From positions 18,424 to 82,423 of the forward strand of contig CALLPI010000018.1 of NCBI GenBank assembly GCA_938015595.1: DNA of 64,000 nucleotides. Direction: 5' to 3'. Of the stretch, positions 1 to 64,000 are shown piece after piece; within the stretch, counting starts at the first letter, position 1; each line of letters opens with the position of its first letter. This DNA is from an uncultured Saprospiraceae bacterium (GTDB lineage Bacteria > Bacteroidota > Bacteroidia > Chitinophagales > Saprospiraceae). Below the pieces are notes generated by a model. That model saw only the letters and a list, made by a program, of their open reading frames with translations, was not told the DNA's origin and did not search any database. The translations under genes were made by a program, and so were the position numbers.

Positions 1-429
1 GTTTTTGTTTTGCTCAGACGACACGTCGGCGCCTTGTGCATCGGGGTAATGGGTTTTGTACTGTTGTGGGTATCGCACTTGACCAAGAGTTGGTTTGCAC
101 AAGACCGGCCTGCTGCGTGGTTTCAAAAACTCGGCTATGCCGACGCTATCGTGCCGGTAGACGGCGTGCCCCTGCTCAGCGGCGCTACCAGTTTTCCTTC
201 TGGACACACTATGGCGGCGTTTGCGCTGTACAGCTTCCTGGCGTTTATCGTGCCGCAAAAGCGGTTTTGGCCGCTGGTTTTCTTTGGGCTGGCGCTGGTG
301 GTGGGGGCGTCGCGCGTTTACCTGGGGCAGCACTTTCTCAAGGACGTATATGCAGGCGCCACCTTAGGCATGGGTTTCGGTATGTTGTTTTATGGATGTT
401 ATTACTACTGGCGGAGCCGCAGGAGGTAA
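1..429 (+). CDS. PAP2-family phosphatase, 3' part only
   Basis: C-terminal part of a type 2 phosphatidic acid phosphatase (PAP2) membrane protein. The reading frame is open from base 1, so the start lies outside the window; a TTG at 10 is in frame but is probably internal. All three PAP2 signatures are visible in order: K-x6-RP (KSWFAQDRP), PSGH (SFPSGHTMA) and SR-x5-H-x3-D (SRVYLGQHFLKD). The two histidines and the arginines form the catalytic phosphate site. Hydrophobic stretches between and after the motifs fit transmembrane helices, with the active site facing the periplasm. Family members dephosphorylate lipid phosphates such as undecaprenyl pyrophosphate, phosphatidic acid or phosphatidylglycerophosphate; the substrate cannot be read from the sequence. 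It lies about 100 bp upstream of prfC on the same strand. Confidence 0.9.
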   Translation, partial: VFVLLRRHVGALCIGVMGFVLLWVSHLTKSWFAQDRPAAWFQKLGYADAIVPVDGVPLLSGATSFPSGHTMAAFALYSFLAFIVPQKRFWPLVFFGLALVVGASRVYLGQHFLKDVYAGATLGMGFGMLFYGCYYYWRSRRR

Positions 430-527
430 AGAGTCTCTAGAGGTCAAGGGTGTGGAAGAGCCACAAAGGCTGTACCGCAAACTGCGCTGTTTTTACTACC
501 TTCGCCGCTCATTTGCAAGGACGCGCC

Positions 528-2111
528 ATGAACTTTACTGAAGAACTACAACGAAGACGCACTTTTGGCATCATCAGCCACCCCGACGCCGGCAAAACTA
601 CCCTCACGGAAAAACTGCTCCTATTTGGAGGTGCTATTCAGATAGCGGGTGCGGTTAAGTCCAACAAAATCAAACGCAGCGCTACTTCCGACTTTATGGA
701 AATTGAGCGCCAACGCGGCATCTCGGTGGCTACCTCCGTAATGGCATTTGAGTATCGGGGCCTCAAAATCAACATCCTGGACACCCCCGGCCACCAGGAC
801 TTTGCCGAGGATACCTATCGCACCCTCACCGCAGTAGACAGCGTGATTGTGGTCATTGATGTAGCTAAAGGTGTAGAAACTCAAACCGAAAAGCTGGTGG
901 AAGTATGCCGCATGCGCCAAACCCCCGTTATCGTATTCATCAACAAACTTGACCGCGAGGGCAAAGACCCCTTTGACCTGCTGGACGAAGTAGAACAGAA
1001 ACTACACCTCAAAGTGCGCCCCTTGAGTTGGCCTATCGGCATGGGGCAGCACTTCAAAGGGGTGTACAGCATGTACGAGCAAAAACTGGTGCTCTTCAGA
1101 CCCCACGGCAAACAAGAGCAGGACGAAGACGTTGTGGAAATTACCAACCTGGCCGACAGAGCCCTAGAGCAACACATCGGCGAGCGCGACGCCCGCATCC
1201 TGCGCGAGGAGGTAGAGATGATTGAAAGTGTATATGCGCCGTTCAGCAGGACGGCCTACCTGGAAGGCCAACTGTCGCCGGTATTCTTTGGCAGCGCTGT
1301 GAACAACTTCGGCGTGCGCGAACTGCTGGATTGCTTTGTGGATATTGCGCCCTCGCCCCTGCCCCGCGCTGCCGAGGAGCGCATCGTAGCCCCAGAAGAG
1401 GCTAAGTTTTCGGGCTTTGTATTCAAGATACACGCCAACATGGACCCCAACCACCGAGACCGCATTGCTTTCTTACGGGTGTGTTCGGGCAAGTTTGAGC
1501 GAAATGTCTCCTACCTACATGTGCGCCAAAACCGCAAGCTCAAATTTGCCAACCCCACCTCTTTCATGGCCGACAAAAAAACGGTGGTGGACGAAGCCTT
1601 TCCCGGCGATGTGGTAGGCCTGTATGATTCGGGCAATTTCAAAATCGGCGATGCCCTCACTGAGGGCGAAATGCTGCATTTCAAGGGCATTCCCAGTTTT
1701 TCGCCGGAGCAGTTTCGGTATGTCAATAATGCCGACCCGCTGAAAGCCAAGCAATTGGCTAAAGGGCTGGAACAACTCATGGACGAAGGTGTGGCGCAGA
1801 TGTTCACTCGCGAAGTGGACGGGCGCAAAATTGTGGGTACGGTGGGTGCGCTCCAATTTGACGTGTTGCAATACCGGCTTGAGCACGAGTACGGCGCCTC
1901 TGTGCAGTACGAACCTGTAAACCTATACAAGGCCTGCTGGGTGACGTGCCCCAATGAGCAGGTGCTCAGGGAGTTTATGCAGCGCCGTCGCCGAGATCTG
2001 GCGCACGACAAGGAGGGCAACCTCGTATTCCTGGCTGAATCAGCCTGGCAACTCAAAACCGTACAGGAAAATTTTCCGGAGGTGGAATTCTATTTCACCA
2101 GCGAATATTAG
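528..2111 (+). CDS. prfC: Peptide chain release factor 3 (RF3)
   Basis: Translational GTPase that recycles RF1/RF2 from the ribosome after peptide release. With the ATG at 528 the product is 527 aa, close to the 529 aa of E. coli RF3. The upstream in-frame extension to 450 has no family counterpart and was not used. G-motifs are complete: P-loop HPDAGKTT near residue 18, switch [10 protein letters not shown] near residue 87, NKLDRE near residue 140, and SWPIG after it. The start [24 protein letters not shown] is typical of RF3 and differs from EF-G by the compact C-terminal domain. A purine-rich AAGGA lies about 8 bases before the chosen start. The gene appears to be monocistronic, or loosely linked to the PAP2 gene before it. 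Confidence 0.95.
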
Positions 2112-2214
2112 CCCTAGCTTGCTGGTCTGAATATTCCAGCCGATGGTAGAAGTTTTTAGGCAGGTAATACACAGAGAGTAGTAACTTTCTTTATTATTGC
2201 TAACACTGCACAAG

Positions 2215-3009
2215 ATGAAGAATAAATACACTGCCAGTGCACTGGCCTTCTTCCTGGGCACCCTTGGCACGCATCGCTTTTACCTGGGGCAGCGCTTTTT
2301 AGGGGCATTGCACTTCTTGATGTTCCTGATCGGTTTTTTGAGCAGCGTCTCTAACGGGCTCGATGCACAGATCTTCATAGCCATACCTGCTATTGTGGGC
2401 TTTTTAGATGCTATTTTGCTATATGCCATGCCGCGCCAGGAATTTGACCGCAAGTATAACAAGCACTATCTTCAGAGAACAGAAGAAGGCTTTGCCAGCG
2501 AGCGGCAGGCTTATCAGCCTGATTGGCACGGTGCAGTGCCTGTGTCCAGGTTTGAGTGGTACAAAAGTGCTGGCATTGCACAGTTTCGCGCTGGCAGCTA
2601 CCCCAGGGCAGTATCCGCTTTCCTGGAGGCTTTGCGCATCCGGCCAGACGACCCGGCTATTTTGTTCAACCTGGCCTGTGCGCACAGCCAATTGGAGCAA
2701 GCAGGCCCTGGATTGTACTACCTGGAAGAAGCCCTGAAGAATGGCTTTGACCACTACGAAAGAATACGGCAACACCCCGCGCTGGCTTTCCTGCGCCGGC
2801 AGGAGGCATTTCAGATACTCCAGACTAAATATCTGACACCCCACCAAACACAGGAAGAAGCTACTGCCGATACCTTCATAGATTTGAACTTGCAAGAACC
2901 CGCTGAAATCCCCGAGCCGTTGATGAAACTAGAAAACCTGAAGCAACGCGGCATCCTCACCGAGGAGGAGTTTGAGCTTCAGCGCCAAAAAATGCTAGGC
3001 TACCGGTGA
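2215..3009 (+). CDS. TM2 domain + TPR + SHOCT-like protein
   Basis: 264-aa membrane protein with a three-part layout. Residues 1-75 form a TM2 domain: the conserved GTLGTHRFYLGQRFLG turn sits between two hydrophobic helices. The middle (about 110-190) looks like tetratricopeptide repeats (YKSAGIAQFRAGSYPRAVSAF, then DDPAILFNLACAHSQLEQ). The C-terminal 30 residues (LENLKQRGILTEEEFELQRQ) match the SHOCT oligomerisation motif. I chose the ATG at 2215 because the TM2 domain begins at once; a TTG at 2197 is also in frame. TM2 proteins have no single known role. The TPR and SHOCT parts suggest a scaffold at the inner membrane, which is inference. The 3' end overlaps the convergent lipoprotein gene by 10 bp. 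Confidence 0.8.
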   Translation: MKNKYTASALAFFLGTLGTHRFYLGQRFLGALHFLMFLIGFLSSVSNGLDAQIFIAIPAIVGFLDAILLYAMPRQEFDRKYNKHYLQRTEEGFASERQAYQPDWHGAVPVSRFEWYKSAGIAQFRAGSYPRAVSAFLEALRIRPDDPAILFNLACAHSQLEQAGPGLYYLEEALKNGFDHYERIRQHPALAFLRRQEAFQILQTKYLTPHQTQEEATADTFIDLNLQEPAEIPEPLMKLENLKQRGILTEEEFELQRQKMLGYR

Positions 3010-3521
3010 AAAGGCTTTCTTTTGGTAACCGTTAGGGCAGCGCCTTTCACGTCCATAAAGCAAGCTACTACGAGTTCGCCTTTTTCGGCCGACAAACTCC
3101 CGTCATTATCTATCTTGAAAAGCGCTGTTTTGAATCCTGCTTGTTTTAGCGCAGCCTCATACTCTTCTAAATGTCGAAGGGTGATGCCTTGGTACATCAC
3201 GCTCCAAGAGTCGGCTTCGAGTGCTTGGCTACTGGCTACACCAGTGATTTTGCCAGCCTGTAGGGGGGGCACTTCTACAGGGATAGTTTTGGGCCAGATT
3301 TTCTCGCCGCTGTGTTGTAGTAGATCAGCAATGCTATCCAGATTGATTGTTTCCGGGGGGGCGGTCTCGGTATTGTCTGTTGGGGGTTGTTCTGAAGGAG
3401 GGGCTTCCGTAGCTACATCCTCTGTCTTGCCGGTGTTTCTTTTGCACTGAAACAAAAAAAAGCTACCCACAAGCAGAGCTACTGCTATGCGTATAAGATA
3501 GTGGTAGCGAATATTTTTCAT
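3000..3521 (-). CDS. Small lipoprotein of unknown function
   Basis: 173-aa predicted lipoprotein. An N-terminal hydrophobic helix ends in a lipobox-like FLFQC near residue 26, followed by a low-complexity Glu/Thr/Pro linker (about residues 30-60). The folded part (about 80-173) carries a pattern seen in small periplasmic domains: WPKTIPVEVPPL, then a SWSVMYQGIT strand, EEYEAALKQAGFKT, and a final substrate-like strand pair. This resembles the DUF6591 style of alpha/beta domain, but I cannot confirm the family. The stop codon region overlaps the 3' end of the convergent TM2 gene. No operon partner is seen on this strand; the next minus-strand gene ends about 200 bp upstream. Confidence 0.75.
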   Translation of the reverse strand: MKNIRYHYLIRIAVALLVGSFFLFQCKRNTGKTEDVATEAPPSEQPPTDNTETAPPETINLDSIADLLQHSGEKIWPKTIPVEVPPLQAGKITGVASSQALEADSWSVMYQGITLRHLEEYEAALKQAGFKTALFKIDNDGSLSAEKGELVVACFMDVKGAALTVTKRKPFHR

Positions 3522-3601
3522 GGCAGTGGTTTTTGATTGTGATAAGACACACCAAATTTACGCCAACACAGGTAAAACTACGGCGTCTTAGTTTGTAAAT
3601 T

Positions 3602-3615
3602 GGGCTTTGCAGCCC
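3602..3615. other. Short hairpin downstream of DUF4249 gene
   Basis: GGGCT and AGCCC face each other across a 4-base loop in the 206-bp gap between two minus-strand genes. Thirteen bases further on (3629-3640) is a perfect 12-bp palindrome, TGCGCATGCGCA. Either could be part of the 3' processing or termination region of the TonB/DUF4249 unit. No clear T-run follows on the minus strand, so a classical intrinsic terminator is not supported. Confidence 0.3.
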
Positions 3616-3727
3616 TCGTAATGCGCAATGCGCATGCGCAAAGGATAGAAACTTTGAGCGCTGGTAGCAGCCCTCCTCAGCTCCGGGCCTATCCTCCTTG
3701 TACTAACTACCTTTAGTGCTTTAACTC

Positions 3728-4585
3728 TCAGCGGCGCACTACAGTCATTACTCGGTCGTAGCTCAGCCCGGTGAAAATCCCGATGGCATTGGCTGTGCCT
3801 TTCAGATTGGAATTGATAGGACTAGGCTGGGCAAAGGGGTTGCCGTTGGAGAAAAAAGCCGTTTGCACACTGTCGAAGTAGTCGTAATACGCCCGATCAA
3901 TGTGCAAGAGGGTATTAAAGACTGTATCACCGACGGCAAACTCATAGTTGGTGCCAAACACAAAGCGGCCATTGGTAACGAAGCGGTCGTCCACCGTAAA
4001 ATCCTGCAGGGGTATGGTATCGAGCCGGCTTTTGTGCAGTATGCGGCGATAATAGTTTCTGGTGTCGGGGTTGTCCATGAAGTAGGTGAGTACGCGAGCC
4101 AAGGTATCATTGGGTGCAAACTGCACCACCACGCTATCAATCGGCACTTTGGGTAGCAGACGGGTAGTGGCGGTGATGGTTTTCCCCTGGCGGGTGACGA
4201 CCTCCAGCTCAAAATCGGCGCTGTAATCTTCCGGTACAAGACTGTTGGACACGTAGTTGTATAGCTTGCCAGTGAGAGGATTGAACAGGAGCCGGTTCTG
4301 CAGCGTGTAGCTTTGTCCTTTGTGTTTAATGACTACAGTAGCGCTGTCTTCCAGGATGCTTTGCAGGAAGCGCGCATCTAATGCAGGGAAGGGCTCGAAA
4401 TACGGCGCGGTTTTGCTCAAGGTAAGTACAAAGGGCTGCCCAGGCTCCAGATAGCACTCCAGTGCTAGGCGCGGCTCGTACTCTGGCAGGTTGATGGAAA
4501 TTTCCTTTTCCAGATTGCAGGCGGCAAGTACAGCCAACCCTGCAAAGGCTATGACAGTGGAAAAAATGGAGGTAAAGGCGCGCAT
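3728..4585 (-). CDS. DUF4249 lipoprotein, partner of TonB receptor
   Basis: 285-aa predicted outer-membrane lipoprotein of the DUF4249 family. The signal peptide ends in the lipobox LAVLAAC near residue 23. The body shows the family pattern: an early YEPRLALECYLEPGQPFVLTLSKTAPYFEPF segment (read here in pieces), then alternating beta strands with SAD-FELEVVTRQGKTITATT and a C-terminal FTGLSYDR. DUF4249 genes regularly follow a TonB-dependent receptor in Bacteroidota and are assumed to assist uptake at the cell surface, as SusD does for SusC; the ligand is unknown. Its ATG overlaps the TGA of the receptor gene by one base (TGATG), so the two are translationally coupled. Confidence 0.85.
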   Translation of the reverse strand: MRAFTSIFSTVIAFAGLAVLAACNLEKEISINLPEYEPRLALECYLEPGQPFVLTLSKTAPYFEPFPALDARFLQSILEDSATVVIKHKGQSYTLQNRLLFNPLTGKLYNYVSNSLVPEDYSADFELEVVTRQGKTITATTRLLPKVPIDSVVVQFAPNDTLARVLTYFMDNPDTRNYYRRILHKSRLDTIPLQDFTVDDRFVTNGRFVFGTNYEFAVGDTVFNTLLHIDRAYYDYFDSVQTAFFSNGNPFAQPSPINSNLKGTANAIGIFTGLSYDRVMTVVRR

Positions 4586-6930
4586 CAGAACTTGAAATTG
4601 TACGTAATGGAGGGTAGCACTGGAAACAGCGACACCTGCTTAGCGGCTATACGCTTGGGTACCTCAAAGGTATTGCCCAAGGCGTCGGTCACAGTGTTGA
4701 ACTCCGGTTGCAGATAGATGAAAAAAGTGTTGCGCCGATCGTAGGCGTTGATAATGTTGAAAGTCAGATCGCTCTCGCCGCGGCGGGGGCGCAAGCGCCA
4801 CAGCAGCCCGAGGTCAAGGCGCTGGTAAGACGGCAGCCGGAAGGTATTGCGGTCGCCGTAGTCGGGCACAACGGCCTGAAAAGCTCCGCCATAAATATCC
4901 TGAAAGGTGAAGCGCCCCCCGGGCAGCCAGCGCAGATCGCCGGAGCCATACACCCAGGTAGCAGTGAAGGTCAGCCGGCGGTTAAGTTCGTAAAACAGTA
5001 CAATGGCCAGATCGTGACGGCGGTCATACACAGGTCGGAAGAAGCCCTGCTGGGCAAAAGGCCGCTCCGGGCTAAGGGTGCTGAAGTCACCACGACGAGC
5101 ATAAGCCAGGGTGTAGGCAATCCAGCCGTTGAGGCGGCCGCTCTCCTTTTCTAAACTCACCTCTATACCGTAGGCGTCGCCTTTGCCGAGGGCAAACTCA
5201 TCTTCGAGATTATCGTTGGCAAAGAGCCGGGCGCCGTCCACAAATTCTATCTGGTTTTTGAGATACTTGTAGTAGCCTTCCACGTTCAGAAGGAAGTCCT
5301 TGCTCAGCAGGTACGACATGCCGGCGGCTAGTTGGTCGGAGCGCTGCGGTGGCACGCGCTGCGTAGAGGGGTACCAGATATCGGTAGGCAGCGAAATACC
5401 CGCGTTGGCTACCAAGTGCAAGTATTGGTACATCCGGGCGTAGGAGGTTTTGGCAGTGAGGCGTTCGCTGAGTAAATAGCGCAGGGCTACGCGCGGCTCC
5501 ATGTTGGCATACAAACGCTGGCCGTTGCTGAATGCGCTTAGGCGCAGGCCGGCGTTCACTTTGGTTTTGTCGTTAATGTCCAGTTCATCAGCTACGTAGG
5601 CGGCACCTTCCAAGCCGGTGAGATCTTGCCCGGCAGAGAAGGAGATGGAGCCATCGCGGTTGCCAGCTTTGAGACGACCCACCCGGAAGTGGTGGTGGAT
5701 GAGCTGCCCGCCAAAACGTAGGCTATGCCGAGGATTGATGGAATAAAATAAGTCAGTTTTGAGGGTGGCATCCCGAATGCGGCTGCCCAGATCGAAGGTG
5801 AAGCCGGTGAGGCGGTTGCTAATGTTGTATTGGTAGTCGGAAAACGTAAAAGTGGTATTGGCAAAAAGCTGGGGGTTGAACACGTGATTCCAGCGGGCAG
5901 TGCCAGTGGCGTTGCCCCAGTTGAAGTCAAAGTCGAAAAAATCGCCGTCGAAGCCAAATACATCCCGGCCAAAGTACCCACTGAAGTAAAGATGGTCTTT
6001 GAAGCCGAGGTCAAAATTCACCTTAGTATTGAGGTCGTAGAAGTAGTAGTCGGGTATAGGGCTGAAGTTGGGTTTGCTACTGTTGGCCGAGTTGATGAGT
6101 CGAGTGAAGAGGTCGAAGTAGGTACGCCGGCCAGACACCATGAAGGAGGATTTGTCCTTTTGGACGGGGCCTTCCAATGTGAGCCGCGAGGCTAGCAAGC
6201 CCAAACCGCCGGTAGCCGTCCATTTCTTGTTATTGCCTTCTTTGAGCTTCACGTCAATAACCGACGACAGGCGCCCACCGTACTGGGCCGGGAACCCCCC
6301 CTTGTATAGCTTGAGGTCTTTGACGGCATCGGTGTTGAAGGTGCTGAAAAAGCCGAATAGGTGATTAGCATTGTAAACAATAGCTTCGTCCAGCAGAATG
6401 AGGTTTTGGTCGGCGCCACCGCCGCGTACAAACAAGCCTGTGGTGCCCTCGGAGCCGGAGGGAATACCGGGCTTCAGTTGCAGGGCTTTGAGGACGTCGC
6501 TTTCGCCTAGCAATACAGGCAGGAGCTTTACTTGTCGGGCATTGATTTCTTCTACGCTCATTTCCGTAGAGCGCATTTTTTCGCGGTAGGAGTTGGCTCT
6601 AACCAATACCTCCTGTATTTGCACACCGGCGCCCAGTTCTATATTGATGACCATAGCTGCGCGTGGCAGTACGCTGCGATACTCCGACTGATAGCCTACG
6701 TAACTGAACTCCAGCAGCAGAGAATCGGACTGTGCCGGCAACGTAAGGGAGTAAAAGCCATATTCGTTGGAGGTAGCACCTAAGCCCAGGGCCTGGCACA
6801 TCACTGTGGCGCCGATGAGGGCTTCGCCATTGGCGGCATCGCGTATTGTACCGCTGATGGTGTATCGCTGTTGGGCGAGCAAGGCTTGGCTTGCAAGGAA
6901 CAGAAAAACCGGTGTATATCGAAATACCAT
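4585..6930 (-). CDS. TonB-dependent receptor with CarboxypepD_reg-like domain
   Basis: About 781-aa outer-membrane receptor. I placed the start at the ATG at 6930, giving the signal peptide MVFRYTPVFLFLASQALLA before Q; an in-frame ATG at 6981 and longer forms exist but lack a clean signal. Domains in order: carboxypeptidase-like regulatory fold (SGTIRDAANGEALIGATV, about 25-105), plug domain (about 130-240, with GSEGTTGLFVRGGGADQNLILLDE), then a 22-strand type barrel ending in aromatic F-K-F. It lacks the SusC-specific extension, so it belongs to the DUF4249-paired class rather than SusCD. It would import an unknown ligand using TonB/ExbBD energy; those genes are not in the window. The stop overlaps the start of the DUF4249 gene. 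Confidence 0.9.
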   Translation of the reverse strand: MVFRYTPVFLFLASQALLAQQRYTISGTIRDAANGEALIGATVMCQALGLGATSNEYGFYSLTLPAQSDSLLLEFSYVGYQSEYRSVLPRAAMVINIELGAGVQIQEVLVRANSYREKMRSTEMSVEEINARQVKLLPVLLGESDVLKALQLKPGIPSGSEGTTGLFVRGGGADQNLILLDEAIVYNANHLFGFFSTFNTDAVKDLKLYKGGFPAQYGGRLSSVIDVKLKEGNNKKWTATGGLGLLASRLTLEGPVQKDKSSFMVSGRRTYFDLFTRLINSANSSKPNFSPIPDYYFYDLNTKVNFDLGFKDHLYFSGYFGRDVFGFDGDFFDFDFNWGNATGTARWNHVFNPQLFANTTFTFSDYQYNISNRLTGFTFDLGSRIRDATLKTDLFYSINPRHSLRFGGQLIHHHFRVGRLKAGNRDGSISFSAGQDLTGLEGAAYVADELDINDKTKVNAGLRLSAFSNGQRLYANMEPRVALRYLLSERLTAKTSYARMYQYLHLVANAGISLPTDIWYPSTQRVPPQRSDQLAAGMSYLLSKDFLLNVEGYYKYLKNQIEFVDGARLFANDNLEDEFALGKGDAYGIEVSLEKESGRLNGWIAYTLAYARRGDFSTLSPERPFAQQGFFRPVYDRRHDLAIVLFYELNRRLTFTATWVYGSGDLRWLPGGRFTFQDIYGGAFQAVVPDYGDRNTFRLPSYQRLDLGLLWRLRPRRGESDLTFNIINAYDRRNTFFIYLQPEFNTVTDALGNTFEVPKRIAAKQVSLFPVLPSITYNFKF

Positions 6931-7489
6931 TTGGTTTTTTGCTTGAACTCTACTTTTGAGCTTAATAATATATGGCAACATCGTAATAGCTTGACGATTA
7001 TTGCCATTGAAACAACACAACAGCACGCAGTGAGTTGCGAATGGAAATGTTAAATTCTGCCGGATGGACGATGCCTTTGAAGTTTGGTCCACAGCCTGTT
7101 TGGCAGGTATATTTCCTTGCTGCCGGGCCGTATAGGCTAAGTTCACAGAGGAGATTGGAAAGCTCAGAATATCTTTGGCATGAGGGCGAGGTGTGTCAAG
7201 CTCCTGAATGCTACATTTACTTGGTGTTTTTTAGGATTGCCGCGTCGGGATGTACCCATTAGCGACAGATACAAACGCCTTCGGTAGCAGCCCTGATTCT
7301 ATTTGCCGCCTTCGCTGTTCTGTTCAGTATGGCGTACTGGTGATTTTTATCATCGCCTACGCAACGCATTGCTCAACAGCAATATATAAAAATAATATCC
7401 CGTGCTTTTTGTAGGAATGGCGTAGCAGTAGTGAGGTGAAAAATTAGGCAGTGCGGTATAGATATGTTAATTTTACATCTGCTTAATGT
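6931..7489. other. Intergenic region upstream of two divergent units
   Basis: 559 bp between the divergent TonB receptor and the first gene of the polysaccharide locus. The last 100 bases before 7490 are AT-rich and hold plausible promoter sequence (TTAATTTTAC near 7468), but no clean match to the Bacteroidota -33/-7 consensus. No credible small gene, RNA gene or long inverted repeat was found here. Confidence 0.5.
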
Positions 7490-9409
7490 ATGATGTTTAT
7501 GAGGCTATCTTTACCTTTACAACAAGGTAGGAGCAGCGGCCACGTGGGGAGAATGCTCTGCGGTCTGGGGTTGCTCCTCTATGGCACGGGGATGTTATTT
7601 GAGGCTAATGCACAGCCTGCTCCACCTACAAACTTCTCTGTAATTGGCTATGACAGCCACCTTGAGCTGAGCTGGAACGCTCCTCCTGCATCCAATATTT
7701 CCTCCTATAATATATATCGCGCTGCTACCCCAGACGGCCCCTTTGCTTTGTTTCGCCAGACAAGTGGCGATCGTCGATATGCTCTGGATTTCACGGGGCG
7801 TGTGGACACTACCTTCTATTATCGAGTGGCGGCAGTGAATGCCATTGGGCAGGAGGGCACACCCAGTGCCGTACAGAGCGGCAGCACGGCGGCTATGTCA
7901 GACGAGGACTTGCTCACCATGGTGCAACGCTACACTTTTCGCTACTTTTGGGACTACGGACATCCGGTGTCGGGCTTGGCGCGCGAGCGGTTCACCTCTG
8001 GCGATGTAGTAACCATCGGCGGCTCTGGATTTGGCATCATGGCCATAGCGGTGGGTGCAGAGCGCGGCTTCGTCTCTCGCGAAGAAGCCGTACTCCGGCT
8101 CATTCAGATCACTTCCTTTCTGGAAATACGGGCCCAGCGCTACCATGGGGCGTTTGCGCACTGGATCAACGGCGCTACGGGCGCAACCATTCCTTTCAGC
8201 CAGTTTGATGACGGCGGCGATCTCGTAGAAACGGCTCTTTTGATGCAGGGTTTGCTGGCGGCGCGCGGATACTTCAACGCCAATACGCCGCTGGAAAACG
8301 CGCTGCGCGCCTCCATCACTCGTCTGTGGGAGGGCGTGGAGTGGAGTTGGTACCGCCGCAACAACAGCAATGTGCTGTACTGGCACTGGTCGCCCAACTA
8401 TTATTGGCAGATGAACTTTGAGTTGCGCGGCTTCAACGAGGTGATGATAGCTTACATTCTAGGTGTTGCTTCGCCTACGTATGGCATACCGCCACATCTG
8501 TATCACGTGGGCTGGGCCAACAACGGCGCCATTGTCAATCCGGCTTTGTACTACGGCATTCCTATACTAGCGGGGCCATTTCGGGGCGGCCCTCTGTTCT
8601 TTGCGCATTATTCTTACTTAGGCTTTGATCCGCGTGACAAACGCGACGCCTATTGCAACTACTTCATGCGCAACCGCAACCATGCCTTGATCAACAGGGC
8701 ATACTGTATAGCCAATCCTAAGAATTACGCTGGTTACGGCCCCAACTGCTGGGGGCTGACCGCCAGCGACAATCCTTGGGGCTACCTGGCGCACGAGCCG
8801 GTATTTGACCGCGACAACGGCACCATTGCCCCCACGGCGGCGCTGTCGTCTATGCCTTACACGCCCGCAGAGTCTATCGAAGCCCTCAAATACTTCTATC
8901 GCCAGCTCGGCCAACGGCTCTGGGGCTGGTACGGCTTCTATGATGCCTTTAATCTACAAGAAGATTGGGTGTCCAGCTACTGGCTGGCCATTGACCAGGG
9001 GCCTATTATTGCAATGATAGAGAACTACCGCACTGGGCTGCTGTGGAATGCCTTTATGTCTAATCCAGAAATACAGCCCGCCCTGAACGCCATAGGCTTT
9101 GTGCCCGACGTGAGCAACGCGCGCGATGTGCTGGACTTTCCGGTGCAGATGACCATAGCACCCCATCCGGTGCAGTCAGCAGAGTTTCAGTTGCTGATTT
9201 TGAGCGAACGCACTTTGCTTGCAGAACTAGACATCAAAGACATGAACGGGCGGCTGGTACAGGCGCTGGGCAGGCACAGTCTCCAGCCGGGGAAGAACAC
9301 CTTATCGTTACGACTGCCTTCTACAATGCCCAATGGCATGTACCTGCTGGAGTGCAGGGCAGAAGGATTGCACCATATGGAGAGGATCGCAGTTTATCAC
9401 CATAATTAA
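7490..9409 (+). CDS. T9SS-exported GH144-type glucanase (PF10091) with FN3 domain
   Basis: 639 aa, first gene of the polysaccharide locus. An N-terminal signal peptide ends near ANA-Q (residue about 43). A fibronectin type III domain follows (about 45-130: PTNFSVIGYDSHLELSWNAP, YNIYRAATPDGPF). The catalytic domain (about 135-545) is the PF10091 glycoamylase-like family, with blocks YFWDYGHPVSG, NEVMIAYILGVASPTYG, GYGPNCWGLTASD, DNGTIAPTAA and IDQGPIIAMIENYR. Family members characterised as GH144 are endo-beta-1,2-glucanases. The last about 85 residues are a T9SS type A sorting domain, so the enzyme should be secreted or surface-attached. Start codons at 7490, 7493 and 7499 are all in frame. 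A 14-bp gap separates it from the next T9SS gene. Confidence 0.88.
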   Translation: MMFMRLSLPLQQGRSSGHVGRMLCGLGLLLYGTGMLFEANAQPAPPTNFSVIGYDSHLELSWNAPPASNISSYNIYRAATPDGPFALFRQTSGDRRYALDFTGRVDTTFYYRVAAVNAIGQEGTPSAVQSGSTAAMSDEDLLTMVQRYTFRYFWDYGHPVSGLARERFTSGDVVTIGGSGFGIMAIAVGAERGFVSREEAVLRLIQITSFLEIRAQRYHGAFAHWINGATGATIPFSQFDDGGDLVETALLMQGLLAARGYFNANTPLENALRASITRLWEGVEWSWYRRNNSNVLYWHWSPNYYWQMNFELRGFNEVMIAYILGVASPTYGIPPHLYHVGWANNGAIVNPALYYGIPILAGPFRGGPLFFAHYSYLGFDPRDKRDAYCNYFMRNRNHALINRAYCIANPKNYAGYGPNCWGLTASDNPWGYLAHEPVFDRDNGTIAPTAALSSMPYTPAESIEALKYFYRQLGQRLWGWYGFYDAFNLQEDWVSSYWLAIDQGPIIAMIENYRTGLLWNAFMSNPEIQPALNAIGFVPDVSNARDVLDFPVQMTIAPHPVQSAEFQLLILSERTLLAELDIKDMNGRLVQALGRHSLQPGKNTLSLRLPSTMPNGMYLLECRAEGLHHMERIAVYHHN

Positions 9410-9423
9410 AAACCATTAAAACC

Positions 9424-12400
9424 ATGAAAAAAGTACCACTTCTTCTTATCTCAGCGGTCGTATGGAGCGTAGTGGCACTGGCACAGGTGCCGTATATTCT
9501 ATACGAAGACTTTGAAAACGGAGGCCTCCAGGCCAACTGGAACGCTGTGAACGGACCTACTTTTGCTGTGGTGGACAACCCGAACCAGAGCCCAGGCAAC
9601 AACAGTGCTAAAGTAGGAGCAGTGACAAACAATCCGGCTTCTGACTTCAGCTTCATGCTGGTGAATACTGGCGGCCGGGTGGATCTTACCGAGTACAACC
9701 AGTTCAAGATTTCGGTGTGGTCGCCACAGGCGGGTATTCAGTTTTTGTTCAAGATTGAAGGTGGCGGTGCCATTGAGCGCTTCGTACCCATCACAGTGGC
9801 CAACCAATGGGTAGAATACACCATTGACCTCTCCGGCGGCGCCAACCTCAATGCACTGACTACCTTCCTGATTTCATTCAACCCCTTTAACGGTACTGGC
9901 GATAGTAACACGTACTACTTCGACTTCCTCCGCGCCGAGAAGCCTACTCAAAAGATGTGGGAGAGTTTTGAAGGCAGTGGGGCGGCTTTGCCCTGGAATG
10001 GGCTAAATGGCACTTACAATGGCGTAGTGGACAACCCCGACCAAGGCACAGCTAACCCCAGTGCTAAAGTAGGATCTTATACCAACAATGCTGCTTTTGA
10101 CTTTAACTTCGTGCTGGCCAACACTGGTGGCCCAGTAAATATCTCCGAACTGAGCCACTTCAGAATGAAAGTGTGGTCGCCTGTAGCGCCTGCCAAAGTC
10201 TTGTTAAAACTGGAAGGCGGTGGCCAACAGGTGGAACAATTCCAGGACATCACAGTAGCCAACCAGTGGGTAGAATACACCTTCGATCTCTCCGCTGGTA
10301 CAACTAATACGGCCATGACCACCTTCCTGGTGTCGTTCAACCCATTTGTGCTGGGTGATACCAGCACCTACTACTTTGACGATATTGTAGCTGTACAAGC
10401 ACAGCACGTGTACGAAGACTTCGATGGCACCAGCATCAGCTGGATCGGTATCAATGGCACCTACAACGGCCCCGTAGCCAACCCCAGCCCCGACGCCGGC
10501 AACCGCTCCGCTACAGTGGGCTCCAACACTAACAACTCTGGCTCAGACTTCAACTTTGTATTTGGTACAGCACCTCAGCCCTTCAACCTTAGCGTCTATA
10601 ATCAATTCAGAGTCAGTATTTGGTCGCCGACAGCCAGCCGCGTACTCTTCAAGTTGGAAGGCGGCGGCCAGGCCATTGAGGCTATCAAGAAAATTACCCA
10701 GCCCAATGCTTGGGTGGAGTACGAATTTGACTTCTCTGCAGCTGCCGGCATTACCGTGATGGACAAGATGCTCATCTCCGTGACGCCCTTCGAACCTGGC
10801 AACAGCGATACCTGGTACTTTGACAACATCTACGCCCTGCCGGCGGGCGCTTGTGCCACTGCCCCGCGCGACAATAAAATCGTGGATGACTTTGAATGCA
10901 ACCGCAACGCTGCTTACAGCATTGGCAATAAAAATCTGGCTATTGTAAACAACCCCAACCCTACGCCAGTGAATAACAGCGCCAAAGTAGGCCGCTTTGT
11001 GGACCCACCCGGCCCCTGGTATCCCTTAGTGCTCGACTACCACGATGTGCTAAACATGAGCGAGAACAACTACATTAGCCTAAAACTGTGGGCTCCCCGC
11101 CCAGGCGACATTCTCTTCAAACTAGAAGGTGGTGCTTCGCCGGCTGTAGAAAAGCGCGTACCGGTATCTGCTCTCAATACCTGGGTAGAGTACGGCGTGG
11201 ACTTCTCCGATCAGGCCGGCGCCAGCCACAGGCGCATTGTGTTCTTCTTCAATGCTGGCGATAACGCCGACGCCGGCGCCGTGTATTTCATTGACGACAT
11301 CAAGCGTACGCCGCGCCCTGTACCGCCGCCGCTGGAGCAGTTTGAAGACGGACCTTTTGGAGGCGCCAACCTCGACTGGCAACCCTTCAACGAAGACCCA
11401 GTCATACATGGTACTTTTGCCCGCATACCCAACCCTGACCCCACCGGCGTAAACACTACTGCCCACGTAGGACGCTACCGCAAGGGGGCTTCGCCATTCA
11501 GTACCCTCACAGCCTTCTTGCCCAACGGTATTGACTTGCGCAATGCGCCGCAGCTCAACCTCGACGTGTGGGCGCCCACCGGTGCAGCCAACGTGACCAT
11601 GCAGTTGATCAGTGCTTCCCAAGGGGCCAAAGAACGCACAGTGGCCATCCCCAACACCCAGCAGTGGGTAACGCTTGGCTTCGAATTTTCAGACTTTGCC
11701 AGCATTACTGACTATGAAGAAATCCGCCTGATCTTTGACAATGGCGTGGTCAATACCGACTTTTACTACTTTGATAACCTGGCACAGAGCATACGTACAG
11801 TAGACCCCTGTGCCGGCACAGCGCCTGACCCACGTATACTAGATGACTTTGAATGCCAGCGCAATGTAACTTACCCAGTAGGAGCCAGCCGCTTGGAAGT
11901 GGTGAACAACCCAGGCCTGCAGGTGGCCAATGCCAGTCTTAAGGTAGGCAAATACACCGACCCAGCCAATGACCCCTGGGCTGCCCTGGTCATGGACCCA
12001 GGCGCTGCCCTCGACCTGAGCATTTACAACCAGTTCAACATCCAGGTGTATGCCGCCCAGACTGGCCCGCTTCTGGTCAAACTGGAAGGTGGCACCTCGC
12101 CCGCGCGAGAGGTCTTCCTGCAGTTGGATGCCGTCAATACCTGGAAGACCTACACAGCTGACTTCAGCCAGTACGCTGATGAAAACCACCGCCGTATTGC
12201 CTTGTTCTTCAATGCTGGCATTGGCCAGCCCACCCAGGATGTGTGGTACTTCGACAACGTGACTTGGGGGCGCTCGCCGTATCGCGGCTGCATTACTACC
12301 TTTGACCACCCACAGTTTACGGTGACCAACTGGCGCTACTTTGCCAATGGTTCGCTTGAAAATACGGTGTTCGAACCAGCGCCCAACCCCAACCCCAGTG

Positions 12401-13065
12401 GAATCAATACCAGCCCAACGGTGGGGGTATTCCGCGAAGCCAACGACGGCCTCATATTTGCTGGCATGTACGCCGACCTGGAGGCGCCAGTAGCCTTGCC
12501 GCCCAACAACAAGACCATCCGCATGAAGGTGCTCATGGACGCGCCGGCACTGGTAGTATTTAAGTTGGAGCGTGGCCGCACTGGTTCACCCAACTCCGGC
12601 GACGTACCCAACCCCAGCACCGCCGACAATAACTACACCACGCCAGGGCAATGGCAAGAGTTGACGTTTGACTATTCAGCTATGCCCGATAACACCCTAC
12701 ACGACCGCATTACCATCATCATGAACTTCCGCGAAGTACCAGCAGTAAACAAGACGTACTACTTTGACGACATCACCATCGGCGATGCCAACTGCCCAGG
12801 CGCGGTCAGCACTTTTGAGCCGGTAGTGGAGCGCCTGTACTTGATGCCCAACCCGGCTTACGAACGCCTGACGGTGCAAAATGCCGAGAGGGTGGCCCAG
12901 TTCTTGATTCACAACGCTTATGGCCAACTAGTAGGCCGCCTGCCCAACAATGGGGAGTACAACTTCCAGGTGGACCTGAGTGGCTTTGCTAAGGGCATGT
13001 ACATACTGAGCGGCTACAACGCACAAGGACAACTGGTGGCCAACGCCAAGTTTATCAAGCAGTAA
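9424..13065 (+). CDS. Seven-repeat T9SS surface protein, putative glycan-binding
   Basis: 1213 aa with a signal peptide (MKKVPLLLISAVVWSVVALA-Q) and a T9SS sorting domain from about residue 1129 (YLMPNPAYERLTVQN, then GMYILSGYNAQGQ). Between them lie seven tandem beta-sandwich repeats of about 150 aa, beginning near residues 23, 177, 329, 483, 637, 802 and 955. Each has the same skeleton: an acidic opening (YEDFENGG, DDFEC), VVDNP-P, NxSAKVG, a central W-P segment, LFKLEGGG, WVEYxxDFS, and a closing YYFDxI. The pattern resembles CBM11/CBM4-like jelly rolls. No catalytic motif is evident. Its place between two glucanases suggests binding of the same polysaccharide at the cell surface; that is inference. 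Repeats 4 and 6 share an extra Cys pair and are closest to each other. Confidence 0.85.
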   Translation: MKKVPLLLISAVVWSVVALAQVPYILYEDFENGGLQANWNAVNGPTFAVVDNPNQSPGNNSAKVGAVTNNPASDFSFMLVNTGGRVDLTEYNQFKISVWSPQAGIQFLFKIEGGGAIERFVPITVANQWVEYTIDLSGGANLNALTTFLISFNPFNGTGDSNTYYFDFLRAEKPTQKMWESFEGSGAALPWNGLNGTYNGVVDNPDQGTANPSAKVGSYTNNAAFDFNFVLANTGGPVNISELSHFRMKVWSPVAPAKVLLKLEGGGQQVEQFQDITVANQWVEYTFDLSAGTTNTAMTTFLVSFNPFVLGDTSTYYFDDIVAVQAQHVYEDFDGTSISWIGINGTYNGPVANPSPDAGNRSATVGSNTNNSGSDFNFVFGTAPQPFNLSVYNQFRVSIWSPTASRVLFKLEGGGQAIEAIKKITQPNAWVEYEFDFSAAAGITVMDKMLISVTPFEPGNSDTWYFDNIYALPAGACATAPRDNKIVDDFECNRNAAYSIGNKNLAIVNNPNPTPVNNSAKVGRFVDPPGPWYPLVLDYHDVLNMSENNYISLKLWAPRPGDILFKLEGGASPAVEKRVPVSALNTWVEYGVDFSDQAGASHRRIVFFFNAGDNADAGAVYFIDDIKRTPRPVPPPLEQFEDGPFGGANLDWQPFNEDPVIHGTFARIPNPDPTGVNTTAHVGRYRKGASPFSTLTAFLPNGIDLRNAPQLNLDVWAPTGAANVTMQLISASQGAKERTVAIPNTQQWVTLGFEFSDFASITDYEEIRLIFDNGVVNTDFYYFDNLAQSIRTVDPCAGTAPDPRILDDFECQRNVTYPVGASRLEVVNNPGLQVANASLKVGKYTDPANDPWAALVMDPGAALDLSIYNQFNIQVYAAQTGPLLVKLEGGTSPAREVFLQLDAVNTWKTYTADFSQYADENHRRIALFFNAGIGQPTQDVWYFDNVTWGRSPYRGCITTFDHPQFTVTNWRYFANGSLENTVFEPAPNPNPSGINTSPTVGVFREANDGLIFAGMYADLEAPVALPPNNKTIRMKVLMDAPALVVFKLERGRTGSPNSGDVPNPSTADNNYTTPGQWQELTFDYSAMPDNTLHDRITIIMNFREVPAVNKTYYFDDITIGDANCPGAVSTFEPVVERLYLMPNPAYERLTVQNAERVAQFLIHNAYGQLVGRLPNNGEYNFQVDLSGFAKGMYILSGYNAQGQLVANAKFIKQ

Positions 13066-13125
13066 AGCCGTGTGCATCGGCAGTTTAGGGAGTTTATAGT
13101 TTCATCATAAGGCTATGTCGCATCA

Positions 13126-13163
13126 TGTGGAAATCCACTCCTGCTCCAGGAGTGGATTCCACA
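13126..13163 (+). other. Strong intercistronic hairpin in the glucan locus
   Basis: TGTGGAAATCCACTCCT pairs with AGGAGTGGATTCCACA across a 5-base loop (16 pairs, one bulged A). It sits in the 160-bp gap between the seven-repeat gene and the GH144 lipoprotein gene. No T-run follows, so it looks more like an mRNA processing or stability element than a rho-independent terminator. Confidence 0.6.
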
Positions 13164-13225
13164 GTTGCGATTATCGGCGGGAAAAGAACGACTTCTCTGC
13201 TATATAGCTTCCAAATCCCCTTGCT

Positions 13226-14629
13226 ATGCGACTAACGGCTATCTTATGCCTTTTGAGTTGCCTTTTGCTACCTGTAGCTTGCAAAGAGGCCAAACCCATC
13301 ACTTCTACTACGGCGCCGGTGCCTTTCAGTGAGGATGAGCTGCAGCGGCGCACCTTTCTTTATTTCTGGGAATTGGCCGATACGGTATATGGTCAGATCC
13401 CCGACCGCTGGCCCGCACTTACGTTTTCGAGCATAGCAGCCACAGGGTTTGGCCTCACCAGCTACATCGTAGGTGTGGAGCGCGGCTTCGTTACTCGCTC
13501 GGCTGCTGCAGCCCGCACCCTGAAGACCTTGCGCGCCTTGTGGAGCCTGCCACAAGGGCCACAGCCCAGCGGCGTGAGTGGCTACCAGGGCTTTTTTTAC
13601 CACTTTCTGAACCTGGACGACGCACGGCGTTTCAAGCAGGTAGAACTTTCCACCATTGACACAGGGTTGCTGATGGCGGGCGTGCTATCGGCGCAGTCTT
13701 ACTTTGATGCTGACAACCCCGTAGAAGCCGAAGTACGCCAGGTAGCCGACCAGTTGTTTCGCAGGGTCAACTGGCCATGGTTTCTCAACAAAAACGGATT
13801 GCTCAGCATGGGCTGGCATCCTGAAACCGGTTTTCTGGAGGCTCAGTGGGACGGCTACAACGAAGCCATGATTTTGTATATATTGGCCTTTGGCTCGCCC
13901 ACGCACCCGCTACCAGCCGACCTCTGGCAGGGCTGGACCAAACCCTATCTATGGGCGGAGTTCCAGGGGCAGCAGATGGTCAATTTCGCGCCACTGTTTG
14001 GCCACCAGTACAGCCATATGTATATTGACTTTAGGGGGATACGCGATGCCTACATGCAGGAAAAAGACATGGACTACTTTGAGAACAGCCGGCGGGCTAC
14101 GCTGGCCAACCGCGCCTACTGCATACAAAACCCTGGTGGTTTCAAAGGCTATGGCCCCAACCTATGGGGGCTGACCGCCTGCGATGGGCCGGCTTATCTG
14201 GAACGCGAGTACAATGGCAAGTTCGTGCACTTTCAGGAGTATTCAGCACGCGGAGCGGCTGCCGACTACATCCGCGATGACGGCACCATTGCACCCACGG
14301 CTGCTGGCGGTTCTGTGCCGTTTGCGCCTAAAGAGTGCCTGGATGCCCTAAAATTTATGTGGGAAACTTACTACCCCGACCTTGTAGGTCAGTACGGTTT
14401 CAAAGATGCCTTCAATCTTACTTTTACCTTCAAGCCTGGCACAGAGAGAGGCTGGTTTGACACGGACTACCTTGGCATTGATCAGGGGCCAATACTGATC
14501 CAAATGGAAAACTACCGCAGTGAACTGATCTGGAAGGTAATGAAGAAAAATCCCTACATCCGCATAGGGCTCCGCAAGGCAGGGTTCCAGGGCGGATGGT
14601 TAGAAGAAAAACATCACAGCAATCACTAA
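13226..14629 (+). CDS. GH144-type glucanase lipoprotein (PF10091)
   Basis: 467-aa lipoprotein: hydrophobic signal followed by lipobox LLPVAC (Cys near residue 20). The rest is one PF10091 catalytic domain, clearly paralogous to the enzyme at 7490. Shared blocks include TFLYFWELAD, YNEAMILYILAFGSPTHPLP, NRAYCIQNP, GYGPNLWGLTACDGP, DDGTIAPTAAGGSVPF and GIDQGPILIQMENYR. It has no FN3 or T9SS domain, so it is probably anchored in the outer membrane and acts on oligomers at or inside the surface, while the T9SS paralogue attacks polymer. GH144 members cleave beta-1,2-glucan; specificity here is inferred. The GH3 gene begins 14 bp after the stop, so they should be co-transcribed. Confidence 0.88.
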   Translation: MRLTAILCLLSCLLLPVACKEAKPITSTTAPVPFSEDELQRRTFLYFWELADTVYGQIPDRWPALTFSSIAATGFGLTSYIVGVERGFVTRSAAAARTLKTLRALWSLPQGPQPSGVSGYQGFFYHFLNLDDARRFKQVELSTIDTGLLMAGVLSAQSYFDADNPVEAEVRQVADQLFRRVNWPWFLNKNGLLSMGWHPETGFLEAQWDGYNEAMILYILAFGSPTHPLPADLWQGWTKPYLWAEFQGQQMVNFAPLFGHQYSHMYIDFRGIRDAYMQEKDMDYFENSRRATLANRAYCIQNPGGFKGYGPNLWGLTACDGPAYLEREYNGKFVHFQEYSARGAAADYIRDDGTIAPTAAGGSVPFAPKECLDALKFMWETYYPDLVGQYGFKDAFNLTFTFKPGTERGWFDTDYLGIDQGPILIQMENYRSELIWKVMKKNPYIRIGLRKAGFQGGWLEEKHHSNH

Positions 14630-14643
14630 AAAAATATGCTTGT

Positions 14644-16902
14644 ATGAGTGTACTAAGGAAAATCATACATGTTGTAGCCCTACTGTTTGTGGCTTATTTA
14701 ATGAACAGTTTTGCGTTGCGAAGCGGCATTATGAAGCATCCGCAAATGAACAAAACCATTGAGCAGCGCGTGGACTCGCTACTCGCCCTGATGACGCTAG
14801 AGGAAAAAATCGGGCAAATGACCCTATTTACTTCCGACTGGGAAATGACCGGCCCCACCCTGCGCGCCGAGTACAAGGAAGACATCCGCAAAGGGCGCGT
14901 GGGGGCTATCTTCAACGCGCACACCGCCGCCTACACCCGCGAGTTGCAGCGCATAGCCGTGGAGGAAACGCGCCTCAAGATACCATTGATTTTTGGCTAC
15001 GACGTCATCCACGGCTACAAAACTATCTTCCCTATTCCGCTGGGCGAAGCCGCCAGTTGGGACTTACAGGCTATTGAACAAGCGGCTCGCATTGCCGCAG
15101 TAGAAGCCTCCGCTGCCGGCCTGCATTGGACTTTTGCCCCAATGGTGGACATTGCCCGCGACCCGCGCTGGGGGCGCATCTCCGAAGGCGCTGGGGAGGA
15201 CAGCTACCTCGGCTCGGCTATTGCTGCTGCTCGCGTGCGCGGCTTCCAGGGCAATGGGTTTGACAACGCCGATGCTATACTAGCTTGCGCCAAGCACTAT
15301 GCTGCCTACGGCGCCGCCCAAGCTGGACGCGATTATCATACGGTGGACATGTCCGAGCAAGTGCTCCGAGAGGTGTACTTGCCACCGTTCAAAGCTGCCC
15401 GTGATGCCGGCGCCTGGACGTTTATGACAGCTTTCAACGAGTGGAACGGCATACCCGCTACGGCTAATACCCGACTAATCAAGGATATTCTAAAGTGGGA
15501 ATGGGGGTTCCCCGGCTTTGTAGTCACTGATTACACCTCCATCAACGAAATGGTACTGCACGGCTACGCAGCCGATGACAAACACGCTGCCGAACTCTCC
15601 GTTAATGCCGGCGTGGATATGGACATGCAAGGCGCTGTATATTACCACCACTTGGCTGACTTGGTCAAAGAAGGCAAGGTAAAAGTATCGCGCATAGACG
15701 ATGCCGTGCGCCGCATCTTGCATCTGAAGTTTTTGCTGGGGCTATTTGACGACCCCTATCGCTTCTGCGACGAAGCACGGGAAAAGCGCCTTATTATGGC
15801 ACCCGAACACCAGGCTGCCGCCCGCGATATGGCGCGCAAGTCTATCGTACTGTTGCGCAATGAAAAACAGACCCTGCCGCTGTCTAGGCAAATCAAGACG
15901 CTGGCTGTCATTGGCCCGTTGGCCGACAGCAAACAGGACATGCTAGGCAACTGGTCGGCTTCCGGCGATGCCAAAGACTGTGTGACGCTGCTGGAAGGCG
16001 TACGCGCCAAACTACCCGGCCAAGGGCGCGTACTATATGAAAAAGGCTGCGACATAGAAAATAAGAGCGACCGCTCAGGCATAGCCAAGGCGCTGGCTGT
16101 AGCAAAGAAAGCCGACGCCATAGTGGTGGTTGTGGGCGAAGCGGGCTGGATGTCGGGCGAGGCAGCCAGCCGCGCAGACATTGGCTTGCCCGGCCTGCAG
16201 GAAGAACTGGTGAAGGCACTGGTAGCCACGCAGAAGCCAGTGGTAGTAGTGCTAATGAACGGGCGCCCGCTGGCCATTCCCTGGGTGGCAGAAAATGCTC
16301 CTGCTATACTGGAGACCTGGTTTGCCGGTACTCAAGGCGGCCATGCCATTGCAGATGTGTTATTTGGCGACTACAATCCTTCTGGCAAGCTGCCTGTCAC
16401 GTTCCCTCGATCTGCAGGGCAGATTCCGCTATTTTACAACGCAAAAAACACCGGACGACCTGCCGACCCTAACAACAAATACACCAGCAAATACCTGGAT
16501 GTGCCCAACTCGCCGCAGTGGCCCTTTGGCTTTGGTTTGAGCTATACAACCTTTAGCTACAGTGACTTGCAAGTGGACAAAAAGGAGTTTGGCTACAACG
16601 ACGCGCTGACCATCCGCGTAAAAGTGACCAATACTGGCGCCCGCGAAGGCGAAGAAACCGCTCAGCTGTACGTGCGCGACTTAGTGGGCAGCGTCACTAG
16701 GCCAGTGCGCGAACTCAAGGGCTTTCAGAAGGTGCAGCTCAAGCCCGGTGAAAGCAAGGTGATCACTTTCAGACTCAGTGCTGATGATCTTCGATTTTAC
16801 AATGCCGACTTGCTCTTTCGTGCAGAGCCTGGGGAGTTTGACATCTGGGTAGGCGGAGACTCTAACGCAGCGCTGGGCACGAGAGTGACGCTGAAACATT
16901 GA
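14644..16902 (+). CDS. GH3 beta-glucosidase, BglX-like
   Basis: 752-aa periplasmic beta-glucosidase from the ATG at 14644; the in-frame ATG at 14596 lies inside the preceding gene and was rejected. An N-terminal membrane or signal segment (about 5-25) precedes the GH3 N domain (about 40-360), with RDPRWGRISEGAGEDSYL, KHYAAYG and the predicted nucleophile Asp about 296 in GFVVTDYTS. The GH3 C domain (about 400-620) carries GWMSGEAASRADIGLPG, where Glu about 506 is the likely acid/base. An FnIII-like C-terminal domain follows (LYVRDLVGSVTRPVRELKGF). GH3 enzymes near GH144 genes hydrolyse sophorose and longer beta-1,2-gluco-oligosaccharides to glucose, which fits the locus; other beta-glucosides remain possible. 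Confidence 0.92.
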   Translation: MSVLRKIIHVVALLFVAYLMNSFALRSGIMKHPQMNKTIEQRVDSLLALMTLEEKIGQMTLFTSDWEMTGPTLRAEYKEDIRKGRVGAIFNAHTAAYTRELQRIAVEETRLKIPLIFGYDVIHGYKTIFPIPLGEAASWDLQAIEQAARIAAVEASAAGLHWTFAPMVDIARDPRWGRISEGAGEDSYLGSAIAAARVRGFQGNGFDNADAILACAKHYAAYGAAQAGRDYHTVDMSEQVLREVYLPPFKAARDAGAWTFMTAFNEWNGIPATANTRLIKDILKWEWGFPGFVVTDYTSINEMVLHGYAADDKHAAELSVNAGVDMDMQGAVYYHHLADLVKEGKVKVSRIDDAVRRILHLKFLLGLFDDPYRFCDEAREKRLIMAPEHQAAARDMARKSIVLLRNEKQTLPLSRQIKTLAVIGPLADSKQDMLGNWSASGDAKDCVTLLEGVRAKLPGQGRVLYEKGCDIENKSDRSGIAKALAVAKKADAIVVVVGEAGWMSGEAASRADIGLPGLQEELVKALVATQKPVVVVLMNGRPLAIPWVAENAPAILETWFAGTQGGHAIADVLFGDYNPSGKLPVTFPRSAGQIPLFYNAKNTGRPADPNNKYTSKYLDVPNSPQWPFGFGLSYTTFSYSDLQVDKKEFGYNDALTIRVKVTNTGAREGEETAQLYVRDLVGSVTRPVRELKGFQKVQLKPGESKVITFRLSADDLRFYNADLLFRAEPGEFDIWVGGDSNAALGTRVTLKH

Positions 16903-16978
16903 CACAAGAAGCGGCAGCTACATTGCCGAAGGTGCTCTTAGCTCCAAACATTAGAAATAACAAAAAAAGTGGCAAAAT

Positions 16979-19954
16979 ATGAAATCACTCCAATCACTCC
17001 TCTGGGCAGCATGCCTGCTGATAAGCACATGGGCCGCTGCTCAGGTCACTGTCACTGGTAAGGTGAACGATGAAAAAGGCGAGGCCATCATCGGCGCTAA
17101 TGTGATGATCAAGAACTCCACTACAGGTACAATAACTGATATTGATGGCAGTTTCGAGATCAAAGTGCCAGATGCTTTTGTCACGCTGATAGTATCGTAC
17201 ATTGGCTACACTACGCAGGAAATTCCGCTACGAAACCAAACACGCCTGGAGGTAGTGTTGCGGGAGCAAGCCACGCTTATCAACGAAGTGGTGGTAGTGG
17301 GCTACGGCACTACGCGCAAGAGTGACCTGACTGGCTCAGTGACCAGCGTTAAGTCGGAAGAAATTCAGAAGATTGCAGCGGCCAACCCCATGCAGGCCTT
17401 GCAAGGTAAAGTAGCCGGTGTACAGGTGAGTACGGCGTCGGGGCGCCCTGGCGAGGGGCCGGTAGTACGCATACGCGGCACGGGTACGCTCAATGGTGCT
17501 GCGCCGATCTATGTAGTAGATGGATTGATTCTCAATAACATAGACTTTCTGAATACCGCCGACATCGAAAGTATGGAGGTGCTCAAGGATGCTTCTGCGG
17601 CAGCTATTTACGGTACGCGCGGCGCCAATGGAGTCATTCTCATCACTACGCGCAAGGGTGCGCGCAGCGCCAAGTCCAGGGTATCGTTCAGTTCTTATGT
17701 GGGGCAGCAGCAAGTAGAGCGCCGGCTGGACATGGCCAACGCCGCCGAGTATGCTCAGTTGGTCAATGAATTGTCGGGGCGCGCAGTGTACCCCAACCCC
17801 GATGCGCTGGGACAAGGCACTGACTGGCAGGACGTCATCTACCAAAACGGACTGATACATAACTACAACCTCAACATAAGCGGTGGCTCTGACAACATGC
17901 TGTTCAGCATCAGCGCTGATGTATTCCGCCAGGAAGGCATTATCCGCTCATCGTACTTCAACCGCTATACGCTGCGCATTAACAACGAGTACAACTTCTT
18001 TCGGTGGATGAAATTCGGGCACAATGCAGCCTTCGTGATGTCGGACAATAACCGCGAGCCGGGCGGCATTGTATTCAACGCCATTGCCGCCGACCCCACC
18101 GCCCCCGTGCGCGACACTACTGGCAACTACGGCAACACCTCGCGCAACTCCAACGTGAGCAACCCCGCCGCCCAATTGGAGTATAACAGCTACAATCGGG
18201 GCTACGGCCAGCAATTCACTGGCAACTTCTACAGCGACATCTTTCTGGTCAAAAACCTGACTGTGCGCAGCAGTTTTGGTTACAACCTGGTGAACAACCG
18301 CAACAGGAGCTACGAGCCGCAGTTTTTTGTGAACGATAAGCAGCAGAATCCCGAAAGCCGCATCTTCGCTGGATTTTACAGAGGCGTGGACTGGCAGTGG
18401 GAGAACACCGCCAACTACCGCAAGGAGTGGAAAAACCACCGCATAGATCTACTGGCCGGCTACACTGTACAGGCCATCACCGGCGAGGGCATTGGCGGTG
18501 GGCGCGCCCGGCTTATTGGTAATACACCGGAGTTTTTCTACCTGAACGCCGGCGATGAGCAAACGGCTACCAACTACCACTTTGGCAATACGCCTGAGCG
18601 CTATCTCTCCACGCTGTTTCGCGTCAATTACGCCTTATTCGACAAGTATCTGCTGACGGCCTCGTGGCGGCGCGACGGTTCGTCTAAGTTTGGTGCAAAG
18701 CGGCGATTTGGCAGTTTTCCCTCGGTGGCAGTAGCTTGGCGCGTCATTGATGAGCCATTCATGCAAAACCAAAAACTGCTGACCAACCTCAAGCTACGCG
18801 CCAGTTGGGGGCAGTTGGGCAACGACAAGATCCCAGCCAGCGCCGCCATTCCCACTGTCACCAATAGCCTTAGTGCCGTATTTGGCCCCGATGAACAATT
18901 GCTCTTTGGCGCTACGGTTATCACCTTGGCCAATCCCTTCCTGCAGTGGGAACTGAGCACCAGTACCAACCTGGGTGTGGAAGTAGGCGCCGTGGACAAC
19001 CGCCTGACCCTGGAGATGGATTACTACCGCCGCCTAACCGATAAAATCCTGGTGGCTGTGCCCATACCCGACTACGTAGGCTCGGCAGGCGACCCCTTTG
19101 TGAATGCCGCCAGCGTGCTCAACAGCGGCCTGGAAGCCGTGCTCAACTGGCGTGGGCGCATAGGCAAGCTCAACTACCGTGCTGGCCTCAATGGCTCCAC
19201 AGTACAAAATGAGGTGAAATCGCTGGGGGCCGGCAACCAGTTTCTGCGCGGTGCTTTTATTAACGGAGAAGTGGCTACCCTCACCGAAGTAGGTGGCCCC
19301 ATTGGCGCTTTCTATGGCTATCGCGTGGCGGGCGTGTACCAAAGTGCAGAGGACATTGCACAGTATCCCAACCAGGGCCTGGTGCGACCTGGCGACCTGC
19401 GCTTTGAAGACGTCAATGGCGATGGTATCATCAGCCCTGATGACCGCACCTATTTGGGCAGCCCCATTCCTAACCTGATTTTCGGTTTCAATGTGGGTTT
19501 TGACATCGCCGGCTTTGATTTTTCGGCAGATTTCAACGGGGTGCGCGGCAACAATATACTTAACGCCAAGCGCATGTTTCGAGGCTTCGGCATACCCAAC
19601 TTTGAGGCTGACTTCCTCGACAGATGGACAGGACCAGGCACAAACGACCGCCGGCCTCGTACCACCAACGGTGGCTATCCTAACTACAGCGTGTCGGACT
19701 TCTTCCTCGAAGATGGCTCCTTTATGCGCCTGCGCAGTTTTCAGGTGGGATACAGCTTCCCCAAAAGCCTGCTGGCCAAGGCCAAACTATCAAACCTACG
19801 CCTTTACCTAAGCGGCAACAACGTACTGTTGTGGACAAAATATTCGGGCTACAGTCCCGAAATAGGCAGTGAAAATGTGCTGCAAGTCGGTATTGATGGA
19901 GGGATTTATCCCACAGCCAGAACCTTTTTGGTGGGCCTCAATGCCGGATTTTAA
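16979..19954 (+). CDS. SusC/RagA-family TonB-linked outer-membrane transporter
   Basis: 991-aa SusC-type importer. The signal peptide ends at AAA-Q (residue about 21). Next come a carboxypeptidase-like domain (VTGKVNDEKGEAIIGANV, about 25-105), the SusC signature region INEVVVVGYGTTRKSDLTGSV (given here in part), the plug (about 110-235: ALQGKVAGVQVSTASGRPG, VRIRGTGTLNG, ILKDASAAAIYGTRGANGV-like segment) and a barrel ending in a terminal aromatic residue. It would import oligosaccharides released by the surface glucanases, with SusD as the lid. SusD starts 25 bp downstream. The 76-bp gap upstream from GH3 shows no terminator, so the gene probably belongs to the same operon. Confidence 0.95.
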   Translation: MKSLQSLLWAACLLISTWAAAQVTVTGKVNDEKGEAIIGANVMIKNSTTGTITDIDGSFEIKVPDAFVTLIVSYIGYTTQEIPLRNQTRLEVVLREQATLINEVVVVGYGTTRKSDLTGSVTSVKSEEIQKIAAANPMQALQGKVAGVQVSTASGRPGEGPVVRIRGTGTLNGAAPIYVVDGLILNNIDFLNTADIESMEVLKDASAAAIYGTRGANGVILITTRKGARSAKSRVSFSSYVGQQQVERRLDMANAAEYAQLVNELSGRAVYPNPDALGQGTDWQDVIYQNGLIHNYNLNISGGSDNMLFSISADVFRQEGIIRSSYFNRYTLRINNEYNFFRWMKFGHNAAFVMSDNNREPGGIVFNAIAADPTAPVRDTTGNYGNTSRNSNVSNPAAQLEYNSYNRGYGQQFTGNFYSDIFLVKNLTVRSSFGYNLVNNRNRSYEPQFFVNDKQQNPESRIFAGFYRGVDWQWENTANYRKEWKNHRIDLLAGYTVQAITGEGIGGGRARLIGNTPEFFYLNAGDEQTATNYHFGNTPERYLSTLFRVNYALFDKYLLTASWRRDGSSKFGAKRRFGSFPSVAVAWRVIDEPFMQNQKLLTNLKLRASWGQLGNDKIPASAAIPTVTNSLSAVFGPDEQLLFGATVITLANPFLQWELSTSTNLGVEVGAVDNRLTLEMDYYRRLTDKILVAVPIPDYVGSAGDPFVNAASVLNSGLEAVLNWRGRIGKLNYRAGLNGSTVQNEVKSLGAGNQFLRGAFINGEVATLTEVGGPIGAFYGYRVAGVYQSAEDIAQYPNQGLVRPGDLRFEDVNGDGIISPDDRTYLGSPIPNLIFGFNVGFDIAGFDFSADFNGVRGNNILNAKRMFRGFGIPNFEADFLDRWTGPGTNDRRPRTTNGGYPNYSVSDFFLEDGSFMRLRSFQVGYSFPKSLLAKAKLSNLRLYLSGNNVLLWTKYSGYSPEIGSENVLQVGIDGGIYPTARTFLVGLNAGF

Positions 19955-19979
19955 TTTGCCAAAATAAAATCTATTCGCG

Positions 19980-21458
19980 ATGAAAAAGTATATCATTCGG
20001 TTTCTTGCCACCTTGGCAATGGGTATGGGGGCCACGGCCTGCAACCAAGACTTCCTGGACGTAAAACCACAGGGGCAAATCAATGCCGAAAACTACTTCC
20101 AAACCACCGACCACGCTATATGGGCTACCAATGCTGTGTATAATCAATTGCGCACCTGGGATGTGATTGCTTTCCCGTTTTTGGCCATGACCGACATTGT
20201 TTCCGACGACGCCACCAAGGGCAGTTTCCCGGCAGATGCACAGCGCTTGAGCACTTTTGACGACTTCACCTACGGCCCATCTTTCCCAGAGGAAATTCGC
20301 CTGGCTTGGCGGGGCTACTATCGGGGGGTGTTCCGCGCCAATACAGCTATTGAAGGCATTGCCAAGGTGCAAATGGATGAGCAACTCAAAAATCGGCTCA
20401 TCGGCGAGTGCAAGTTCTTGCGGGCGCACTACTACTTCTACCTCGTGCGCTGGTTTGGCGATATTCCGCTCATTACCAAGCCCTTGTTGGAAAGCGAGTA
20501 CTACAATCAACCACGTGCACCTAAGGCGGAGGTCTATAATCTCATCATTCAAGACCTCAAAGATGCGATCGAAGCGCTACCCGAGAAAAGCCAGTATCCG
20601 GCTGCCGACCTCGGGCGGGCAACCAAAGGCGCTGCACGCGGTGTGCTGGCCAAGGTGTACCTAACCATCGGCGACTTTGTGAATGCCGAACGCTATGCGC
20701 TGGAAGTCATCAACTCCGGGCAGTACGCGCTGTTACCCAATTATGCCCGCATCTTCTTACCCGAAGGCGAAAACTCCAGCGAATCAGTATTTGAAATCCA
20801 GGCTACGGCACTTGAAGAATCTTATGCTGGTGCTACTGCCTGGAACATGATACAAGGTGTGCGCGGTACGCCCAATCTGGGTTGGGGCTTCAACTTGCCC
20901 AGTGACGACCTCGTTGCCGCCTATGAACCGGGCGACCCCCGCCGCGATGCCACCATCTTGTACGTGGGAGAGGTACTACCTGACGGCTCTGGTGTAGTGC
21001 AGGACAATCCCGAAATGCTCAATGAGCGCTATAACCAAAAAGCCTGGACGCCCAGCCACCCTGGTTTACAAGACAATGGCCCCAGCAACATTCGCATACT
21101 GCGCTATGCCGACGTACTGCTCATGGCCGCTGAAGCACTCAATGAAAACGACAAGCTGCAGCAAGCGCTCACTTATATCAACCAAGTACGCGCGCGCGCA
21201 CGCGGCAATCGGCCACCCAGCGTGCTACCTGCGCTTACTTTCAGCAGCAAAGAGCAACTGCGCCAAGCCATCTGGCGCGAGCGCCGCGTAGAACTGGCCA
21301 TGGAACAGCACCGCTGGTTTGATCTTGTGCGCACTGGACAAGCAGCTACCAAGCTGGCGCCCCTGGGCTTCAAGGCCAACAAGAACGAGTTGTTTCCGAT
21401 ACCCCAGTCGGAGATTGATTTGACCAACGGTATTATTAAGCAAAACCCAGGATATTGA
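19980..21458 (+). CDS. SusD/RagB-family nutrient-uptake lipoprotein
   Basis: 492-aa surface lipoprotein forming the ligand-binding lid of the upstream SusC. The signal peptide ends in GATAC (lipobox, Cys near residue 21), directly followed by the family hallmark QDFLDVKPQGQINAENYFQ. The helical TPR-like core includes ANTAIEGI, GECKFLRAHYYFYLVRWFGDIPLIT and AARGVLAKVYLTIGD; the C-terminal half has the typical RYADVLLMAAEALNE, YINQVRARA and RRVELAMEQHRWFDLVRTG. The spacing to susC (25 bp) and gene order are canonical. The ligand is inferred from the neighbouring GH144/GH3 enzymes to be beta-1,2-linked gluco-oligosaccharide. Confidence 0.95.
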   Translation: MKKYIIRFLATLAMGMGATACNQDFLDVKPQGQINAENYFQTTDHAIWATNAVYNQLRTWDVIAFPFLAMTDIVSDDATKGSFPADAQRLSTFDDFTYGPSFPEEIRLAWRGYYRGVFRANTAIEGIAKVQMDEQLKNRLIGECKFLRAHYYFYLVRWFGDIPLITKPLLESEYYNQPRAPKAEVYNLIIQDLKDAIEALPEKSQYPAADLGRATKGAARGVLAKVYLTIGDFVNAERYALEVINSGQYALLPNYARIFLPEGENSSESVFEIQATALEESYAGATAWNMIQGVRGTPNLGWGFNLPSDDLVAAYEPGDPRRDATILYVGEVLPDGSGVVQDNPEMLNERYNQKAWTPSHPGLQDNGPSNIRILRYADVLLMAAEALNENDKLQQALTYINQVRARARGNRPPSVLPALTFSSKEQLRQAIWRERRVELAMEQHRWFDLVRTGQAATKLAPLGFKANKNELFPIPQSEIDLTNGIIKQNPGY

Positions 21459-21585
21459 GGAGAAGGGGCAAATGAGTTAACAGGGTAATCTTCAAACGAA
21501 GTAATGAGCTTAAAGAGAGAGGAACAAGCATGTTGGAAAGATGGGGGCCGCCCTATGCCCTTCAGAAAATAAAAAATACGTTCCT

Positions 21586-24567
21586 ATGTTACAAATTGGG
21601 ATTTTCCTTGCTTTGATGCTGGGCTTCAATAACCTTTGGGCGCAAGTGCGCCATGACACCGTGCTGATTGATTTTGGCAGCAATATTTCCTCGTTTCCGT
21701 GGAATAATGTTACAGACCCTACAGCGGGTTTTATTGCCGATATGATCAACACAGATGGGCAGCAATCAGGCATTTACATGCTGGTGTATGATGCCTTTAA
21801 CAACATCAATACCGCAGGAACGATGGCGCCAGACCCTGCGCTGGGCATGCCGGGTACAGCTACTAGCGATAGTTTTTTTGGCAATACCATCACTTTTGGT
21901 GGACAGGTGCAAACCACCGGTGGCGTGGAATTGGCCAACTTACAGTTGGGCAAAACCTACGAGATTACCATTTTTGCCTCGCGCATGTCAGTGGCCGACA
22001 ACAGGGAGACGCGCTACTTAATAGAGGGCGCAGTCATGGACTCGCTATTCCTGGATGCCTCCAACAATACTGATCGCGTCGTTAGCATTAGCATGTTACC
22101 TGACGTTAATGGCGTCATTCGCATAACAGCCTCTCCCGGGCCTAACAACAATAACTCCACCGGCTTTTACTACCTAGGCGCCATTAGGTTGGTGTATGAA
22201 GAGAACGAGCCTCCAGCGGGAGGGCAGTTGGATACCTTGCTCATTGATTTTGGAACAGTGTTCTCGCCTTCGCCGTGGAACAACGTAACCGACCCCACAG
22301 CAGGCCTCGTCAATAACCTGGTCAATACTGCTGGGCATCCCTCCGGACGAGGCATTGCTGTGTTTGATGCTTTTACAGGGGTGAATACACAAGGTACAAC
22401 CTCACCGGCACCAGCGCTGGGCTTTCCAGGCTCGGCTACCAGTGACAGTTTCTATGGCAATACCGGCTCTTTTGCTGGCCAGGTGCAGCCTACCGGCGGT
22501 GTAGAACTTTTCCGCCTGGACCCTGCCAAAGCCTACGACATAGCCATTTTTGCCTCTCGCCTGGGCACCGACGTGCGCGAAACCAGGTACGTGCTGCAGG
22601 GGCTTACCACCGATACGCTACTGCTCAATGCGTCTTCCAACACGGACATGACAGCCCGCACAGTGCTTCGACCTGCCGCCGACAGCACCATACGCATTAC
22701 GGCATCGCCGGGGCCCAACAACAACAGCCCGCTCGGATTTTTTCACCTCGGCGCCATGCAGGTATTGTATGAAAAGGAAGCCCCCCCTGTAGTTTCTTTG
22801 ACTGATACCTTGCTCATAGACTTTGGCAGCAACCTCTCGCCGCTGCCCTGGAACAATGTAACCGACCCCACCACCGACCGCATTGACGACCTGCTGACCT
22901 CTACCGGGCTAGCTTCCGGCAAATCAGTGGCAGTCTATGATGCCTTCAACAACATCAATACTGCCGGCACCCTCAGCCCTGAACCAGCCATTGGCTTCCC
23001 GCCTACGGCCACCGGCGATAGCTTTTTTGGCAATACAGCGACTTTTGGCGGCCAGGTGCAGCCCACCGGCGGCGTAGAATTTGGCGGCCTTGACCCAGCC
23101 AAGCCGCACACATTCATCATTTTCGCCTCGCGTATGGCCTCCAACGACAACCGCGAGGCGCGCTACATCCTCCAGGGGCTCTCGCAAGAAACCGCACTGC
23201 TGGATGCTGCCAATAACATCAATCGCGTAGCCACTGCAACCCTCTACCCGGCCAGCAATGGAACCATCCGCCTAGAGGCTGCTCCTGGACCAAACAACAA
23301 CAATACCTTCGGCTTTTACTACTTAGGTGCGCTGAAACTCCTGTACGAGCGCAGCGCTGTAAGCCCACCAGAGTTGGCGCTGGTATCACCCAATGGCGGC
23401 GAGTACTGGCAGGTGGGCAAAACGCCGTCTATCGTCTGGCAGAGCAGAAACGTAGGTAGTCTGGTGCTGGAATACTCCACCAACAACGGCGCTACCTGGA
23501 CGACCATAGACACTGTGCAGGCGTTCCGCCGCGAATACCCCTGGACAGTACCCAATGCGCCTTCCAGTGAGAGCCTGGTGCGGCTACGCACGCCCCAACT
23601 CAGCGTGCAAAGTGCCCGCTCCTTTGAAATTGCCGCCGATACTACTACATGCCACATTGTGGTGCTAGGCTCCTCTACAGCAGAGGGTGCCGGTGCTTCA
23701 CCTTCTGACAGTGCTTGGGTAAACCGCTATCGCAAAGCCATCTTTCAAAAGGACACACGCTACGCTGTGACCAACCTGGCCCGCGGCGGCTACACTACCT
23801 ACCACATACTGCCTACGGGTTCGCCCATTCCGCCCAACGTCAGCATCAGCATTGACCCGCAACGCAACATCACCCGCGCGCTGTCGCTACAGCCTTACGC
23901 CGTAATTATAAATATGCCCTCCAATGATGCAGCCAACTTCTTTCCTCTGGCCGACCAATTGGCCAACATGGCCCTCATTAAAACTACCACCAATGCCGCT
24001 AATGCCGAAATGTGGGTAACCACCAGCCAGCCCCGAAACTTTGGCAACCCAGCACAGATACTGCTCTTGACGCAGCTCCGCGATTCCATTCTGAGCATAT
24101 ACGGCGACAAGGCCATTGACTTCTGGACGGGTATTGCTGCGCCCAATGGCTTCATACAGAGTGCTTTTGACTCGGGCGATGGTATTCACCTCAACAATAC
24201 CGGGCATCGCCTGCTGTTTGAGCGCGTGCTGGCTAAGGGCATTGATACCTTGGGCTGCGATGACGTCAACACAGTTGTGCAGGAGGCGATCAAGCCCGGG
24301 CAATTGTTGGTCAGGGCATTCCCCAACCCGTTCCAGCGCCATTTCACGCTTGAGTTTGAAGCCACATCGGCTGGGCAAGTAGAACTGCAACTTCTGGATG
24401 TACTGGGGCGCAGGATAGTCTGCCTTCACGCGCCAATAGTTGGCGGCGGCCTTCATCAATGGTCGGTAGAACTACCCGAAACAACACCTGCCGTACTGAT
24501 TGGCATAGTGCGCCTGCAAACAGAAAAAGGCTGGACACAAGGGAGCATAAGGCTGATAAGAGGGTAA
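21586..24567 (+). CDS. T9SS protein: three malectin-like repeats + SGNH hydrolase
   Basis: 994 aa from the ATG at 21586, which gives a clean signal peptide (MLQIGIFLALMLGFNNLWA-Q). Three tandem about 190-aa beta-sandwich repeats start near residues 24, 216 and 407. Each has LIDFGs-PWNNVTDP, DAFnnINTaGT, GQVQPTGGVE, IFASRM and SPGPNNN-GFYYLGA and resembles malectin-like carbohydrate-binding folds. Next is a KRE9/KNH-type domain (about 596-680: SPNGGEYWQVG, WTVPN). The SGNH hydrolase (about 689-895) has all four blocks: GSSTAEGAG (Ser), NLARGGYTT (Gly), NMPSNDA (Asn) and DGIHLNNTGH (Asp-x-x-His). The end (about 904-994) is a T9SS sorting domain. SGNH enzymes near glycan loci are usually carbohydrate esterases, so removal of acyl groups from the glucan is plausible but unproven. 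Confidence 0.85.
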   Translation: MLQIGIFLALMLGFNNLWAQVRHDTVLIDFGSNISSFPWNNVTDPTAGFIADMINTDGQQSGIYMLVYDAFNNINTAGTMAPDPALGMPGTATSDSFFGNTITFGGQVQTTGGVELANLQLGKTYEITIFASRMSVADNRETRYLIEGAVMDSLFLDASNNTDRVVSISMLPDVNGVIRITASPGPNNNNSTGFYYLGAIRLVYEENEPPAGGQLDTLLIDFGTVFSPSPWNNVTDPTAGLVNNLVNTAGHPSGRGIAVFDAFTGVNTQGTTSPAPALGFPGSATSDSFYGNTGSFAGQVQPTGGVELFRLDPAKAYDIAIFASRLGTDVRETRYVLQGLTTDTLLLNASSNTDMTARTVLRPAADSTIRITASPGPNNNSPLGFFHLGAMQVLYEKEAPPVVSLTDTLLIDFGSNLSPLPWNNVTDPTTDRIDDLLTSTGLASGKSVAVYDAFNNINTAGTLSPEPAIGFPPTATGDSFFGNTATFGGQVQPTGGVEFGGLDPAKPHTFIIFASRMASNDNREARYILQGLSQETALLDAANNINRVATATLYPASNGTIRLEAAPGPNNNNTFGFYYLGALKLLYERSAVSPPELALVSPNGGEYWQVGKTPSIVWQSRNVGSLVLEYSTNNGATWTTIDTVQAFRREYPWTVPNAPSSESLVRLRTPQLSVQSARSFEIAADTTTCHIVVLGSSTAEGAGASPSDSAWVNRYRKAIFQKDTRYAVTNLARGGYTTYHILPTGSPIPPNVSISIDPQRNITRALSLQPYAVIINMPSNDAANFFPLADQLANMALIKTTTNAANAEMWVTTSQPRNFGNPAQILLLTQLRDSILSIYGDKAIDFWTGIAAPNGFIQSAFDSGDGIHLNNTGHRLLFERVLAKGIDTLGCDDVNTVVQEAIKPGQLLVRAFPNPFQRHFTLEFEATSAGQVELQLLDVLGRRIVCLHAPIVGGGLHQWSVELPETTPAVLIGIVRLQTEKGWTQGSIRLIRG

Positions 24568-24920
24568 GAAGACTCAGGGCTGCCTCCTGCTGGCGAGTAG
24601 TCGTTGAGCGGAGGAAGTCCTCTCCATGGTTGCAGCCCTGTAGTTTTGTAAAGGGCCATGCTGGTGCGAGTTTTCCGCCTCGTATCGGCCATTCAGCAAA
24701 GCCCTTACTGCTACTCTGGTGTATTTTACTCTCTAGGTTTATACTATCCTGATGGCAGCAGAAATCCCGGTATTTGTATCGCACAAGTCGGCATTTGTCA
24801 CTTTTCATGGTTTTTAACCATTCAGCAGCACACACTTTATCGTTATTAGATATAGAACGTACGCCTGATCCGATGGTCTCGTGTGCGCTGTAAAAGTATC
24901 CACTCTCAAAAAACTTGCTT
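24568..24920. other. Intergenic region closing the glucan locus, with a structured stem
   Basis: 353 bp without a supported gene. At 24575-24640, CAGGGCTGC pairs with GCAGCCCTG around a 48-base interior that itself contains GAGGA/TCCTC (24611-24622), followed by TAGTTTTG. This could be the 3' end structure of the polysaccharide locus. A GGAGGAAGTCC stretch recalls part of RNase P RNA, but the rest of that RNA is missing. Confidence 0.4.
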
Positions 24921-26324
24921 ATGAAGACCATTACTCACACAATAACCTGGCACCCCTGGCGATGGATGCCAATCTTCTTCACGCTCTGCCTGACAGGAGC
25001 GCTGACCGCACAGCGTTCTAATGACACTATTGGCTTGCTGCTGGACTTCCCGCTTTTGGATATACCCTATCAAAGCTACGCCTCGAGCACTACCGGTGGC
25101 TTTCTTTCGGGGTATGCCAATCCGAGTATGCGGCAGAGCTTGGGCATGACGACCAATTTTTATAGCGCAGCTCACTTTGGCGCCAAGCAAGCCTTCAGAA
25201 AGATAGACAACAAGTTCTTGCGTGGCTTAGCAGTTTATGGAGCAGCCACTGTGTTTGACCTGTTTACCATAACAGCGCCACTTGGCAATGCTTGGCTGCA
25301 CGAAGAATACCACCGTGCTGTACTTACGCGTCGTGAAGTAAGCAGCGTCAACGAGGTCAACCGCTTTCCCATGGGGGGTAGCGTCTTTAAAGTATATCGC
25401 ATCACAGACGCCGACCTACAGCGCATGCACGACAACCACCAAAACGACTGGCGACGCCTACAAGTGGCTGGCAAAGAAAGTGAACTACACTTGCTACAAA
25501 CCCTCCAGCGCAACGATTTCTTTTACAATCAGAAATTACCTCACATTCCCTTGTACTGGCTGGTCACTTTTTCTACAGGGGGGTACGTGCGCAGCAGTGT
25601 CAAGGATGACTTCAATACCCGGGTAGATGAGATGAATGAAAAAGATGGGACGGATATTTCCCTTCGGGATTTCACTGGCCCGGACTACACCGCTTGGGTA
25701 TATTCGCTGTTCAGGCCGCAGGTTCGCTATTCGGCACGGGGCGTACACCCTTCTGGGGTAGGCATCAATCGCTACATCAAGCCCGCCGACCTGACTCAAG
25801 AGGAGCTGGATTTCCTCAAAAAACAGGGCCGCCTGCAGTGGCTGAATCTCATCTCCCCCACCCTCTTCGGTTTTTCCAAGATCCGCCTCAAATCTGCCGC
25901 TGAAGGCAATCACTACGGCAACTTTGCTGTACGCAGTGTCATCACGCCCTACGGCAACGACATCATGCTGGACGTATGGTATCAATCGCCGCGGTACAAT
26001 CTGTTTTTTGTGCTCCACAATTATTTCAACCAATCAGAAAATTTTGTTGCCGGTATTGAGGCGGGTATGGTAGATCAGCCCATATTACGTGGCAAACTGG
26101 CCGTCAGCCCTCGCCTGATGATGTGGCGCCAGCCAGAGGGGCTGTCTTTTAGCACCAGCGAAGGTAAGTTGGGCGGATTGCTGGGGCTGGGTATGCGCGC
26201 CAATCTCGGCTTGTTCAGCCCCTATTTGGAGGTAGAGGGCAAGACGGAAGGCTGGGTCATGGGCAATGTATTTCTGGAAGAAAACCTCAGCGTCAGGGGC
26301 GGCGTGAGGTTAGCAATTCGGTGA
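24921..26324 (+). CDS. Unrecognised exported protein with HEXXH motif
   Basis: 467 aa, family not recognised. I chose the ATG at 24921; an in-frame TTG lies two codons upstream. The N-terminus is a signal peptide (IFFTLCLTGALTA-Q near residue 32). A hydrophobic stretch (FLRGLAVYGAATVFDLFTIT, about residues 95-115) comes just before W-L-HEEYH-R, where His127, Glu128 and His131 form a zinc-protease-like HEXXH. The second half, with alternating aromatic strands (YNLFFVLHNYFNQ, LMMWRQPEGLSFSTSEG, FSPYLEVEGK) and a final R, looks like outer-membrane beta-barrel sequence. It could be an outer-membrane protein with a metal site, or the motif could be chance. It follows the glucan locus on the same strand, but after a 353-bp gap. 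Confidence 0.65.
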   Translation: MKTITHTITWHPWRWMPIFFTLCLTGALTAQRSNDTIGLLLDFPLLDIPYQSYASSTTGGFLSGYANPSMRQSLGMTTNFYSAAHFGAKQAFRKIDNKFLRGLAVYGAATVFDLFTITAPLGNAWLHEEYHRAVLTRREVSSVNEVNRFPMGGSVFKVYRITDADLQRMHDNHQNDWRRLQVAGKESELHLLQTLQRNDFFYNQKLPHIPLYWLVTFSTGGYVRSSVKDDFNTRVDEMNEKDGTDISLRDFTGPDYTAWVYSLFRPQVRYSARGVHPSGVGINRYIKPADLTQEELDFLKKQGRLQWLNLISPTLFGFSKIRLKSAAEGNHYGNFAVRSVITPYGNDIMLDVWYQSPRYNLFFVLHNYFNQSENFVAGIEAGMVDQPILRGKLAVSPRLMMWRQPEGLSFSTSEGKLGGLLGLGMRANLGLFSPYLEVEGKTEGWVMGNVFLEENLSVRGGVRLAIR

Positions 26325-26344
26325 ATTATACTGAGCAACACAAC

Positions 26345-26390
26345 GCCAAGTTTTGTGCATAATTTGCAGATGTTGTGCACAAAACTTGGC
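26345..26390. repeat. Palindromic intergenic repeat, copy A
   Basis: GCCAAGTTTTGTGCA and TGCACAAAACTTGGC form a perfect 15-bp stem around a 16-base loop. Flanks TATACT and AGTATA extend the symmetry outward. Nearly the same element occurs at 31976 (copy B) and 36949 (copy C). This copy lies between the HEXXH protein and the EamA gene. Confidence 0.85.
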
Positions 26391-26468
26391 GAGTCGAAGT
26401 ATAGAGTTTCCTGTCTGAGGTTTTCCGCCGGATTCTGCACCTTTGCAGCGTCGAACCAACATCTGTTC

Positions 26469-27356
26469 ATGGCAATGCCTGTTAGAGTTGATGCAGACGC
26501 CCATCGCAAAGGGCTGGCCGCAGTGATAACAGCTGCCGTGTTGTGGAGCACGGGGGGGCTTTTCATCAAGCTATTGCCCTTTGATGCGCTCACTATCTTG
26601 TGCTATCGCTCCTTGTTTGCCGGCATATTATTTGCGGTGCTGTTTCGGCGGGTTCTTTTCAAGCTGGATGCGCTAACCCTGGCCATCAGCCTGATGTATG
26701 CCGGGTTGCTATGGACGTTTGTCACTTCTACCAAGCTCACCACAGCAGCTAACGCCATATTCCTGCAGTATACTGCACCGGTGTACATCATGCTGTTGGA
26801 GCCGCTGCTGTTCAAAACCCGTCTGCGGCGCATAGACCTCATTAGCCTACCAGTGTGTGTAGCGGGCATGTTGCTGTTTTTTGCCGACGATCTCCAGATA
26901 GGCGATGCGCGGGGCAACTGGATCGCGCTAGGCTCAGGCGCAATGTTGGCTGGTATCATTCTGGGGCAGCGCTTCAACGAGCCAGAGCGCTACGAAACGG
27001 CCATCTTCTGGGGCAATGTATGGGTAGCCCTCATAGGATTGCCCGCCTGGCTGCAAGCACCTGCACCTACACCTGCTCAGTGGGGCATGTTGCTGTTCCT
27101 TGGTTTTATACAGATTGGCTTGGGGTACGTACTATTCAACTACGGCCTCAAGCGCGTACCAGCCCTGGAAAGTTCACTACTGGCCATGCTGGAGCCGGTG
27201 CTCAATCCGGTATGGGTGGTTATTGGTTATGGAGAATGGCCGGGCTTGTGGGCACTACTGGGTGGCAGCATAATTGTGGTTATGTTGGCTGTTCGCACTT
27301 ATGTATCTTACCCTCAGAAGCCTTTGACTAATTCAAACACTCGGCACTCGGAATAG
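26469..27356 (+). CDS. EamA/DMT-superfamily transporter
   Basis: 295-aa inner-membrane protein with about ten hydrophobic helices in two EamA repeats (about 12-140 and 155-285). Recognisable signatures are AAVLWSTGGLFIKLLPFDAL and RSLFAGI in the first half, and NYGLKRVPALESSLLAMLEPVLNPVW in the second, the typical drug/metabolite transporter (RhaT/YdcZ-like) motif. Such proteins export or exchange amino acids, nucleosides or metabolites; the substrate is not readable here. The ATG at 26469 was chosen because the longer frame runs through the palindromic repeat; an ATG two codons later (26475) is also possible. It stands alone on its strand, with a convergent OmpA-family gene downstream. Confidence 0.9.
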   Translation: MAMPVRVDADAHRKGLAAVITAAVLWSTGGLFIKLLPFDALTILCYRSLFAGILFAVLFRRVLFKLDALTLAISLMYAGLLWTFVTSTKLTTAANAIFLQYTAPVYIMLLEPLLFKTRLRRIDLISLPVCVAGMLLFFADDLQIGDARGNWIALGSGAMLAGIILGQRFNEPERYETAIFWGNVWVALIGLPAWLQAPAPTPAQWGMLLFLGFIQIGLGYVLFNYGLKRVPALESSLLAMLEPVLNPVWVVIGYGEWPGLWALLGGSIIVVMLAVRTYVSYPQKPLTNSNTRHSE

Positions 27357-27474
27357 CGGCTAGCAACAAAATAATCGGCCTTGCCCGCTCATGGGCAGTT
27401 GTACGGCCTCGCTTGGGCAACCCACTTTTTCGTTTTTTGCTTTCTTCCGCCGCTCGCAGGAGGTACCCCGCACC

Positions 27475-28434
27475 TTACAGCCTCTCTACCAACTCTACGC
27501 GGCGGTTGAGCCGACGACCTTCATCCGTGCGGTTGTTGCCGACGGGAGACAGCGGGCCTACACCGCGCGCTATGAGCTGGGCTACACTGATGCCGCGAGA
27601 GATGAGCGCCCTGACCACGGCGTCAGCGCGTTGCTGAGAGAGGGTCATATTGGCTTCCAGGCTGCCTGTGTCGTCGGTGTGGCCAGCGACATAGAAGGTG
27701 CGGCCAGGTCGGGTTTTGACGAAAGCAGCTATTTCGTTCAGCACGGCTTCCGAGGCGGGCAATATGACGGCATTGCCGGTCTCAAACAAGATGTCATACA
27801 ATACTACTTTGCCGGATTCAGAGATGGACTTGGCCATGTAGGTAGCATCCACTTTTACTTTGCCTGTATCCATGGCGGTAGTTTCCAATATGTCCAAGAA
27901 GATATAGACCTGTTCGTTTATTTCAGCCAGTGCCAGTACCACGTAGGCCGTGCCGTTGGCGGTGTTTTTGCGCGCTGACAGGTAGTGTGACCCGCTATAC
28001 ACATTGGTATTGTACTTGGGGCAGTTGCCGTTGGTACGTTGCTCTATTTTGTTGGCATTGCCATAAGAGCCGAAGGTAAGCACAAAAAAATTAGCATATC
28101 CTCTGGCCATACATTTGTCGGCGATGCAGGAAAACAGGATGTCAAACCCACCCTTTCGCAATTGCTGCTCATAGTTGCGAAAGATTTCCAGGATACTCTT
28201 GCCCCTAGGGCCTAAATAGATGTAGGCGCTCAGTTTGCCTTCGGGCGTCAAGGCATTGGGAATGCCGTCGCTGGTTCCAGGTTCAGTGGCAATCAGGTAA
28301 CTGGTATAGTTGCTGGCATAGCTGCACAACCAGGAAGCGCCGTCGTAACGGCTGATTAAAGGGTGGTCTTCTTGAGCGAAGAGTGTAATGGCTCCAAAAA
28401 CAAATAATAGGGAAATAAGCAAGCGGATTTTCAT
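27475..28434 (-). CDS. OmpA-family protein with N-terminal DUF4892-like domain
   Basis: 319-aa envelope protein. I chose the ATG at 28434, giving the signal peptide MKIRLLISLLFVFGAITLFA-Q; the upstream frame is AT-rich non-coding sequence. Residues about 30-190 contain SAYIYLGPRGKSILEIFRNY, LRKGGFDILFSC and a C-x4-C pair, resembling the DUF4892 domain that is commonly fused to OmpA. Residues about 205-319 are a full OmpA C-terminal peptidoglycan-binding domain: LFETGNAVILPASEAVLNEIA, YVAGHTDDTGS, N-x-LSQQRADAVVRALISRGI and DEGRRLNRRVEL. It probably links the outer membrane to peptidoglycan. An inverted repeat lies 37 bp before the start codon. Confidence 0.88.
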   Translation of the reverse strand: MKIRLLISLLFVFGAITLFAQEDHPLISRYDGASWLCSYASNYTSYLIATEPGTSDGIPNALTPEGKLSAYIYLGPRGKSILEIFRNYEQQLRKGGFDILFSCIADKCMARGYANFFVLTFGSYGNANKIEQRTNGNCPKYNTNVYSGSHYLSARKNTANGTAYVVLALAEINEQVYIFLDILETTAMDTGKVKVDATYMAKSISESGKVVLYDILFETGNAVILPASEAVLNEIAAFVKTRPGRTFYVAGHTDDTGSLEANMTLSQQRADAVVRALISRGISVAQLIARGVGPLSPVGNNRTDEGRRLNRRVELVERL

Positions 28435-28914
28435 GAAGCAGTTTTTAAAGTGTTTGATTATTGGTTTTTTTACTCTACAAAGTAGAGTATTTATCATTAA
28501 CTGCATGTTAAATTTAATTTTTTTTATTTTTTGCCCATTTAAGCACTGATTTTTCTGTAAAATGAAAATTATTGCATAATTTTGACCATTAATTATTTGA
28601 TCAAATTTCTCTTTTGCCATGCTTGCTCCTCTGAAAAAAACGCCCATTATCTTAGCGGTACCAGCTACTAGTGTTGCCTCGTTTTCAAGGATTACGCCTG
28701 TATGTATTTTCGTTGTTGGGGGGATAGCCTTCCACAACGCAACTCCCCATCAAAGTGGGGTATAAGAGGGCTTCATATAAAGTAAAGGCTTGCTGATGTG
28801 TCAAAATAGACAACACCCAATGAGCCAGGTGGCTATGCGTATGACCTCTCTGCCTGTATCGCACAAGAAACGCTCGCCGATGCAGAATTTAACACTACAA
28901 CAACAATTTACACA
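28435..28914. other. AT-rich intergenic region between divergent genes
   Basis: 480 bp, strongly AT-rich at 28440-28620. It should hold the promoters of the OmpA-family gene (minus) and the anchored protein (plus). The only structured element seen is the inverted repeat at 28471-28489. Confidence 0.5.
28471..28489. promoter_or_regulatory. Inverted repeat upstream of OmpA-family gene
   Basis: TACTCTAC and GTAGAGTA are perfect 8-bp arms around AAA, next to a T-run on one side. The position, 37 bp upstream of the start codon on the minus strand, fits an operator or a 5'-UTR hairpin. Confidence 0.45.
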
Positions 28915-29739
28915 ATGCCTACAGCGCTCAAGATAATCCTCGCCATAGGAATCATCATCATTGCCATACCCTTGTTGTACGCGGGTTTATTTTTCGTCAT
29001 TGTATTCTACCACGAAATTAAGCCCCCTGAGCGAATACAGCTCTTCTGGGCAGAACACGAAGGGCTGACTATTGAGATGGTCAAACTGCTAAAAATACGC
29101 CTGGGCGACTCTGATGTGCAGTATATCCTCTTTTTGAATGACCAGCCAGCTTGGTCAAATAACAGAGTCCTCGATAAAAAGATCAAGAATGTTGCCAACT
29201 GGCCTAGGCCTGTGCTCCGAGAAGATCTCCAAAAAATCATTGCGATGCGGTATGTATTGCCCGATAGTATTGAAAGCTGGAAAGGATCAGACATTTGGAT
29301 TGACCCTGCTCAATTTTCAAGGGAGGACTTTGAGCGGTTGTGCGATTTTATTGAAACCCGCTATCAGGATGATCCCCACAATGCCTTCGAAGGACAGAAA
29401 TCCGGCGACATGACGTTTTACTTCCGCTGGATTATCTATGCAGATGCTACTCAGTTTTCTGAACGCGTGTACACCGCCCCGAGGCCAGACAACCGAAAAG
29501 AATTTGTGGTCTTACGCCTCAACGGTCACGTGGTTCATTATCTCGAAAACGAGGACGGATACGAAAAAATAATATACTCCGGCGATTTAGATACCAATAC
29601 GTACCACATCAGCCTCGTCGAAGGCTACTTTGGTGAATATCTGAAAGTTGGAGAAAGAACGCCTTACCAGTACTTTGTTGACAAAAACGGAAACAGGCTT
29701 ACTGATTACTTTTCAATTTCTATAGACAGCAGCCGCTGA
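28915..29739 (+). CDS. Unrecognised membrane-anchored protein
   Basis: 274 aa, not recognised. One N-terminal transmembrane helix (about residues 5-31, LKIILAIGIIIIAIPLLYAG) anchors a soluble, charged C-terminal part of about 235 residues. Its features include a KLLKIRLGDSDVQYILF start, a central EDFERLCDFIETRY helix, and several antiparallel beta-type segments near the end (FVVLRLNGHVVHYLEN, YEKIIYSGDL). No catalytic motif stands out. Base composition is lower in GC than in the neighbouring metabolic genes, and the flanking intergenic regions are unusually long and AT-rich, so this could be an accessory or transferred gene. Confidence 0.7.
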   Translation: MPTALKIILAIGIIIIAIPLLYAGLFFVIVFYHEIKPPERIQLFWAEHEGLTIEMVKLLKIRLGDSDVQYILFLNDQPAWSNNRVLDKKIKNVANWPRPVLREDLQKIIAMRYVLPDSIESWKGSDIWIDPAQFSREDFERLCDFIETRYQDDPHNAFEGQKSGDMTFYFRWIIYADATQFSERVYTAPRPDNRKEFVVLRLNGHVVHYLENEDGYEKIIYSGDLDTNTYHISLVEGYFGEYLKVGERTPYQYFVDKNGNRLTDYFSISIDSSR

Positions 29740-29935
29740 GTACTCTTGGAGCAATAAAGAGAGGGCTTAGCCCTGGGGGCAGCTGCACCCCCCTGCTCCC
29801 TTCCACGAGTAAAGAAACTGAGCCCATACTGTACCCTGTTGAAAATCATTTGGCCGCGCGCAGGCCGGGCTGCACTTCTGCCACTTGCGGCACCCCGTAA
29901 ATTTGGGGCCGTAGAGGAGGTATCGCCCTAAAAAC

Positions 29936-29971
29936 AGTAAGTCGCACCTCCCATTGGCGGTACGACTTACT
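29936..29971. repeat. Inverted repeat with AGTAAGTCG arms
   Basis: AGTAAGTCG (29936-29944) and CGACTTACT (29963-29971) form a perfect 9-bp stem around 18 bases. Function unknown. Confidence 0.5.
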
Positions 29972-30075
29972 CCGAAAATCATAATCCCATGAACAATTAA
30001 AACAACTCTTGCACTCCCGAAAGAGCTATATCTTAACAACTTTTTAGTTGGAACTTGTCAATTGATAAGTTTGAA

Positions 30076-30112
30076 GATAGTAAGTTGGCCTTCCACGAGC
30101 CAACTTACTATC
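30076..30112. repeat. Perfect 14-bp inverted repeat
   Basis: GATAGTAAGTTGGC (30076-30089) and GCCAACTTACTATC (30099-30112) pair perfectly around a 9-base loop. No T-run follows on either strand, so a classical terminator is unlikely. It shares the AGTAAGT core with the repeat at 29936. Confidence 0.6.
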
Positions 30113-30394
30113 GGCAAACGAAAAATTCCCATGTTTCTTTGTCCAAACCAGCACGCCAACTCTTTTGCCAGCGCTACATCTCGTTTGACAGTACAAACAT
30201 CTTATGATTTTCGAGATATGACAAAGACAAAAATCTAGATTTGTGAAAAATAAATTAGGGCGTAATTTAAACAGATCTCCTTTTTTAAGGACGCATTTCC
30301 GTCAAATAATATGAATTTTTGTGAAAAAATAAACCTGCTTACTGTACTTCTTCTGCGCAATTTTTTTTAAGCCCAAACCACAGGTAGCGGCCTT

Positions 30395-31873
30395 TCAATC
30401 CGGAATGCGATGCCACCAGGGCTGCGCGCGCTCCAACTGGCCGGCCAACTGGAAGAGCAAGTCTTCACGGCCAAAGGCAGCACTGAACATCACGCCTACT
30501 GGCAGGTTATCAGCAGTCCAGTGCAAAGGCACTGACATGGAGGGTTGCCCGGTCATATTGGCAAAGGCTGTGTAAGGCATGTAGCTGTAAATCTGTTCAG
30601 CCAATTTGCGCACACTAGCCTTGAGCAGACCGCCCCAGCCCAGGGTGTTGATGAAGGCAATAGCGCGTTGCTCTGCTGGCGTAGGCTTGAGCGCCCCAAT
30701 AGCAAAGGGGGGCTTGGCTACGGTGGGGGTCAGCAGGCAGTCCCATTGCTCGTGGAAAGCACCCACGCGTCGTGCCAAGTCGTTCCAGCGGCGGCGTGCA
30801 AAGGCATAGTCTTTGGCTGAGTAAGCCTTGCCTAGCAAGCCTAGCATATATGTGGTTGCTTCTACGTCTTTAGGGGTAACTCTCCTGCCCAGGAAGCCGG
30901 ATAGTTTCTCTAAGTCGGCGGCTGCTTCGCCCATTACTATAATGATGAACACTTCTGTGAGGTCTTCCTTTTGATAGGGCAGGGCTACCTCCTCTACCTT
31001 GTGCCCAAGCGCCTGCAGTAATGCTGCAGTGTTTTCTACTGCTTGAACGCACTCCTTGTCCACTTCATGCCCCAAGGTGTGCTTGGCGGTGAAGCCAATG
31101 CGCAAAGGCGCTGGCTCCTGCTGCACAGCTTGCAAATAGGGGCCAGTGGGCGTCGCAATGTGGAAGGGATCGCCAGGTGCTGGTGCGCAGAGCGCATCCA
31201 AAAAAACTGCACTGTCTCTGACCGAGCGGCTCAAGCAGCCCTCCACCACGGCACCGCTCCACATCTCGCCTTTGAAGGGAGCCAGCGTCAGCCGTCCGCG
31301 GCTGGGTTTGAGGCCAAAGAGGCCGTTGCAAGAGGCTGGTATGCGAATGGAGCCGCCACCATCGCTGGCTGTGGCTATGGGTACCATGCCAGCCGCTACT
31401 GCTGCCCCCGACCCGCCGCTAGAGCCGCCGGCACTCCGCGCAGGATTCCAGGGGTTGTGCGTGGGGCCAAAGTATTCTGGCTCAGTAAACGGCGTGAGTC
31501 CAAACTCTGGTGTGTTTGTTTTGCCAAAATACACCAACCCAACCTCGCGAAAGCGCTTGACCAGCACGCTATCTTCTGGCGAGTAATAGCCTTCGTACCC
31601 CCGGCAGCCCGTGCGCAAAGGGAAGCCCTTGACCTCCAGCCCCAGATCTTTGATGAGAAAGGGTACGCCAGCAAACGGCGCCTGCCGATCCACCCGGGCG
31701 GCCAGGCGCCGCCCTTCGTCGTACATCTTATGGATTACGGCATTGAGTTGAGGGTTGACGGCTTCCGTGCGGGCTATGGCGATGTCCAGCAATTCAAGCG
31801 GGGTAACGTCTCCCTTGCGCACCAGCTCAGCTAAGCCCAGGGCGTCGTAGCGGCGGTATTCGTCAAAAGTCAT
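30395..31873 (-). CDS. Amidase-signature family hydrolase
   Basis: 492-aa amidase-signature (AS) enzyme. The ATG at 31873 gives the usual start (MTFDEYRRYDALGLAELV); the longer frame reads through a palindromic repeat and was rejected. The catalytic Ser-cisSer-Lys triad is visible: Lys in GVPFLIKDLGLEVKG (about residue 80), and the Gly/Ser-rich SAGGSSGGSGAAVAAG block with IATASDGGGSIRIPAS about 70-100 residues further on. The closest style is the 6-aminohexanoate-cyclic-dimer hydrolase (NylA)/GatA-like amidases. It lacks GatB and GatC neighbours, so tRNA amidation is unlikely; hydrolysis of a small amide is the better guess. It stands alone on the minus strand. Confidence 0.92.
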   Translation of the reverse strand: MTFDEYRRYDALGLAELVRKGDVTPLELLDIAIARTEAVNPQLNAVIHKMYDEGRRLAARVDRQAPFAGVPFLIKDLGLEVKGFPLRTGCRGYEGYYSPEDSVLVKRFREVGLVYFGKTNTPEFGLTPFTEPEYFGPTHNPWNPARSAGGSSGGSGAAVAAGMVPIATASDGGGSIRIPASCNGLFGLKPSRGRLTLAPFKGEMWSGAVVEGCLSRSVRDSAVFLDALCAPAPGDPFHIATPTGPYLQAVQQEPAPLRIGFTAKHTLGHEVDKECVQAVENTAALLQALGHKVEEVALPYQKEDLTEVFIIIVMGEAAADLEKLSGFLGRRVTPKDVEATTYMLGLLGKAYSAKDYAFARRRWNDLARRVGAFHEQWDCLLTPTVAKPPFAIGALKPTPAEQRAIAFINTLGWGGLLKASVRKLAEQIYSYMPYTAFANMTGQPSMSVPLHWTADNLPVGVMFSAAFGREDLLFQLAGQLERAQPWWHRIPD

Positions 31874-31975
31874 GTTTGGCAGTTGGCGTAGAATGGAAAA
31901 ATCTGGTTCAGGCAGGCACCAAAGGTAGCAATAATGCCAAGGAAAAACAAGCGTCCAAAAATTATGCTGAGCAAC

Positions 31976-32021
31976 GCCAAGTTTTGTGCATGAATTACAG
32001 ATGTTGTGCACCAAACTTGGC
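31976..32021. repeat. Palindromic intergenic repeat, copy B
   Basis: Same element as copies A and C. The left arm is GCCAAGTTTTGTGCA and the right arm TGCACCAAACTTGGC, with one mismatch in the stem and a 16-base loop. Flanking bases (CTGAGCAAC on the left, TTCGAAGTATA on the right) also match copy A. Confidence 0.85.
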
Positions 32022-32150
32022 AATTCGAAGTATATCTATTGTATAGTTGTGTTGCCTAGGCTAAGGGCCTCCTGTGCCGCTCCGCACACTCCTCTCTATA
32101 AATCATCTACATTCACACTGTCCACGGAAGGGGGGGGGAGGGGGTAGATT

Positions 32151-32173
32151 TGACAAATTTTCAGAATTTGTCA
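32151..32173 (-). terminator. Hairpin downstream of VWA gene
   Basis: TGACAAATT and AATTTGTCA form a perfect 9-bp stem around TTCAG, 20 bp past the stop codon of the minus-strand VWA gene. It is AT-rich and lacks a proper U-tract, so it is only a possible terminator. Confidence 0.4.
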
Positions 32174-32193
32174 GATCGTGCGGCTTTCAGTGC

Positions 32194-34296
32194 TCAATAT
32201 GCTCCAAAGTAACGGCGCAAAAACCACTCTAGCGTGAGCAAGCCCAACAGTAGGAAAAACAGCCACTTGAGGTGCATAATCGGGCGGTTTTGCACTGTGT
32301 TGTAAATGACCGGCTTAACGCTTTCTTTGGCGCGGATGAGTTGAGCAACAGAAGCTATGTCATTGGGATACACGGTGGCGCCGCCAAACTTATCGCTCAG
32401 CAGACGTAGCAGGCCGTGGTCGGCGGTGGTTTCGTACAGCTCCAATTCGATGGGTTGTACGCTGAAGCGGCCTTCGTAGAAAAGGTTCTGCCCGCCAAAG
32501 TTGACACTACCCCGGAAGGTGTAGTCGCCCACAGGAAAGATACCGGGATTGAGGCTGTAGGCACGCCCCGATTTGTTGAAGGTGTACTTGAACTCCTGTT
32601 TCTGGCTGTTGGTGATAACCAGGAAGACGTCGGGGTCATTGACAAGGTCATAGTTGCTGTTGTAGAGTTCGGCGTCGAATACGACAGGTTCGTTTTCGTT
32701 GAAGATAGCCTTAGGTAGGTTGACGCGAAACTTGCGCTTGTCTTCTTTGACACCGAGGTACTGAGCGGATTTGCCTATGAGCCCGTCAAAGATGTCGTGG
32801 TTCTGGTGTTGCAGGTAGTCGAAGAGGCGCCACTTCCAAATACCTTCGCCACAAAATACGGCGGTGCGTACACCATTTTGCTCGCCCAGTACAAGCAGAG
32901 GATAGCGGGTATCCACCTTGCCGATGCGCTGGTACAGGAGCACTTGCGCTTCAGGCGAAACCGCATACTCCCCGAACGGAGCAATAGCCGGCGAGAAGGT
33001 GGGTAGTTGCTGAGCCAGGCGTTCGCCGAGTGTGAAGAGGCTGAACTCTGGGCTTACGCGACCTTGTACCTCGTTAGTATTGCGGCCGTCAGTGCGAATG
33101 CTCACCAGCGACTGCACTTGGTTAAGGCGGGCGTAGTTGGTTTGCAAGCCAGCGATGAACCAGCGCGGGATGCGGCGGGTCTCGATGGTGTTGAGGATGC
33201 CAGTGGCATCGTTGGTACGAGCGGGAAGTTGATGCAGGATGACAAAGTCATAGTCGGCCACGTTTTTCTTGAAATCGGCAACAAACTCTACGCTGACCTC
33301 GTAGTTTTTGTTGTTGCTCAGAGATTGCTTAAGGGCAGTGAGGTCGGGGTGAGGCACAGCAGCCAGCACGAGGATTTTCTGGCGGGCATCGAGCACTTCG
33401 ATGAAGATGTCCTTGCTGTTATTGGCGGTCACGCTCTCCCCAGGTATGGCGCCGGCCACCACGCGGAAGCGCAGTACCCCGGGACGGTCGGCGTCCAGGA
33501 TGATTTCGCGCGTGACGAAGAAGTCATTTCGGTCAATGGGAATGGGCGTTTCCTGGAGTTTGCGACTGCCCTCGCCCTCCACCTTATAGATAGCAAGGTT
33601 GCTGGTAGTGCCAGCGGCGTTTTGGGCGGCAATGTCCACTTGTACAGTGAATTTATCGCCCAAGTAGGCAATCTTGTTGTGAAAAGCACGCTTGACAGCT
33701 ACGTCACGTCGGGGGGTGGTATCGCCCAGGGCAATGGTATAAACTGGCACGGAGAGCGGATTGCCCAGGTAGGCGGGGTTGGCACCTTCGTTGTACAGGC
33801 CGTCGGTGGCCAGCACAATGGCGCCGAGATTTTGGTTGCTGTACAAGTCGTAGGCGTAGTGCAGGAAACGAGAAATGTTGGTGACTTTGTCTTTGTATTG
33901 AAAGTCAAGCCCTTGGCGCACGGAATCGCCAAAACTGTAAGTCTGTACCTCGTAGTCTTTTTCTAGCACCTGGCGCAGTTCCTCCACGGCGTTGCGGTAG
34001 CGCTCGGCACTACCTTCTTTTCGGAACGCCAATCCCACGGACTCAGAGGCGTCTTGCGCTAGCAAGATGATGGGCTTCTTGATGTCTTGCGTCAGGGAAC
34101 GCAGCAGGGGTGAGAGCAACAGGGCGGCAATAGTGGCCACCGCCACGGCGCGTACAACGCCCAACAGTACACTGAGCCAGCGGCCTTGCTCGGCAAAGGT
34201 TTTATCGCGGAAGTAGAGCGTCAGTGCGTATCCCGTACTCAATAGCACACAAAACCCCAGGAACCAGACGGGATATTGAAAGGTCAGATTTGCCAT
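32194..34296 (-). CDS. Large membrane protein with VWA domain (BatA-like layout)
   Basis: 700 aa. Two N-terminal transmembrane helices (about 8-27 and 40-65) precede a von Willebrand factor A-like domain (about 75-200) with a MIDAS-type D-x-S-x-S (QDASESV) and ATDGLYNEG. The middle is a long periplasmic part with beta-sandwich-like regions (GDKFTVQVDI, PGVLRFRVVAG; ENEPVVFDAELYN) and a Rossmann-like segment (KILVLAAVPHPDL). A last helix near the C-terminus (LKWLFFLLLGLLTLEWFLRR) places the ends at the inner membrane. This architecture is common in Bacteroidota next to BatA/BatB or MoxR genes, but none is adjacent here. The role is unknown; metal-dependent protein contact is plausible. It is divergent from the gene at 34431. 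Confidence 0.82.
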   Translation of the reverse strand: MANLTFQYPVWFLGFCVLLSTGYALTLYFRDKTFAEQGRWLSVLLGVVRAVAVATIAALLLSPLLRSLTQDIKKPIILLAQDASESVGLAFRKEGSAERYRNAVEELRQVLEKDYEVQTYSFGDSVRQGLDFQYKDKVTNISRFLHYAYDLYSNQNLGAIVLATDGLYNEGANPAYLGNPLSVPVYTIALGDTTPRRDVAVKRAFHNKIAYLGDKFTVQVDIAAQNAAGTTSNLAIYKVEGEGSRKLQETPIPIDRNDFFVTREIILDADRPGVLRFRVVAGAIPGESVTANNSKDIFIEVLDARQKILVLAAVPHPDLTALKQSLSNNKNYEVSVEFVADFKKNVADYDFVILHQLPARTNDATGILNTIETRRIPRWFIAGLQTNYARLNQVQSLVSIRTDGRNTNEVQGRVSPEFSLFTLGERLAQQLPTFSPAIAPFGEYAVSPEAQVLLYQRIGKVDTRYPLLVLGEQNGVRTAVFCGEGIWKWRLFDYLQHQNHDIFDGLIGKSAQYLGVKEDKRKFRVNLPKAIFNENEPVVFDAELYNSNYDLVNDPDVFLVITNSQKQEFKYTFNKSGRAYSLNPGIFPVGDYTFRGSVNFGGQNLFYEGRFSVQPIELELYETTADHGLLRLLSDKFGGATVYPNDIASVAQLIRAKESVKPVIYNTVQNRPIMHLKWLFFLLLGLLTLEWFLRRYFGAY

Positions 34297-34430
34297 CTAC
34301 ACATTTTTTCGAAAAAACAAACGAAGGAACGCAAAAGTAGGATATAGAGTTTGTTTTTTATAACCCGTTTGTGCAATCCAAAACTGTGCTTACGACGTTT
34401 GTATATGGCTAGAATAAAAATATTACCGAG

Positions 34431-35717
34431 ATGAATCGAAAGATATTCTGGAGTATCGCAGGCTTGTTGTTGATGCTGGCGGTTCAGGCACGAGCCGCAT
34501 ACTTGCTCATTCCCATGGATGAAAAAACACAAAAAAACCACCTAAAGGCCTATGGCATCACATACTGGGTGCTTAGTCAAGGTGTAGAGGCCTGGTGGCT
34601 GCTCAACTATCGCGGGGGAAGTTTTGCCTTTACCTACGACAAGCGCTTCGAGCGCGAATGCCTGACACGAGGCGTGAGTTTCGAAATCATTCCCGATGCG
34701 CAATTCAACAAAATCCTGGCCGACATCTCCCACCCAGAAATCAACCAAGAGGCGGTCAAATTGGAGGTGGCGCCCAAAATTGCCGTTTATACACCCGATA
34801 TCAACGAGCGCGGCGACCGCATCCAACCCTGGGATGATGCCGTAACCCTGGTATTGACCTACGCCGAGATCCCCTACGATGCCATCTACGACCGCGAGGT
34901 GCTCAATGACATATTGCCCAAGTACGACTGGCTACACTTGCACCACGAAGATTTCACCGGCCAGTACGGACGCTTCTACCGCTCGTACAGCAGCACGACC
35001 TGGTACCGCGAAAACGTACGCCGCTCGGAAGAACTAGCCCGCAGCCTGGGCTTCAACAAGGTGTCCCAACTTAAGCTGGCCGTAGTCAAACGCATACGCG
35101 AGTACGTGGGTGGCGGCGGCTTCATGTTTGCTATGTGCTCAGCTACTGATACCTACGATATTGCCCTGGCCGCCGACGGCGTGGACATCTGCGCCAACAT
35201 CTACGATGGAGACCCCGCCGACCCCCAGGCACAGCAAAAACTCGACTTCAGCAAAACCTTTGCCTTCCGCAATTTCACCCTTGTGAAAAACCCGCTGGAG
35301 TACGAGTTCTCTGACATTGACCGCCCAGCAAACTCACCCATCATTCCCGAACAAGACTACTTCACCCTCTTCGACTTCTCGGCCAAATGGGACCCCGTGC
35401 CTACTATGCTCACCCAGTGCCACACCCGTACGGTGAAAGGATTCATGGGGCAAACTACCGCTTTCAAGCGCTCGCTAATCAAGCCCGAAGTACTGGTTTT
35501 GGGAGAGAACAAGCCCCTCGCCGAGGCGCGCTACATCCACGGCACTTTTGGCCAAGGTACCTGGACATTCTATGGCGGCCATGACCCTGAAGATTACCGC
35601 CACTACGTAGAAGACCCCGACACCGACCTCAATCTGCATCCCAACTCCCCCGGCTATCGCCTTATTCTCAACAACATTCTATTTCCTGCCGCCAAGAAAA
35701 AAGAAAGAAAAACATAA
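34431..35717 (+). CDS. Conserved Bacteroidota protein (often called asparagine synthetase B)
   Basis: 428 aa with an N-terminal signal peptide (about 1-22, ending ARA-A). Very conserved blocks are recognisable: IPMDEKTQKNHLKAYG, WWLLNYRGGSF, WDDAVTLVLTYAEIPYD, DWLHLHHEDFTGQYG, MFAMCSATDTYDIALAA, KWDPVPTMLTQ, FMGQTTAF and WTFYGGHDPEDYRHYV. Databases often label such proteins asparagine synthetase B, but neither an N-terminal nucleophile Cys2 glutaminase domain nor a PP-loop ATP site is visible, and a secreted protein could not do that job. The fold and activity are unknown; the HHEDF and GGHDPED segments look like possible metal or active-site regions. The HtrA gene begins 3 bp downstream, so the two are very likely co-transcribed. 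Confidence 0.85.
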   Translation: MNRKIFWSIAGLLLMLAVQARAAYLLIPMDEKTQKNHLKAYGITYWVLSQGVEAWWLLNYRGGSFAFTYDKRFERECLTRGVSFEIIPDAQFNKILADISHPEINQEAVKLEVAPKIAVYTPDINERGDRIQPWDDAVTLVLTYAEIPYDAIYDREVLNDILPKYDWLHLHHEDFTGQYGRFYRSYSSTTWYRENVRRSEELARSLGFNKVSQLKLAVVKRIREYVGGGGFMFAMCSATDTYDIALAADGVDICANIYDGDPADPQAQQKLDFSKTFAFRNFTLVKNPLEYEFSDIDRPANSPIIPEQDYFTLFDFSAKWDPVPTMLTQCHTRTVKGFMGQTTAFKRSLIKPEVLVLGENKPLAEARYIHGTFGQGTWTFYGGHDPEDYRHYVEDPDTDLNLHPNSPGYRLILNNILFPAAKKKERKT

Positions 35718-35720
35718 CCT

Positions 35721-36932
35721 ATGCCAAACTTCATACCAACGCTCTCACTTCCATCTTCCAAACGCACACATGCCATGTCACCACTTGCGCTTTTCCGCCT
35801 TTTGGCTGCCTTGCTCCTGGTCGTAGTGGGCTTTGCCGGTGGCATAGCCTGGGAAGGACGCCAGAAAGCCGCCCCGCATACCGATCAAGGTACAGCAACA
35901 CCCCCCCCGCCCTCTGCCGCACCCGATACCGCTACCTCCTCTGCGCCTGCACCCAATCAAAACCTTACCCCAGGCGAGCTGGCCACTATTCGCCTGTTTG
36001 AAAACGCCGCGCCGTCGGTATGCTACATTACTACACTGAATACCAGCTACGACTTCTTCTCGCGCAATGCGGTGGAGATTCCCGCCGGCTCGGGCTCTGG
36101 CTTTGTGTGGGACCGCAAGGGCCACATCATTACCAACTACCACGTCATCCAAAACGCTGACCGCGCCAACGTAACCCTGGCCGACCGCAGCACTTGGCCG
36201 GCTCGCCTGGTAGGCAAAGCCCCAGAAAAAGACCTGGCCGTGCTTAAGATTGATGCTCCAGCCTCGGCGCTGCGCCCCATTCCGGTAGGTGCTTCTGACA
36301 ACCTGCGCGTGGGGCAGTCGGTATTTGCCATTGGCAACCCTTTTGGCCTTGACCAAACCTTAACCACGGGCATCGTCAGCGCTCTGGGCCGCGAAATTCA
36401 GTCAGTGGCGGGCATCCCCATCCGCGACGTAATCCAGACCGATGCCGCCATCAACCCCGGCAACTCCGGTGGGCCGCTGCTCAACTCCGCCGGCCAGCTC
36501 ATCGGCGTCAACACAGCTATTTACAGTCCATCGGGTGCTTCGGCGGGTATTGGGTTTTCCATCCCAGCCGATGTGGTGGCCTGGGTAGTACCCGAACTCA
36601 TCCGCTACGGCAAGATACAGCGCCCCTCCCTGGGCTTGGAGTTCGCCCGCCAATCGTTTGTGCAGCGGCTTGGCCTCACGGGTGCTCTGGTCATTGACGT
36701 GTATCGCGGTGAGGCTGGCGACCGCGCCGGTATACGCCCCACGGTGCGCGAGCGCAATGGCGCCATCCGCCTGGGCGACCTCATCGTGGGCATCAACCGC
36801 GATAAAATTACCTCATACAGCGATGTGGTGCTAGCCCTCGAAAAGTACAAACCCGGCGACACGATAAAACTTGCCATCATCCGTGATGGCCGGCAAATAG
36901 AACTGGACTTAAGGCTGGATGAAGCAAAATAG
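35721..36932 (+). CDS. HtrA/Deg-family trypsin-like serine protease with one PDZ
   Basis: 403 aa from 35721 (385 if the in-frame ATG at 35775 is used, which places the membrane helix closer to the N-terminus). A transmembrane or signal-anchor helix (LFRLLAALLLVVVGFAGGIAW) is followed by a Pro/Ala/Thr-rich linker. The trypsin-like domain has the complete triad: His141 (TNYHV), Asp171 (KDLAVLKID) and Ser249 (NPGNSGGPL), numbered from 35721. One PDZ domain follows (about 310-400: LGDLIVGINRDKI, DTIKLAIIRDG). It would degrade or refold damaged proteins in the periplasm. The single PDZ resembles DegS/HhoA rather than DegP. Its gene is 3 bp behind the conserved protein at 34431, hinting at a shared job. 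Confidence 0.92.
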   Translation: MPNFIPTLSLPSSKRTHAMSPLALFRLLAALLLVVVGFAGGIAWEGRQKAAPHTDQGTATPPPPSAAPDTATSSAPAPNQNLTPGELATIRLFENAAPSVCYITTLNTSYDFFSRNAVEIPAGSGSGFVWDRKGHIITNYHVIQNADRANVTLADRSTWPARLVGKAPEKDLAVLKIDAPASALRPIPVGASDNLRVGQSVFAIGNPFGLDQTLTTGIVSALGREIQSVAGIPIRDVIQTDAAINPGNSGGPLLNSAGQLIGVNTAIYSPSGASAGIGFSIPADVVAWVVPELIRYGKIQRPSLGLEFARQSFVQRLGLTGALVIDVYRGEAGDRAGIRPTVRERNGAIRLGDLIVGINRDKITSYSDVVLALEKYKPGDTIKLAIIRDGRQIELDLRLDEAK

Positions 36933-36948
36933 CAGATATACCAGCAAT

Positions 36949-36996
36949 GCCAAGTTTTGTGCATGATTTACAGAGATATTATGCACAAAACTTGGC
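36949..36996. repeat. Palindromic intergenic repeat, copy C
   Basis: GCCAAGTTTTGTGCA and TGCACAAAACTTGGC form a perfect 15-bp stem around an 18-base loop. Stem identical to copy A; the loop differs. It lies 16 bp after the HtrA stop codon. Confidence 0.85.
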
Positions 36997-37310
36997 GAGC
37001 CGAAATATATACCCCCCCCACCACCAATTCGTACATCGGTAATCAGCGTGAAATAAAAACGCACGGCAGAGGCTAGAAACTTTTGCATGGCAAAGTCTGC
37101 ACGCCTCAATAGCAAACCCTACGCACTACCGACGACAAAGTCGCGGGTATCTTCTTGACTACCAATTCAAAAAACACCCGCCAAATATGTACGAATTTGA
37201 CTGGCAGAAATATTGCAGCGAATGAAAACCACACTTGCTCAGTCTCTTGGCTACACTGCCTGGCAAGTAGTTGTCGAGGCAGTAAGTTGCTGCAAATGCG
37301 CGAGTAGCGT

Positions 37311-37330
37311 ACTTACTTATATAAGTGAGT
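37311..37330. repeat. Near-perfect 20-bp palindrome
   Basis: ACTTACTTAT faces ATAAGTGAGT with one mismatch; its core ACTTATATAAGT (37315-37326) is perfect. Upstream at 37281 is AGTAAGT, which can pair with ACTTACT. It lies about 90 bp before the SDR start and could be an operator. Confidence 0.4.
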
Positions 37331-37366
37331 TGTCCATCTTTTGGTTTAAGATGTGGCTGACTGCGA

Positions 37367-37400
37367 TCTGATGCGAAGCCTCATATTTCCCGTATCTTTG
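37367..37400 (+). promoter_or_regulatory. Likely promoter of the SDR gene
   Basis: TATCTTTG at 37393-37400 matches the Bacteroidota -7 box TAnnTTTG. A weak -33 candidate TCTG lies 22 bases upstream. The start codon follows 20 bases downstream. Confidence 0.45.
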
Positions 37401-37420
37401 CCTCTACAACCTATAAAACC

Positions 37421-38221
37421 ATGCCTACCTTCTTTCACCACACCATCTGGATTACGGGCGCTTCCTCTGGCATTGGCAAGGCACTAGCGCTGGCTTTTGC
37501 CACCGAGGGTGCGCGTTTGGTGCTTTCGGCTCGCCGAGAGGCAGAACTACAATGCGTAGCCGAAGCATGCCGGGCTGCTGGCGCTGAGGCAGTGTACGTG
37601 CAGCCATTAGACCTGGCCAATACACAGGCCTTGCCCGAAGTAGCACGGCAAGTGCTGGAACAAGCTGGCCCAGTTGATATCCTGGTCAACAACGGCGGTA
37701 TTTCGCAGCGCTCTCTGGCGCTGGACACCCGCATCGAAGTGGATGAGCGCCTCATGCGCATCAATTATCTGGGCACAGTAGCGCTCACCAAAGCTGTGCT
37801 GCCCCATATGCTGCAGCGACAAAAAGGGCGCGTAGTGGTCATTACCAGCCTAACGGGTAAGTTTGGCTCGCCTTTGCGCAGCGGGTACGCAGCATCTAAG
37901 CATGCTCTACATGGTTTTTTCGACAGCTTGCGGGCAGAACTAGCGCATACGCCCATTCGCATCCTGTTGGTGTGCCCAGGGTTTGTGCGTACGCAGGTGA
38001 GCATAAATGCCCTCACCGCCGACGGCACACCACAAGGCAGCATGGATGAGGCTACCCAAAACGGCCTGGCGCCGGAGGCATTGGCACAACAAATCCTGCA
38101 GGCTATCAGGCAAGACAAAGAGGAAGTATGGCTGGGCGGCAAGGAGGTCTTGGGCGTATATGTCAAGCGCTTTTTCCCGCGGCTTTTCTCGCGGCTGATT
38201 GCCAAAGCCAAAGTAACATAA
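37421..38221 (+). CDS. Short-chain dehydrogenase/reductase (SDR)
   Basis: 266-aa classical SDR oxidoreductase with a Rossmann fold. The cofactor motif TGASSGIG is at residues 12-19; NNGG is near residue 90; a catalytic Ser lies in VVITSLTGKFG and Tyr156/Lys160 in YAASK. A C-terminal hydrophobic/basic stretch (YVKRFFPRLFSRLIAKAK) suggests membrane association, as in DHRS7/YqjQ-like SDRs. It would oxidise or reduce a lipid-like or carbonyl substrate with NAD(P)H; specificity cannot be read. The residue after the second beta strand is Arg (LSARR), which favours NADP. The gene appears to be monocistronic. Confidence 0.93.
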   Translation: MPTFFHHTIWITGASSGIGKALALAFATEGARLVLSARREAELQCVAEACRAAGAEAVYVQPLDLANTQALPEVARQVLEQAGPVDILVNNGGISQRSLALDTRIEVDERLMRINYLGTVALTKAVLPHMLQRQKGRVVVITSLTGKFGSPLRSGYAASKHALHGFFDSLRAELAHTPIRILLVCPGFVRTQVSINALTADGTPQGSMDEATQNGLAPEALAQQILQAIRQDKEEVWLGGKEVLGVYVKRFFPRLFSRLIAKAKVT

Positions 38222-38385
38222 CCGGCGGTACGCATACCTGCGCTATGCGCTCATCAGCGCTTATCGCAAATGTGCTGTGAAGAGCACTGCAAAACGGACG
38301 GCGTAAAATAGCTGTAGCCAATGCAGGCGTGCAAATCTCCTGCCAATTGCCTAACTTCGCCCATCTGAATCAAACCTACATTGCC

Positions 38386-41052
38386 TTGGCCAGAAAAAGC
38401 GCCTCTCAAGCTGGAGAAACTGCCACAGCCGACAGCAGCGTTACCCCGCTGATGCAGCAGTATTTCAAGATGAAAAGCAAGTACCCGGACGCTATCATGC
38501 TTTTTAGGGTAGGTGATTTTTACGAAACCTTTGGCGAAGACGCCATCAAAACTTCCCAGGCGCTAGGCATTGTATTGACCAAGCGCAACAACGGCGGTAG
38601 CGATATTGAGCTGGCTGGCTTCCCCTTCCACGCCTTAGATATGTACCTGCCTCGACTGGTGCGCAGTGGTCACCGCGTGGCCATTTGCGAACAACTAGAA
38701 AAGCCCAGCCCTCAGAAAAAACTTGTCAAACGCGGCGTCACGGAGGTCGTTACCCCAGGCATAGCTGTGGACGACAAACTCCTCGATCACCAAACCAACA
38801 ACTATCTGGCCTCCCTCTATTTTGGCAAGCACGACGCCGTGGGCATGGCCTTTCTCGATATCTCTACCGGCGAGTTTCTCGTGTGCGAAGGCAACCTGGC
38901 TTATGCTGACAAACTCTTGCAAAGCCTTCAGCCCTCTGAGGTGCTCTTCGCCAAAGAGCGCCGCAAAGAGTTTGAAAAAAAATTCGGCGACAAATTTTAC
39001 ACCTACGCCCTCGACGAATGGGTCTATACAGCCGACTACACCCGACAAAAACTCCTCGACCACTTTGAAGTACAGAGCCTCAAAGGCTTTGCCGTGGAAG
39101 ACCTGGAACTCGCTGTCATCGCTGCAGGCGCCATCCTGCACTACCTGGAAACCACCGAAAATAAAAACCTGCGCCACATCAGCGCCATCAGCCGACTCAT
39201 GCCCGAAAAGTATGTCTGGCTCGATCACTTTACCATACGCAACCTGGAGCTACTGCATAGCAACCACCCCACCGGCACGCCGCTCATCAAAATCCTAGAC
39301 CGCACCATCTCGCCCATGGGCGCTCGCCTGCTCAAAAAGTGGGTAGTGCTGCCCCTGCGCCACAAACGCCCCATTGAAGAACGCCTCGATGTGGTGGCTT
39401 ACCTCCTCCAACACTTTGACCTGGGGCTAGAACTAGAGCAGTACATCCGCCAAATGGGAGACCTAGAGCGCCTTATCTCCAAAGCGCCGATGGGCAAGAT
39501 CAGCCCCCGCGAAATGGTGCAGCTCAAACGCGCCCTGGCCGCTACCGAACCCCTTAAACAATTGCTGGAAAACACCCAACTGGAACCCCTGCTCAAAATG
39601 GCCGAAGGCCTCAACCCCTGCAAAACCCTACACGACCGCATTGCCGCCCAACTCGTGGAAGACCCGCCAGCCAACTTCGCCAAAGGCAGCGTCATTGCTG
39701 ATGGCTTCTCCGCAGAACTGGACGAACTGCGCCGCCTCATCCACCACAGCAAAGATATCCTGCTGGATATACAGCAGCGCGAAATTGAACGCACTGGCAT
39801 CACCAGCCTCAAAGTGGGCTTCAACTCCGTGTTTGGCTACTACCTCGAAGTAACCAACAAATACAAAGACCAAACACCCAACGACTGGATACGCAAACAA
39901 ACCCTAACCAACGGCGAGCGCTACATCACTGAAGAACTCAAAGACCTCGAAACCAAAATACTCGGCGCTGAAGATAAAATTCTCGAACTGGAGCAGCAAC
40001 TCTTTGACCAACTAGTGCACAACGTAAGCGACTACGTGCAACCTATACAGCACAATGCCCAGATCATAGCTCGCCTGGACTGCCTGCTGGCCTTTGCCCG
40101 CGTAGCCGAAAAGCACCGCTACCGCCGCCCGCACATCAACGAGAGTCTCGCCATTGACATCAAGGATGGTCGGCACCCCGTTATTGAACAATTGCTGCCC
40201 CTGGGCGAAAGCTACGTACCCAACGATGTCTATCTGGACAGCGACCAGGCGCAAATCCTCCTTGTAACCGGCCCCAACATGGCTGGTAAATCCGCTCTGC
40301 TACGCCAAACCGCCCTCATTTGCCTCATGGCGCAAATGGGCTGCTTCGTGCCGGCCACCGAAGCCCGCATTGGCCTGCTGGACAAGGTGTTTACCCGTGT
40401 AGGTGCCAGCGACAACATTTCCTCCGGCGAGTCCACTTTCATGGTAGAAATGAACGAAACCGCCGGTATCATGAACAACATCTCCGACCGAAGCCTCATC
40501 CTGTTAGATGAGATTGGCCGAGGTACCAGCACCTTCGACGGGGTGTCTATAGCCTGGGCTATTGCTGAATACCTACACAACAACGGCGCAGCTCGTCCTA
40601 AAACGCTCTTCGCTACCCACTACCACGAACTGGCCGAACTGGCCAATAAATTACCCCGCATTCGCAACTTCAATGTATCGGTGCGCGAAGCAGGTAACAA
40701 GGTAATCTTCCTGCGCAAGCTGGCCGAAGGCAGTAGCCGGCATAGCTTTGGCATACACGTGGCCCGCATGGCTGGCATGCCGCGCAGCATTGTGGAACGC
40801 GCTACGCAAATCTTACAGCAACTCGAACTCAAATCCGTAGAAGACACCTCAACTGACCAAGGCCCCAAAACCCGCCAAGCTGCTACCCAACAGATTCAGC
40901 CACCTGCCTACCAACTTAGCATCTTTGAAACCGTGGACCCCACCGCCGGCCAACTTAAACAAGCCTTGCTCGACCTAGACCTCAATCGCCTTACACCTAT
41001 TGAATGTATGCTCAAATTGAATGAGTTGAAAAAGATGGTGGAGGGAGAGTAA
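38386..41052 (+). CDS. mutS: DNA mismatch repair protein MutS
   Basis: MutS ATPase that recognises mismatches and small loops and recruits MutL. I chose the TTG at 38386, giving MARKSASQAGE before the conserved VTPLMQQYFKMKSKYPDAI; a GTG at 38329 is the other option. Product about 888 aa. Mismatch-recognition Phe-x-Glu is in GDFYETF; connector and lever domains follow; the clamp lies about 430-560; Walker A GPNMAGKSALL is near residue 629 and Walker B LILLDEIGRGTSTFDG near 704, with the ThrHis signal ATHYHEL after it. The C-terminal dimer-forming tail is present (LDLDLNRLTPIECMLKLNEL). Length and order match MutS1. mutL is not in the window. Confidence 0.96.
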   Translation: MARKSASQAGETATADSSVTPLMQQYFKMKSKYPDAIMLFRVGDFYETFGEDAIKTSQALGIVLTKRNNGGSDIELAGFPFHALDMYLPRLVRSGHRVAICEQLEKPSPQKKLVKRGVTEVVTPGIAVDDKLLDHQTNNYLASLYFGKHDAVGMAFLDISTGEFLVCEGNLAYADKLLQSLQPSEVLFAKERRKEFEKKFGDKFYTYALDEWVYTADYTRQKLLDHFEVQSLKGFAVEDLELAVIAAGAILHYLETTENKNLRHISAISRLMPEKYVWLDHFTIRNLELLHSNHPTGTPLIKILDRTISPMGARLLKKWVVLPLRHKRPIEERLDVVAYLLQHFDLGLELEQYIRQMGDLERLISKAPMGKISPREMVQLKRALAATEPLKQLLENTQLEPLLKMAEGLNPCKTLHDRIAAQLVEDPPANFAKGSVIADGFSAELDELRRLIHHSKDILLDIQQREIERTGITSLKVGFNSVFGYYLEVTNKYKDQTPNDWIRKQTLTNGERYITEELKDLETKILGAEDKILELEQQLFDQLVHNVSDYVQPIQHNAQIIARLDCLLAFARVAEKHRYRRPHINESLAIDIKDGRHPVIEQLLPLGESYVPNDVYLDSDQAQILLVTGPNMAGKSALLRQTALICLMAQMGCFVPATEARIGLLDKVFTRVGASDNISSGESTFMVEMNETAGIMNNISDRSLILLDEIGRGTSTFDGVSIAWAIAEYLHNNGAARPKTLFATHYHELAELANKLPRIRNFNVSVREAGNKVIFLRKLAEGSSRHSFGIHVARMAGMPRSIVERATQILQQLELKSVEDTSTDQGPKTRQAATQQIQPPAYQLSIFETVDPTAGQLKQALLDLDLNRLTPIECMLKLNELKKMVEGE

Positions 41053-41107
41053 GGGAGACTGAAAGACTGAAAGACTTTGTGACTTTGAGAAGGGGGAGAC
41101 AGGGGTA
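41053..41107 (+). repeat. Purine-rich post-stop repeat, copy 1
   Basis: Directly after the mutS stop codon is a run built on GACTGAAAGACTGAAAGACTT, followed by a G-rich stretch. Similar sequence lies after the stops at 44419 and 55822. Confidence 0.4.
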
Positions 41108-41182
41108 CTAAGGAGCTACTTAATACTGACTGTCCACACTAAAAGCGTAAACTCAAGTAAAAACCCCTATCTTAGCTCTGTC

Positions 41183-42958
41183 ATGGTGCATCTTATCATT
41201 TTCGCAGTATTGCTCATGGCTCTGACGCTCTTTGTATGGGGGCGCATTCGACACGACTTTGTGGCGCTCGCTACGCTGCTGATTCTTACTATATTTGGCA
41301 TTGTAGAGCCAGGCAAGGCATTTGTGGGGTTTGGCCATCCGGCAGTAATCACGGTAGCAGCTATTCTAGTTATCAGCAAAGGGCTGGAATATTCTGGTGT
41401 GGCGGACATCCTGAGCCGCTGGGCCATGCGCACGGGCAAGCATCCGGTACAGCAAATTTTTATACTGTCGTTGGCAGTGGCAGCCATTTCTGCCTTTATG
41501 AACAATATAGGTGCGCTGGCCATTGGCATGCCTATTGGGCTACACCTGGCGCGAAAGAACGGCTACCCCCCCTCCTACATCCTGATGCCCCTGGCTTTTG
41601 CCTCGTTACTGGGCGGCATGACTACTCTCATAGGTACACCCTCCAACCTGATTGTATCTTCTTTCCGAAAAGAAGAAACCGGCGTACCCTTTGGCATGTT
41701 TGAATATGCCCCGGTGGGCATTGCCGTCACGCTTAGTGGCGTCTCGCTCATTGCCTTAATTGCGCGCAAAGTGCTGCCCTATCGCACTGCCTCAAAAGAA
41801 GAAACAAACCTGTTTAATATTGAAGAATACATCACAGAGGTAGAAATCATGCCCAAAAGCAAGGCCGAGGGCAGATCAATAGCAGAATGGCCGCTTATTT
41901 CCAAAACTAAAGTACAGATACTTGGCCTGGTACGCGCTCACCGCCATATACATGCCCCCGATCCGGAGGAAACTCTCCTGGCTGGCGATATTCTGATACT
42001 CGAAACTGATGCAGAAGACCTGAAAACGGTGATCGCTAACACCGGCGTACGATTGCTGGGCGAAAAACCCTCCCCTGATGATACCGAAGGTGCTAAAAAC
42101 ATTATCATTGCCGAGGCAGTGGTTATGGCAGGTTCGGCACTGGCCAATCAAACATTGGCCGATGTAGGGCTGCGTCGGAAGTATGGTATCAACCTACTAG
42201 CCTTAGCCCGGAAGACACATAAAGTGCGTTGGCGCTTGGACCAAATCACCTTCCAGCCTGGAGATGTACTGTTGCTGCAAGGCCGCGAGCGAAACCTATA
42301 CGAGAACATGGCCACCCTAGGATGCCTGCCTCTGGCCAAGCGCAACCTGCGCCTGCAGCAACCTACGCAAGTATTCAAAGCCATCAGCATATTTGCTGCT
42401 GCCATACTGATCGTAGCAGCAGGGCTTTTGCCGGTAGAGGTTGCCTTTGCCATAGCCGCGCTAGTTATGACGCTGACGGGCATTGTGCCGGTCAAGGATG
42501 TCTACACTGCTATAGACTGGCCGGTGATCGTGCTGCTGGGAGCTATGATTCCTGTGGGCGGCGCTTTGGAAACCAGTGGGGGCGCAGCACTTATTGCTTC
42601 GCTAGTACTCGAATGGGGGCAGTACTTGCCGCATTGGGGCATTTTGGCACTAGTTATGGTAATGACTATGTGCGTTTCTGATGTAGTCAACAACGCCGCT
42701 ACAGTGGTGCTGATGGCTCCCATAGCCACAGATATTGCTCAAAGACTGGGGCTGTCAGTGGTTCCCTTCCTGGTGGCTGTAGCCATTGGAGGTTCTAGCG
42801 CTTTTCTCACGCCCATCGGGCATCAGTCCAATACACTTGTGATGGGGCCAGGCGGGTATAAATTTTCAGATTATTGGCGACTGGGATTACCATTAGAAAT
42901 ACTGATTGTACTAATAAGCATCCCTATCATCCTGTACTGCTGGCCTTTGCATGGCTGA
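41183..42958 (+). CDS. SLC13-type permease with two TrkA-C (RCK_C) domains
   Basis: 591-aa inner-membrane transporter of the ion-transporter superfamily (CitT/ArsB/SLC13-like). N-terminal helices (about 1-210) carry FIG-HPAVITVAAILVIS, FMNNIGALAIGMPI and LLGGMTTLIGTPSNLIVSS, the last being the family signature SNT-like loop. Two soluble TrkA-C domains occupy about 215-395 (VRAHRHIHAPDPEETLLAGDILIL; LDQITFQPGDVLLLQG). The C-terminal helices include VSDVVNNAATVVLMAPIA and SSAFLTPIGHQSNTLVMGPGGY. It likely imports dicarboxylate, sulfate or a similar anion with Na+ or H+; the substrate is uncertain. The gene is followed by a strong hairpin facing a convergent gene. Confidence 0.9.
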   Translation: MVHLIIFAVLLMALTLFVWGRIRHDFVALATLLILTIFGIVEPGKAFVGFGHPAVITVAAILVISKGLEYSGVADILSRWAMRTGKHPVQQIFILSLAVAAISAFMNNIGALAIGMPIGLHLARKNGYPPSYILMPLAFASLLGGMTTLIGTPSNLIVSSFRKEETGVPFGMFEYAPVGIAVTLSGVSLIALIARKVLPYRTASKEETNLFNIEEYITEVEIMPKSKAEGRSIAEWPLISKTKVQILGLVRAHRHIHAPDPEETLLAGDILILETDAEDLKTVIANTGVRLLGEKPSPDDTEGAKNIIIAEAVVMAGSALANQTLADVGLRRKYGINLLALARKTHKVRWRLDQITFQPGDVLLLQGRERNLYENMATLGCLPLAKRNLRLQQPTQVFKAISIFAAAILIVAAGLLPVEVAFAIAALVMTLTGIVPVKDVYTAIDWPVIVLLGAMIPVGGALETSGGAALIASLVLEWGQYLPHWGILALVMVMTMCVSDVVNNAATVVLMAPIATDIAQRLGLSVVPFLVAVAIGGSSAFLTPIGHQSNTLVMGPGGYKFSDYWRLGLPLEILIVLISIPIILYCWPLHG

Positions 42959-42975
42959 TACACCTGCTGAAAATA

Positions 42976-43012
42976 CCATGCCCGACACTGCGCTGGGCGA
43001 TATCGGGCATGG
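42976..43012. terminator. Hairpin between convergent genes
   Basis: CCATGCCCGA and TCGGGCATGG form a perfect 10-bp stem around 17 bases, 18 bp past the SLC13 stop and 23 bp past the DUF2911 stop. Its placement fits a bidirectional terminator, although flanking T-runs are weak. Confidence 0.6.
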
Positions 43013-43034
43013 CGTACAGGAGGCGGAAATTGCT

Positions 43035-43955
43035 TTAGTTCTTTTTACCAGGCTTAGTAGCTCGCCCAGGCGTATTAGGCACAGTTGGGGAAACCGGTTG
43101 GGCGGGTTTCATCACACTGACCCATTGATCAATAGACTTTTTGTTCATGCGTACATACTCGTCATTGCCAGCTTCTTTAGCCATAGCCATAGAGCGCTCA
43201 GCAGTTGCAATGGCTTCTTGGTAACGCCCCAGATCGGCCAGTATAAGGGCTTCGCGGCGCAGCGTCCAGAACTGAGGGCTCATAGCGTTGCCTTTTTTCG
43301 CCCACTCCAGCGCCTGGTCGAGATCTTTCTTGTTTTCATGATAGTAGGTAGCGGCAGCGTAGTAGTCGTTGGCAGAGGGGCCGGCCATGACGCGCTTGAT
43401 GTCGGCCATGACGCGTTCGTCAAAGTCCACCATTAGAGGAATCATAACGCGGGTCTGCTCCCAGCGCAGCTCTACATTGGCAGAAGAAGAGGTAATATCC
43501 GTGAGGTTGATGGTGAAAGTTTCGGTAAACTCAGGTGTTTTGTCTGCACGGACGGTAAAAGCAGCAGCTGGCTCCTTATCGGAATAGCTCCCCCAGCTAG
43601 TGCTCTCGTATGGGTATAACATGACCTTCCAGGTATCTGCTGCAGGTACAGTGAGCACAGCGTAGGAGCCCTTCTTGACGTCCACGCCGCCTAATCTCAC
43701 ATTGTCGCTGAAGGTAAATTTAGTAGCGGCATTGGCGCCGGTGCGCCAGGTTTGCCCTAGGGGCACAAGATCGCCAAACACAACGCGGCCTTTGGCGCTA
43801 GGGCGGGAGTAGTTGATGGTGATCTCTGTGAGGCCTACGGTTTGCTTGACTTCGGCAGCAGGGCTGGGCTGCGGCGTGCGAATTTGCGCTTGAAGCGAAT
43901 GAAGGCTTAAGACGGTGATAACCATAACAATGGCTGGTAAAAACAGTTTTTTCAT
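43035..43955 (-). CDS. DUF2911 exported protein with TPR-like C-terminus
   Basis: 306 aa from the ATG at 43955 (signal peptide MKKLFLPAIVMVITVLSLHSLQA-Q). Residues about 30-190 are a DUF2911 domain with its hallmark features: SPAAEVKQTVGLTEITINYSRPSAKGR (read in pieces), GQTWRTGANAATKFTFSDNV, and ELRWEQTRVMIPL. The C-terminal 110 residues (YYAAATYYHENKKDLDQALEWAKKG; LADLGRYQEAIATAERSM) are helical TPR-like repeats. DUF2911 proteins are periplasmic in many Bacteroidota; their function is not established. The ORF ends in a basic, Pro-rich tail. It is divergent from methylglyoxal synthase. Confidence 0.9.
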   Translation of the reverse strand: MKKLFLPAIVMVITVLSLHSLQAQIRTPQPSPAAEVKQTVGLTEITINYSRPSAKGRVVFGDLVPLGQTWRTGANAATKFTFSDNVRLGGVDVKKGSYAVLTVPAADTWKVMLYPYESTSWGSYSDKEPAAAFTVRADKTPEFTETFTINLTDITSSSANVELRWEQTRVMIPLMVDFDERVMADIKRVMAGPSANDYYAAATYYHENKKDLDQALEWAKKGNAMSPQFWTLRREALILADLGRYQEAIATAERSMAMAKEAGNDEYVRMNKKSIDQWVSVMKPAQPVSPTVPNTPGRATKPGKKN

Positions 43956-44056
43956 GTTTGACTTGGTTTTGTTTGTACTAACTTTACCGCGATAATACCA
44001 GTAAGTGTATCTACACGCGATACTTTCCAAACACCTTAAAACGATTCGGGTTTAGC

Positions 44057-44419
44057 ATGACTATTGCAATTATCGCACACGACGGTAAAAAGGCAGAAAT
44101 GGTAGGCTTCGTAAAAGACCATGTGGCATTGTTTCAGCAAAGGAATATCCACCTGATTGCTACTGGCACTACCGGCTCGCACTTGGAGCGCGCAGGTCTG
44201 GAAGTAGAGAAAATGGCCAGCGGCCCCATGGGCGGCGATGCGCAAATTGCTGCGCGCATAGCCGAAGGCAAGGTGGACATGGTCATCTTCTTCAGAGATC
44301 CGCTCGGTAAGCACCCCCATGAAGTGGACGTAAGCATGCTCATGCGACTGTGCGATGTCTATAATATTCCACTGGCTACTAACCCTGCTGCTGCGCAGCG
44401 ATTTGTGCAGACGCTTTGA
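44057..44419 (+). CDS. mgsA: Methylglyoxal synthase
   Basis: 120-aa cytosolic enzyme converting dihydroxyacetone phosphate to methylglyoxal and phosphate, a bypass that relieves sugar-phosphate stress. The compact MGS fold is clear: IAHDGKKAEM (His8, Lys12), ATGTTGSHLER phosphate loop (residues 35-45), GPMGGDAQIAARI with catalytic Asp61 (Asp71 in E. coli), and FFRDPLGKHPHEVDV, followed by CDVYNIPLATNPAAAQRF. At 120 residues it is shorter than the 152-aa E. coli protein by its N- and C-terminal extensions, as in many Bacteroidota and Firmicutes. An MFS sugar-type transporter gene follows 160 bp later on the same strand. Confidence 0.95.
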   Translation: MTIAIIAHDGKKAEMVGFVKDHVALFQQRNIHLIATGTTGSHLERAGLEVEKMASGPMGGDAQIAARIAEGKVDMVIFFRDPLGKHPHEVDVSMLMRLCDVYNIPLATNPAAAQRFVQTL

Positions 44420-44470
44420 CTTTCTGGAGACTGTGAAACTGGGGGGATGGGAGGATTTTTTGAAATAAGA
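44420..44470 (+). repeat. Purine-rich post-stop repeat, copy 2
   Basis: After the mgsA stop: TTTCTGGAGACTGTGAAACT, then a G-rich stretch and TTTTTTGAAATAAGATTT. The end matches the tail of copy 3 near 55890 (TTTGAAATAGGATT). Confidence 0.4.
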
Positions 44471-44535
44471 TTTCTGCTCATTGCATGCGTGTAGATAATG
44501 CATGTTATGTATTTTTCAGCCATGTATATGCCCGC

Positions 44536-44543
44536 TACCTTAG
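44536..44543 (+). promoter_or_regulatory. Possible -7 box of the MFS gene
   Basis: TACCTTAG differs by one base from the Bacteroidota -7 consensus TAnnTTTG. A T-rich -33 candidate lies about 20 bases upstream (44512-44516). The start codon follows 39 bp downstream. Confidence 0.3.
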
Positions 44544-44582
44544 TGGGATGTATTACAAGGCAAACAAACAACGCCAAATAAA

Positions 44583-46034
44583 ATGCTGACCATTCAAAAA
44601 CGCCTTACGCCGCTATTTTACGGTATCCTAAGCCTGCCTTCGTCGGCTATGGGATTTGCGCTCTCGGTACAAATAGCTGCCTTAAGTTGGATACTGAATA
44701 CCAAGTACAAGCTCTCCTTTGAGGATATAGGCCTGGTGTGGGCTGCTGGGCCACTGGCCGGAATTTTCGGACAAGTGATCTTCGGCGTCATCAGCGACCG
44801 GGTGTGGTTTTGGGGTGGTCGGCGACGGCCATTTATCTTGATAGGTGGAGTACTGGCGGCACTCAGCTTGTTGGCCTTGCCCAATATTGAGGTGATATCT
44901 TTGGCATTGGGGCTAGATGGGCTGCTGGGCGTGGCTATTGCCGTGGCACTGTCGCTAGATATTTCCATCAATATCGGTTTTAACCCCACTCGAAGTATTA
45001 TAGCCGATGTGACACCCGAAGGCCAGGCGCGCACCAAGGGCTACACCTGGATGCAAACTATAAGCGGCACGCTGGGCATGTTGGCATACGTTATCAGCGC
45101 TATCTGGGGCAACTATGTGCTCATTTACCTGGGGGCCTTGCTGGTACTGCTCACTTCGGTATTGCCGCCTTTCTTCATCGAAGAGCCCCGGCACTTTGGC
45201 GACGAAGAGGCTGGCCCAAAGATAAGCCTGGGCAAGATGCTAAGGGCCATCATGCCGCTGTGGGGCTTTTTGCTATATGGCATATACGGCATAGTGTCGC
45301 GTCTGATGTCGTTTGGGGCCTGGTATCCGTATATGGAGTTGGCTTGCCTGGCCTTGACTGTACTGCTCATTGGCGCCAGCTTGGCGCAAAAGGAAGGCGG
45401 CAAATCGGCCAGAGAAGCTGGCCTGCTGGGGTTTCAGAAGGTACTGGCAGCGCACGCGTTCACATGGCTGGGTATTCAGAGCATGTTCATCTACATGCTG
45501 GCTTTCGTAAAGTATCGCCTGCCCGTGCTGGATGACTTCCAGAGCGGACAAGTGGTATCTGTCTCTTTTCTCATTTTCAACGGCGTAGCAGCGGTATTGC
45601 CAGCATTTGTACTAGAACCCCTCACACGGCGCATTGGGAGGGTGCGCACGCATTTGTATTGCATCCTTAGCATGGCAGCAGGATATGCGGCGGTGTGGGC
45701 GCTTGGCCAAAAGCCAGAGGTGATTTACGTGTTGTTTGCTATACTGGGCATTGGCTGGGCAGCTACGGTGAGCCTACCGTTCGCTATCATGTCTCAAAAA
45801 GTAGATCAATCACTCATGGGCTTGTTCATGGGCTTGTTCAACCTATCAGTTGTATTACCACAACTGGCGTCCAGCCTGGCCGTAGGTAAATACATAGAAC
45901 AGAGCGCCGACAAAGGTGTACTTTTTGTCATCTGCGCACTTTCACTGGCCTTTTCGGCATTTGCATGGTCGTTGGTAGGAGAGGATGACCATGGGCGAAA
46001 TGAGGCACCTTCAGCGCTCAAGCCGGGGCATTGA
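44583..46034 (+). CDS. SLC45-like MFS sugar transporter
   Basis: 483-aa inner-membrane protein with about 12 helices. The SLC45/glycoside-pentoside-hexuronide type is suggested by LPSSAMGFALSVQIAALSWIL in helix 1, WAAGPLAGIFGQVIFGVISDR and the loop motif SDRVWFWGGRRRPFI, a classical MFS D-R-x-G-R-R-R-P. Members transport sucrose, maltose or other glucosides with protons. Placement after methylglyoxal synthase suggests a link with sugar uptake, and import of disaccharide made by surface glucanases is conceivable but unproven. A short tandem repeat in the coding sequence (CATGGGCTTGTT twice near 45817) encodes MGLFMGLF. The last 50 bases precede the PLP gene by under 100 bp. Confidence 0.88.
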   Translation: MLTIQKRLTPLFYGILSLPSSAMGFALSVQIAALSWILNTKYKLSFEDIGLVWAAGPLAGIFGQVIFGVISDRVWFWGGRRRPFILIGGVLAALSLLALPNIEVISLALGLDGLLGVAIAVALSLDISINIGFNPTRSIIADVTPEGQARTKGYTWMQTISGTLGMLAYVISAIWGNYVLIYLGALLVLLTSVLPPFFIEEPRHFGDEEAGPKISLGKMLRAIMPLWGFLLYGIYGIVSRLMSFGAWYPYMELACLALTVLLIGASLAQKEGGKSAREAGLLGFQKVLAAHAFTWLGIQSMFIYMLAFVKYRLPVLDDFQSGQVVSVSFLIFNGVAAVLPAFVLEPLTRRIGRVRTHLYCILSMAAGYAAVWALGQKPEVIYVLFAILGIGWAATVSLPFAIMSQKVDQSLMGLFMGLFNLSVVLPQLASSLAVGKYIEQSADKGVLFVICALSLAFSAFAWSLVGEDDHGRNEAPSALKPGH

Positions 46035-46122
46035 TCTTGCTTATTTGTCGAATGGCGCCTGCCTACTTGCCAAAAGCCTGACGGGCATTTGCATCTCCTC
46101 GCACATTGTAAAACAAAATATC

Positions 46123-47283
46123 ATGCACTTGAGCGAAATCCTCACTCACCTTGGCGAATGGCGCGAACAATATTTTGGCGCAGTAGCCCCGCCAGTGATT
46201 CAGAGCAGCAATTTTGCCTTCCGCACGCTGGACGAGTTCCGGCAGGCCTTCACTGACGAACTGAAATACCCAGTGTACACCCGTGGCAACAATCCCACAG
46301 TAGAAATCCTGCGCGCCAAGCTGGCTGCCCTCGAAGGCGCAGAAGATGCTTTAGTGTTCTCCAGTGGCAGCGCCGCAGTGGCCTCGGCAGTACTAGCACA
46401 TGTGCATGCTGGTGCGCACGTGGTGTGCGTACAGTCGCCCTACTCTTGGACACACTCGCTGATGACCCGTTTTCTGCCCCGATTCGGCGTAAGCCACACG
46501 TTTGTGGATGGCTGCGACCTCAACGCTATTGAACGTGCCATACAACCCAACACCACTTTGCTATACCTGGAAAGCCCCAACTCCCTGACCTTTGAACTGC
46601 AAGACCTGGCAGCCTGCGCTGCACTGGCTCGCAGCCGGGGCATTGTCACTTGCGCAGACAATAGCTATTGCTCGCCCCTATTTCAAAACCCCATTGCCCT
46701 GGGTATTGACCTGGTCGTGCATTCTGGCACCAAGTACCTCAACGGCCACAGCGACGTTGTATGTGGAGTGCTGTGTAGCCGCCGCGAAGTCATCTACAAG
46801 GTGTTTGAATCAGAACTCATGACCCTGGGTGCCATCATCTCTCCGCACGATGCCGCCCTCATCTTGCGCGGATTGCGCACCGTAGAACTTCGCGTGCAGC
46901 GCAGCCATGACAGCGCCTGTCGCATTGCTGCCTGGCTGGAGCAGCACCCCAAAGTAGAGCGCGTACTGTACCCATGGCTGCCTTCCTTCCCGCAGTATGA
47001 ACTGGCTCAACGTCAGATGCGCGGCGCCGGAGGGCTGTTTTCTGTATATCTCCGGGCCAGTGACATTGCACAAGTAGAAAACTTCTTGCACCGCTTACAG
47101 CGCTTTCTGTTGGCGGTGTCCTGGGGTGGATACGAATCGTTAGTATTGCCCATGGCGGGCTTTTACCATATACCTGGCCGTGCCAACAGCAGCCGCCCTT
47201 GGAATCTGGTGCGCTTCTACATCGGCTTGGAAGACCCGAATTGGCTTATGGAAGACCTCGCCCAGGCACTGCAGGCAATTTAA
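46123..47283 (+). CDS. Cys/Met-metabolism PLP enzyme (cystathionine lyase/synthase type)
   Basis: 386-aa PLP-dependent enzyme of the Cys/Met metabolism family. The ATG at 46123 was chosen because the longer frame runs back into the MFS gene. Signatures: YTRGNNPTVEILRAKLAALEGAEDAL near residue 50 (read in pieces), FSSGSAAVASAVLA, YLESPNS, CADNSYCSPLFQNPIALGID, and the cofactor-binding Lys204 in HSGTKYLNGHSDVVCG. The family includes cystathionine beta- and gamma-lyases, cystathionine gamma-synthase, O-acetylhomoserine sulfhydrylase and methionine gamma-lyase. The HSGTKYLNGHSD block and lack of further context do not decide between these, so no gene symbol is given. It is convergent with nth. 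Confidence 0.9.
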   Translation: MHLSEILTHLGEWREQYFGAVAPPVIQSSNFAFRTLDEFRQAFTDELKYPVYTRGNNPTVEILRAKLAALEGAEDALVFSSGSAAVASAVLAHVHAGAHVVCVQSPYSWTHSLMTRFLPRFGVSHTFVDGCDLNAIERAIQPNTTLLYLESPNSLTFELQDLAACAALARSRGIVTCADNSYCSPLFQNPIALGIDLVVHSGTKYLNGHSDVVCGVLCSRREVIYKVFESELMTLGAIISPHDAALILRGLRTVELRVQRSHDSACRIAAWLEQHPKVERVLYPWLPSFPQYELAQRQMRGAGGLFSVYLRASDIAQVENFLHRLQRFLLAVSWGGYESLVLPMAGFYHIPGRANSSRPWNLVRFYIGLEDPNWLMEDLAQALQAI

Positions 47284-47453
47284 ACTGCCTTCCGAGGTAA
47301 AACCAAGCACTATACGACATCTCTGAGGCATGCTACAGCAGAGAACAGAGGGGGGCACAGCGTTTATCATGAGGCGCCATAACAACCAATAGGTGCTCGC
47401 GGCCATTGGTTTCAACTTGCTGTCCTGGCAGCTACTTGTGAGGCAGCGTGGTT

Positions 47454-48098
47454 TCACGATTTTTCTTTAAACAACTCCTTCCTACCATACAAACTGCATA
47501 TTGGGCAAGCGCGAGGATTGTGCCCCCTGGCCGGGCAATATTGCCGCCCAAAGAAAATAATCTGCAGATGCAATTTATTCCAGGAGGATCTGGGGAACAA
47601 CTTCTTGAGGTCAGCTTCGGTTTGCTCTACGCTTTTGCCATTGCTCAGCCCCCAACGCCATGCCAGGCGGTGAATGTGCGTATCCACCGGAAAGGCTGGC
47701 ACGCCAAAGGCCTGCGACATGACCACTGAAGCGGTTTTGTGCCCAACACCCGGCAGGGCTTCTAATGCTTCAAAAGCAGCTGGTACGCTGCCGTCGTACT
47801 TTTCCACTAGTATGCGCGATAGCTCCGCAATAGCCTGCGACTTGCGCGGGGCCAGCCCGCAGGGGCGTATTACTTCATAGATGGTCTCCAGCGGTACATT
47901 TACCATGTCTTTGGGATTATCGGCCAGGGCAAAGAGCCGAGGCGTTACCTGATTGACGCGCTCGTCAGTGCACTGGGCGGAGAGTAGCACCGCTACCAGC
48001 AGCGTGTAGGGGTCGGTATGTTGTAGTGGTATGGGCGTTTCAGGGTACAGTTGGTCCAGTATTTGGGCAATGGCGGCAGCTTTGGCACGGCGAGTCAT
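47454..48098 (-). CDS. nth: Endonuclease III (DNA glycosylase/AP lyase)
   Basis: 214-aa base-excision-repair glycosylase removing oxidised pyrimidines. I chose the ATG at 48098; the longer minus-strand frame has no family similarity. The helix-hairpin-helix (LEALPGVGHKTASVV) holds catalytic Lys121, and Asp139 lies in PVDTHIHRLAWRW. The usual [4Fe-4S] loop is Cys-x6-Cys-x2-Cys-x5-Cys; here only Cys188, Cys198 and Cys201 are visible, with x9 spacing and no fourth Cys before the C-terminal FKEKS, so a standard cluster may be absent. Otherwise length and fold are typical. It is convergent with the PLP gene and divergent from the PUR-family gene. Confidence 0.93.
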   Translation of the reverse strand: MTRRAKAAAIAQILDQLYPETPIPLQHTDPYTLLVAVLLSAQCTDERVNQVTPRLFALADNPKDMVNVPLETIYEVIRPCGLAPRKSQAIAELSRILVEKYDGSVPAAFEALEALPGVGHKTASVVMSQAFGVPAFPVDTHIHRLAWRWGLSNGKSVEQTEADLKKLFPRSSWNKLHLQIIFFGRQYCPARGHNPRACPICSLYGRKELFKEKS

Positions 48099-48305
48099 GG
48101 CAGTGAATATGGTTGAGCGAGGCAAAGCTACGCAAAGCCAACCGTTATCTGCACATCGCCGCACTGATACCAGCCAATGCCTGCCTGCTTGCCGCCTTCG
48201 GGATTTGTGTACAAGCCATTGACTTTTTTGCCGGGATATTCCCGTTGAATGCTTACTTTTGCCCAGTATCTGAGCAACCGAGGCGTTCACTAAAATTTCG
48301 TTCGA

Positions 48306-48746
48306 GTGGATTACGAGAAAAATCAGCGATGGGATATTGTAGAATCCTTCAAAGTAAAGGCGGGTAAGCGCAGGACTTACTTCTTCGACGTACGCAAAAC
48401 CAAAGGGTCGGACTACTACCTCACCCTTACTGAAAACATCAAAAGGCAAGATGGAGAGGGCTATGACCGGCACAAAATATTCTTGTACAAAGAAGATTTC
48501 AATCACTTCCTGGAGGCCCTGCAGGAAGCCATAGACTTCATCAAGACCGAGCTGATGCCGGATTTCGACTACGACTCCTACAACCACTCCTATGATGACG
48601 AAGAGGACGGCAGCTACCGGGCATCTAACCGCCGCCGGGATGCACTGCCTCGCGCAGATGGCCCGCAACGCCCCAAACCGTACCGCGATGCGCCTCCATC
48701 CACAGAACTTCCAGCAGAATCTGACGAAGTGGATATGAGTTGGTAA
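48306..48746 (+). CDS. PUR-family (DUF3276) DNA/RNA-binding protein
   Basis: 146-aa small nucleic-acid-binding protein typical of Bacteroidota. The PUR-alpha-like domain occupies about residues 8-85: VESFKVKAGKRRTYFFDVRKTKGSDYYLTLTE (seen in pieces), then HKIFLYKEDFNHFLEALQEAIDFI. The remaining tail is very acidic and disordered (FDYDSYNHSYDDEEDGS), ending in a Pro/Arg region. PUR repeats bind single-stranded, purine-rich nucleic acid, so a role in transcription or RNA metabolism is likely. No ATG precedes the domain; I used the GTG at 48306. The 207-bp gap upstream, shared with nth, should hold the promoters of both. Confidence 0.9.
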   Translation: MDYEKNQRWDIVESFKVKAGKRRTYFFDVRKTKGSDYYLTLTENIKRQDGEGYDRHKIFLYKEDFNHFLEALQEAIDFIKTELMPDFDYDSYNHSYDDEEDGSYRASNRRRDALPRADGPQRPKPYRDAPPSTELPAESDEVDMSW

Positions 48747-49130
48747 TTGCCCTGCTCTCGCTTGCGCCCCACCTTACCCTTTACGGTATAACCCCTGCCC
48801 TTCTACTGCTAGGCGCCCGCAATCGAGCAGAGCATGCTCTGGCGCAGCAACATCATTGCTCAAAGTACTGGAGACAAGACAAAAAGCTTGTGTGCCCCTG
48901 GGTGCATCACAGTAGGGATGCATTAGCGCAGGCTTGCCTGGTAAGTCATGCAACATAAGGCGGTCGTCAGGTAAGTAGGTCAGGGGTTTTGTTTGTGTAT
49001 TGTACAAGAAGATGCCGGATTGGGCATAAGGACGAGTGTTGGTGGGGTAGAAACCTTGCAGAGCGAATCAAGTTTTTTCCTTTTTACTTTTTCCTTTTTA
49101 CTTTTGAGTTGCCCAAACCGCCTCGCACAC
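48747..49130. other. Intergenic region before the TRAP permease
   Basis: 384 bp without a supported gene; in particular no DctQ-type small permease. At 49077-49104 the 14-mer TTCCTTTTTACTTT occurs twice in direct tandem inside a T-rich tract about 27 bp before the TRAP start codon. Confidence 0.5.
49077..49104 (+). repeat. 14-bp tandem repeat, two copies
   Basis: TTCCTTTTTACTTT is repeated exactly, back to back, in the leader of the TRAP permease gene. Confidence 0.6.
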
Positions 49131-50441
49131 ATGGAAATCATTGCTATCCTTCTGTTCATAAGCATTTTCGTTCTCATTTTATATGGATATCCAGTGGCTT
49201 TTACCCTGGGCGGGCTGTCGGTGCTGTATGCGGTGTGCTTTCTAGAAGCCAGCGCGCTGGCTGCTCTACCCATGCGCGTGATGGGTGTAATGAATAACTA
49301 TGTGCTCATAGCTGTGCCTTTGTTTGTGTTTATGGGCATCATGCTGGAGCGCTCCGGCTTGGCTGGCGAGTTGCTCGAAACCATGGCGGCGCTCATGGGG
49401 CAGTTGCCTGGCGGGCTAGCGGTATCAGTCATCCTGGTGGGGGCGTTGCTGGCGGCGTCTACCGGTATTGTGGGTGCTACGGTAGTGACCATGGGGCTGA
49501 TCAGCCTGCCTACTATGCTGCGGCGGGCGTACAGCCCAGCATTGGCGTCGGGGTCTATTGCAGCAGCGGGTACGCTGGGGCAAATCATTCCGCCGTCAGT
49601 AGTGTTGGTATTGTTGGGCAGCGTGCTCAATGTGCCGGTGGGCAAACTATTTGCCGCCGCATTGGCACCGGGGCTGCTATTGGTAGGGCTTTACCTGATG
49701 TATGTACTAATAGCAGCAGCACTAAACCCTCGAATAGCGCCTGCCTTGCCAGTAGAAGAAGTACGCATGTTCGTGGGCAAAGACTTCGTGCGCCGGTTGC
49801 TCAGTTCACTGTTCATACCGCTGGCGCTGATTGTAGCCGTGCTGGGGTCTATTTTCACGGGGATTGCCTCGCCGACTGAAGCAGCAGCTGTTGGTGCTAC
49901 GGGTGCTACCCTGCTCACCTGGGGCAAAAGAAAGCTGACCTGGAAGGTGCTGCGACACGTCATGCGCGAAACCACCCATCTAACCGCCATGGTGTTCATT
50001 ATTTTGCTGGGAGCTACAACGTTCACGTTGGTATTTCGCGAGATGAACGGCGACCGCTTTCTGGTAGAGTGGGTACAAAATGCCCAGCTCTCGCCATGTA
50101 TGTTTGTAGCCTTGGTGCTGTTGGCAGTGTTCGTGGCAGGTTTTTTTATTGATTTTATTGAGATCATCTTCATCATTGTGCCCATAGCTGCGCCTATTTT
50201 CAACAAGTTAGGTGTTGACCTGATCTGGGCAGGTATTTTGCTGGCTGTCAACTTGCAGACGTCCTTTCTGACACCGCCGTTTGGTTTTTCGCTTTTTTAC
50301 CTCAAAGGCGTAGCTCCGCCCGAATTGACCACTGCGCACATTTACCGCGGCATTGTACCGTTTTTGCTTATGCAGGTGCTGCTGCTGGTGCTTATCTTTT
50401 TTTTTCCGCACATACTGGGCTTTAAAGGGAATTGCTTCTGA
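49131..50441 (+). CDS. TRAP transporter large permease (DctM-type)
   Basis: 436-aa inner-membrane protein with about 12 hydrophobic helices, the large subunit of a tripartite ATP-independent periplasmic transporter. Hallmarks: VPLFVFMGIMLERSGLAGELLETM, GGLAVSVILVGALLAASTGIVGATVVTMGLISLPTML, ASGSIAAAGTLGQIIPPSV (each read in part), and near the end FIDFIEIIFIIVPIAAPIF and LQTSFLTPPFGFSLFYLKGVAP. The start at 49131 removes an N-terminal extension without family similarity. TRAP systems need a DctP substrate-binding protein and a DctQ small permease; neither is adjacent. The substrate is likely an organic acid or keto acid. Confidence 0.92.
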   Translation: MEIIAILLFISIFVLILYGYPVAFTLGGLSVLYAVCFLEASALAALPMRVMGVMNNYVLIAVPLFVFMGIMLERSGLAGELLETMAALMGQLPGGLAVSVILVGALLAASTGIVGATVVTMGLISLPTMLRRAYSPALASGSIAAAGTLGQIIPPSVVLVLLGSVLNVPVGKLFAAALAPGLLLVGLYLMYVLIAAALNPRIAPALPVEEVRMFVGKDFVRRLLSSLFIPLALIVAVLGSIFTGIASPTEAAAVGATGATLLTWGKRKLTWKVLRHVMRETTHLTAMVFIILLGATTFTLVFREMNGDRFLVEWVQNAQLSPCMFVALVLLAVFVAGFFIDFIEIIFIIVPIAAPIFNKLGVDLIWAGILLAVNLQTSFLTPPFGFSLFYLKGVAPPELTTAHIYRGIVPFLLMQVLLLVLIFFFPHILGFKGNCF

Positions 50442-50515
50442 TGCTTTAGCGTTTTTTCTGCTGTTTAAGACAAGAAGCAGGCATGGACCTCGTTTATTTG
50501 CACAAAGTAGGGCTT

Positions 50516-51187
50516 ATGTATCGCATATTGTTGGTTTTAGGGACGATAGTCTGGAGTGTGGCCAACAGCCATGCCCAGGTGGGTGCTCGAGGGGGGTATC
50601 TTGCCCACGCAGGCGGCGGGTGGAAAAATACAGGCAGCAATGGTAGCGTGCGCCAACTACCGGGCAGTGGCGCCAGCGCAGGCATAGACTATGCCTTGAG
50701 GATGAAAAAAATACGCCTGGAGCTCATCCCGGAGTTGAACTTCAGCCAGTTCGGTACATCTGCTACCAATGGGCTAGAAACCCGCAACCACTGGTACAGC
50801 CTCTTTGTGCACCTACAGGTCTATCCCTTCGATCTAAAAGGCGATTGCGACTGCCCTACGTTCTCCAAACAAGGCAATATTCTCAAAAAAGGCTTCTTCC
50901 TGACAGTTGCCCCTGGGCTGTCTTATCAGCGCAACGCCCTGTATATACAACCCAGTAGCCCAACGCCAGCCTTGATAGATCGCTACCTGGCTGTGAGCAC
51001 AGGCATTGGTGCCGGCCTGGACATTGGTATTTCTGAACAGCTTACCATCAGTCCGCTAGTGCTGTGGCGCTATTTTCCACACTTGAAATGGGCAGACCTC
51101 GCCCAACAAGGTGCCGACCAAGAAGAGGTATCCTTGGCTCAGTGGCAGGCTGGCATGCGCGTGAGCTGGCGCCTGAAGCGGCGGTAA
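50516..51187 (+). CDS. Probable outer-membrane beta-barrel protein
   Basis: 223 aa from the ATG at 50516 (signal peptide MYRILLVLGTIVWSVANSHA-Q); an ATG at 50483 would add eleven residues. The mature part alternates short hydrophobic/aromatic strands with loops (ASAGIDYALRMKKIRLELIPELNFSQF; WYSLFVHLQVYPFDL; GFFLTVAPGLSYQ; LAVSTGIGAGLDIGI; GMRVSWRLKRR), the signature of an eight-stranded outer-membrane barrel of the PorT/OMP_b-brl type. A Cys-rich D-C-D-C loop near residue 105 is unusual and could bind metal. The gene follows the TRAP permease by 75 bp and is convergent with the small gene at 51284. Function unknown. Confidence 0.75.
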   Translation: MYRILLVLGTIVWSVANSHAQVGARGGYLAHAGGGWKNTGSNGSVRQLPGSGASAGIDYALRMKKIRLELIPELNFSQFGTSATNGLETRNHWYSLFVHLQVYPFDLKGDCDCPTFSKQGNILKKGFFLTVAPGLSYQRNALYIQPSSPTPALIDRYLAVSTGIGAGLDIGISEQLTISPLVLWRYFPHLKWADLAQQGADQEEVSLAQWQAGMRVSWRLKRR

Positions 51188-51283
51188 TGGTGAAAAGAGC
51201 AGCGAAGGCTGCTTTTGCATTGGTTTGCGCGAAGACCTTGCTAGTACCTGCCCTCTACACTTATTGCCCTCACCTCTTCTTTT

Positions 51284-51568
51284 TTATACAATTACCTCGA
51301 AAGCCTCCTTTGCAGAGTTGTTTTCTAGGTGGCGGCGCAAAGCGCTGTGCCGGGCCAGTTGCATTTGCTTCATCAAAGCAGCGATCTCTGCCAGAAAGGG
51401 TTTATCCATCAGGCGATGTACGTCGTCCACATGGTCAATACCTTCGCCGTCGCGGAATTTAAAGGTTTGTTCTACCAGCCCAGATTCCAGTTTGACAGAG
51501 AGCCGATTGTCATTGCGAAAGATGGTGATTTTCCACTCAGGATGGTCAATAGAGCCTACAATGCGCAT
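51284..51568 (-). CDS. Small conserved Bacteroidota protein
   Basis: 94 aa from the ATG at 51568; the much longer minus-strand frame is spurious upstream of this point. The segment MRIVGSIDHPEWKITIFRND-NRLSVKLESGLVEQTFKFRDG, then VHRLMDKPFLAEIAALMKQM, has the look of a small conserved hypothetical family in Bacteroidota: antiparallel strands followed by a C-terminal helix rich in Met, Arg and His. No motif gives a function. It faces divergently away from pruA across about 245 bp. Confidence 0.7.
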   Translation of the reverse strand: MRIVGSIDHPEWKITIFRNDNRLSVKLESGLVEQTFKFRDGEGIDHVDDVHRLMDKPFLAEIAALMKQMQLARHSALRRHLENNSAKEAFEVIV

Positions 51569-51752
51569 TTGGTTGAACAACTTGGTAAGTTTTGACGCCT
51601 TCGCTGTTGTATGGTTTTGGCACAAAGATATGGAGTAACTTTGGTAAAAGCCGCACGGAAGACGAATAAAACGCTGAAGTCTGGTGCTGGCTCCATATTG
51701 GCCCTGCCTGGAGATAAAGTAGCTTGCCTGGGCAATATTTTCGGTGGCTTGC

Positions 51753-51784
51753 TTCGCCTTATCGCATTTCGCTACATACCTTTG
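51753..51784 (+). promoter_or_regulatory. Likely promoter of pruA
   Basis: TACCTTTG at 51777-51784 matches the Bacteroidota -7 consensus TAnnTTTG exactly. TTCG at 51753-51756 is a one-mismatch -33 box (TTTG) at the expected 20-base spacing. The pruA ATG follows 28 bases downstream. Confidence 0.55.
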
Positions 51785-51812
51785 CAACTTAAACCAAACA
51801 AAGCCAACTGCC

Positions 51813-53444
51813 ATGTCCAATGCCATATTTCAAGTACCTCGTGCCGTCAATGAGCCAGTACTGAGCTATGCGCCCGGCTCCAAAGAGCGGGCAGAACTCA
51901 AAAAAGTGCTTGCCGCGCTAAAAAAAACAGAAGCTGACATACCGATGTACATCGGCGGCAAGCACGTGCGTACGGGCAACCGCGTGCCTATTCACCCACC
52001 GCATGAACTCAAGCACACCTTGGGCTACTACCACCAGGGCGATGCCTCGCACGTACATGAGGCCATACGGGCGGCCATGGCAGCCAAAGACGCCTGGGAA
52101 AACACCCCCTGGGAAGAACGCGCCGCTATCTTCTTGAAGGCTGCTGACTTGCTGGCCGGGCCGTATCGCGCCAAGATGAACGCCGCTACCATGTTGTGCC
52201 AGTCCAAGAACGTGTTTCAGGCAGAGATTGACTGTGTGGCCGAGTTGTGCGATTTCTACCGCTTTAATGTAGAGTACATGACCGACATCTACAAGCGTCA
52301 GCCCATCAGCCCGGCTGGTATTTGGAACCGCATGGAGTACCGCCCGTTGGAGGGCTTCGTATTTGCGCTCACTCCGTTCAACTTTACCTCCATTGCCGGC
52401 AACTTACCGGCCTCGCCGGCCATCATGGGCAACACAGTAGTGTGGAAGCCAGCTAACTCCCAGATTTACTCTGCCGCTGTCATCATGGAAGTGCTGGAAG
52501 CTGCCGGCTTGCCTGCCGGAGTCATCAACCTTGTGTACGTGAGCGGCCCCACAGCGGGGGACGTCATTTTTGAACACCCTGACTTTGCCGGCATCCATTT
52601 TACCGGCGGCACCCACACTTTTCAGCACATCTGGGCCACCATTGGCAAAAACATCCACAAGTACCGTTCTTACCCGCGCATTGTAGGCGAAACCGGTGGC
52701 AAGGATTTTGTCATTGTGCATTCGTCGGCACATACCGATGCCGTGGTGACAGCTCTGGCACGGGGCGCATTTGAATACCAGGGGCAGAAGTGCTCAGCTG
52801 CCTCGCGGGCTTATCTGCCGCAGAGCTTGTGGCCGGACATCAAGCAGCGCCTGGTGGAGGAAGTGCAGTCGTTTCGCATTGGCTCACCAGAAGACTTCCG
52901 CAATTTCTTCAATGCCGTAATTGATGCCAAGGCCTTCCGCAATATTGCTGACTACATTGACCAGGCCAAGACCGACCCCTGTTGCGAAATCATCGTCGGC
53001 GGTCATTACAACGACTCCAAAGGCTACTTCATAGACCCCACTATCATTGTGACTACCAACCCTACTTACCGCACCATGTGCGAGGAAATCTTCGGACCAG
53101 TGCTCACCATATACGTATATGAGGACGCCCGCTACGAAGAAACGCTGGAACTACTGGATCGTACTTCGCCTTACGCGCTTACTGGCGCAGTATTTGCCCA
53201 AGATCGAGCCGCTGTGCAATTAGCCTTGCACAAACTGCGCCACTCTGCTGGCAATTTTTACATCAACGACAAGCCCACCGGCGCCGTGGTGGGGCAGCAG
53301 CCCTTTGGGGGCGCCAGAGCTAGTGGCACCAACGACAAAGCCGGCTCTGAACTCAACTTATTGCGCTGGGTATCGGCCAGAGCCATTAAAGAAAATTTCA
53401 TTCCGCCGACGGACTACCGCTACTCTTTCATGGCAGAAGAGTAA
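51813..53444 (+). CDS. pruA: L-glutamate gamma-semialdehyde dehydrogenase (P5C dehydrogenase)
   Basis: 543-aa aldehyde dehydrogenase of the single-function type (ALDH4 family) that oxidises glutamate gamma-semialdehyde from proline breakdown to glutamate with NAD+. The ATG at 51813 gives MSNAIFQVPRAVNEPVLSYAPGSKER, as in related proteins. Catalytic residues are present: general base Glu293 in IVGETGGKDFV and nucleophile Cys327 in GQKCSAASR. FTPFN-like FALTPFNFTSIAGNL and GNTVVWKPA form the cofactor site. The C-terminal FGGARASGTNDKAGS is the substrate-anchoring loop characteristic of P5C dehydrogenase. No proline dehydrogenase gene is adjacent. Confidence 0.95.
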   Translation: MSNAIFQVPRAVNEPVLSYAPGSKERAELKKVLAALKKTEADIPMYIGGKHVRTGNRVPIHPPHELKHTLGYYHQGDASHVHEAIRAAMAAKDAWENTPWEERAAIFLKAADLLAGPYRAKMNAATMLCQSKNVFQAEIDCVAELCDFYRFNVEYMTDIYKRQPISPAGIWNRMEYRPLEGFVFALTPFNFTSIAGNLPASPAIMGNTVVWKPANSQIYSAAVIMEVLEAAGLPAGVINLVYVSGPTAGDVIFEHPDFAGIHFTGGTHTFQHIWATIGKNIHKYRSYPRIVGETGGKDFVIVHSSAHTDAVVTALARGAFEYQGQKCSAASRAYLPQSLWPDIKQRLVEEVQSFRIGSPEDFRNFFNAVIDAKAFRNIADYIDQAKTDPCCEIIVGGHYNDSKGYFIDPTIIVTTNPTYRTMCEEIFGPVLTIYVYEDARYEETLELLDRTSPYALTGAVFAQDRAAVQLALHKLRHSAGNFYINDKPTGAVVGQQPFGGARASGTNDKAGSELNLLRWVSARAIKENFIPPTDYRYSFMAEE

Positions 53445-53459
53445 AATATAGGGCAAAAG

Positions 53460-53488
53460 GCGCCGCACGCAGTGGTCTTGTGCGGCGC
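53460..53488. terminator. GC-rich hairpin after pruA
   Basis: GCGCCGCAC and GTGCGGCGC form a perfect 9-bp stem around 11 bases, 15 bp after the pruA stop codon. No T-run follows, so it is only a probable terminator. Confidence 0.45.
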
Positions 53489-53681
53489 TCGGATGCTAAA
53501 GATGGCGCTTGTGCGGGCTGATTGCCAGGGCTGTCTTCGTGACAGTTCTTGCAGGGGCAGCAAAGGACGTGAAGCACCGCGAAGGTGCACCCAATGCCCG
53601 TTTGTAAGCTCGTGGCGCTACGAAACTATACTACCTGTCCCCATGCCATAATTCCACATCAAAAAAAATCTCCCCTTCTGC

Positions 53682-53713
53682 TTGACTTTTATAAACACTG
53701 TTTAGTATATTTG
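53682..53713 (+). promoter_or_regulatory. tetR promoter with overlapping palindromic operator
   Basis: The -33 element is TTG at 53682-53684; the -7 box TATATTTG at 53706-53713 matches TAnnTTTG, at 21-base spacing. Between them lies TAAACACTGTTTA (53692-53704), a perfect 6-bp-arm palindrome with a central C. A repressor bound there would block this promoter. Confidence 0.75.
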
Positions 53714-53737
53714 CACTGTTATTCGAGTCGCCATTTT

Positions 53738-54364
53738 ATGGGCATTGCCGAACGCAAGCACAGAGAGAAGGAAGAAATGCGGGAGCGCATACTGGATGCG
53801 GCCATTAATCTGTTTTTGAAAGAAGGCTACGACAAGACCAGCATACGGCAAATTGCGGATGCCATCGAGTATAGCCCGGCTACCATCTACTTGTACTTTA
53901 AAGACAAAGACGACCTGTTCTATGCCATTCATAAGCGGGGTTTCGAGAAGCTGTTTCGCACCATGGCTGAAGCAATGTCTGCTACCAACCCGCTGGAGCG
54001 CCTGCGTTCGATTGGACGTCTTTACCTGCGTTTTGCATTGGAAAATCCTGAGTTTTACGACCTTATGTTTGTGATGCGCGCTCCGATACTGGCACTGAAA
54101 GAACGTGCGGCACGTGCAGAAGCCACTAGCGACTGGCACTACGGCAGCCGCAGTTGGTCGCTGCTGGTGCAAACTATCCAGGACTGCATTGACCAAGGCC
54201 TCCTATCCATATCCAATGCGGAAGAAGGCGCTTTGCTATCCTGGTCAGTAGTGCACGGAATGGCTTGCCTCTATATACGCGAGCGCCTGGGCGTGGTAGG
54301 CATCCAAAATATAGAGGCTACCATGGAAGCCGTGCTTAACCGCACCACCAACAGCATGATGTAG
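53738..54364 (+). CDS. TetR/AcrR-family regulator of the efflux operon
   Basis: 208-aa transcription regulator; the ATG at 53738 directly precedes a charged N-terminus (MGIAERKHREKEEMRERILD). The helix-turn-helix is canonical TetR: ERILDAAINLFLKEGYDKTSIRQIADAIEYSPATIYLYFKDKDDLFYAIH (read in parts, residues about 14-62). The C-terminal ligand/dimer domain (about 75-205) is all-helical and of the TetR_C type, with PLERLRSIGRLYLRFALENPEF. It precedes TolC, adaptor and RND pump genes on the same strand. A palindrome overlapping its promoter and a near-copy in front of tolC indicate autoregulation and repression of the pump, released by a ligand probably exported by that pump. Confidence 0.92.
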   Translation: MGIAERKHREKEEMRERILDAAINLFLKEGYDKTSIRQIADAIEYSPATIYLYFKDKDDLFYAIHKRGFEKLFRTMAEAMSATNPLERLRSIGRLYLRFALENPEFYDLMFVMRAPILALKERAARAEATSDWHYGSRSWSLLVQTIQDCIDQGLLSISNAEEGALLSWSVVHGMACLYIRERLGVVGIQNIEATMEAVLNRTTNSMM

Positions 54365-54392
54365 ATAGATACTAATTTTTTTGTCCATATCA

Positions 54393-54405
54393 TAAACACT
54401 GTTCA
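54393..54405 (+). promoter_or_regulatory. Second TetR-type operator in front of tolC-like gene
   Basis: TAAACACTGTTCA matches the operator at 53692 in 12 of 13 bases (one change in the right arm). It ends 5 bases before the TolC-like ATG at 54410, so it could block transcription or translation initiation of the pump genes. Confidence 0.65.
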
Positions 54406-54409
54406 TAAA

Positions 54410-55822
54410 ATGCACACCTCATATCACCGACTGGTAGACAGCAGCAGCCCATCAAACGTCTTTGCGCTTGCAGTCCCCCACTTAATACTATGGCTAATGA
54501 TTGTGCCGCCCCTTTGCCTGCACGCTCAAAGCCCTATCTTGGACGCCTACATCCAGCAAGGACTGGACAACAACCTGACCTTGCGCAACGCCGACCTGAC
54601 TATACAGCACTACAAAGAGCAAGTACGACAAGCCAAAGGGCTGATGTATCCTGCAGTTAGTTTTGAGGCTACCTACACCAGAGCATTGGGCGGACGGCGC
54701 CTCTCCATTCCAGTAGGTGACCTGGTCAACCCCATATACCGCACCCTCAATCAACTCACGCAGTCCAACCAGTTTCCACAGATTGAAAACGTGAACGAGC
54801 AGTTCTTGCCCAACAACTTTCACGATACTCGCCTGCACATCATACAGCCTCTGTTCAACTCCAATATACGATACAATCTGCGCCTACAAGAGGAAAGCGT
54901 GGCCATACCTGCTGCGGAGCGCGCCGCCATGGCCCACCAACTCCGGTACGACATCGCAGCCGCCTACTACCACTACTTGCAGGCACTGGAAGCCCTTCGC
55001 ATTTACCAGGCTTCACGAGGGGTGGCGCTAGAGCTGCACCGCGTGACACAGCGCCTAGTGGACAACCACAAGCTCACCCGCGATGCTGTATATAACACAG
55101 AGTATGAACTCAGCAAGATAGACAGCGAATTGGCCAAAGCCGAAAAAAACGTACAACTCAGCAGCAGCTACTTCAACTTCTTGATCCAGCGCGAGCTGTC
55201 AGAACCCGTACTAGCCGACACCCTTCTATGGGCTGCACCGCTGCCCCCATCTACCGATCTGGAGGCCTGCATCCAACAGGCGCTGACTGCCCGACACGAG
55301 CCTGAACAACTGGCTGCCGCCATACAAGTAAACCAAACCCTGCTAGCCATGCAAGAACACAACCGTAAGCTGCCCACACTGGGCATGGCAATGGACGCCG
55401 GCGCCCAGGGGTTTGGATACCGGTTCAATGGCGAGCAGTGGTATGCCCTGGCTGGCCTGCAGCTCTCCTGGCCCATTTTTACAGGGTTTCAAAAGCAGAG
55501 CAAAGAACAGCAAACCCGCATTCAGGGGCTAAAACTGGCCAACCAACGAGAATTGCTGCACAGTCAGATCAGTCTGCAGGTTACCTCCGCCTGGCACGAA
55601 CGGCAAGCTGCCGAAAAAAGCCTCCAACAAGCTGCCAAAGCTGTGGACAGCGCCCGCAGCGCCTTTCACATCGTGCAGCGAAAGTACGAAGAGCAACAAG
55701 CTATTCAACTAGAACTCTTCGACGCACGCAACAAAGTAACTACCGCTGAAATCAGCCTCTCTATTGCTCGGCTGGAACTGCTGCTCAAAGATGCCGAACT
55801 GAGAAGAGTGACAGGGTTGTGA
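54410..55822 (+). CDS. TolC-family outer-membrane efflux protein
   Basis: 470-aa outer-membrane channel of the TolC family, the exit duct of the RND pump. A signal peptide is present (hydrophobic LILWLMIVPPLCLHA-Q near residue 40). Two OEP repeats follow: the first (about 45-240) starts DAYIQQGLDNNLTLRNADLTIQ, includes YEATYTRALGG-like strand SFEATYTRA, and long coiled helices (LRIYQASRGVALELHRVTQRL); the second (about 290-460) starts LEACIQQALTARHEPEQLAAA and ends with AEISLSIARLELLLKDAELRRVTG. The gene directly follows tetR across 45 bp containing an operator copy. Confidence 0.92.
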   Translation: MHTSYHRLVDSSSPSNVFALAVPHLILWLMIVPPLCLHAQSPILDAYIQQGLDNNLTLRNADLTIQHYKEQVRQAKGLMYPAVSFEATYTRALGGRRLSIPVGDLVNPIYRTLNQLTQSNQFPQIENVNEQFLPNNFHDTRLHIIQPLFNSNIRYNLRLQEESVAIPAAERAAMAHQLRYDIAAAYYHYLQALEALRIYQASRGVALELHRVTQRLVDNHKLTRDAVYNTEYELSKIDSELAKAEKNVQLSSSYFNFLIQRELSEPVLADTLLWAAPLPPSTDLEACIQQALTARHEPEQLAAAIQVNQTLLAMQEHNRKLPTLGMAMDAGAQGFGYRFNGEQWYALAGLQLSWPIFTGFQKQSKEQQTRIQGLKLANQRELLHSQISLQVTSAWHERQAAEKSLQQAAKAVDSARSAFHIVQRKYEEQQAIQLELFDARNKVTTAEISLSIARLELLLKDAELRRVTGL

Positions 55823-55905
55823 GACTGGAAGGCTGAAAGACTGGAAGACTTTATGAAGAGGAGACTAAAAGACTGGGGGTGTTTTTTTTTTTGAAATAGG
55901 ATTAC
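55823..55905 (+). repeat. Purine-rich post-stop repeat, copy 3
   Basis: After the tolC-like stop: GAGACTGGAAGGCTGAAAG, GACTGGAAGACT, GAGACTAAAAGACTGG, a T-run and TTTGAAATAGGATT. It resembles copy 1 (after mutS) in its GACTGAAAGACT units and copy 2 (after mgsA) in its TTTGAAATA tail. Confidence 0.45.
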
Positions 55906-56016
55906 CTTATGTACTACACTTGCAGACAGGGAGCACCCTGCCTCCTAATCATAGAGGCGACCTATGCTCAACCCCCCCTATGCGCTATACTTTGTTTACG
56001 CTAAAACAATAACCTT

Positions 56017-57084
56017 ATGAAATACAACACCTTCGCGCTATGGCTCACGCTGGCCGTACTTCTTCAAGCTTGCGGAAAAAAATCCGCTACTCCAGATGCT
56101 GATGTCGTAATTCCACCGCTAGGACAGGAAATTGCTGTGCGGCTGGCGCCTGTAGAGCGCTTCGATGGTACAGCACCCATTACTGCCACGGGCACGCTGG
56201 CTTCCAGCACGGAAACGCGCCTGGCATTCAAAATCGGAGGCATCATTCAAAAACTATACGTAGAAGAAGGCGCCAGGGTACAAAAAGGCCAACTATTAGC
56301 CAAGTTGAACCTGACAGAAATACAGGCGCAGGTATTGCAGGCTGAGTACGGCGTAGAAAAAGCCCGCCGTGACTTGGAGCGCGTGCAAAACTTATACCGC
56401 GACTCTGCCGCCACCCTGGAGCAAGTGCAAAACCTACAAACAGTACTGGACCTAGCTCGGCAAAACCTGGAGATTGCCCGCTTCAACCTACAATACGCCG
56501 AGATTCGGGCGCCACATAGCGGGGTGGTCATCAAAAAAATTGCCTCCGAAGGCGAGCTGACCAGCCCAGGTACGCCGGTGTATGTGCTGCACGGTGCCGG
56601 CCCTGCCAACTGGGTTGTGAAAGCCGGCCTCTCTGACAAAGACTGGGCCCGCCTTCGACTGGGCGACGCTGCCGACATACGCCTGGATGCCTACCCCGGG
56701 CAGACATTTCGCGGTCGGGTAGCGCTGATTCCTGCCGCAGCTGACCCCGCCAACGGTCTTTACACCGTGGAGTTCAAGTTGGATGCCCACGACCAACGCT
56801 TTGCCTCTGGCCTCTTTGCCACAACTACGGTACAACCTCGCGCTACAGCAGCAGCCCAGGCAGCACAAACTCGCATCCCCATTGAGGCTATTGTAGAAGG
56901 CGACGGCAAGCGGGCGTTTGTTTTTGTACCGCAAGGCGACGGCGTGTACAAGGCGCCGGTGCTAATTGCCGACCTGAGCAATACCCACGCCATAATTGCG
57001 CAAGGGCTGGAAGGCATAGACAAAGTTGTCACTGCCGGCTCACCCTGGCTCAACGAACGCTCCAAAATCAAAATCATGGAATAA
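56017..57084 (+). CDS. RND efflux periplasmic adaptor (MFP)
   Basis: 355-aa periplasmic adaptor lipoprotein linking pump and channel. The signal ends in a lipobox (AVLLQAC, Cys near residue 19). Domains in order: beta-barrel and lipoyl (half-motif GGIIQKLYVEEGARVQKGQLLAKL), an alpha-hairpin (about 100-160: VLQAEYGVEKARRDLERVQN; LEQVQNLQTVLDLARQNLEIA), the second lipoyl half (IRAPHSGVVIKKIASEGE), a beta-barrel and the membrane-proximal domain. The gene lies about 195 bp after tolC and 32 bp before the RND gene. A TATAC/TTTG-rich stretch near 55986 could be an additional promoter. Confidence 0.93.
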   Translation: MKYNTFALWLTLAVLLQACGKKSATPDADVVIPPLGQEIAVRLAPVERFDGTAPITATGTLASSTETRLAFKIGGIIQKLYVEEGARVQKGQLLAKLNLTEIQAQVLQAEYGVEKARRDLERVQNLYRDSAATLEQVQNLQTVLDLARQNLEIARFNLQYAEIRAPHSGVVIKKIASEGELTSPGTPVYVLHGAGPANWVVKAGLSDKDWARLRLGDAADIRLDAYPGQTFRGRVALIPAAADPANGLYTVEFKLDAHDQRFASGLFATTTVQPRATAAAQAAQTRIPIEAIVEGDGKRAFVFVPQGDGVYKAPVLIADLSNTHAIIAQGLEGIDKVVTAGSPWLNERSKIKIME

Positions 57085-57116
57085 ACCTGCCAAGGTTCAA
57101 CATCAAAGCCAATACC

Positions 57117-60100
57117 ATGCAAATCGCATCCTTTTCGGTCAACAACTTCCAGTTCACTCTTATCGCGTTTGTCATGCTGGCAGCGCTGGGCACTAACTCT
57201 CTGCTCAATATGCCTAAGGCAGAAGACCCTGAACTGAACGCCCCTACCTTTATCATCACAGCCATATACCCAGGTGCTGGGCCGGAGGATATGGAGCAAT
57301 TGGTGGTAGATCCTATCGAGCGCAAAATCAGCGAGCTTTCTGATATAGGCCTTATCGAAACCGACATAGACGACGGCATAGCCTCCATCCGAGTGGAATA
57401 CGAGTACAATAGCGACCCCGCCGAAAAGTACCAAGAATTGGTGCGCGAAGTCAACGCTGTGGAAAAAGAACTACCCGACGACTTATATGAGCTGCGCGTC
57501 TATCGCATCTCGCCCTCGGATGTGAATATCCTGCAGATTGCGCTGGTATCGGAAAACGCACCCTACAGCTTATTGCGCGAGCATGCCGATCGCCTAAAGG
57601 AAGCATTTGAGCGCATCAAGAGCATGAAAAACGCCCGAAAATGGGGCTTGCCAGAGCAGCAGGTGCGTATCACGCTTCGATTAGACAAAATGGCCGAACA
57701 GGGCATACCTCTGACCAGGGTCATAGGTGCACTACAAAGCGAGAGTATCAATATTCCTGCTGGCACCCTGTACCTCAATACTCGAAAGTATAACGTAAAG
57801 ACCAGCGGCGACTACGCCTCTCTGGATGAAATACGCCGCACTATTGTTTATTCTGATGGCCGAAAAATTATCTTTCTCGGCGATATTGCCCAAGTGGATA
57901 TGGTGGACGCACCAGACACTTACATCACCCGCTTCAACGGGCGGCGCGCCGTGATAGTGACAGTAGCCCAGAAGACTGGGCAAAACATCTTTGCTGTACG
58001 TGATGCCTATACCCCCACACTGAAAACCTTCGAAGCGCAACTACCGCCTAACATTGCTATGATTAAACACTTTGACCAGGCCGACTCTGTAGGCAAGCGT
58101 CTGAGCCGCTTTGCTAAAGACTTTCTCATTGCTGTGTTGCTGGTGTTCATTACCTTACTACCGCTAGGGTTCAGGGCATCGCTGGTAGTTATGATTTCCA
58201 TTCCCTTGTCCATTGCCATGGGGCTTTGGGGGCTCAACCTATTGGGATACTCTCTCAATCAGTTGAGTATTGTGGGTTTTATTATTGCACTGGGGGTATT
58301 AGTAGACGACTCCATCGTAGTAGTAGAAAACATTGAACGGCACTTGCGCATGGGCAAATCCCAAAAACAGGCCGCCATAGAGGCTACCCAACAAATCGGG
58401 CTGGCCCTGGTGGGCTGCACAGTTACGCTGATCCTGGCGTTTTTGCCTTTATTATTTTTGCCCGAGACTTCCGGCGAGTTTATCCGAAGCTTGCCAGTGG
58501 CGGTAGTTGCTACCGTAGGGGCCTCGCTGTTTGTATCGCTCACCATTGTACCGTTTTTGTCCAGCCGCATTTTGGGCATTAAGCACGACCCTCGCGGCAA
58601 TATCTTCATGCGGGGACTAAACTACCTCATTCAGAGCACCTATGCGCGCATACTCGATGGCGCGCTGGCGCGGCCCTGGCTTGCCATCTTCATCACGCTG
58701 ATCATATTTGGAGGTACGTTGGCGCTGGTTCCTCGCGTGGGGTTTAGCCTGTTTCCTGCCTCGGAGAAGCCTATGTTCATGATCAATGCCACACTACCAG
58801 AAGGCACAGCCATCACCGCCACTAATGAAGCGGTACGCCACATAGAAAGCATACTGGAACAGCATCCCAGGGTGCGCTATTACACCAGTAACATAGGTAG
58901 AGGCAACCCCCGTATTTACTACAATGAAATACCCCGCATAGAGGCCAGCAACTACGGCCAGGTATTTGTACAACTGCTGCCTGAAGTGATGTCTAAAGAA
59001 AAGGAGCAAATCATTGACGAGTTGCGCGAGGCCTTATTGTTTTATCCCAATGCCAAAATCGAGGTGAAAAACTTTGAACAAGGACCGCCCATCGACGCTC
59101 CGGTAGCTGTTCGCGTCTTCGGCAATAATCTTGACACTCTGCGCGCTGTTTCCATACAAGTAGAAGAGCTGATTCGCCAAATACCAGGTACGATCTACGT
59201 CAACAACCCACTATCTATCCTGCGCACCGACCTTAAGGTTAGCATTCACAAAGAAAAAGCTGGTATGCTGGGCATCCCCACCGCCGAGATAGACCGCACT
59301 GTGCGCTTGGCAGTAGCCGGCCTGAAAACCGGCACATTCACTGACCCCTCTGGCGAGAACTACGACATTGTAGCCACCGTAGAGAGAGACCAATACCCCA
59401 ACCTGGACGTCTTCCAGCGCACCTACGTCAACAGCGTAACCGGCATGGCCGTGCCCTTGCGCCAGGTAGCAGAGTTGGAGTTTCAGAGTTCGCCTTCTAT
59501 CATCCGGCACTACGACAAGGAGCGCTTCGTTACCATCAGCAGTTTTGTGCGTAGCGGCTTTCTGGCCAATGACGTCAATAAAGCTGTAGTATCGAAGCTA
59601 GAGCAGTTCCCCTTTCCCAGAGGATATCGCTATGCAGTGGCTGGTGAGGCCGAGTCGCGCGCCAAGTCATTTGGCGGATTGGGCAGCATTATTGTCATCA
59701 CGCTGTTTGGCTTTCTTGGGGTGCTGGTGCTGGAGTTTGGCACATTCAAGAGCACGCTGATTGTGCTATCGGTTATTCCACTGGGCATCATCGGTGCCAT
59801 CCTCATCTTATTGGCTACAGGCTACACTTTTTCTTTTGTGGCGGTCACAGGGCTTATTGCTTTAGCTGGTATCGAAGTAAAAAACTCCATTCTGCTGGTG
59901 GACTTTACCAACCAGTTGCGCAAGCAGGGCATGCCGCTGGAAGAAGCCATCTGCAGGGCTGGTGAGGTGCGTTTTGTACCTATTTTGCTGACCTCGCTCA
60001 CGGCTATTGGGGGCCTCACACCGCTGGCCATTGAGTTCAACCCGCTGTATTCGCCGCTGGCCTGGGTGCTCATTGGCGGGCTGATCACTTCTACCTTGCT

Positions 60101-60152
60101 GTCGCGCATTATGACACCGGTGCTGTATAAATTGCTAAAGCCAAGAGTATAG
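57117..60152 (+). CDS. RND-family efflux pump permease
   Basis: 1011-aa inner-membrane proton-driven pump, 12 helices with two large periplasmic loops. The first helix is MQIASFSVNNFQFTLIAFVMLAAL (typical HAE-type start). Proton-relay Asp pair in TM4 is visible in LGVLVDDSIVVVENIERHL near residue 400; RND motif GMPLEEAICRAGEVRFVPILLTSLTAIGGLTPL lies near residue 940 (read in parts). Porter-domain sequence PAGTLYLNTRKYNVKTSGDY and EPDL-like segments suggest an HAE-1 or Mex-like drug or lipid exporter rather than a metal (HME) pump; no Met-rich or metal motifs stand out. It closes the tetR-controlled operon. Confidence 0.93.
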   Translation: MQIASFSVNNFQFTLIAFVMLAALGTNSLLNMPKAEDPELNAPTFIITAIYPGAGPEDMEQLVVDPIERKISELSDIGLIETDIDDGIASIRVEYEYNSDPAEKYQELVREVNAVEKELPDDLYELRVYRISPSDVNILQIALVSENAPYSLLREHADRLKEAFERIKSMKNARKWGLPEQQVRITLRLDKMAEQGIPLTRVIGALQSESINIPAGTLYLNTRKYNVKTSGDYASLDEIRRTIVYSDGRKIIFLGDIAQVDMVDAPDTYITRFNGRRAVIVTVAQKTGQNIFAVRDAYTPTLKTFEAQLPPNIAMIKHFDQADSVGKRLSRFAKDFLIAVLLVFITLLPLGFRASLVVMISIPLSIAMGLWGLNLLGYSLNQLSIVGFIIALGVLVDDSIVVVENIERHLRMGKSQKQAAIEATQQIGLALVGCTVTLILAFLPLLFLPETSGEFIRSLPVAVVATVGASLFVSLTIVPFLSSRILGIKHDPRGNIFMRGLNYLIQSTYARILDGALARPWLAIFITLIIFGGTLALVPRVGFSLFPASEKPMFMINATLPEGTAITATNEAVRHIESILEQHPRVRYYTSNIGRGNPRIYYNEIPRIEASNYGQVFVQLLPEVMSKEKEQIIDELREALLFYPNAKIEVKNFEQGPPIDAPVAVRVFGNNLDTLRAVSIQVEELIRQIPGTIYVNNPLSILRTDLKVSIHKEKAGMLGIPTAEIDRTVRLAVAGLKTGTFTDPSGENYDIVATVERDQYPNLDVFQRTYVNSVTGMAVPLRQVAELEFQSSPSIIRHYDKERFVTISSFVRSGFLANDVNKAVVSKLEQFPFPRGYRYAVAGEAESRAKSFGGLGSIIVITLFGFLGVLVLEFGTFKSTLIVLSVIPLGIIGAILILLATGYTFSFVAVTGLIALAGIEVKNSILLVDFTNQLRKQGMPLEEAICRAGEVRFVPILLTSLTAIGGLTPLAIEFNPLYSPLAWVLIGGLITSTLLSRIMTPVLYKLLKPRV

Positions 60153-60195
60153 GTACAACGAGCACAAGGGGCTTTTGCGCTTAGCATGAGCACGA

Positions 60196-60843
60196 CTACA
60201 TTTTTCGGTCAAGCAGCAAGTGTTGAATAAAAGATGGGTAGCCAAAGCTATGCCCGGCTGTGAGGGCAATGCGATGCCATTCTGCGGAGAGCGCATCCAG
60301 GCTGCGCCACAAGTTGTAGCGCTGGCGCTCTGTAGCGCTAAAAGCCTCCAGCCCAAGGGTATGCCAGGTTTGACCAAGCGCTTGCAGGCGGGTCCATTCC
60401 ACTTGGCAACCTTCTTTGAGAAACTGAGGTGCCGGCGTCCATACTACCCGGCCTTCTTCCTGTATATCGAGTAGCAGCAACAGACGCTGTTTCTGAATGG
60501 CTATCCAGTGTGCAGCCTGCTGCCCGCGAGTAATGGCCAGCGCTTCATCAGCGGCGCCTTCGCGGGTATTGGTAAGTTTGAAACTCCATTTGCGCCACAA
60601 CTCGACCCGTCCGCTTAGATTATCGCCCCACCGATACTTACCGAGGTTTTGCAAGCGCTCTTTCACCTCGATGTTGCCTTCGCGCAGTTTTATCCCTTGC
60701 GTAACCCGGCGAGGCTGGCGTAGGTAGAAGTCGCAACGCTTAGGCGTACTCTCTGTAAGCACAAGCCCCCTACGCGCAAACCAATCTACCAGCGCTTCCG
60801 GCGGCACTTGCATAAACCAACGCACCTCACAGCTTGTCCACAT
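60196..60843 (-). CDS. Unrecognised protein, possibly CYTH-like
   Basis: 215 aa, family not recognised with certainty. The start at 60843 (ATG) gives MWTSCEVRWFMQVPPEALVDWF. A GIKLREGNIEVKERL segment (about residues 50-65), together with a preceding basic FYLRQPRR, and later VVWTPAPQFLKEGCQVEWTRL, resemble the alternating charged strands of CYTH/triphosphate-tunnel enzymes, but the ExExK signature is not clearly present. Cytosolic, no signal or helix. An inverted repeat (60847-60862) lies 4 bp upstream of the start codon, so the gene is probably regulated. It is convergent with the RND gene and divergent from the T9SS gene at 60941. Confidence 0.65.
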   Translation of the reverse strand: MWTSCEVRWFMQVPPEALVDWFARRGLVLTESTPKRCDFYLRQPRRVTQGIKLREGNIEVKERLQNLGKYRWGDNLSGRVELWRKWSFKLTNTREGAADEALAITRGQQAAHWIAIQKQRLLLLLDIQEEGRVVWTPAPQFLKEGCQVEWTRLQALGQTWHTLGLEAFSATERQRYNLWRSLDALSAEWHRIALTAGHSFGYPSFIQHLLLDRKM

Positions 60844-60846
60844 GTA

Positions 60847-60862
60847 GTAAAATGTATTTTAC
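60847..60862. promoter_or_regulatory. Inverted repeat just upstream of 60196-60843 gene
   Basis: GTAAAAT and ATTTTAC, perfect 7-bp arms around GT, beginning 4 bp upstream of the minus-strand start codon. A likely operator or part of a promoter. Confidence 0.5.
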
Positions 60863-60864
60863 AT

Positions 60865-60890
60865 TGCCAAAAGTGCTAAACCTTTTGGCA
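60865..60890 (+). terminator. Terminator-like hairpin in the divergent gap
   Basis: TGCCAAAAG pairs with CTTTTGGCA (perfect 9-bp stem, 8-base loop), followed by CTTTTT on the plus strand. It has the shape of a rho-independent terminator, yet no plus-strand gene ends here. It could stop antisense readthrough or act as a regulatory stem for the gene at 60941. Confidence 0.5.
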
Positions 60891-60940
60891 CTTTTTACCG
60901 TATTTCTCAATGAATTTTTTACCCAAAACTCTTTTTCTGC

Positions 60941-61774
60941 ATGAACAGACATCACCTCTACACTTTGGCCGGCCTGCTGCTGGGCGTAATACTCTGGCTC
61001 GCCAACAGCTCCGGCGCCGGCAATGTACAAGCTGAAGATCGCACCGGCTCGCCCCTGGGAATTTCTACCTGCAATGCCTGCCACGGCGGTGGCAACTTCG
61101 GCCCAAGCATGACGGCTCAACTGTTGGACGGCAACAACCCGGTGTTGCAATACGAAGCCAACAAGGAATACACCCTGCGCATACGCATCAACACCACCAC
61201 TACGCCCAGTCGTTATGGCTTCATGGCAGTGGCTCTCACGGGTGCCAACAACGCTGGCGCAGGCACATTTGGCCCACCGCCCGCTGGGTTCAGGCGCACG
61301 ATCATCTCTGACAGAGTGTATGTAGAGCACAGTTCGCCTCGCCCTAGCAATACAATGGACTTCCCCTGGACATCGCCCCCCACCCTCGGCGAACCAGTGC
61401 GCTTTTTTGCCGCTGGCATCGCCTCTAACAACAACGGCAATACTGGTGGCGATGCCCCCGTGCAACTAGTTGCCCCCTTGGTCATAGCTCCGATGGTCAG
61501 CAGTACCGCCCACAACCTGGCAGAAACATTGAAGTTGCGCGCTTGGCCCACGCCCAGCGGCGACGCCTGGCAGGTACATTTCTCCCATCCGCAAGCCAGC
61601 CTGCTTCGCTTCATCTTGCATGACTTAAACGGCAGGCAAGTATGGACGGACAGTCGCTGGACAAACGCCGGAGAAAACCAGATACTGATACCCGCAGCTA
61701 AGTTGCCCCGAGGCATTTATGCGCTCTCTGTGAGCGGTGCAGCAGGTATGGCTACCATAAAAATGGCCAAGTGA
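60941..61774 (+). CDS. T9SS protein with choice-of-anchor V domain and CxxCH
   Basis: 277 aa with signal peptide (LYTLAGLLLGVILWLANSSG) and C-terminal T9SS sorting domain (about 190-277: LRAWPTPSGDAWQVHFSHPQ; GIYALSVSG). Between them is a choice-of-anchor V / Reeler-like beta-sandwich: SPLGISTCNACHGGGNFG at the start, then GNNPVLQYEANKEYTLRI, SRYGFMAVAL and FFAAGIASNNNGNTGGD. CNACH (residues 44-48) is a CxxCH heme-c attachment motif, and family members usually carry it. Whether heme is bound needs experiment. It would be displayed at the surface or secreted. It is 65 bp upstream of the signal peptidase I gene on the same strand. Confidence 0.85.
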   Translation: MNRHHLYTLAGLLLGVILWLANSSGAGNVQAEDRTGSPLGISTCNACHGGGNFGPSMTAQLLDGNNPVLQYEANKEYTLRIRINTTTTPSRYGFMAVALTGANNAGAGTFGPPPAGFRRTIISDRVYVEHSSPRPSNTMDFPWTSPPTLGEPVRFFAAGIASNNNGNTGGDAPVQLVAPLVIAPMVSSTAHNLAETLKLRAWPTPSGDAWQVHFSHPQASLLRFILHDLNGRQVWTDSRWTNAGENQILIPAAKLPRGIYALSVSGAAGMATIKMAK

Positions 61775-61838
61775 GGTCTTAGTTACCGCCCAGCGCTGCT
61801 TTATTGTCTGAAAAAGCGGTGTACTTTCATTTGATACA

Positions 61839-63656
61839 TTGGTTTTTCAGCGCTTTGCCTACCTTTACGCGCAAATAATTCAGCGACAAATGGGATTTTG
61901 GTTGTTTGTTCTTGTACTTTACCTGCTGCTCAGCGCAGGCTTGTATATGCTGTTTCCTAAAGCAGGCATACCCGCCTGGAAAGGCTTGACGCCGGGGCTA
62001 AACCTCGTGGAGTGGGTCAAAATGACTGGCCGTAAACCAGCGCACGCTGCCTGGTTTCTCGTACCGATTGTCAATATTTTCACGTATTCCGGCGTAGCTA
62101 TTGATACGGTGCGTTCCTTTCGGCACATGGGGTTTGGGCACAGCGTCCTGGCAGTGCTTTTCGCGCCGTTTTACTTTATGTACCTAGCGCTGCGCCCCGA
62201 GGCAAAGTACCAGGAGCCAGCCTGGACCAGAGAAAGAGAATACCGCCAACAGTTGGAAAAGGCAAGAAAAGAAAATAATGCCAAACAGTTGAACAAGCTC
62301 AAAAGCAGCCCTTATCACAAGTCTGCCATCAGAGAATGGGTAGAGGCCATTGTCTTTGCGGTGTTCGCTGCTGCTTTCATCCGCATGTTTCTCATTGAGG
62401 CCTACGTCATTCCTACGCCCTCCATGGAAGGCTCGCTGCTCACAGGGGATTTCCTGTTTGTGAGCAAAGCTCACTACGGCATACGCATGCCTCAAACCAT
62501 AGCCATGGTGCCGCTGCTGCACAATCGCCTGCCCGTGTTGAATAGGGAGAGCTACCTGCGTAAGCCCAGCCTGCCCTACAAGCGCTTGCCGGCGCTGGAG
62601 CGCATTGACCGCAACGACCCCGTGGTGTTCAACTATCCCGAAGGCGACAGCGTCTATGTATTTCCGCATCGCACCTGGAGCATCTACGACCACCGGCGCG
62701 GCAGCTTACCCCCTATGGACAACCAGCGCATTGCTAACGGAGGCGTAAAACTAGTGGTGCGTCCCATGGACAAGATGGACCACTACATCAAGCGCTGTGT
62801 GGCCATTCCAGGAGATTCCATCCAAATTATAAACCGGCAGTTGTACGTCAACGGCAAGCCTGCTGACGATCCCCGCTACCTTCAGTTTATTCATCATGTG
62901 CGTTCGCCAGAGCGCCCCATCAACGACCGCCAGTTTGCCAAGTGGGGCATCACCGCTGACGACATACTCAAAAAAGACCCTGCCTCCAACTCCATGCTTG
63001 TATTCCTAAATCAAGAGCAGGTGGACAAGCTCAAGCAAATGGACAAATCCATCGTGGCAGGGGCATGCAATCGCTACTTCGTATCCATACCGGCCAATTA
63101 CGATCCTGCCCGATTTGCCGCAGCTGGCATTGACAATGCTAACGTGATTCAGATGGCCGGCCCAACCTCTTTTCTCATGTACCTCACTGATGAAGAAGTA
63201 GATAAAATCAAGCAAGATACCGCAGTGAACATCAGCCCGTACATCATGGATGCCGGTAAGCTTTTCCCCCATGACGCCGTTCATCATCCTGACTGGACGG
63301 TAGACAACTACGGCCCGCTCTACATCCCCAAGCAGGGCGCTACCGTCTCACTGGATTCGGTTAGCATTGCCTTCTATCGGCGTATCATCACAGTGTATGA
63401 AAAGAATAAACTGGAGGAAAAAGACGGTAAGTTTTTCATCAATGGGCAACCTACCGATACCTATACCTTCAAACAAAACTACTATTGGATGATGGGCGAC
63501 AACCGCCACAACTCTGAAGACGCCCGCGTATGGGGCTACGTGCCCGAAGACCATATCGTGGGCAAACCGCTCTTTATATGGTTCTCTACAAAAGAGGGCA
63601 ATATACGCAAAGGTATCAACTGGCGACGGATTTTTACCTCCGCCAGCAAAAAATAG
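61839..63656 (+). CDS. lepB: Signal peptidase I, large Bacteroidota form with N-terminal membrane extension
   Basis: 605 aa from the TTG at 61839 (an ATG at residue 18 is the alternative start). The N-terminal 130 residues are membrane-associated (LFVLVLYLLLSAGLYMLFP; WFLVPIVNIFTYSGVAID; HSVLAVLFAPFYFMYLAL), resembling DUF5684-type segments. A further transmembrane helix (VEAIVFAVFAAAFIRMFLIEAY) leads to the S26 catalytic domain with Ser195 in TPSMEGSLL and the general-base Lys318 in YIKRCVAIPGDSI. GDNRHNSEDARVWGYVPEDHI (in part) is the conserved box E. A large insertion (about 340-500) separates boxes D and E. It cleaves Sec/Tat signal peptides on the periplasmic face. Confidence 0.93.
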   Translation: MVFQRFAYLYAQIIQRQMGFWLFVLVLYLLLSAGLYMLFPKAGIPAWKGLTPGLNLVEWVKMTGRKPAHAAWFLVPIVNIFTYSGVAIDTVRSFRHMGFGHSVLAVLFAPFYFMYLALRPEAKYQEPAWTREREYRQQLEKARKENNAKQLNKLKSSPYHKSAIREWVEAIVFAVFAAAFIRMFLIEAYVIPTPSMEGSLLTGDFLFVSKAHYGIRMPQTIAMVPLLHNRLPVLNRESYLRKPSLPYKRLPALERIDRNDPVVFNYPEGDSVYVFPHRTWSIYDHRRGSLPPMDNQRIANGGVKLVVRPMDKMDHYIKRCVAIPGDSIQIINRQLYVNGKPADDPRYLQFIHHVRSPERPINDRQFAKWGITADDILKKDPASNSMLVFLNQEQVDKLKQMDKSIVAGACNRYFVSIPANYDPARFAAAGIDNANVIQMAGPTSFLMYLTDEEVDKIKQDTAVNISPYIMDAGKLFPHDAVHHPDWTVDNYGPLYIPKQGATVSLDSVSIAFYRRIITVYEKNKLEEKDGKFFINGQPTDTYTFKQNYYWMMGDNRHNSEDARVWGYVPEDHIVGKPLFIWFSTKEGNIRKGINWRRIFTSASKK

Positions 63657-63797
63657 GCTATCTTTGGTGTATCCTGTGAGCATTTTAATTGTTTATCAAA
63701 GCGATCTGAACTTTGGCATAGGCAGAATGCCTTGGCAAATGTTTGCACAAAGCATTGCAAGCACCTTTATTCATCCCAAAACAAAAACAGCTACATT

Positions 63798-64000
63798 ATG
63801 AAAAAAATCTTTGAAGCGATCAGCTCAATTTTCAGAACCCTGTTTGGCGGCAGTAATAAAAATACCCCACCGCTTGCCCCCCAACAGCCTCGCCTCAAAC
63901 CTGCAGTCATCAAACCTGGCGAGCCTCAGGATGCCGCTGAAGTCAAGCCCGATACAGTGATCATGGTGGTCAGCGAAATGGATAAGGTCATCATTCCTCC
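63798..64000 (+). CDS. Unrecognised gene, 5' part
   Basis: An ORF opens at the ATG at 63798 and runs to the window edge (at least 67 codons). The N-terminus is MKKIFEAISSIFRTLFGG, an amphipathic helix without a cleavable signal, then a Pro/Gln/Lys-rich linker (PPLAPQQPRLKPAVIKPGEP) and the beginning of a folded domain (DTVIMVVSEMDKVIIPP). The rest of the gene is outside the window, so no function can be given. Confidence 0.6.
   Translation, partial: MKKIFEAISSIFRTLFGGSNKNTPPLAPQQPRLKPAVIKPGEPQDAAEVKPDTVIMVVSEMDKVIIP

Follow-up and report, generated by a model that had tools for sequence, protein, structure and literature searches.

The window, meaning the whole 64,000-nucleotide stretch of DNA analysed here, is from a Saprospiraceae genome and contains seven genes (Table 1) that probably form an operon for the utilization of β-1,2-glucan, a polysaccharide that other bacteria produce; its surface enzyme and its putative surface binding protein are both predicted to bear T9SS tails, where the corresponding proteins of most of the GH144 loci compared are lipoprotein-like. 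Because Gram-negative bacteria use β-1,2-glucans in infection, symbiosis and osmoregulation, the bacteria that feed on these polymers are of interest. In the proposed scheme, the product of gene 1 (GH144a) would be exported by the T9SS and would cut β-1,2-glucan outside the cell; that of gene 2, with its seven CBM-like modules, would bind the glucan at the cell surface, replacing the LamG-type lipoprotein of other loci; and that of gene 7 would remove ester decorations. The oligomers would then be imported by SusC and SusD, and finished to glucose in the periplasm by the lipoprotein-like product of gene 3 (GH144b), which has no clear surface signal, and the GH3 enzyme.

Table 1. Genes of the putative β-1,2-glucan utilization locus, with positions in the window
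Gene	Position	Strand	Length (aa)	Predicted product and features
1 (GH144a)	7490..9409	+	639	Signal peptide (by reading), fn3-like domain, GH144 catalytic domain, T9SS-type tail
2	9424..13065	+	1213	Seven CBM-like jelly-roll repeats and T9SS type A tail
3 (GH144b)	13226..14629	+	467	XcSGL-clade GH144, lipoprotein-like N-terminus
4	14644..16902	+	752	GH3 β-glucosidase, BglX type; three GH3 Pfam domains
5	16979..19954	+		SusC/RagA TonB-linked outer-membrane importer; TIGR04056 883 bits, cut-off 368
6	19980..21458	+		SusD-like lipoprotein (..ATACNQDFLD); PF07980 and PF14322 over cut-off
7	21541..24567	+	1008	Malectin-like repeats, Ig-like part, SGNH/GDSL esterase, weak T9SS tail

The initial annotation had described seven genes on one strand with gaps of 14 to 160 bp, among them two PF10091 enzymes, a GH3 enzyme, SusC and SusD, and this layout is borne out by the open reading frame calls and by Pfam and NCBIfam searches. 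The intergenic gaps are, in order, 14, 160, 14, 76, 25 and 82 bp. The third of these depends on the start of the GH3 gene: read from its first ATG (14596) the frame overlaps gene 3, and the ATG at 14644, which leaves the 14 bp gap, was adopted because the N-termini of the closest homologues fit it. The SusC/SusD pair adjoins glycan-degrading enzymes on one strand, as is characteristic of a PUL. Relatives of all seven genes sit in one locus in both same-genus genomes, and the host genome contains only two matches to PF10091, which are genes 1 and 3, and only four to SusD (E ≤ 1e-15). The ten neighbouring open reading frames that were scanned comprise release factor RF3, a DUF4249/TonB receptor pair, EamA, OmpA and five that matched nothing. 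They seem to have no connection with the locus, and neither a sulfatase nor a regulator was found among them. The DUF4249 protein and its TonB-dependent receptor partner lie at 3728-7146 on the minus strand, divergent from the locus. Further along the window, at 32194-35717, two frames of 700 and 428 aa lie between an amidase and a trypsin/PDZ protease; neither has a Pfam match (E ≤ 1e-5). The fold after gene 7 has a z of -2.1.

Both PF10091 domains were found to lie within GH144, as had been proposed, and not to cluster outside it; the assignment of genes 1 and 3 to this family is based on sequence matches, a tree and aligned residues. In a quick tree of 97 rows, constructed without sequences of GH162, GH189 and GH192-194, a split with SH-aLRT support of 100 separates gene 3 and XcSGL from gene 1, CpSGL, BDI_3064 and 4GL3. 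Gene 1 matches PF10091 with 259 bits, and fn3 with 23.2 bits, under the cut-off of 25 for that domain. In a PDB sequence search it matched 4GL3, 5Z06 and 5GZH with E ≤ 1e-146, and the only glycosidases retrieved were GH144 enzymes and 'putative glucoamylases'. It is 55% identical to CpSGL, and its residues D240, D244, E247, E317, F370 and Y432 correspond to D135, D139, E142, E211, F268 and Y330 of that enzyme, in which E211 is the general acid and E142 the candidate base, according to the available text of PMC12102758. Gene 3 matched 8XUL (XCC2207, which is XcSGL) with E 2.7e-149 in the PDB sequence search and is 53% identical to XcSGL; its general acid E213, together with F258 and Y339, is equivalent to E239, F286 and Y367 of XcSGL, and D145, an acidic equivalent of CpSGL E142, is its candidate base. 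In the alignment, both enzymes accordingly retain the clan-defining Phe and Tyr as well as the general acid and the candidate base. Membership of gene 3 in GH192-194 was considered, its best PDB match coming from the founding paper of those families, and was rejected, since XcSGL belongs to GH144; the same source describes XcSGL as strictly specific for β-1,2-glucan (PMC12102758, in the text available). Gene 1 is predicted to encode an extracellular β-1,2-glucanase and gene 3 a periplasm-facing one, β-1,2-glucan being in both cases the presumed substrate. Gene 4 scored 883.8 bits against the BglX NCBIfam model (cut-off 666) and, among 93 matched sequences, matched PDB 5XXL with E 1.7e-226 and Lin1840 with E 7.8e-172; in sequence it resembles BglX-type enzymes, Lin1840 included.

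The repeats of gene 2 are jelly rolls of 151-168 aa each, which together span aa 24-1119. With a match to the CBM_4_9 profile and a jelly-roll fold, they have the features of CBM X584 / CBM_4_9-like modules, and the nearest solved relative, ranked first by VIA-align, is the laminarin-binding CBM X584 of PDB 8QX6. A literature search for 8QX6 returned no paper; the entry may be linked to the laminarin-CBM paper of Zuhlke 2024. The top Foldseek matches were reelin fragments, with Cry and Vip3 toxins also appearing, and kinship with these was set aside as a matter of shared jelly-roll folds, VIA-align having placed 8QX6 first. In an order-level sample of 396 genomes, gene 2 occurs in 47, every one of which also has GH144, versus 122 of the 349 others. 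The distance between gene 2 and GH144 is at most 6 kb in 45 of the 47, it is 6.2 kb in one more, and in the last the two are split by contigs. The 128 SusD matches of 11 genomes were the source of controls: 40 loci were chosen among them by hand, with GH144 loci excluded. None of the 40 has a full-length gene 2, and three have lower-scoring relatives (226-255 bits). Gene 2 is predicted to encode a glucan-binding protein.

The T9SS type A tail of gene 2 scores 30.4 bits against a cut-off of 27. The tail of gene 1 (about aa 557-639) reaches 20.4 bits, under the same cut-off, and has support from its length and its homologues; when the tails of four of these were scanned, those of L085, L090 and L120 exceeded the cut-off and that of L097 did not. 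Gene 7 ends in a partial match of 19.4 bits, likewise under the cut-off. Of the earlier description of genes 2 and 7 as two repeat-rich T9SS proteins, the repeats in both and the tail of gene 2 stand; it needs amendment in that gene 7 is also an SGNH esterase. The host genome encodes SprA of the T9SS core (2293 bits, cut-off 200) and has 97 matches to T9SS tails (E ≤ 0.01), so that export by this route is possible, and the products of genes 1 and 2 are presumed to follow it. The GH144a enzymes of L085, L090, L097 and L120 are 814-826 aa long and have an extra N-terminal region, which in L090 gives a weak CBM30 match, under the cut-off.

The wider significance of these tails emerged from a comparison of 100 loci, comprising the window, 87 stretches from relatives and 12 of the 53 loci of an earlier survey. 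The sample is not random: 32 of the 87 stretches come from 31 of the 36 GH144-bearing genomes, 35 were taken because they hold gene 2, and 20 were hand-picked. The loci of the earlier survey that were left out are L003 and L004 (the same records as L083 and L084), L016 and L048 (from Bacteroidota, lacking both gene 2 and LamG), and others mostly from outside Bacteroidota. L118, at a contig break, has no GH144 in its stretch and is counted among the 100. A full-length gene 2 is present in 53 loci, 35 of which had entered the sample because they hold it; a LamG protein is present in 34, as judged with profiles seeded from open reading frames of loci in the sample, 15 of the 20 later-added hand-picked loci being among those with LamG; 12 loci have neither, and one has a cut gene 2. 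No locus has both, with the proviso that the stretches of seven of the 53 gene 2 loci are without SusD, so that a LamG gene might have escaped notice in these. The tail of GH144a follows the same division: among the readable loci, 48 of 49 with gene 2 have a tail of T9SS length, versus none of 29 with LamG.

In the commonest gene 2 form, here called type I, to which the window belongs, a tailed GH144a (tail of 81-105 residues) is accompanied by gene 2, an XcSGL-type GH144b, SusC, SusD and usually GH3. Gene 2 is also present in cultured bacteria: in Neolewinella persica (L117) it is accompanied by GH144a, GH144b, SusD and an SGNH gene, and in Haliscomenobacter hydrossis (L132) by GH144a and SusD, with no GH144b in the stretch. 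In the other type, GH144a has a long N-terminus and no tail, with Big_5 domains in all three enzymes scanned, and a lipoprotein-like LamG protein lies beside SusD; of five such proteins scanned, all matched PF13385 and two Big_5. A lipobox-like site is present in 25 of 32 long untailed GH144a enzymes and, the pattern being loose enough to have picked an early Cys in gene 3 of the window, also in 9 of 50 tailed ones. There are exceptions. L107 (genome G426) has gene 2 beside an untailed GH144 pair, without LamG; it also holds a 522-aa protein with an α/β-hydrolase domain and looks like a mixed or intermediate locus. L081, on a short contig, and L090 have a GH144a with a tail of T9SS length and lack gene 2, and SusD is not within reach in either; and the LamG locus L089 also has a 550-aa relative of gene 2. 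In the control SusD loci, a LamG protein exceeded the threshold in two of 40. XcSGL-type GH144b occurs in 8 of the 34 LamG loci as well, so that GH144b did not by itself bring about the change. From these sequence comparisons, it appears that the surface enzyme and the binder changed together, both giving up the lipoprotein form to become T9SS cargo, and the mutual exclusion of gene 2 and LamG and the distribution of tails may go back to one evolutionary switch in this family. Fisher values for these patterns take no account of kinship and, the loci being related, overstate the support.

In Bacteroidota, lipoproteins at the cell surface frequently carry acidic residues behind the lipid cysteine, and this offers a guide to the side of the membrane on which each protein acts. 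Gene 3 has a lipoprotein-like N-terminus (..LLPVAC-KEAK), with an unusual Pro at -3, and acidic residues after the Cys are few in the set of its homologues. Proteins with at least two acidic residues at +2..+6 of the putative lipid Cys number 19 of 33 for LamG, 9 of 25 for long untailed GH144a, and one of 40 for XcSGL-type GH144b with a lipobox-like site. These counts fit a location of GH144a and LamG outside and of GH144b inside, which we infer to be the arrangement.

In gene 7, three malectin-like repeats (about aa 37-610) and an Ig-like part (by reading) are joined to an SGNH/GDSL domain at about aa 696-907, in which the expected blocks are present (S712, G750, N795, D880, H883); the protein gave no match in the PDB sequence search. 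It is predicted to be an accessory protein that would deacylate the glucan. A core role was rejected, since relatives of gene 7 lie off the GH144 contigs in two genomes (G008 and G054) and at a great distance from it in a third (G063), and since SGNH esterases occur in only nine of the 100 loci. A second esterase fold, a PF02230-like α/β-hydrolase, is fused C-terminally to GH144b in 11 loci from two genus codes (L088, L095, L099, L100, L102, L103 and L110-L114; ten of them from one code, g40), occurs as a GH3 fusion in L072 and L091, and is free-standing in 11 others, in three of which it lies 3-7 kb from GH144. Taken together, esterases of the two folds occur in 33 of the 100 GH144 loci and, at threshold, in none of the 40 SusD controls, which hints that the substrate bears ester groups. 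Of the 24 α/β-hydrolase hits, three score low (72-143 bits), and a 32-bit match turned up in one control. The SGNH esterases alone (9/100 versus 0/40) do not differ significantly (Fisher 0.06); the 11 fused domains served as seed for the α/β-hydrolase profile, and with those loci removed the comparison is 13/89 versus 0/40 (Fisher 0.009).

A more far-reaching reading is possible, and we put it forward tentatively: that gene 2 founds a family of surface proteins dedicated to binding β-1,2-glucan, that the natural food is an acyl-decorated form of this polymer, and that in this lineage all the outer components of the system passed from the lipoprotein form to the T9SS. The food might then be, for example, the succinylated periplasmic or cyclic glucans of Proteobacteria, with the decorations stripped during chain cutting; and two unrelated esterase folds might have been recruited repeatedly for this, SGNH here and the α/β-hydrolase, fused or free, elsewhere.

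Three other explanations have to be weighed against the proposed scheme. It is rather unlikely that gene 1 is exo-acting and releases sophorose like BDI_3064, rather than being an endo-glucanase. The type I GH144a enzymes do share a clade with BDI_3064 (SH-aLRT 99, 18 rows), and the alignment with gene 1 extends over the fn3-like domain, but it starts only at residue 197 of BDI_3064, so that gene 1 is without the N-terminal domain of that enzyme. Shimizu in 2018 is said to have described this domain as blocking the non-reducing end in BDI_3064. In the available text of PMC8861115 the N-terminal region of the exo enzyme is given as of unknown function. It also seems unlikely that the locus targets β-1,2-glucan while gene 2 binds something else, another glucan such as β-1,3-glucan or, as an adhesin, a cell surface such as the envelope of the producer, thereby bringing the cell to the prey polymer. 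The nearest solved module binds laminarin (β-1,3), and the lower-scoring relatives in three control loci would suit this explanation; it fits less well with the constant company of gene 2 and GH144 in 47 genomes, with the absence of full-length gene 2 from the 40 other SusD loci, and with the finding that gene 2 and LamG proteins never occur together.

Improbable, finally, is that the enzymes act on a different or modified β-1,2-linked glycan instead of plain β-1,2-glucan. GH144 loci of marine organisms contain a sulfatase (PMC6499787) and the GH35 of a Bacteroides GH144 PUL is a β-1,2-galactosidase (PMC11739564), as far as the accessible text of these papers goes; the latter text also reports a GH35 encoded beside a GH144 gene as inactive on β-1,2-glucooligosaccharides, which counts against the proposed scheme. 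The esterases in a third of the loci (33/100) also favour a different or modified glycan. Against this explanation, gene 3 groups with the β-1,2-glucan-specific XcSGL and gene 1 with CpSGL, both keep the catalytic residues, and the ten scanned neighbours include no sulfatase. If the proposed scheme of a β-1,2-glucan operon with T9SS-tailed surface proteins is true, gene 2 becomes a candidate surface binding protein for β-1,2-glucan; a PUL can swap its surface parts, as a set, from lipoproteins to T9SS cargo; and esterified β-1,2-glucan is indicated as the real substrate, a reading that the enzyme-esterase fusions make directly testable.

A search of the open-licence literature found nothing on gene 2, on the exchange of LamG for gene 2, or on esterase-GH144 fusions, and no surface binder for β-1,2-glucan; Lin1841, in the source text available, is an ABC-transporter subunit that binds β-1,2-gluco-oligosaccharides. 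CBM X584 (8QX6) is a 165-residue chain with another glucan as ligand, whereas gene 2, a component of GH144 loci, comprises seven modules. The SGL cluster of Ignavibacterium album likewise has two GH144 genes, one product being predicted to lie outside, and TonB-dependent import has been speculated upon; it differs in having an ABC transporter and GH94-type and GH35 genes, and the available part of its description names neither SusD nor T9SS cargo (PMC8861115). GH144 PULs of Bacteroidota, reported to be abundant in the text available from PMC6499787, are closer: these and the LamG-type loci L068, L073 and L098 share with the window GH144, SusC and SusD, often GH3, and often a GH144 pair. In loci of that type, however, the catalytic domain is the last part of GH144a and a LamG lipoprotein is encoded next to SusD, whereas the window has a T9SS-type tail on GH144a, with gene 2 in the place of LamG. 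The mixture of T9SS surface enzymes with a SusCD system, which the initial annotation had regarded as less described, has a precedent in the chitin PUL of Flavobacterium johnsoniae, where the key endo enzyme ChiA is exported by the T9SS and works with SusC and SusD, and whose authors note, in the accessible text, that the endo enzymes of earlier PULs are outer-membrane lipoproteins (PMC5127042). The chitin locus has another substrate and another enzyme family, and in the window, unlike there, the predicted binding protein is T9SS-tailed in addition to the enzyme. GH144 PULs, the combination of T9SS and SusCD, and paired GH144 genes were thus already known, and what is new emerged from the comparison of the 100 loci.
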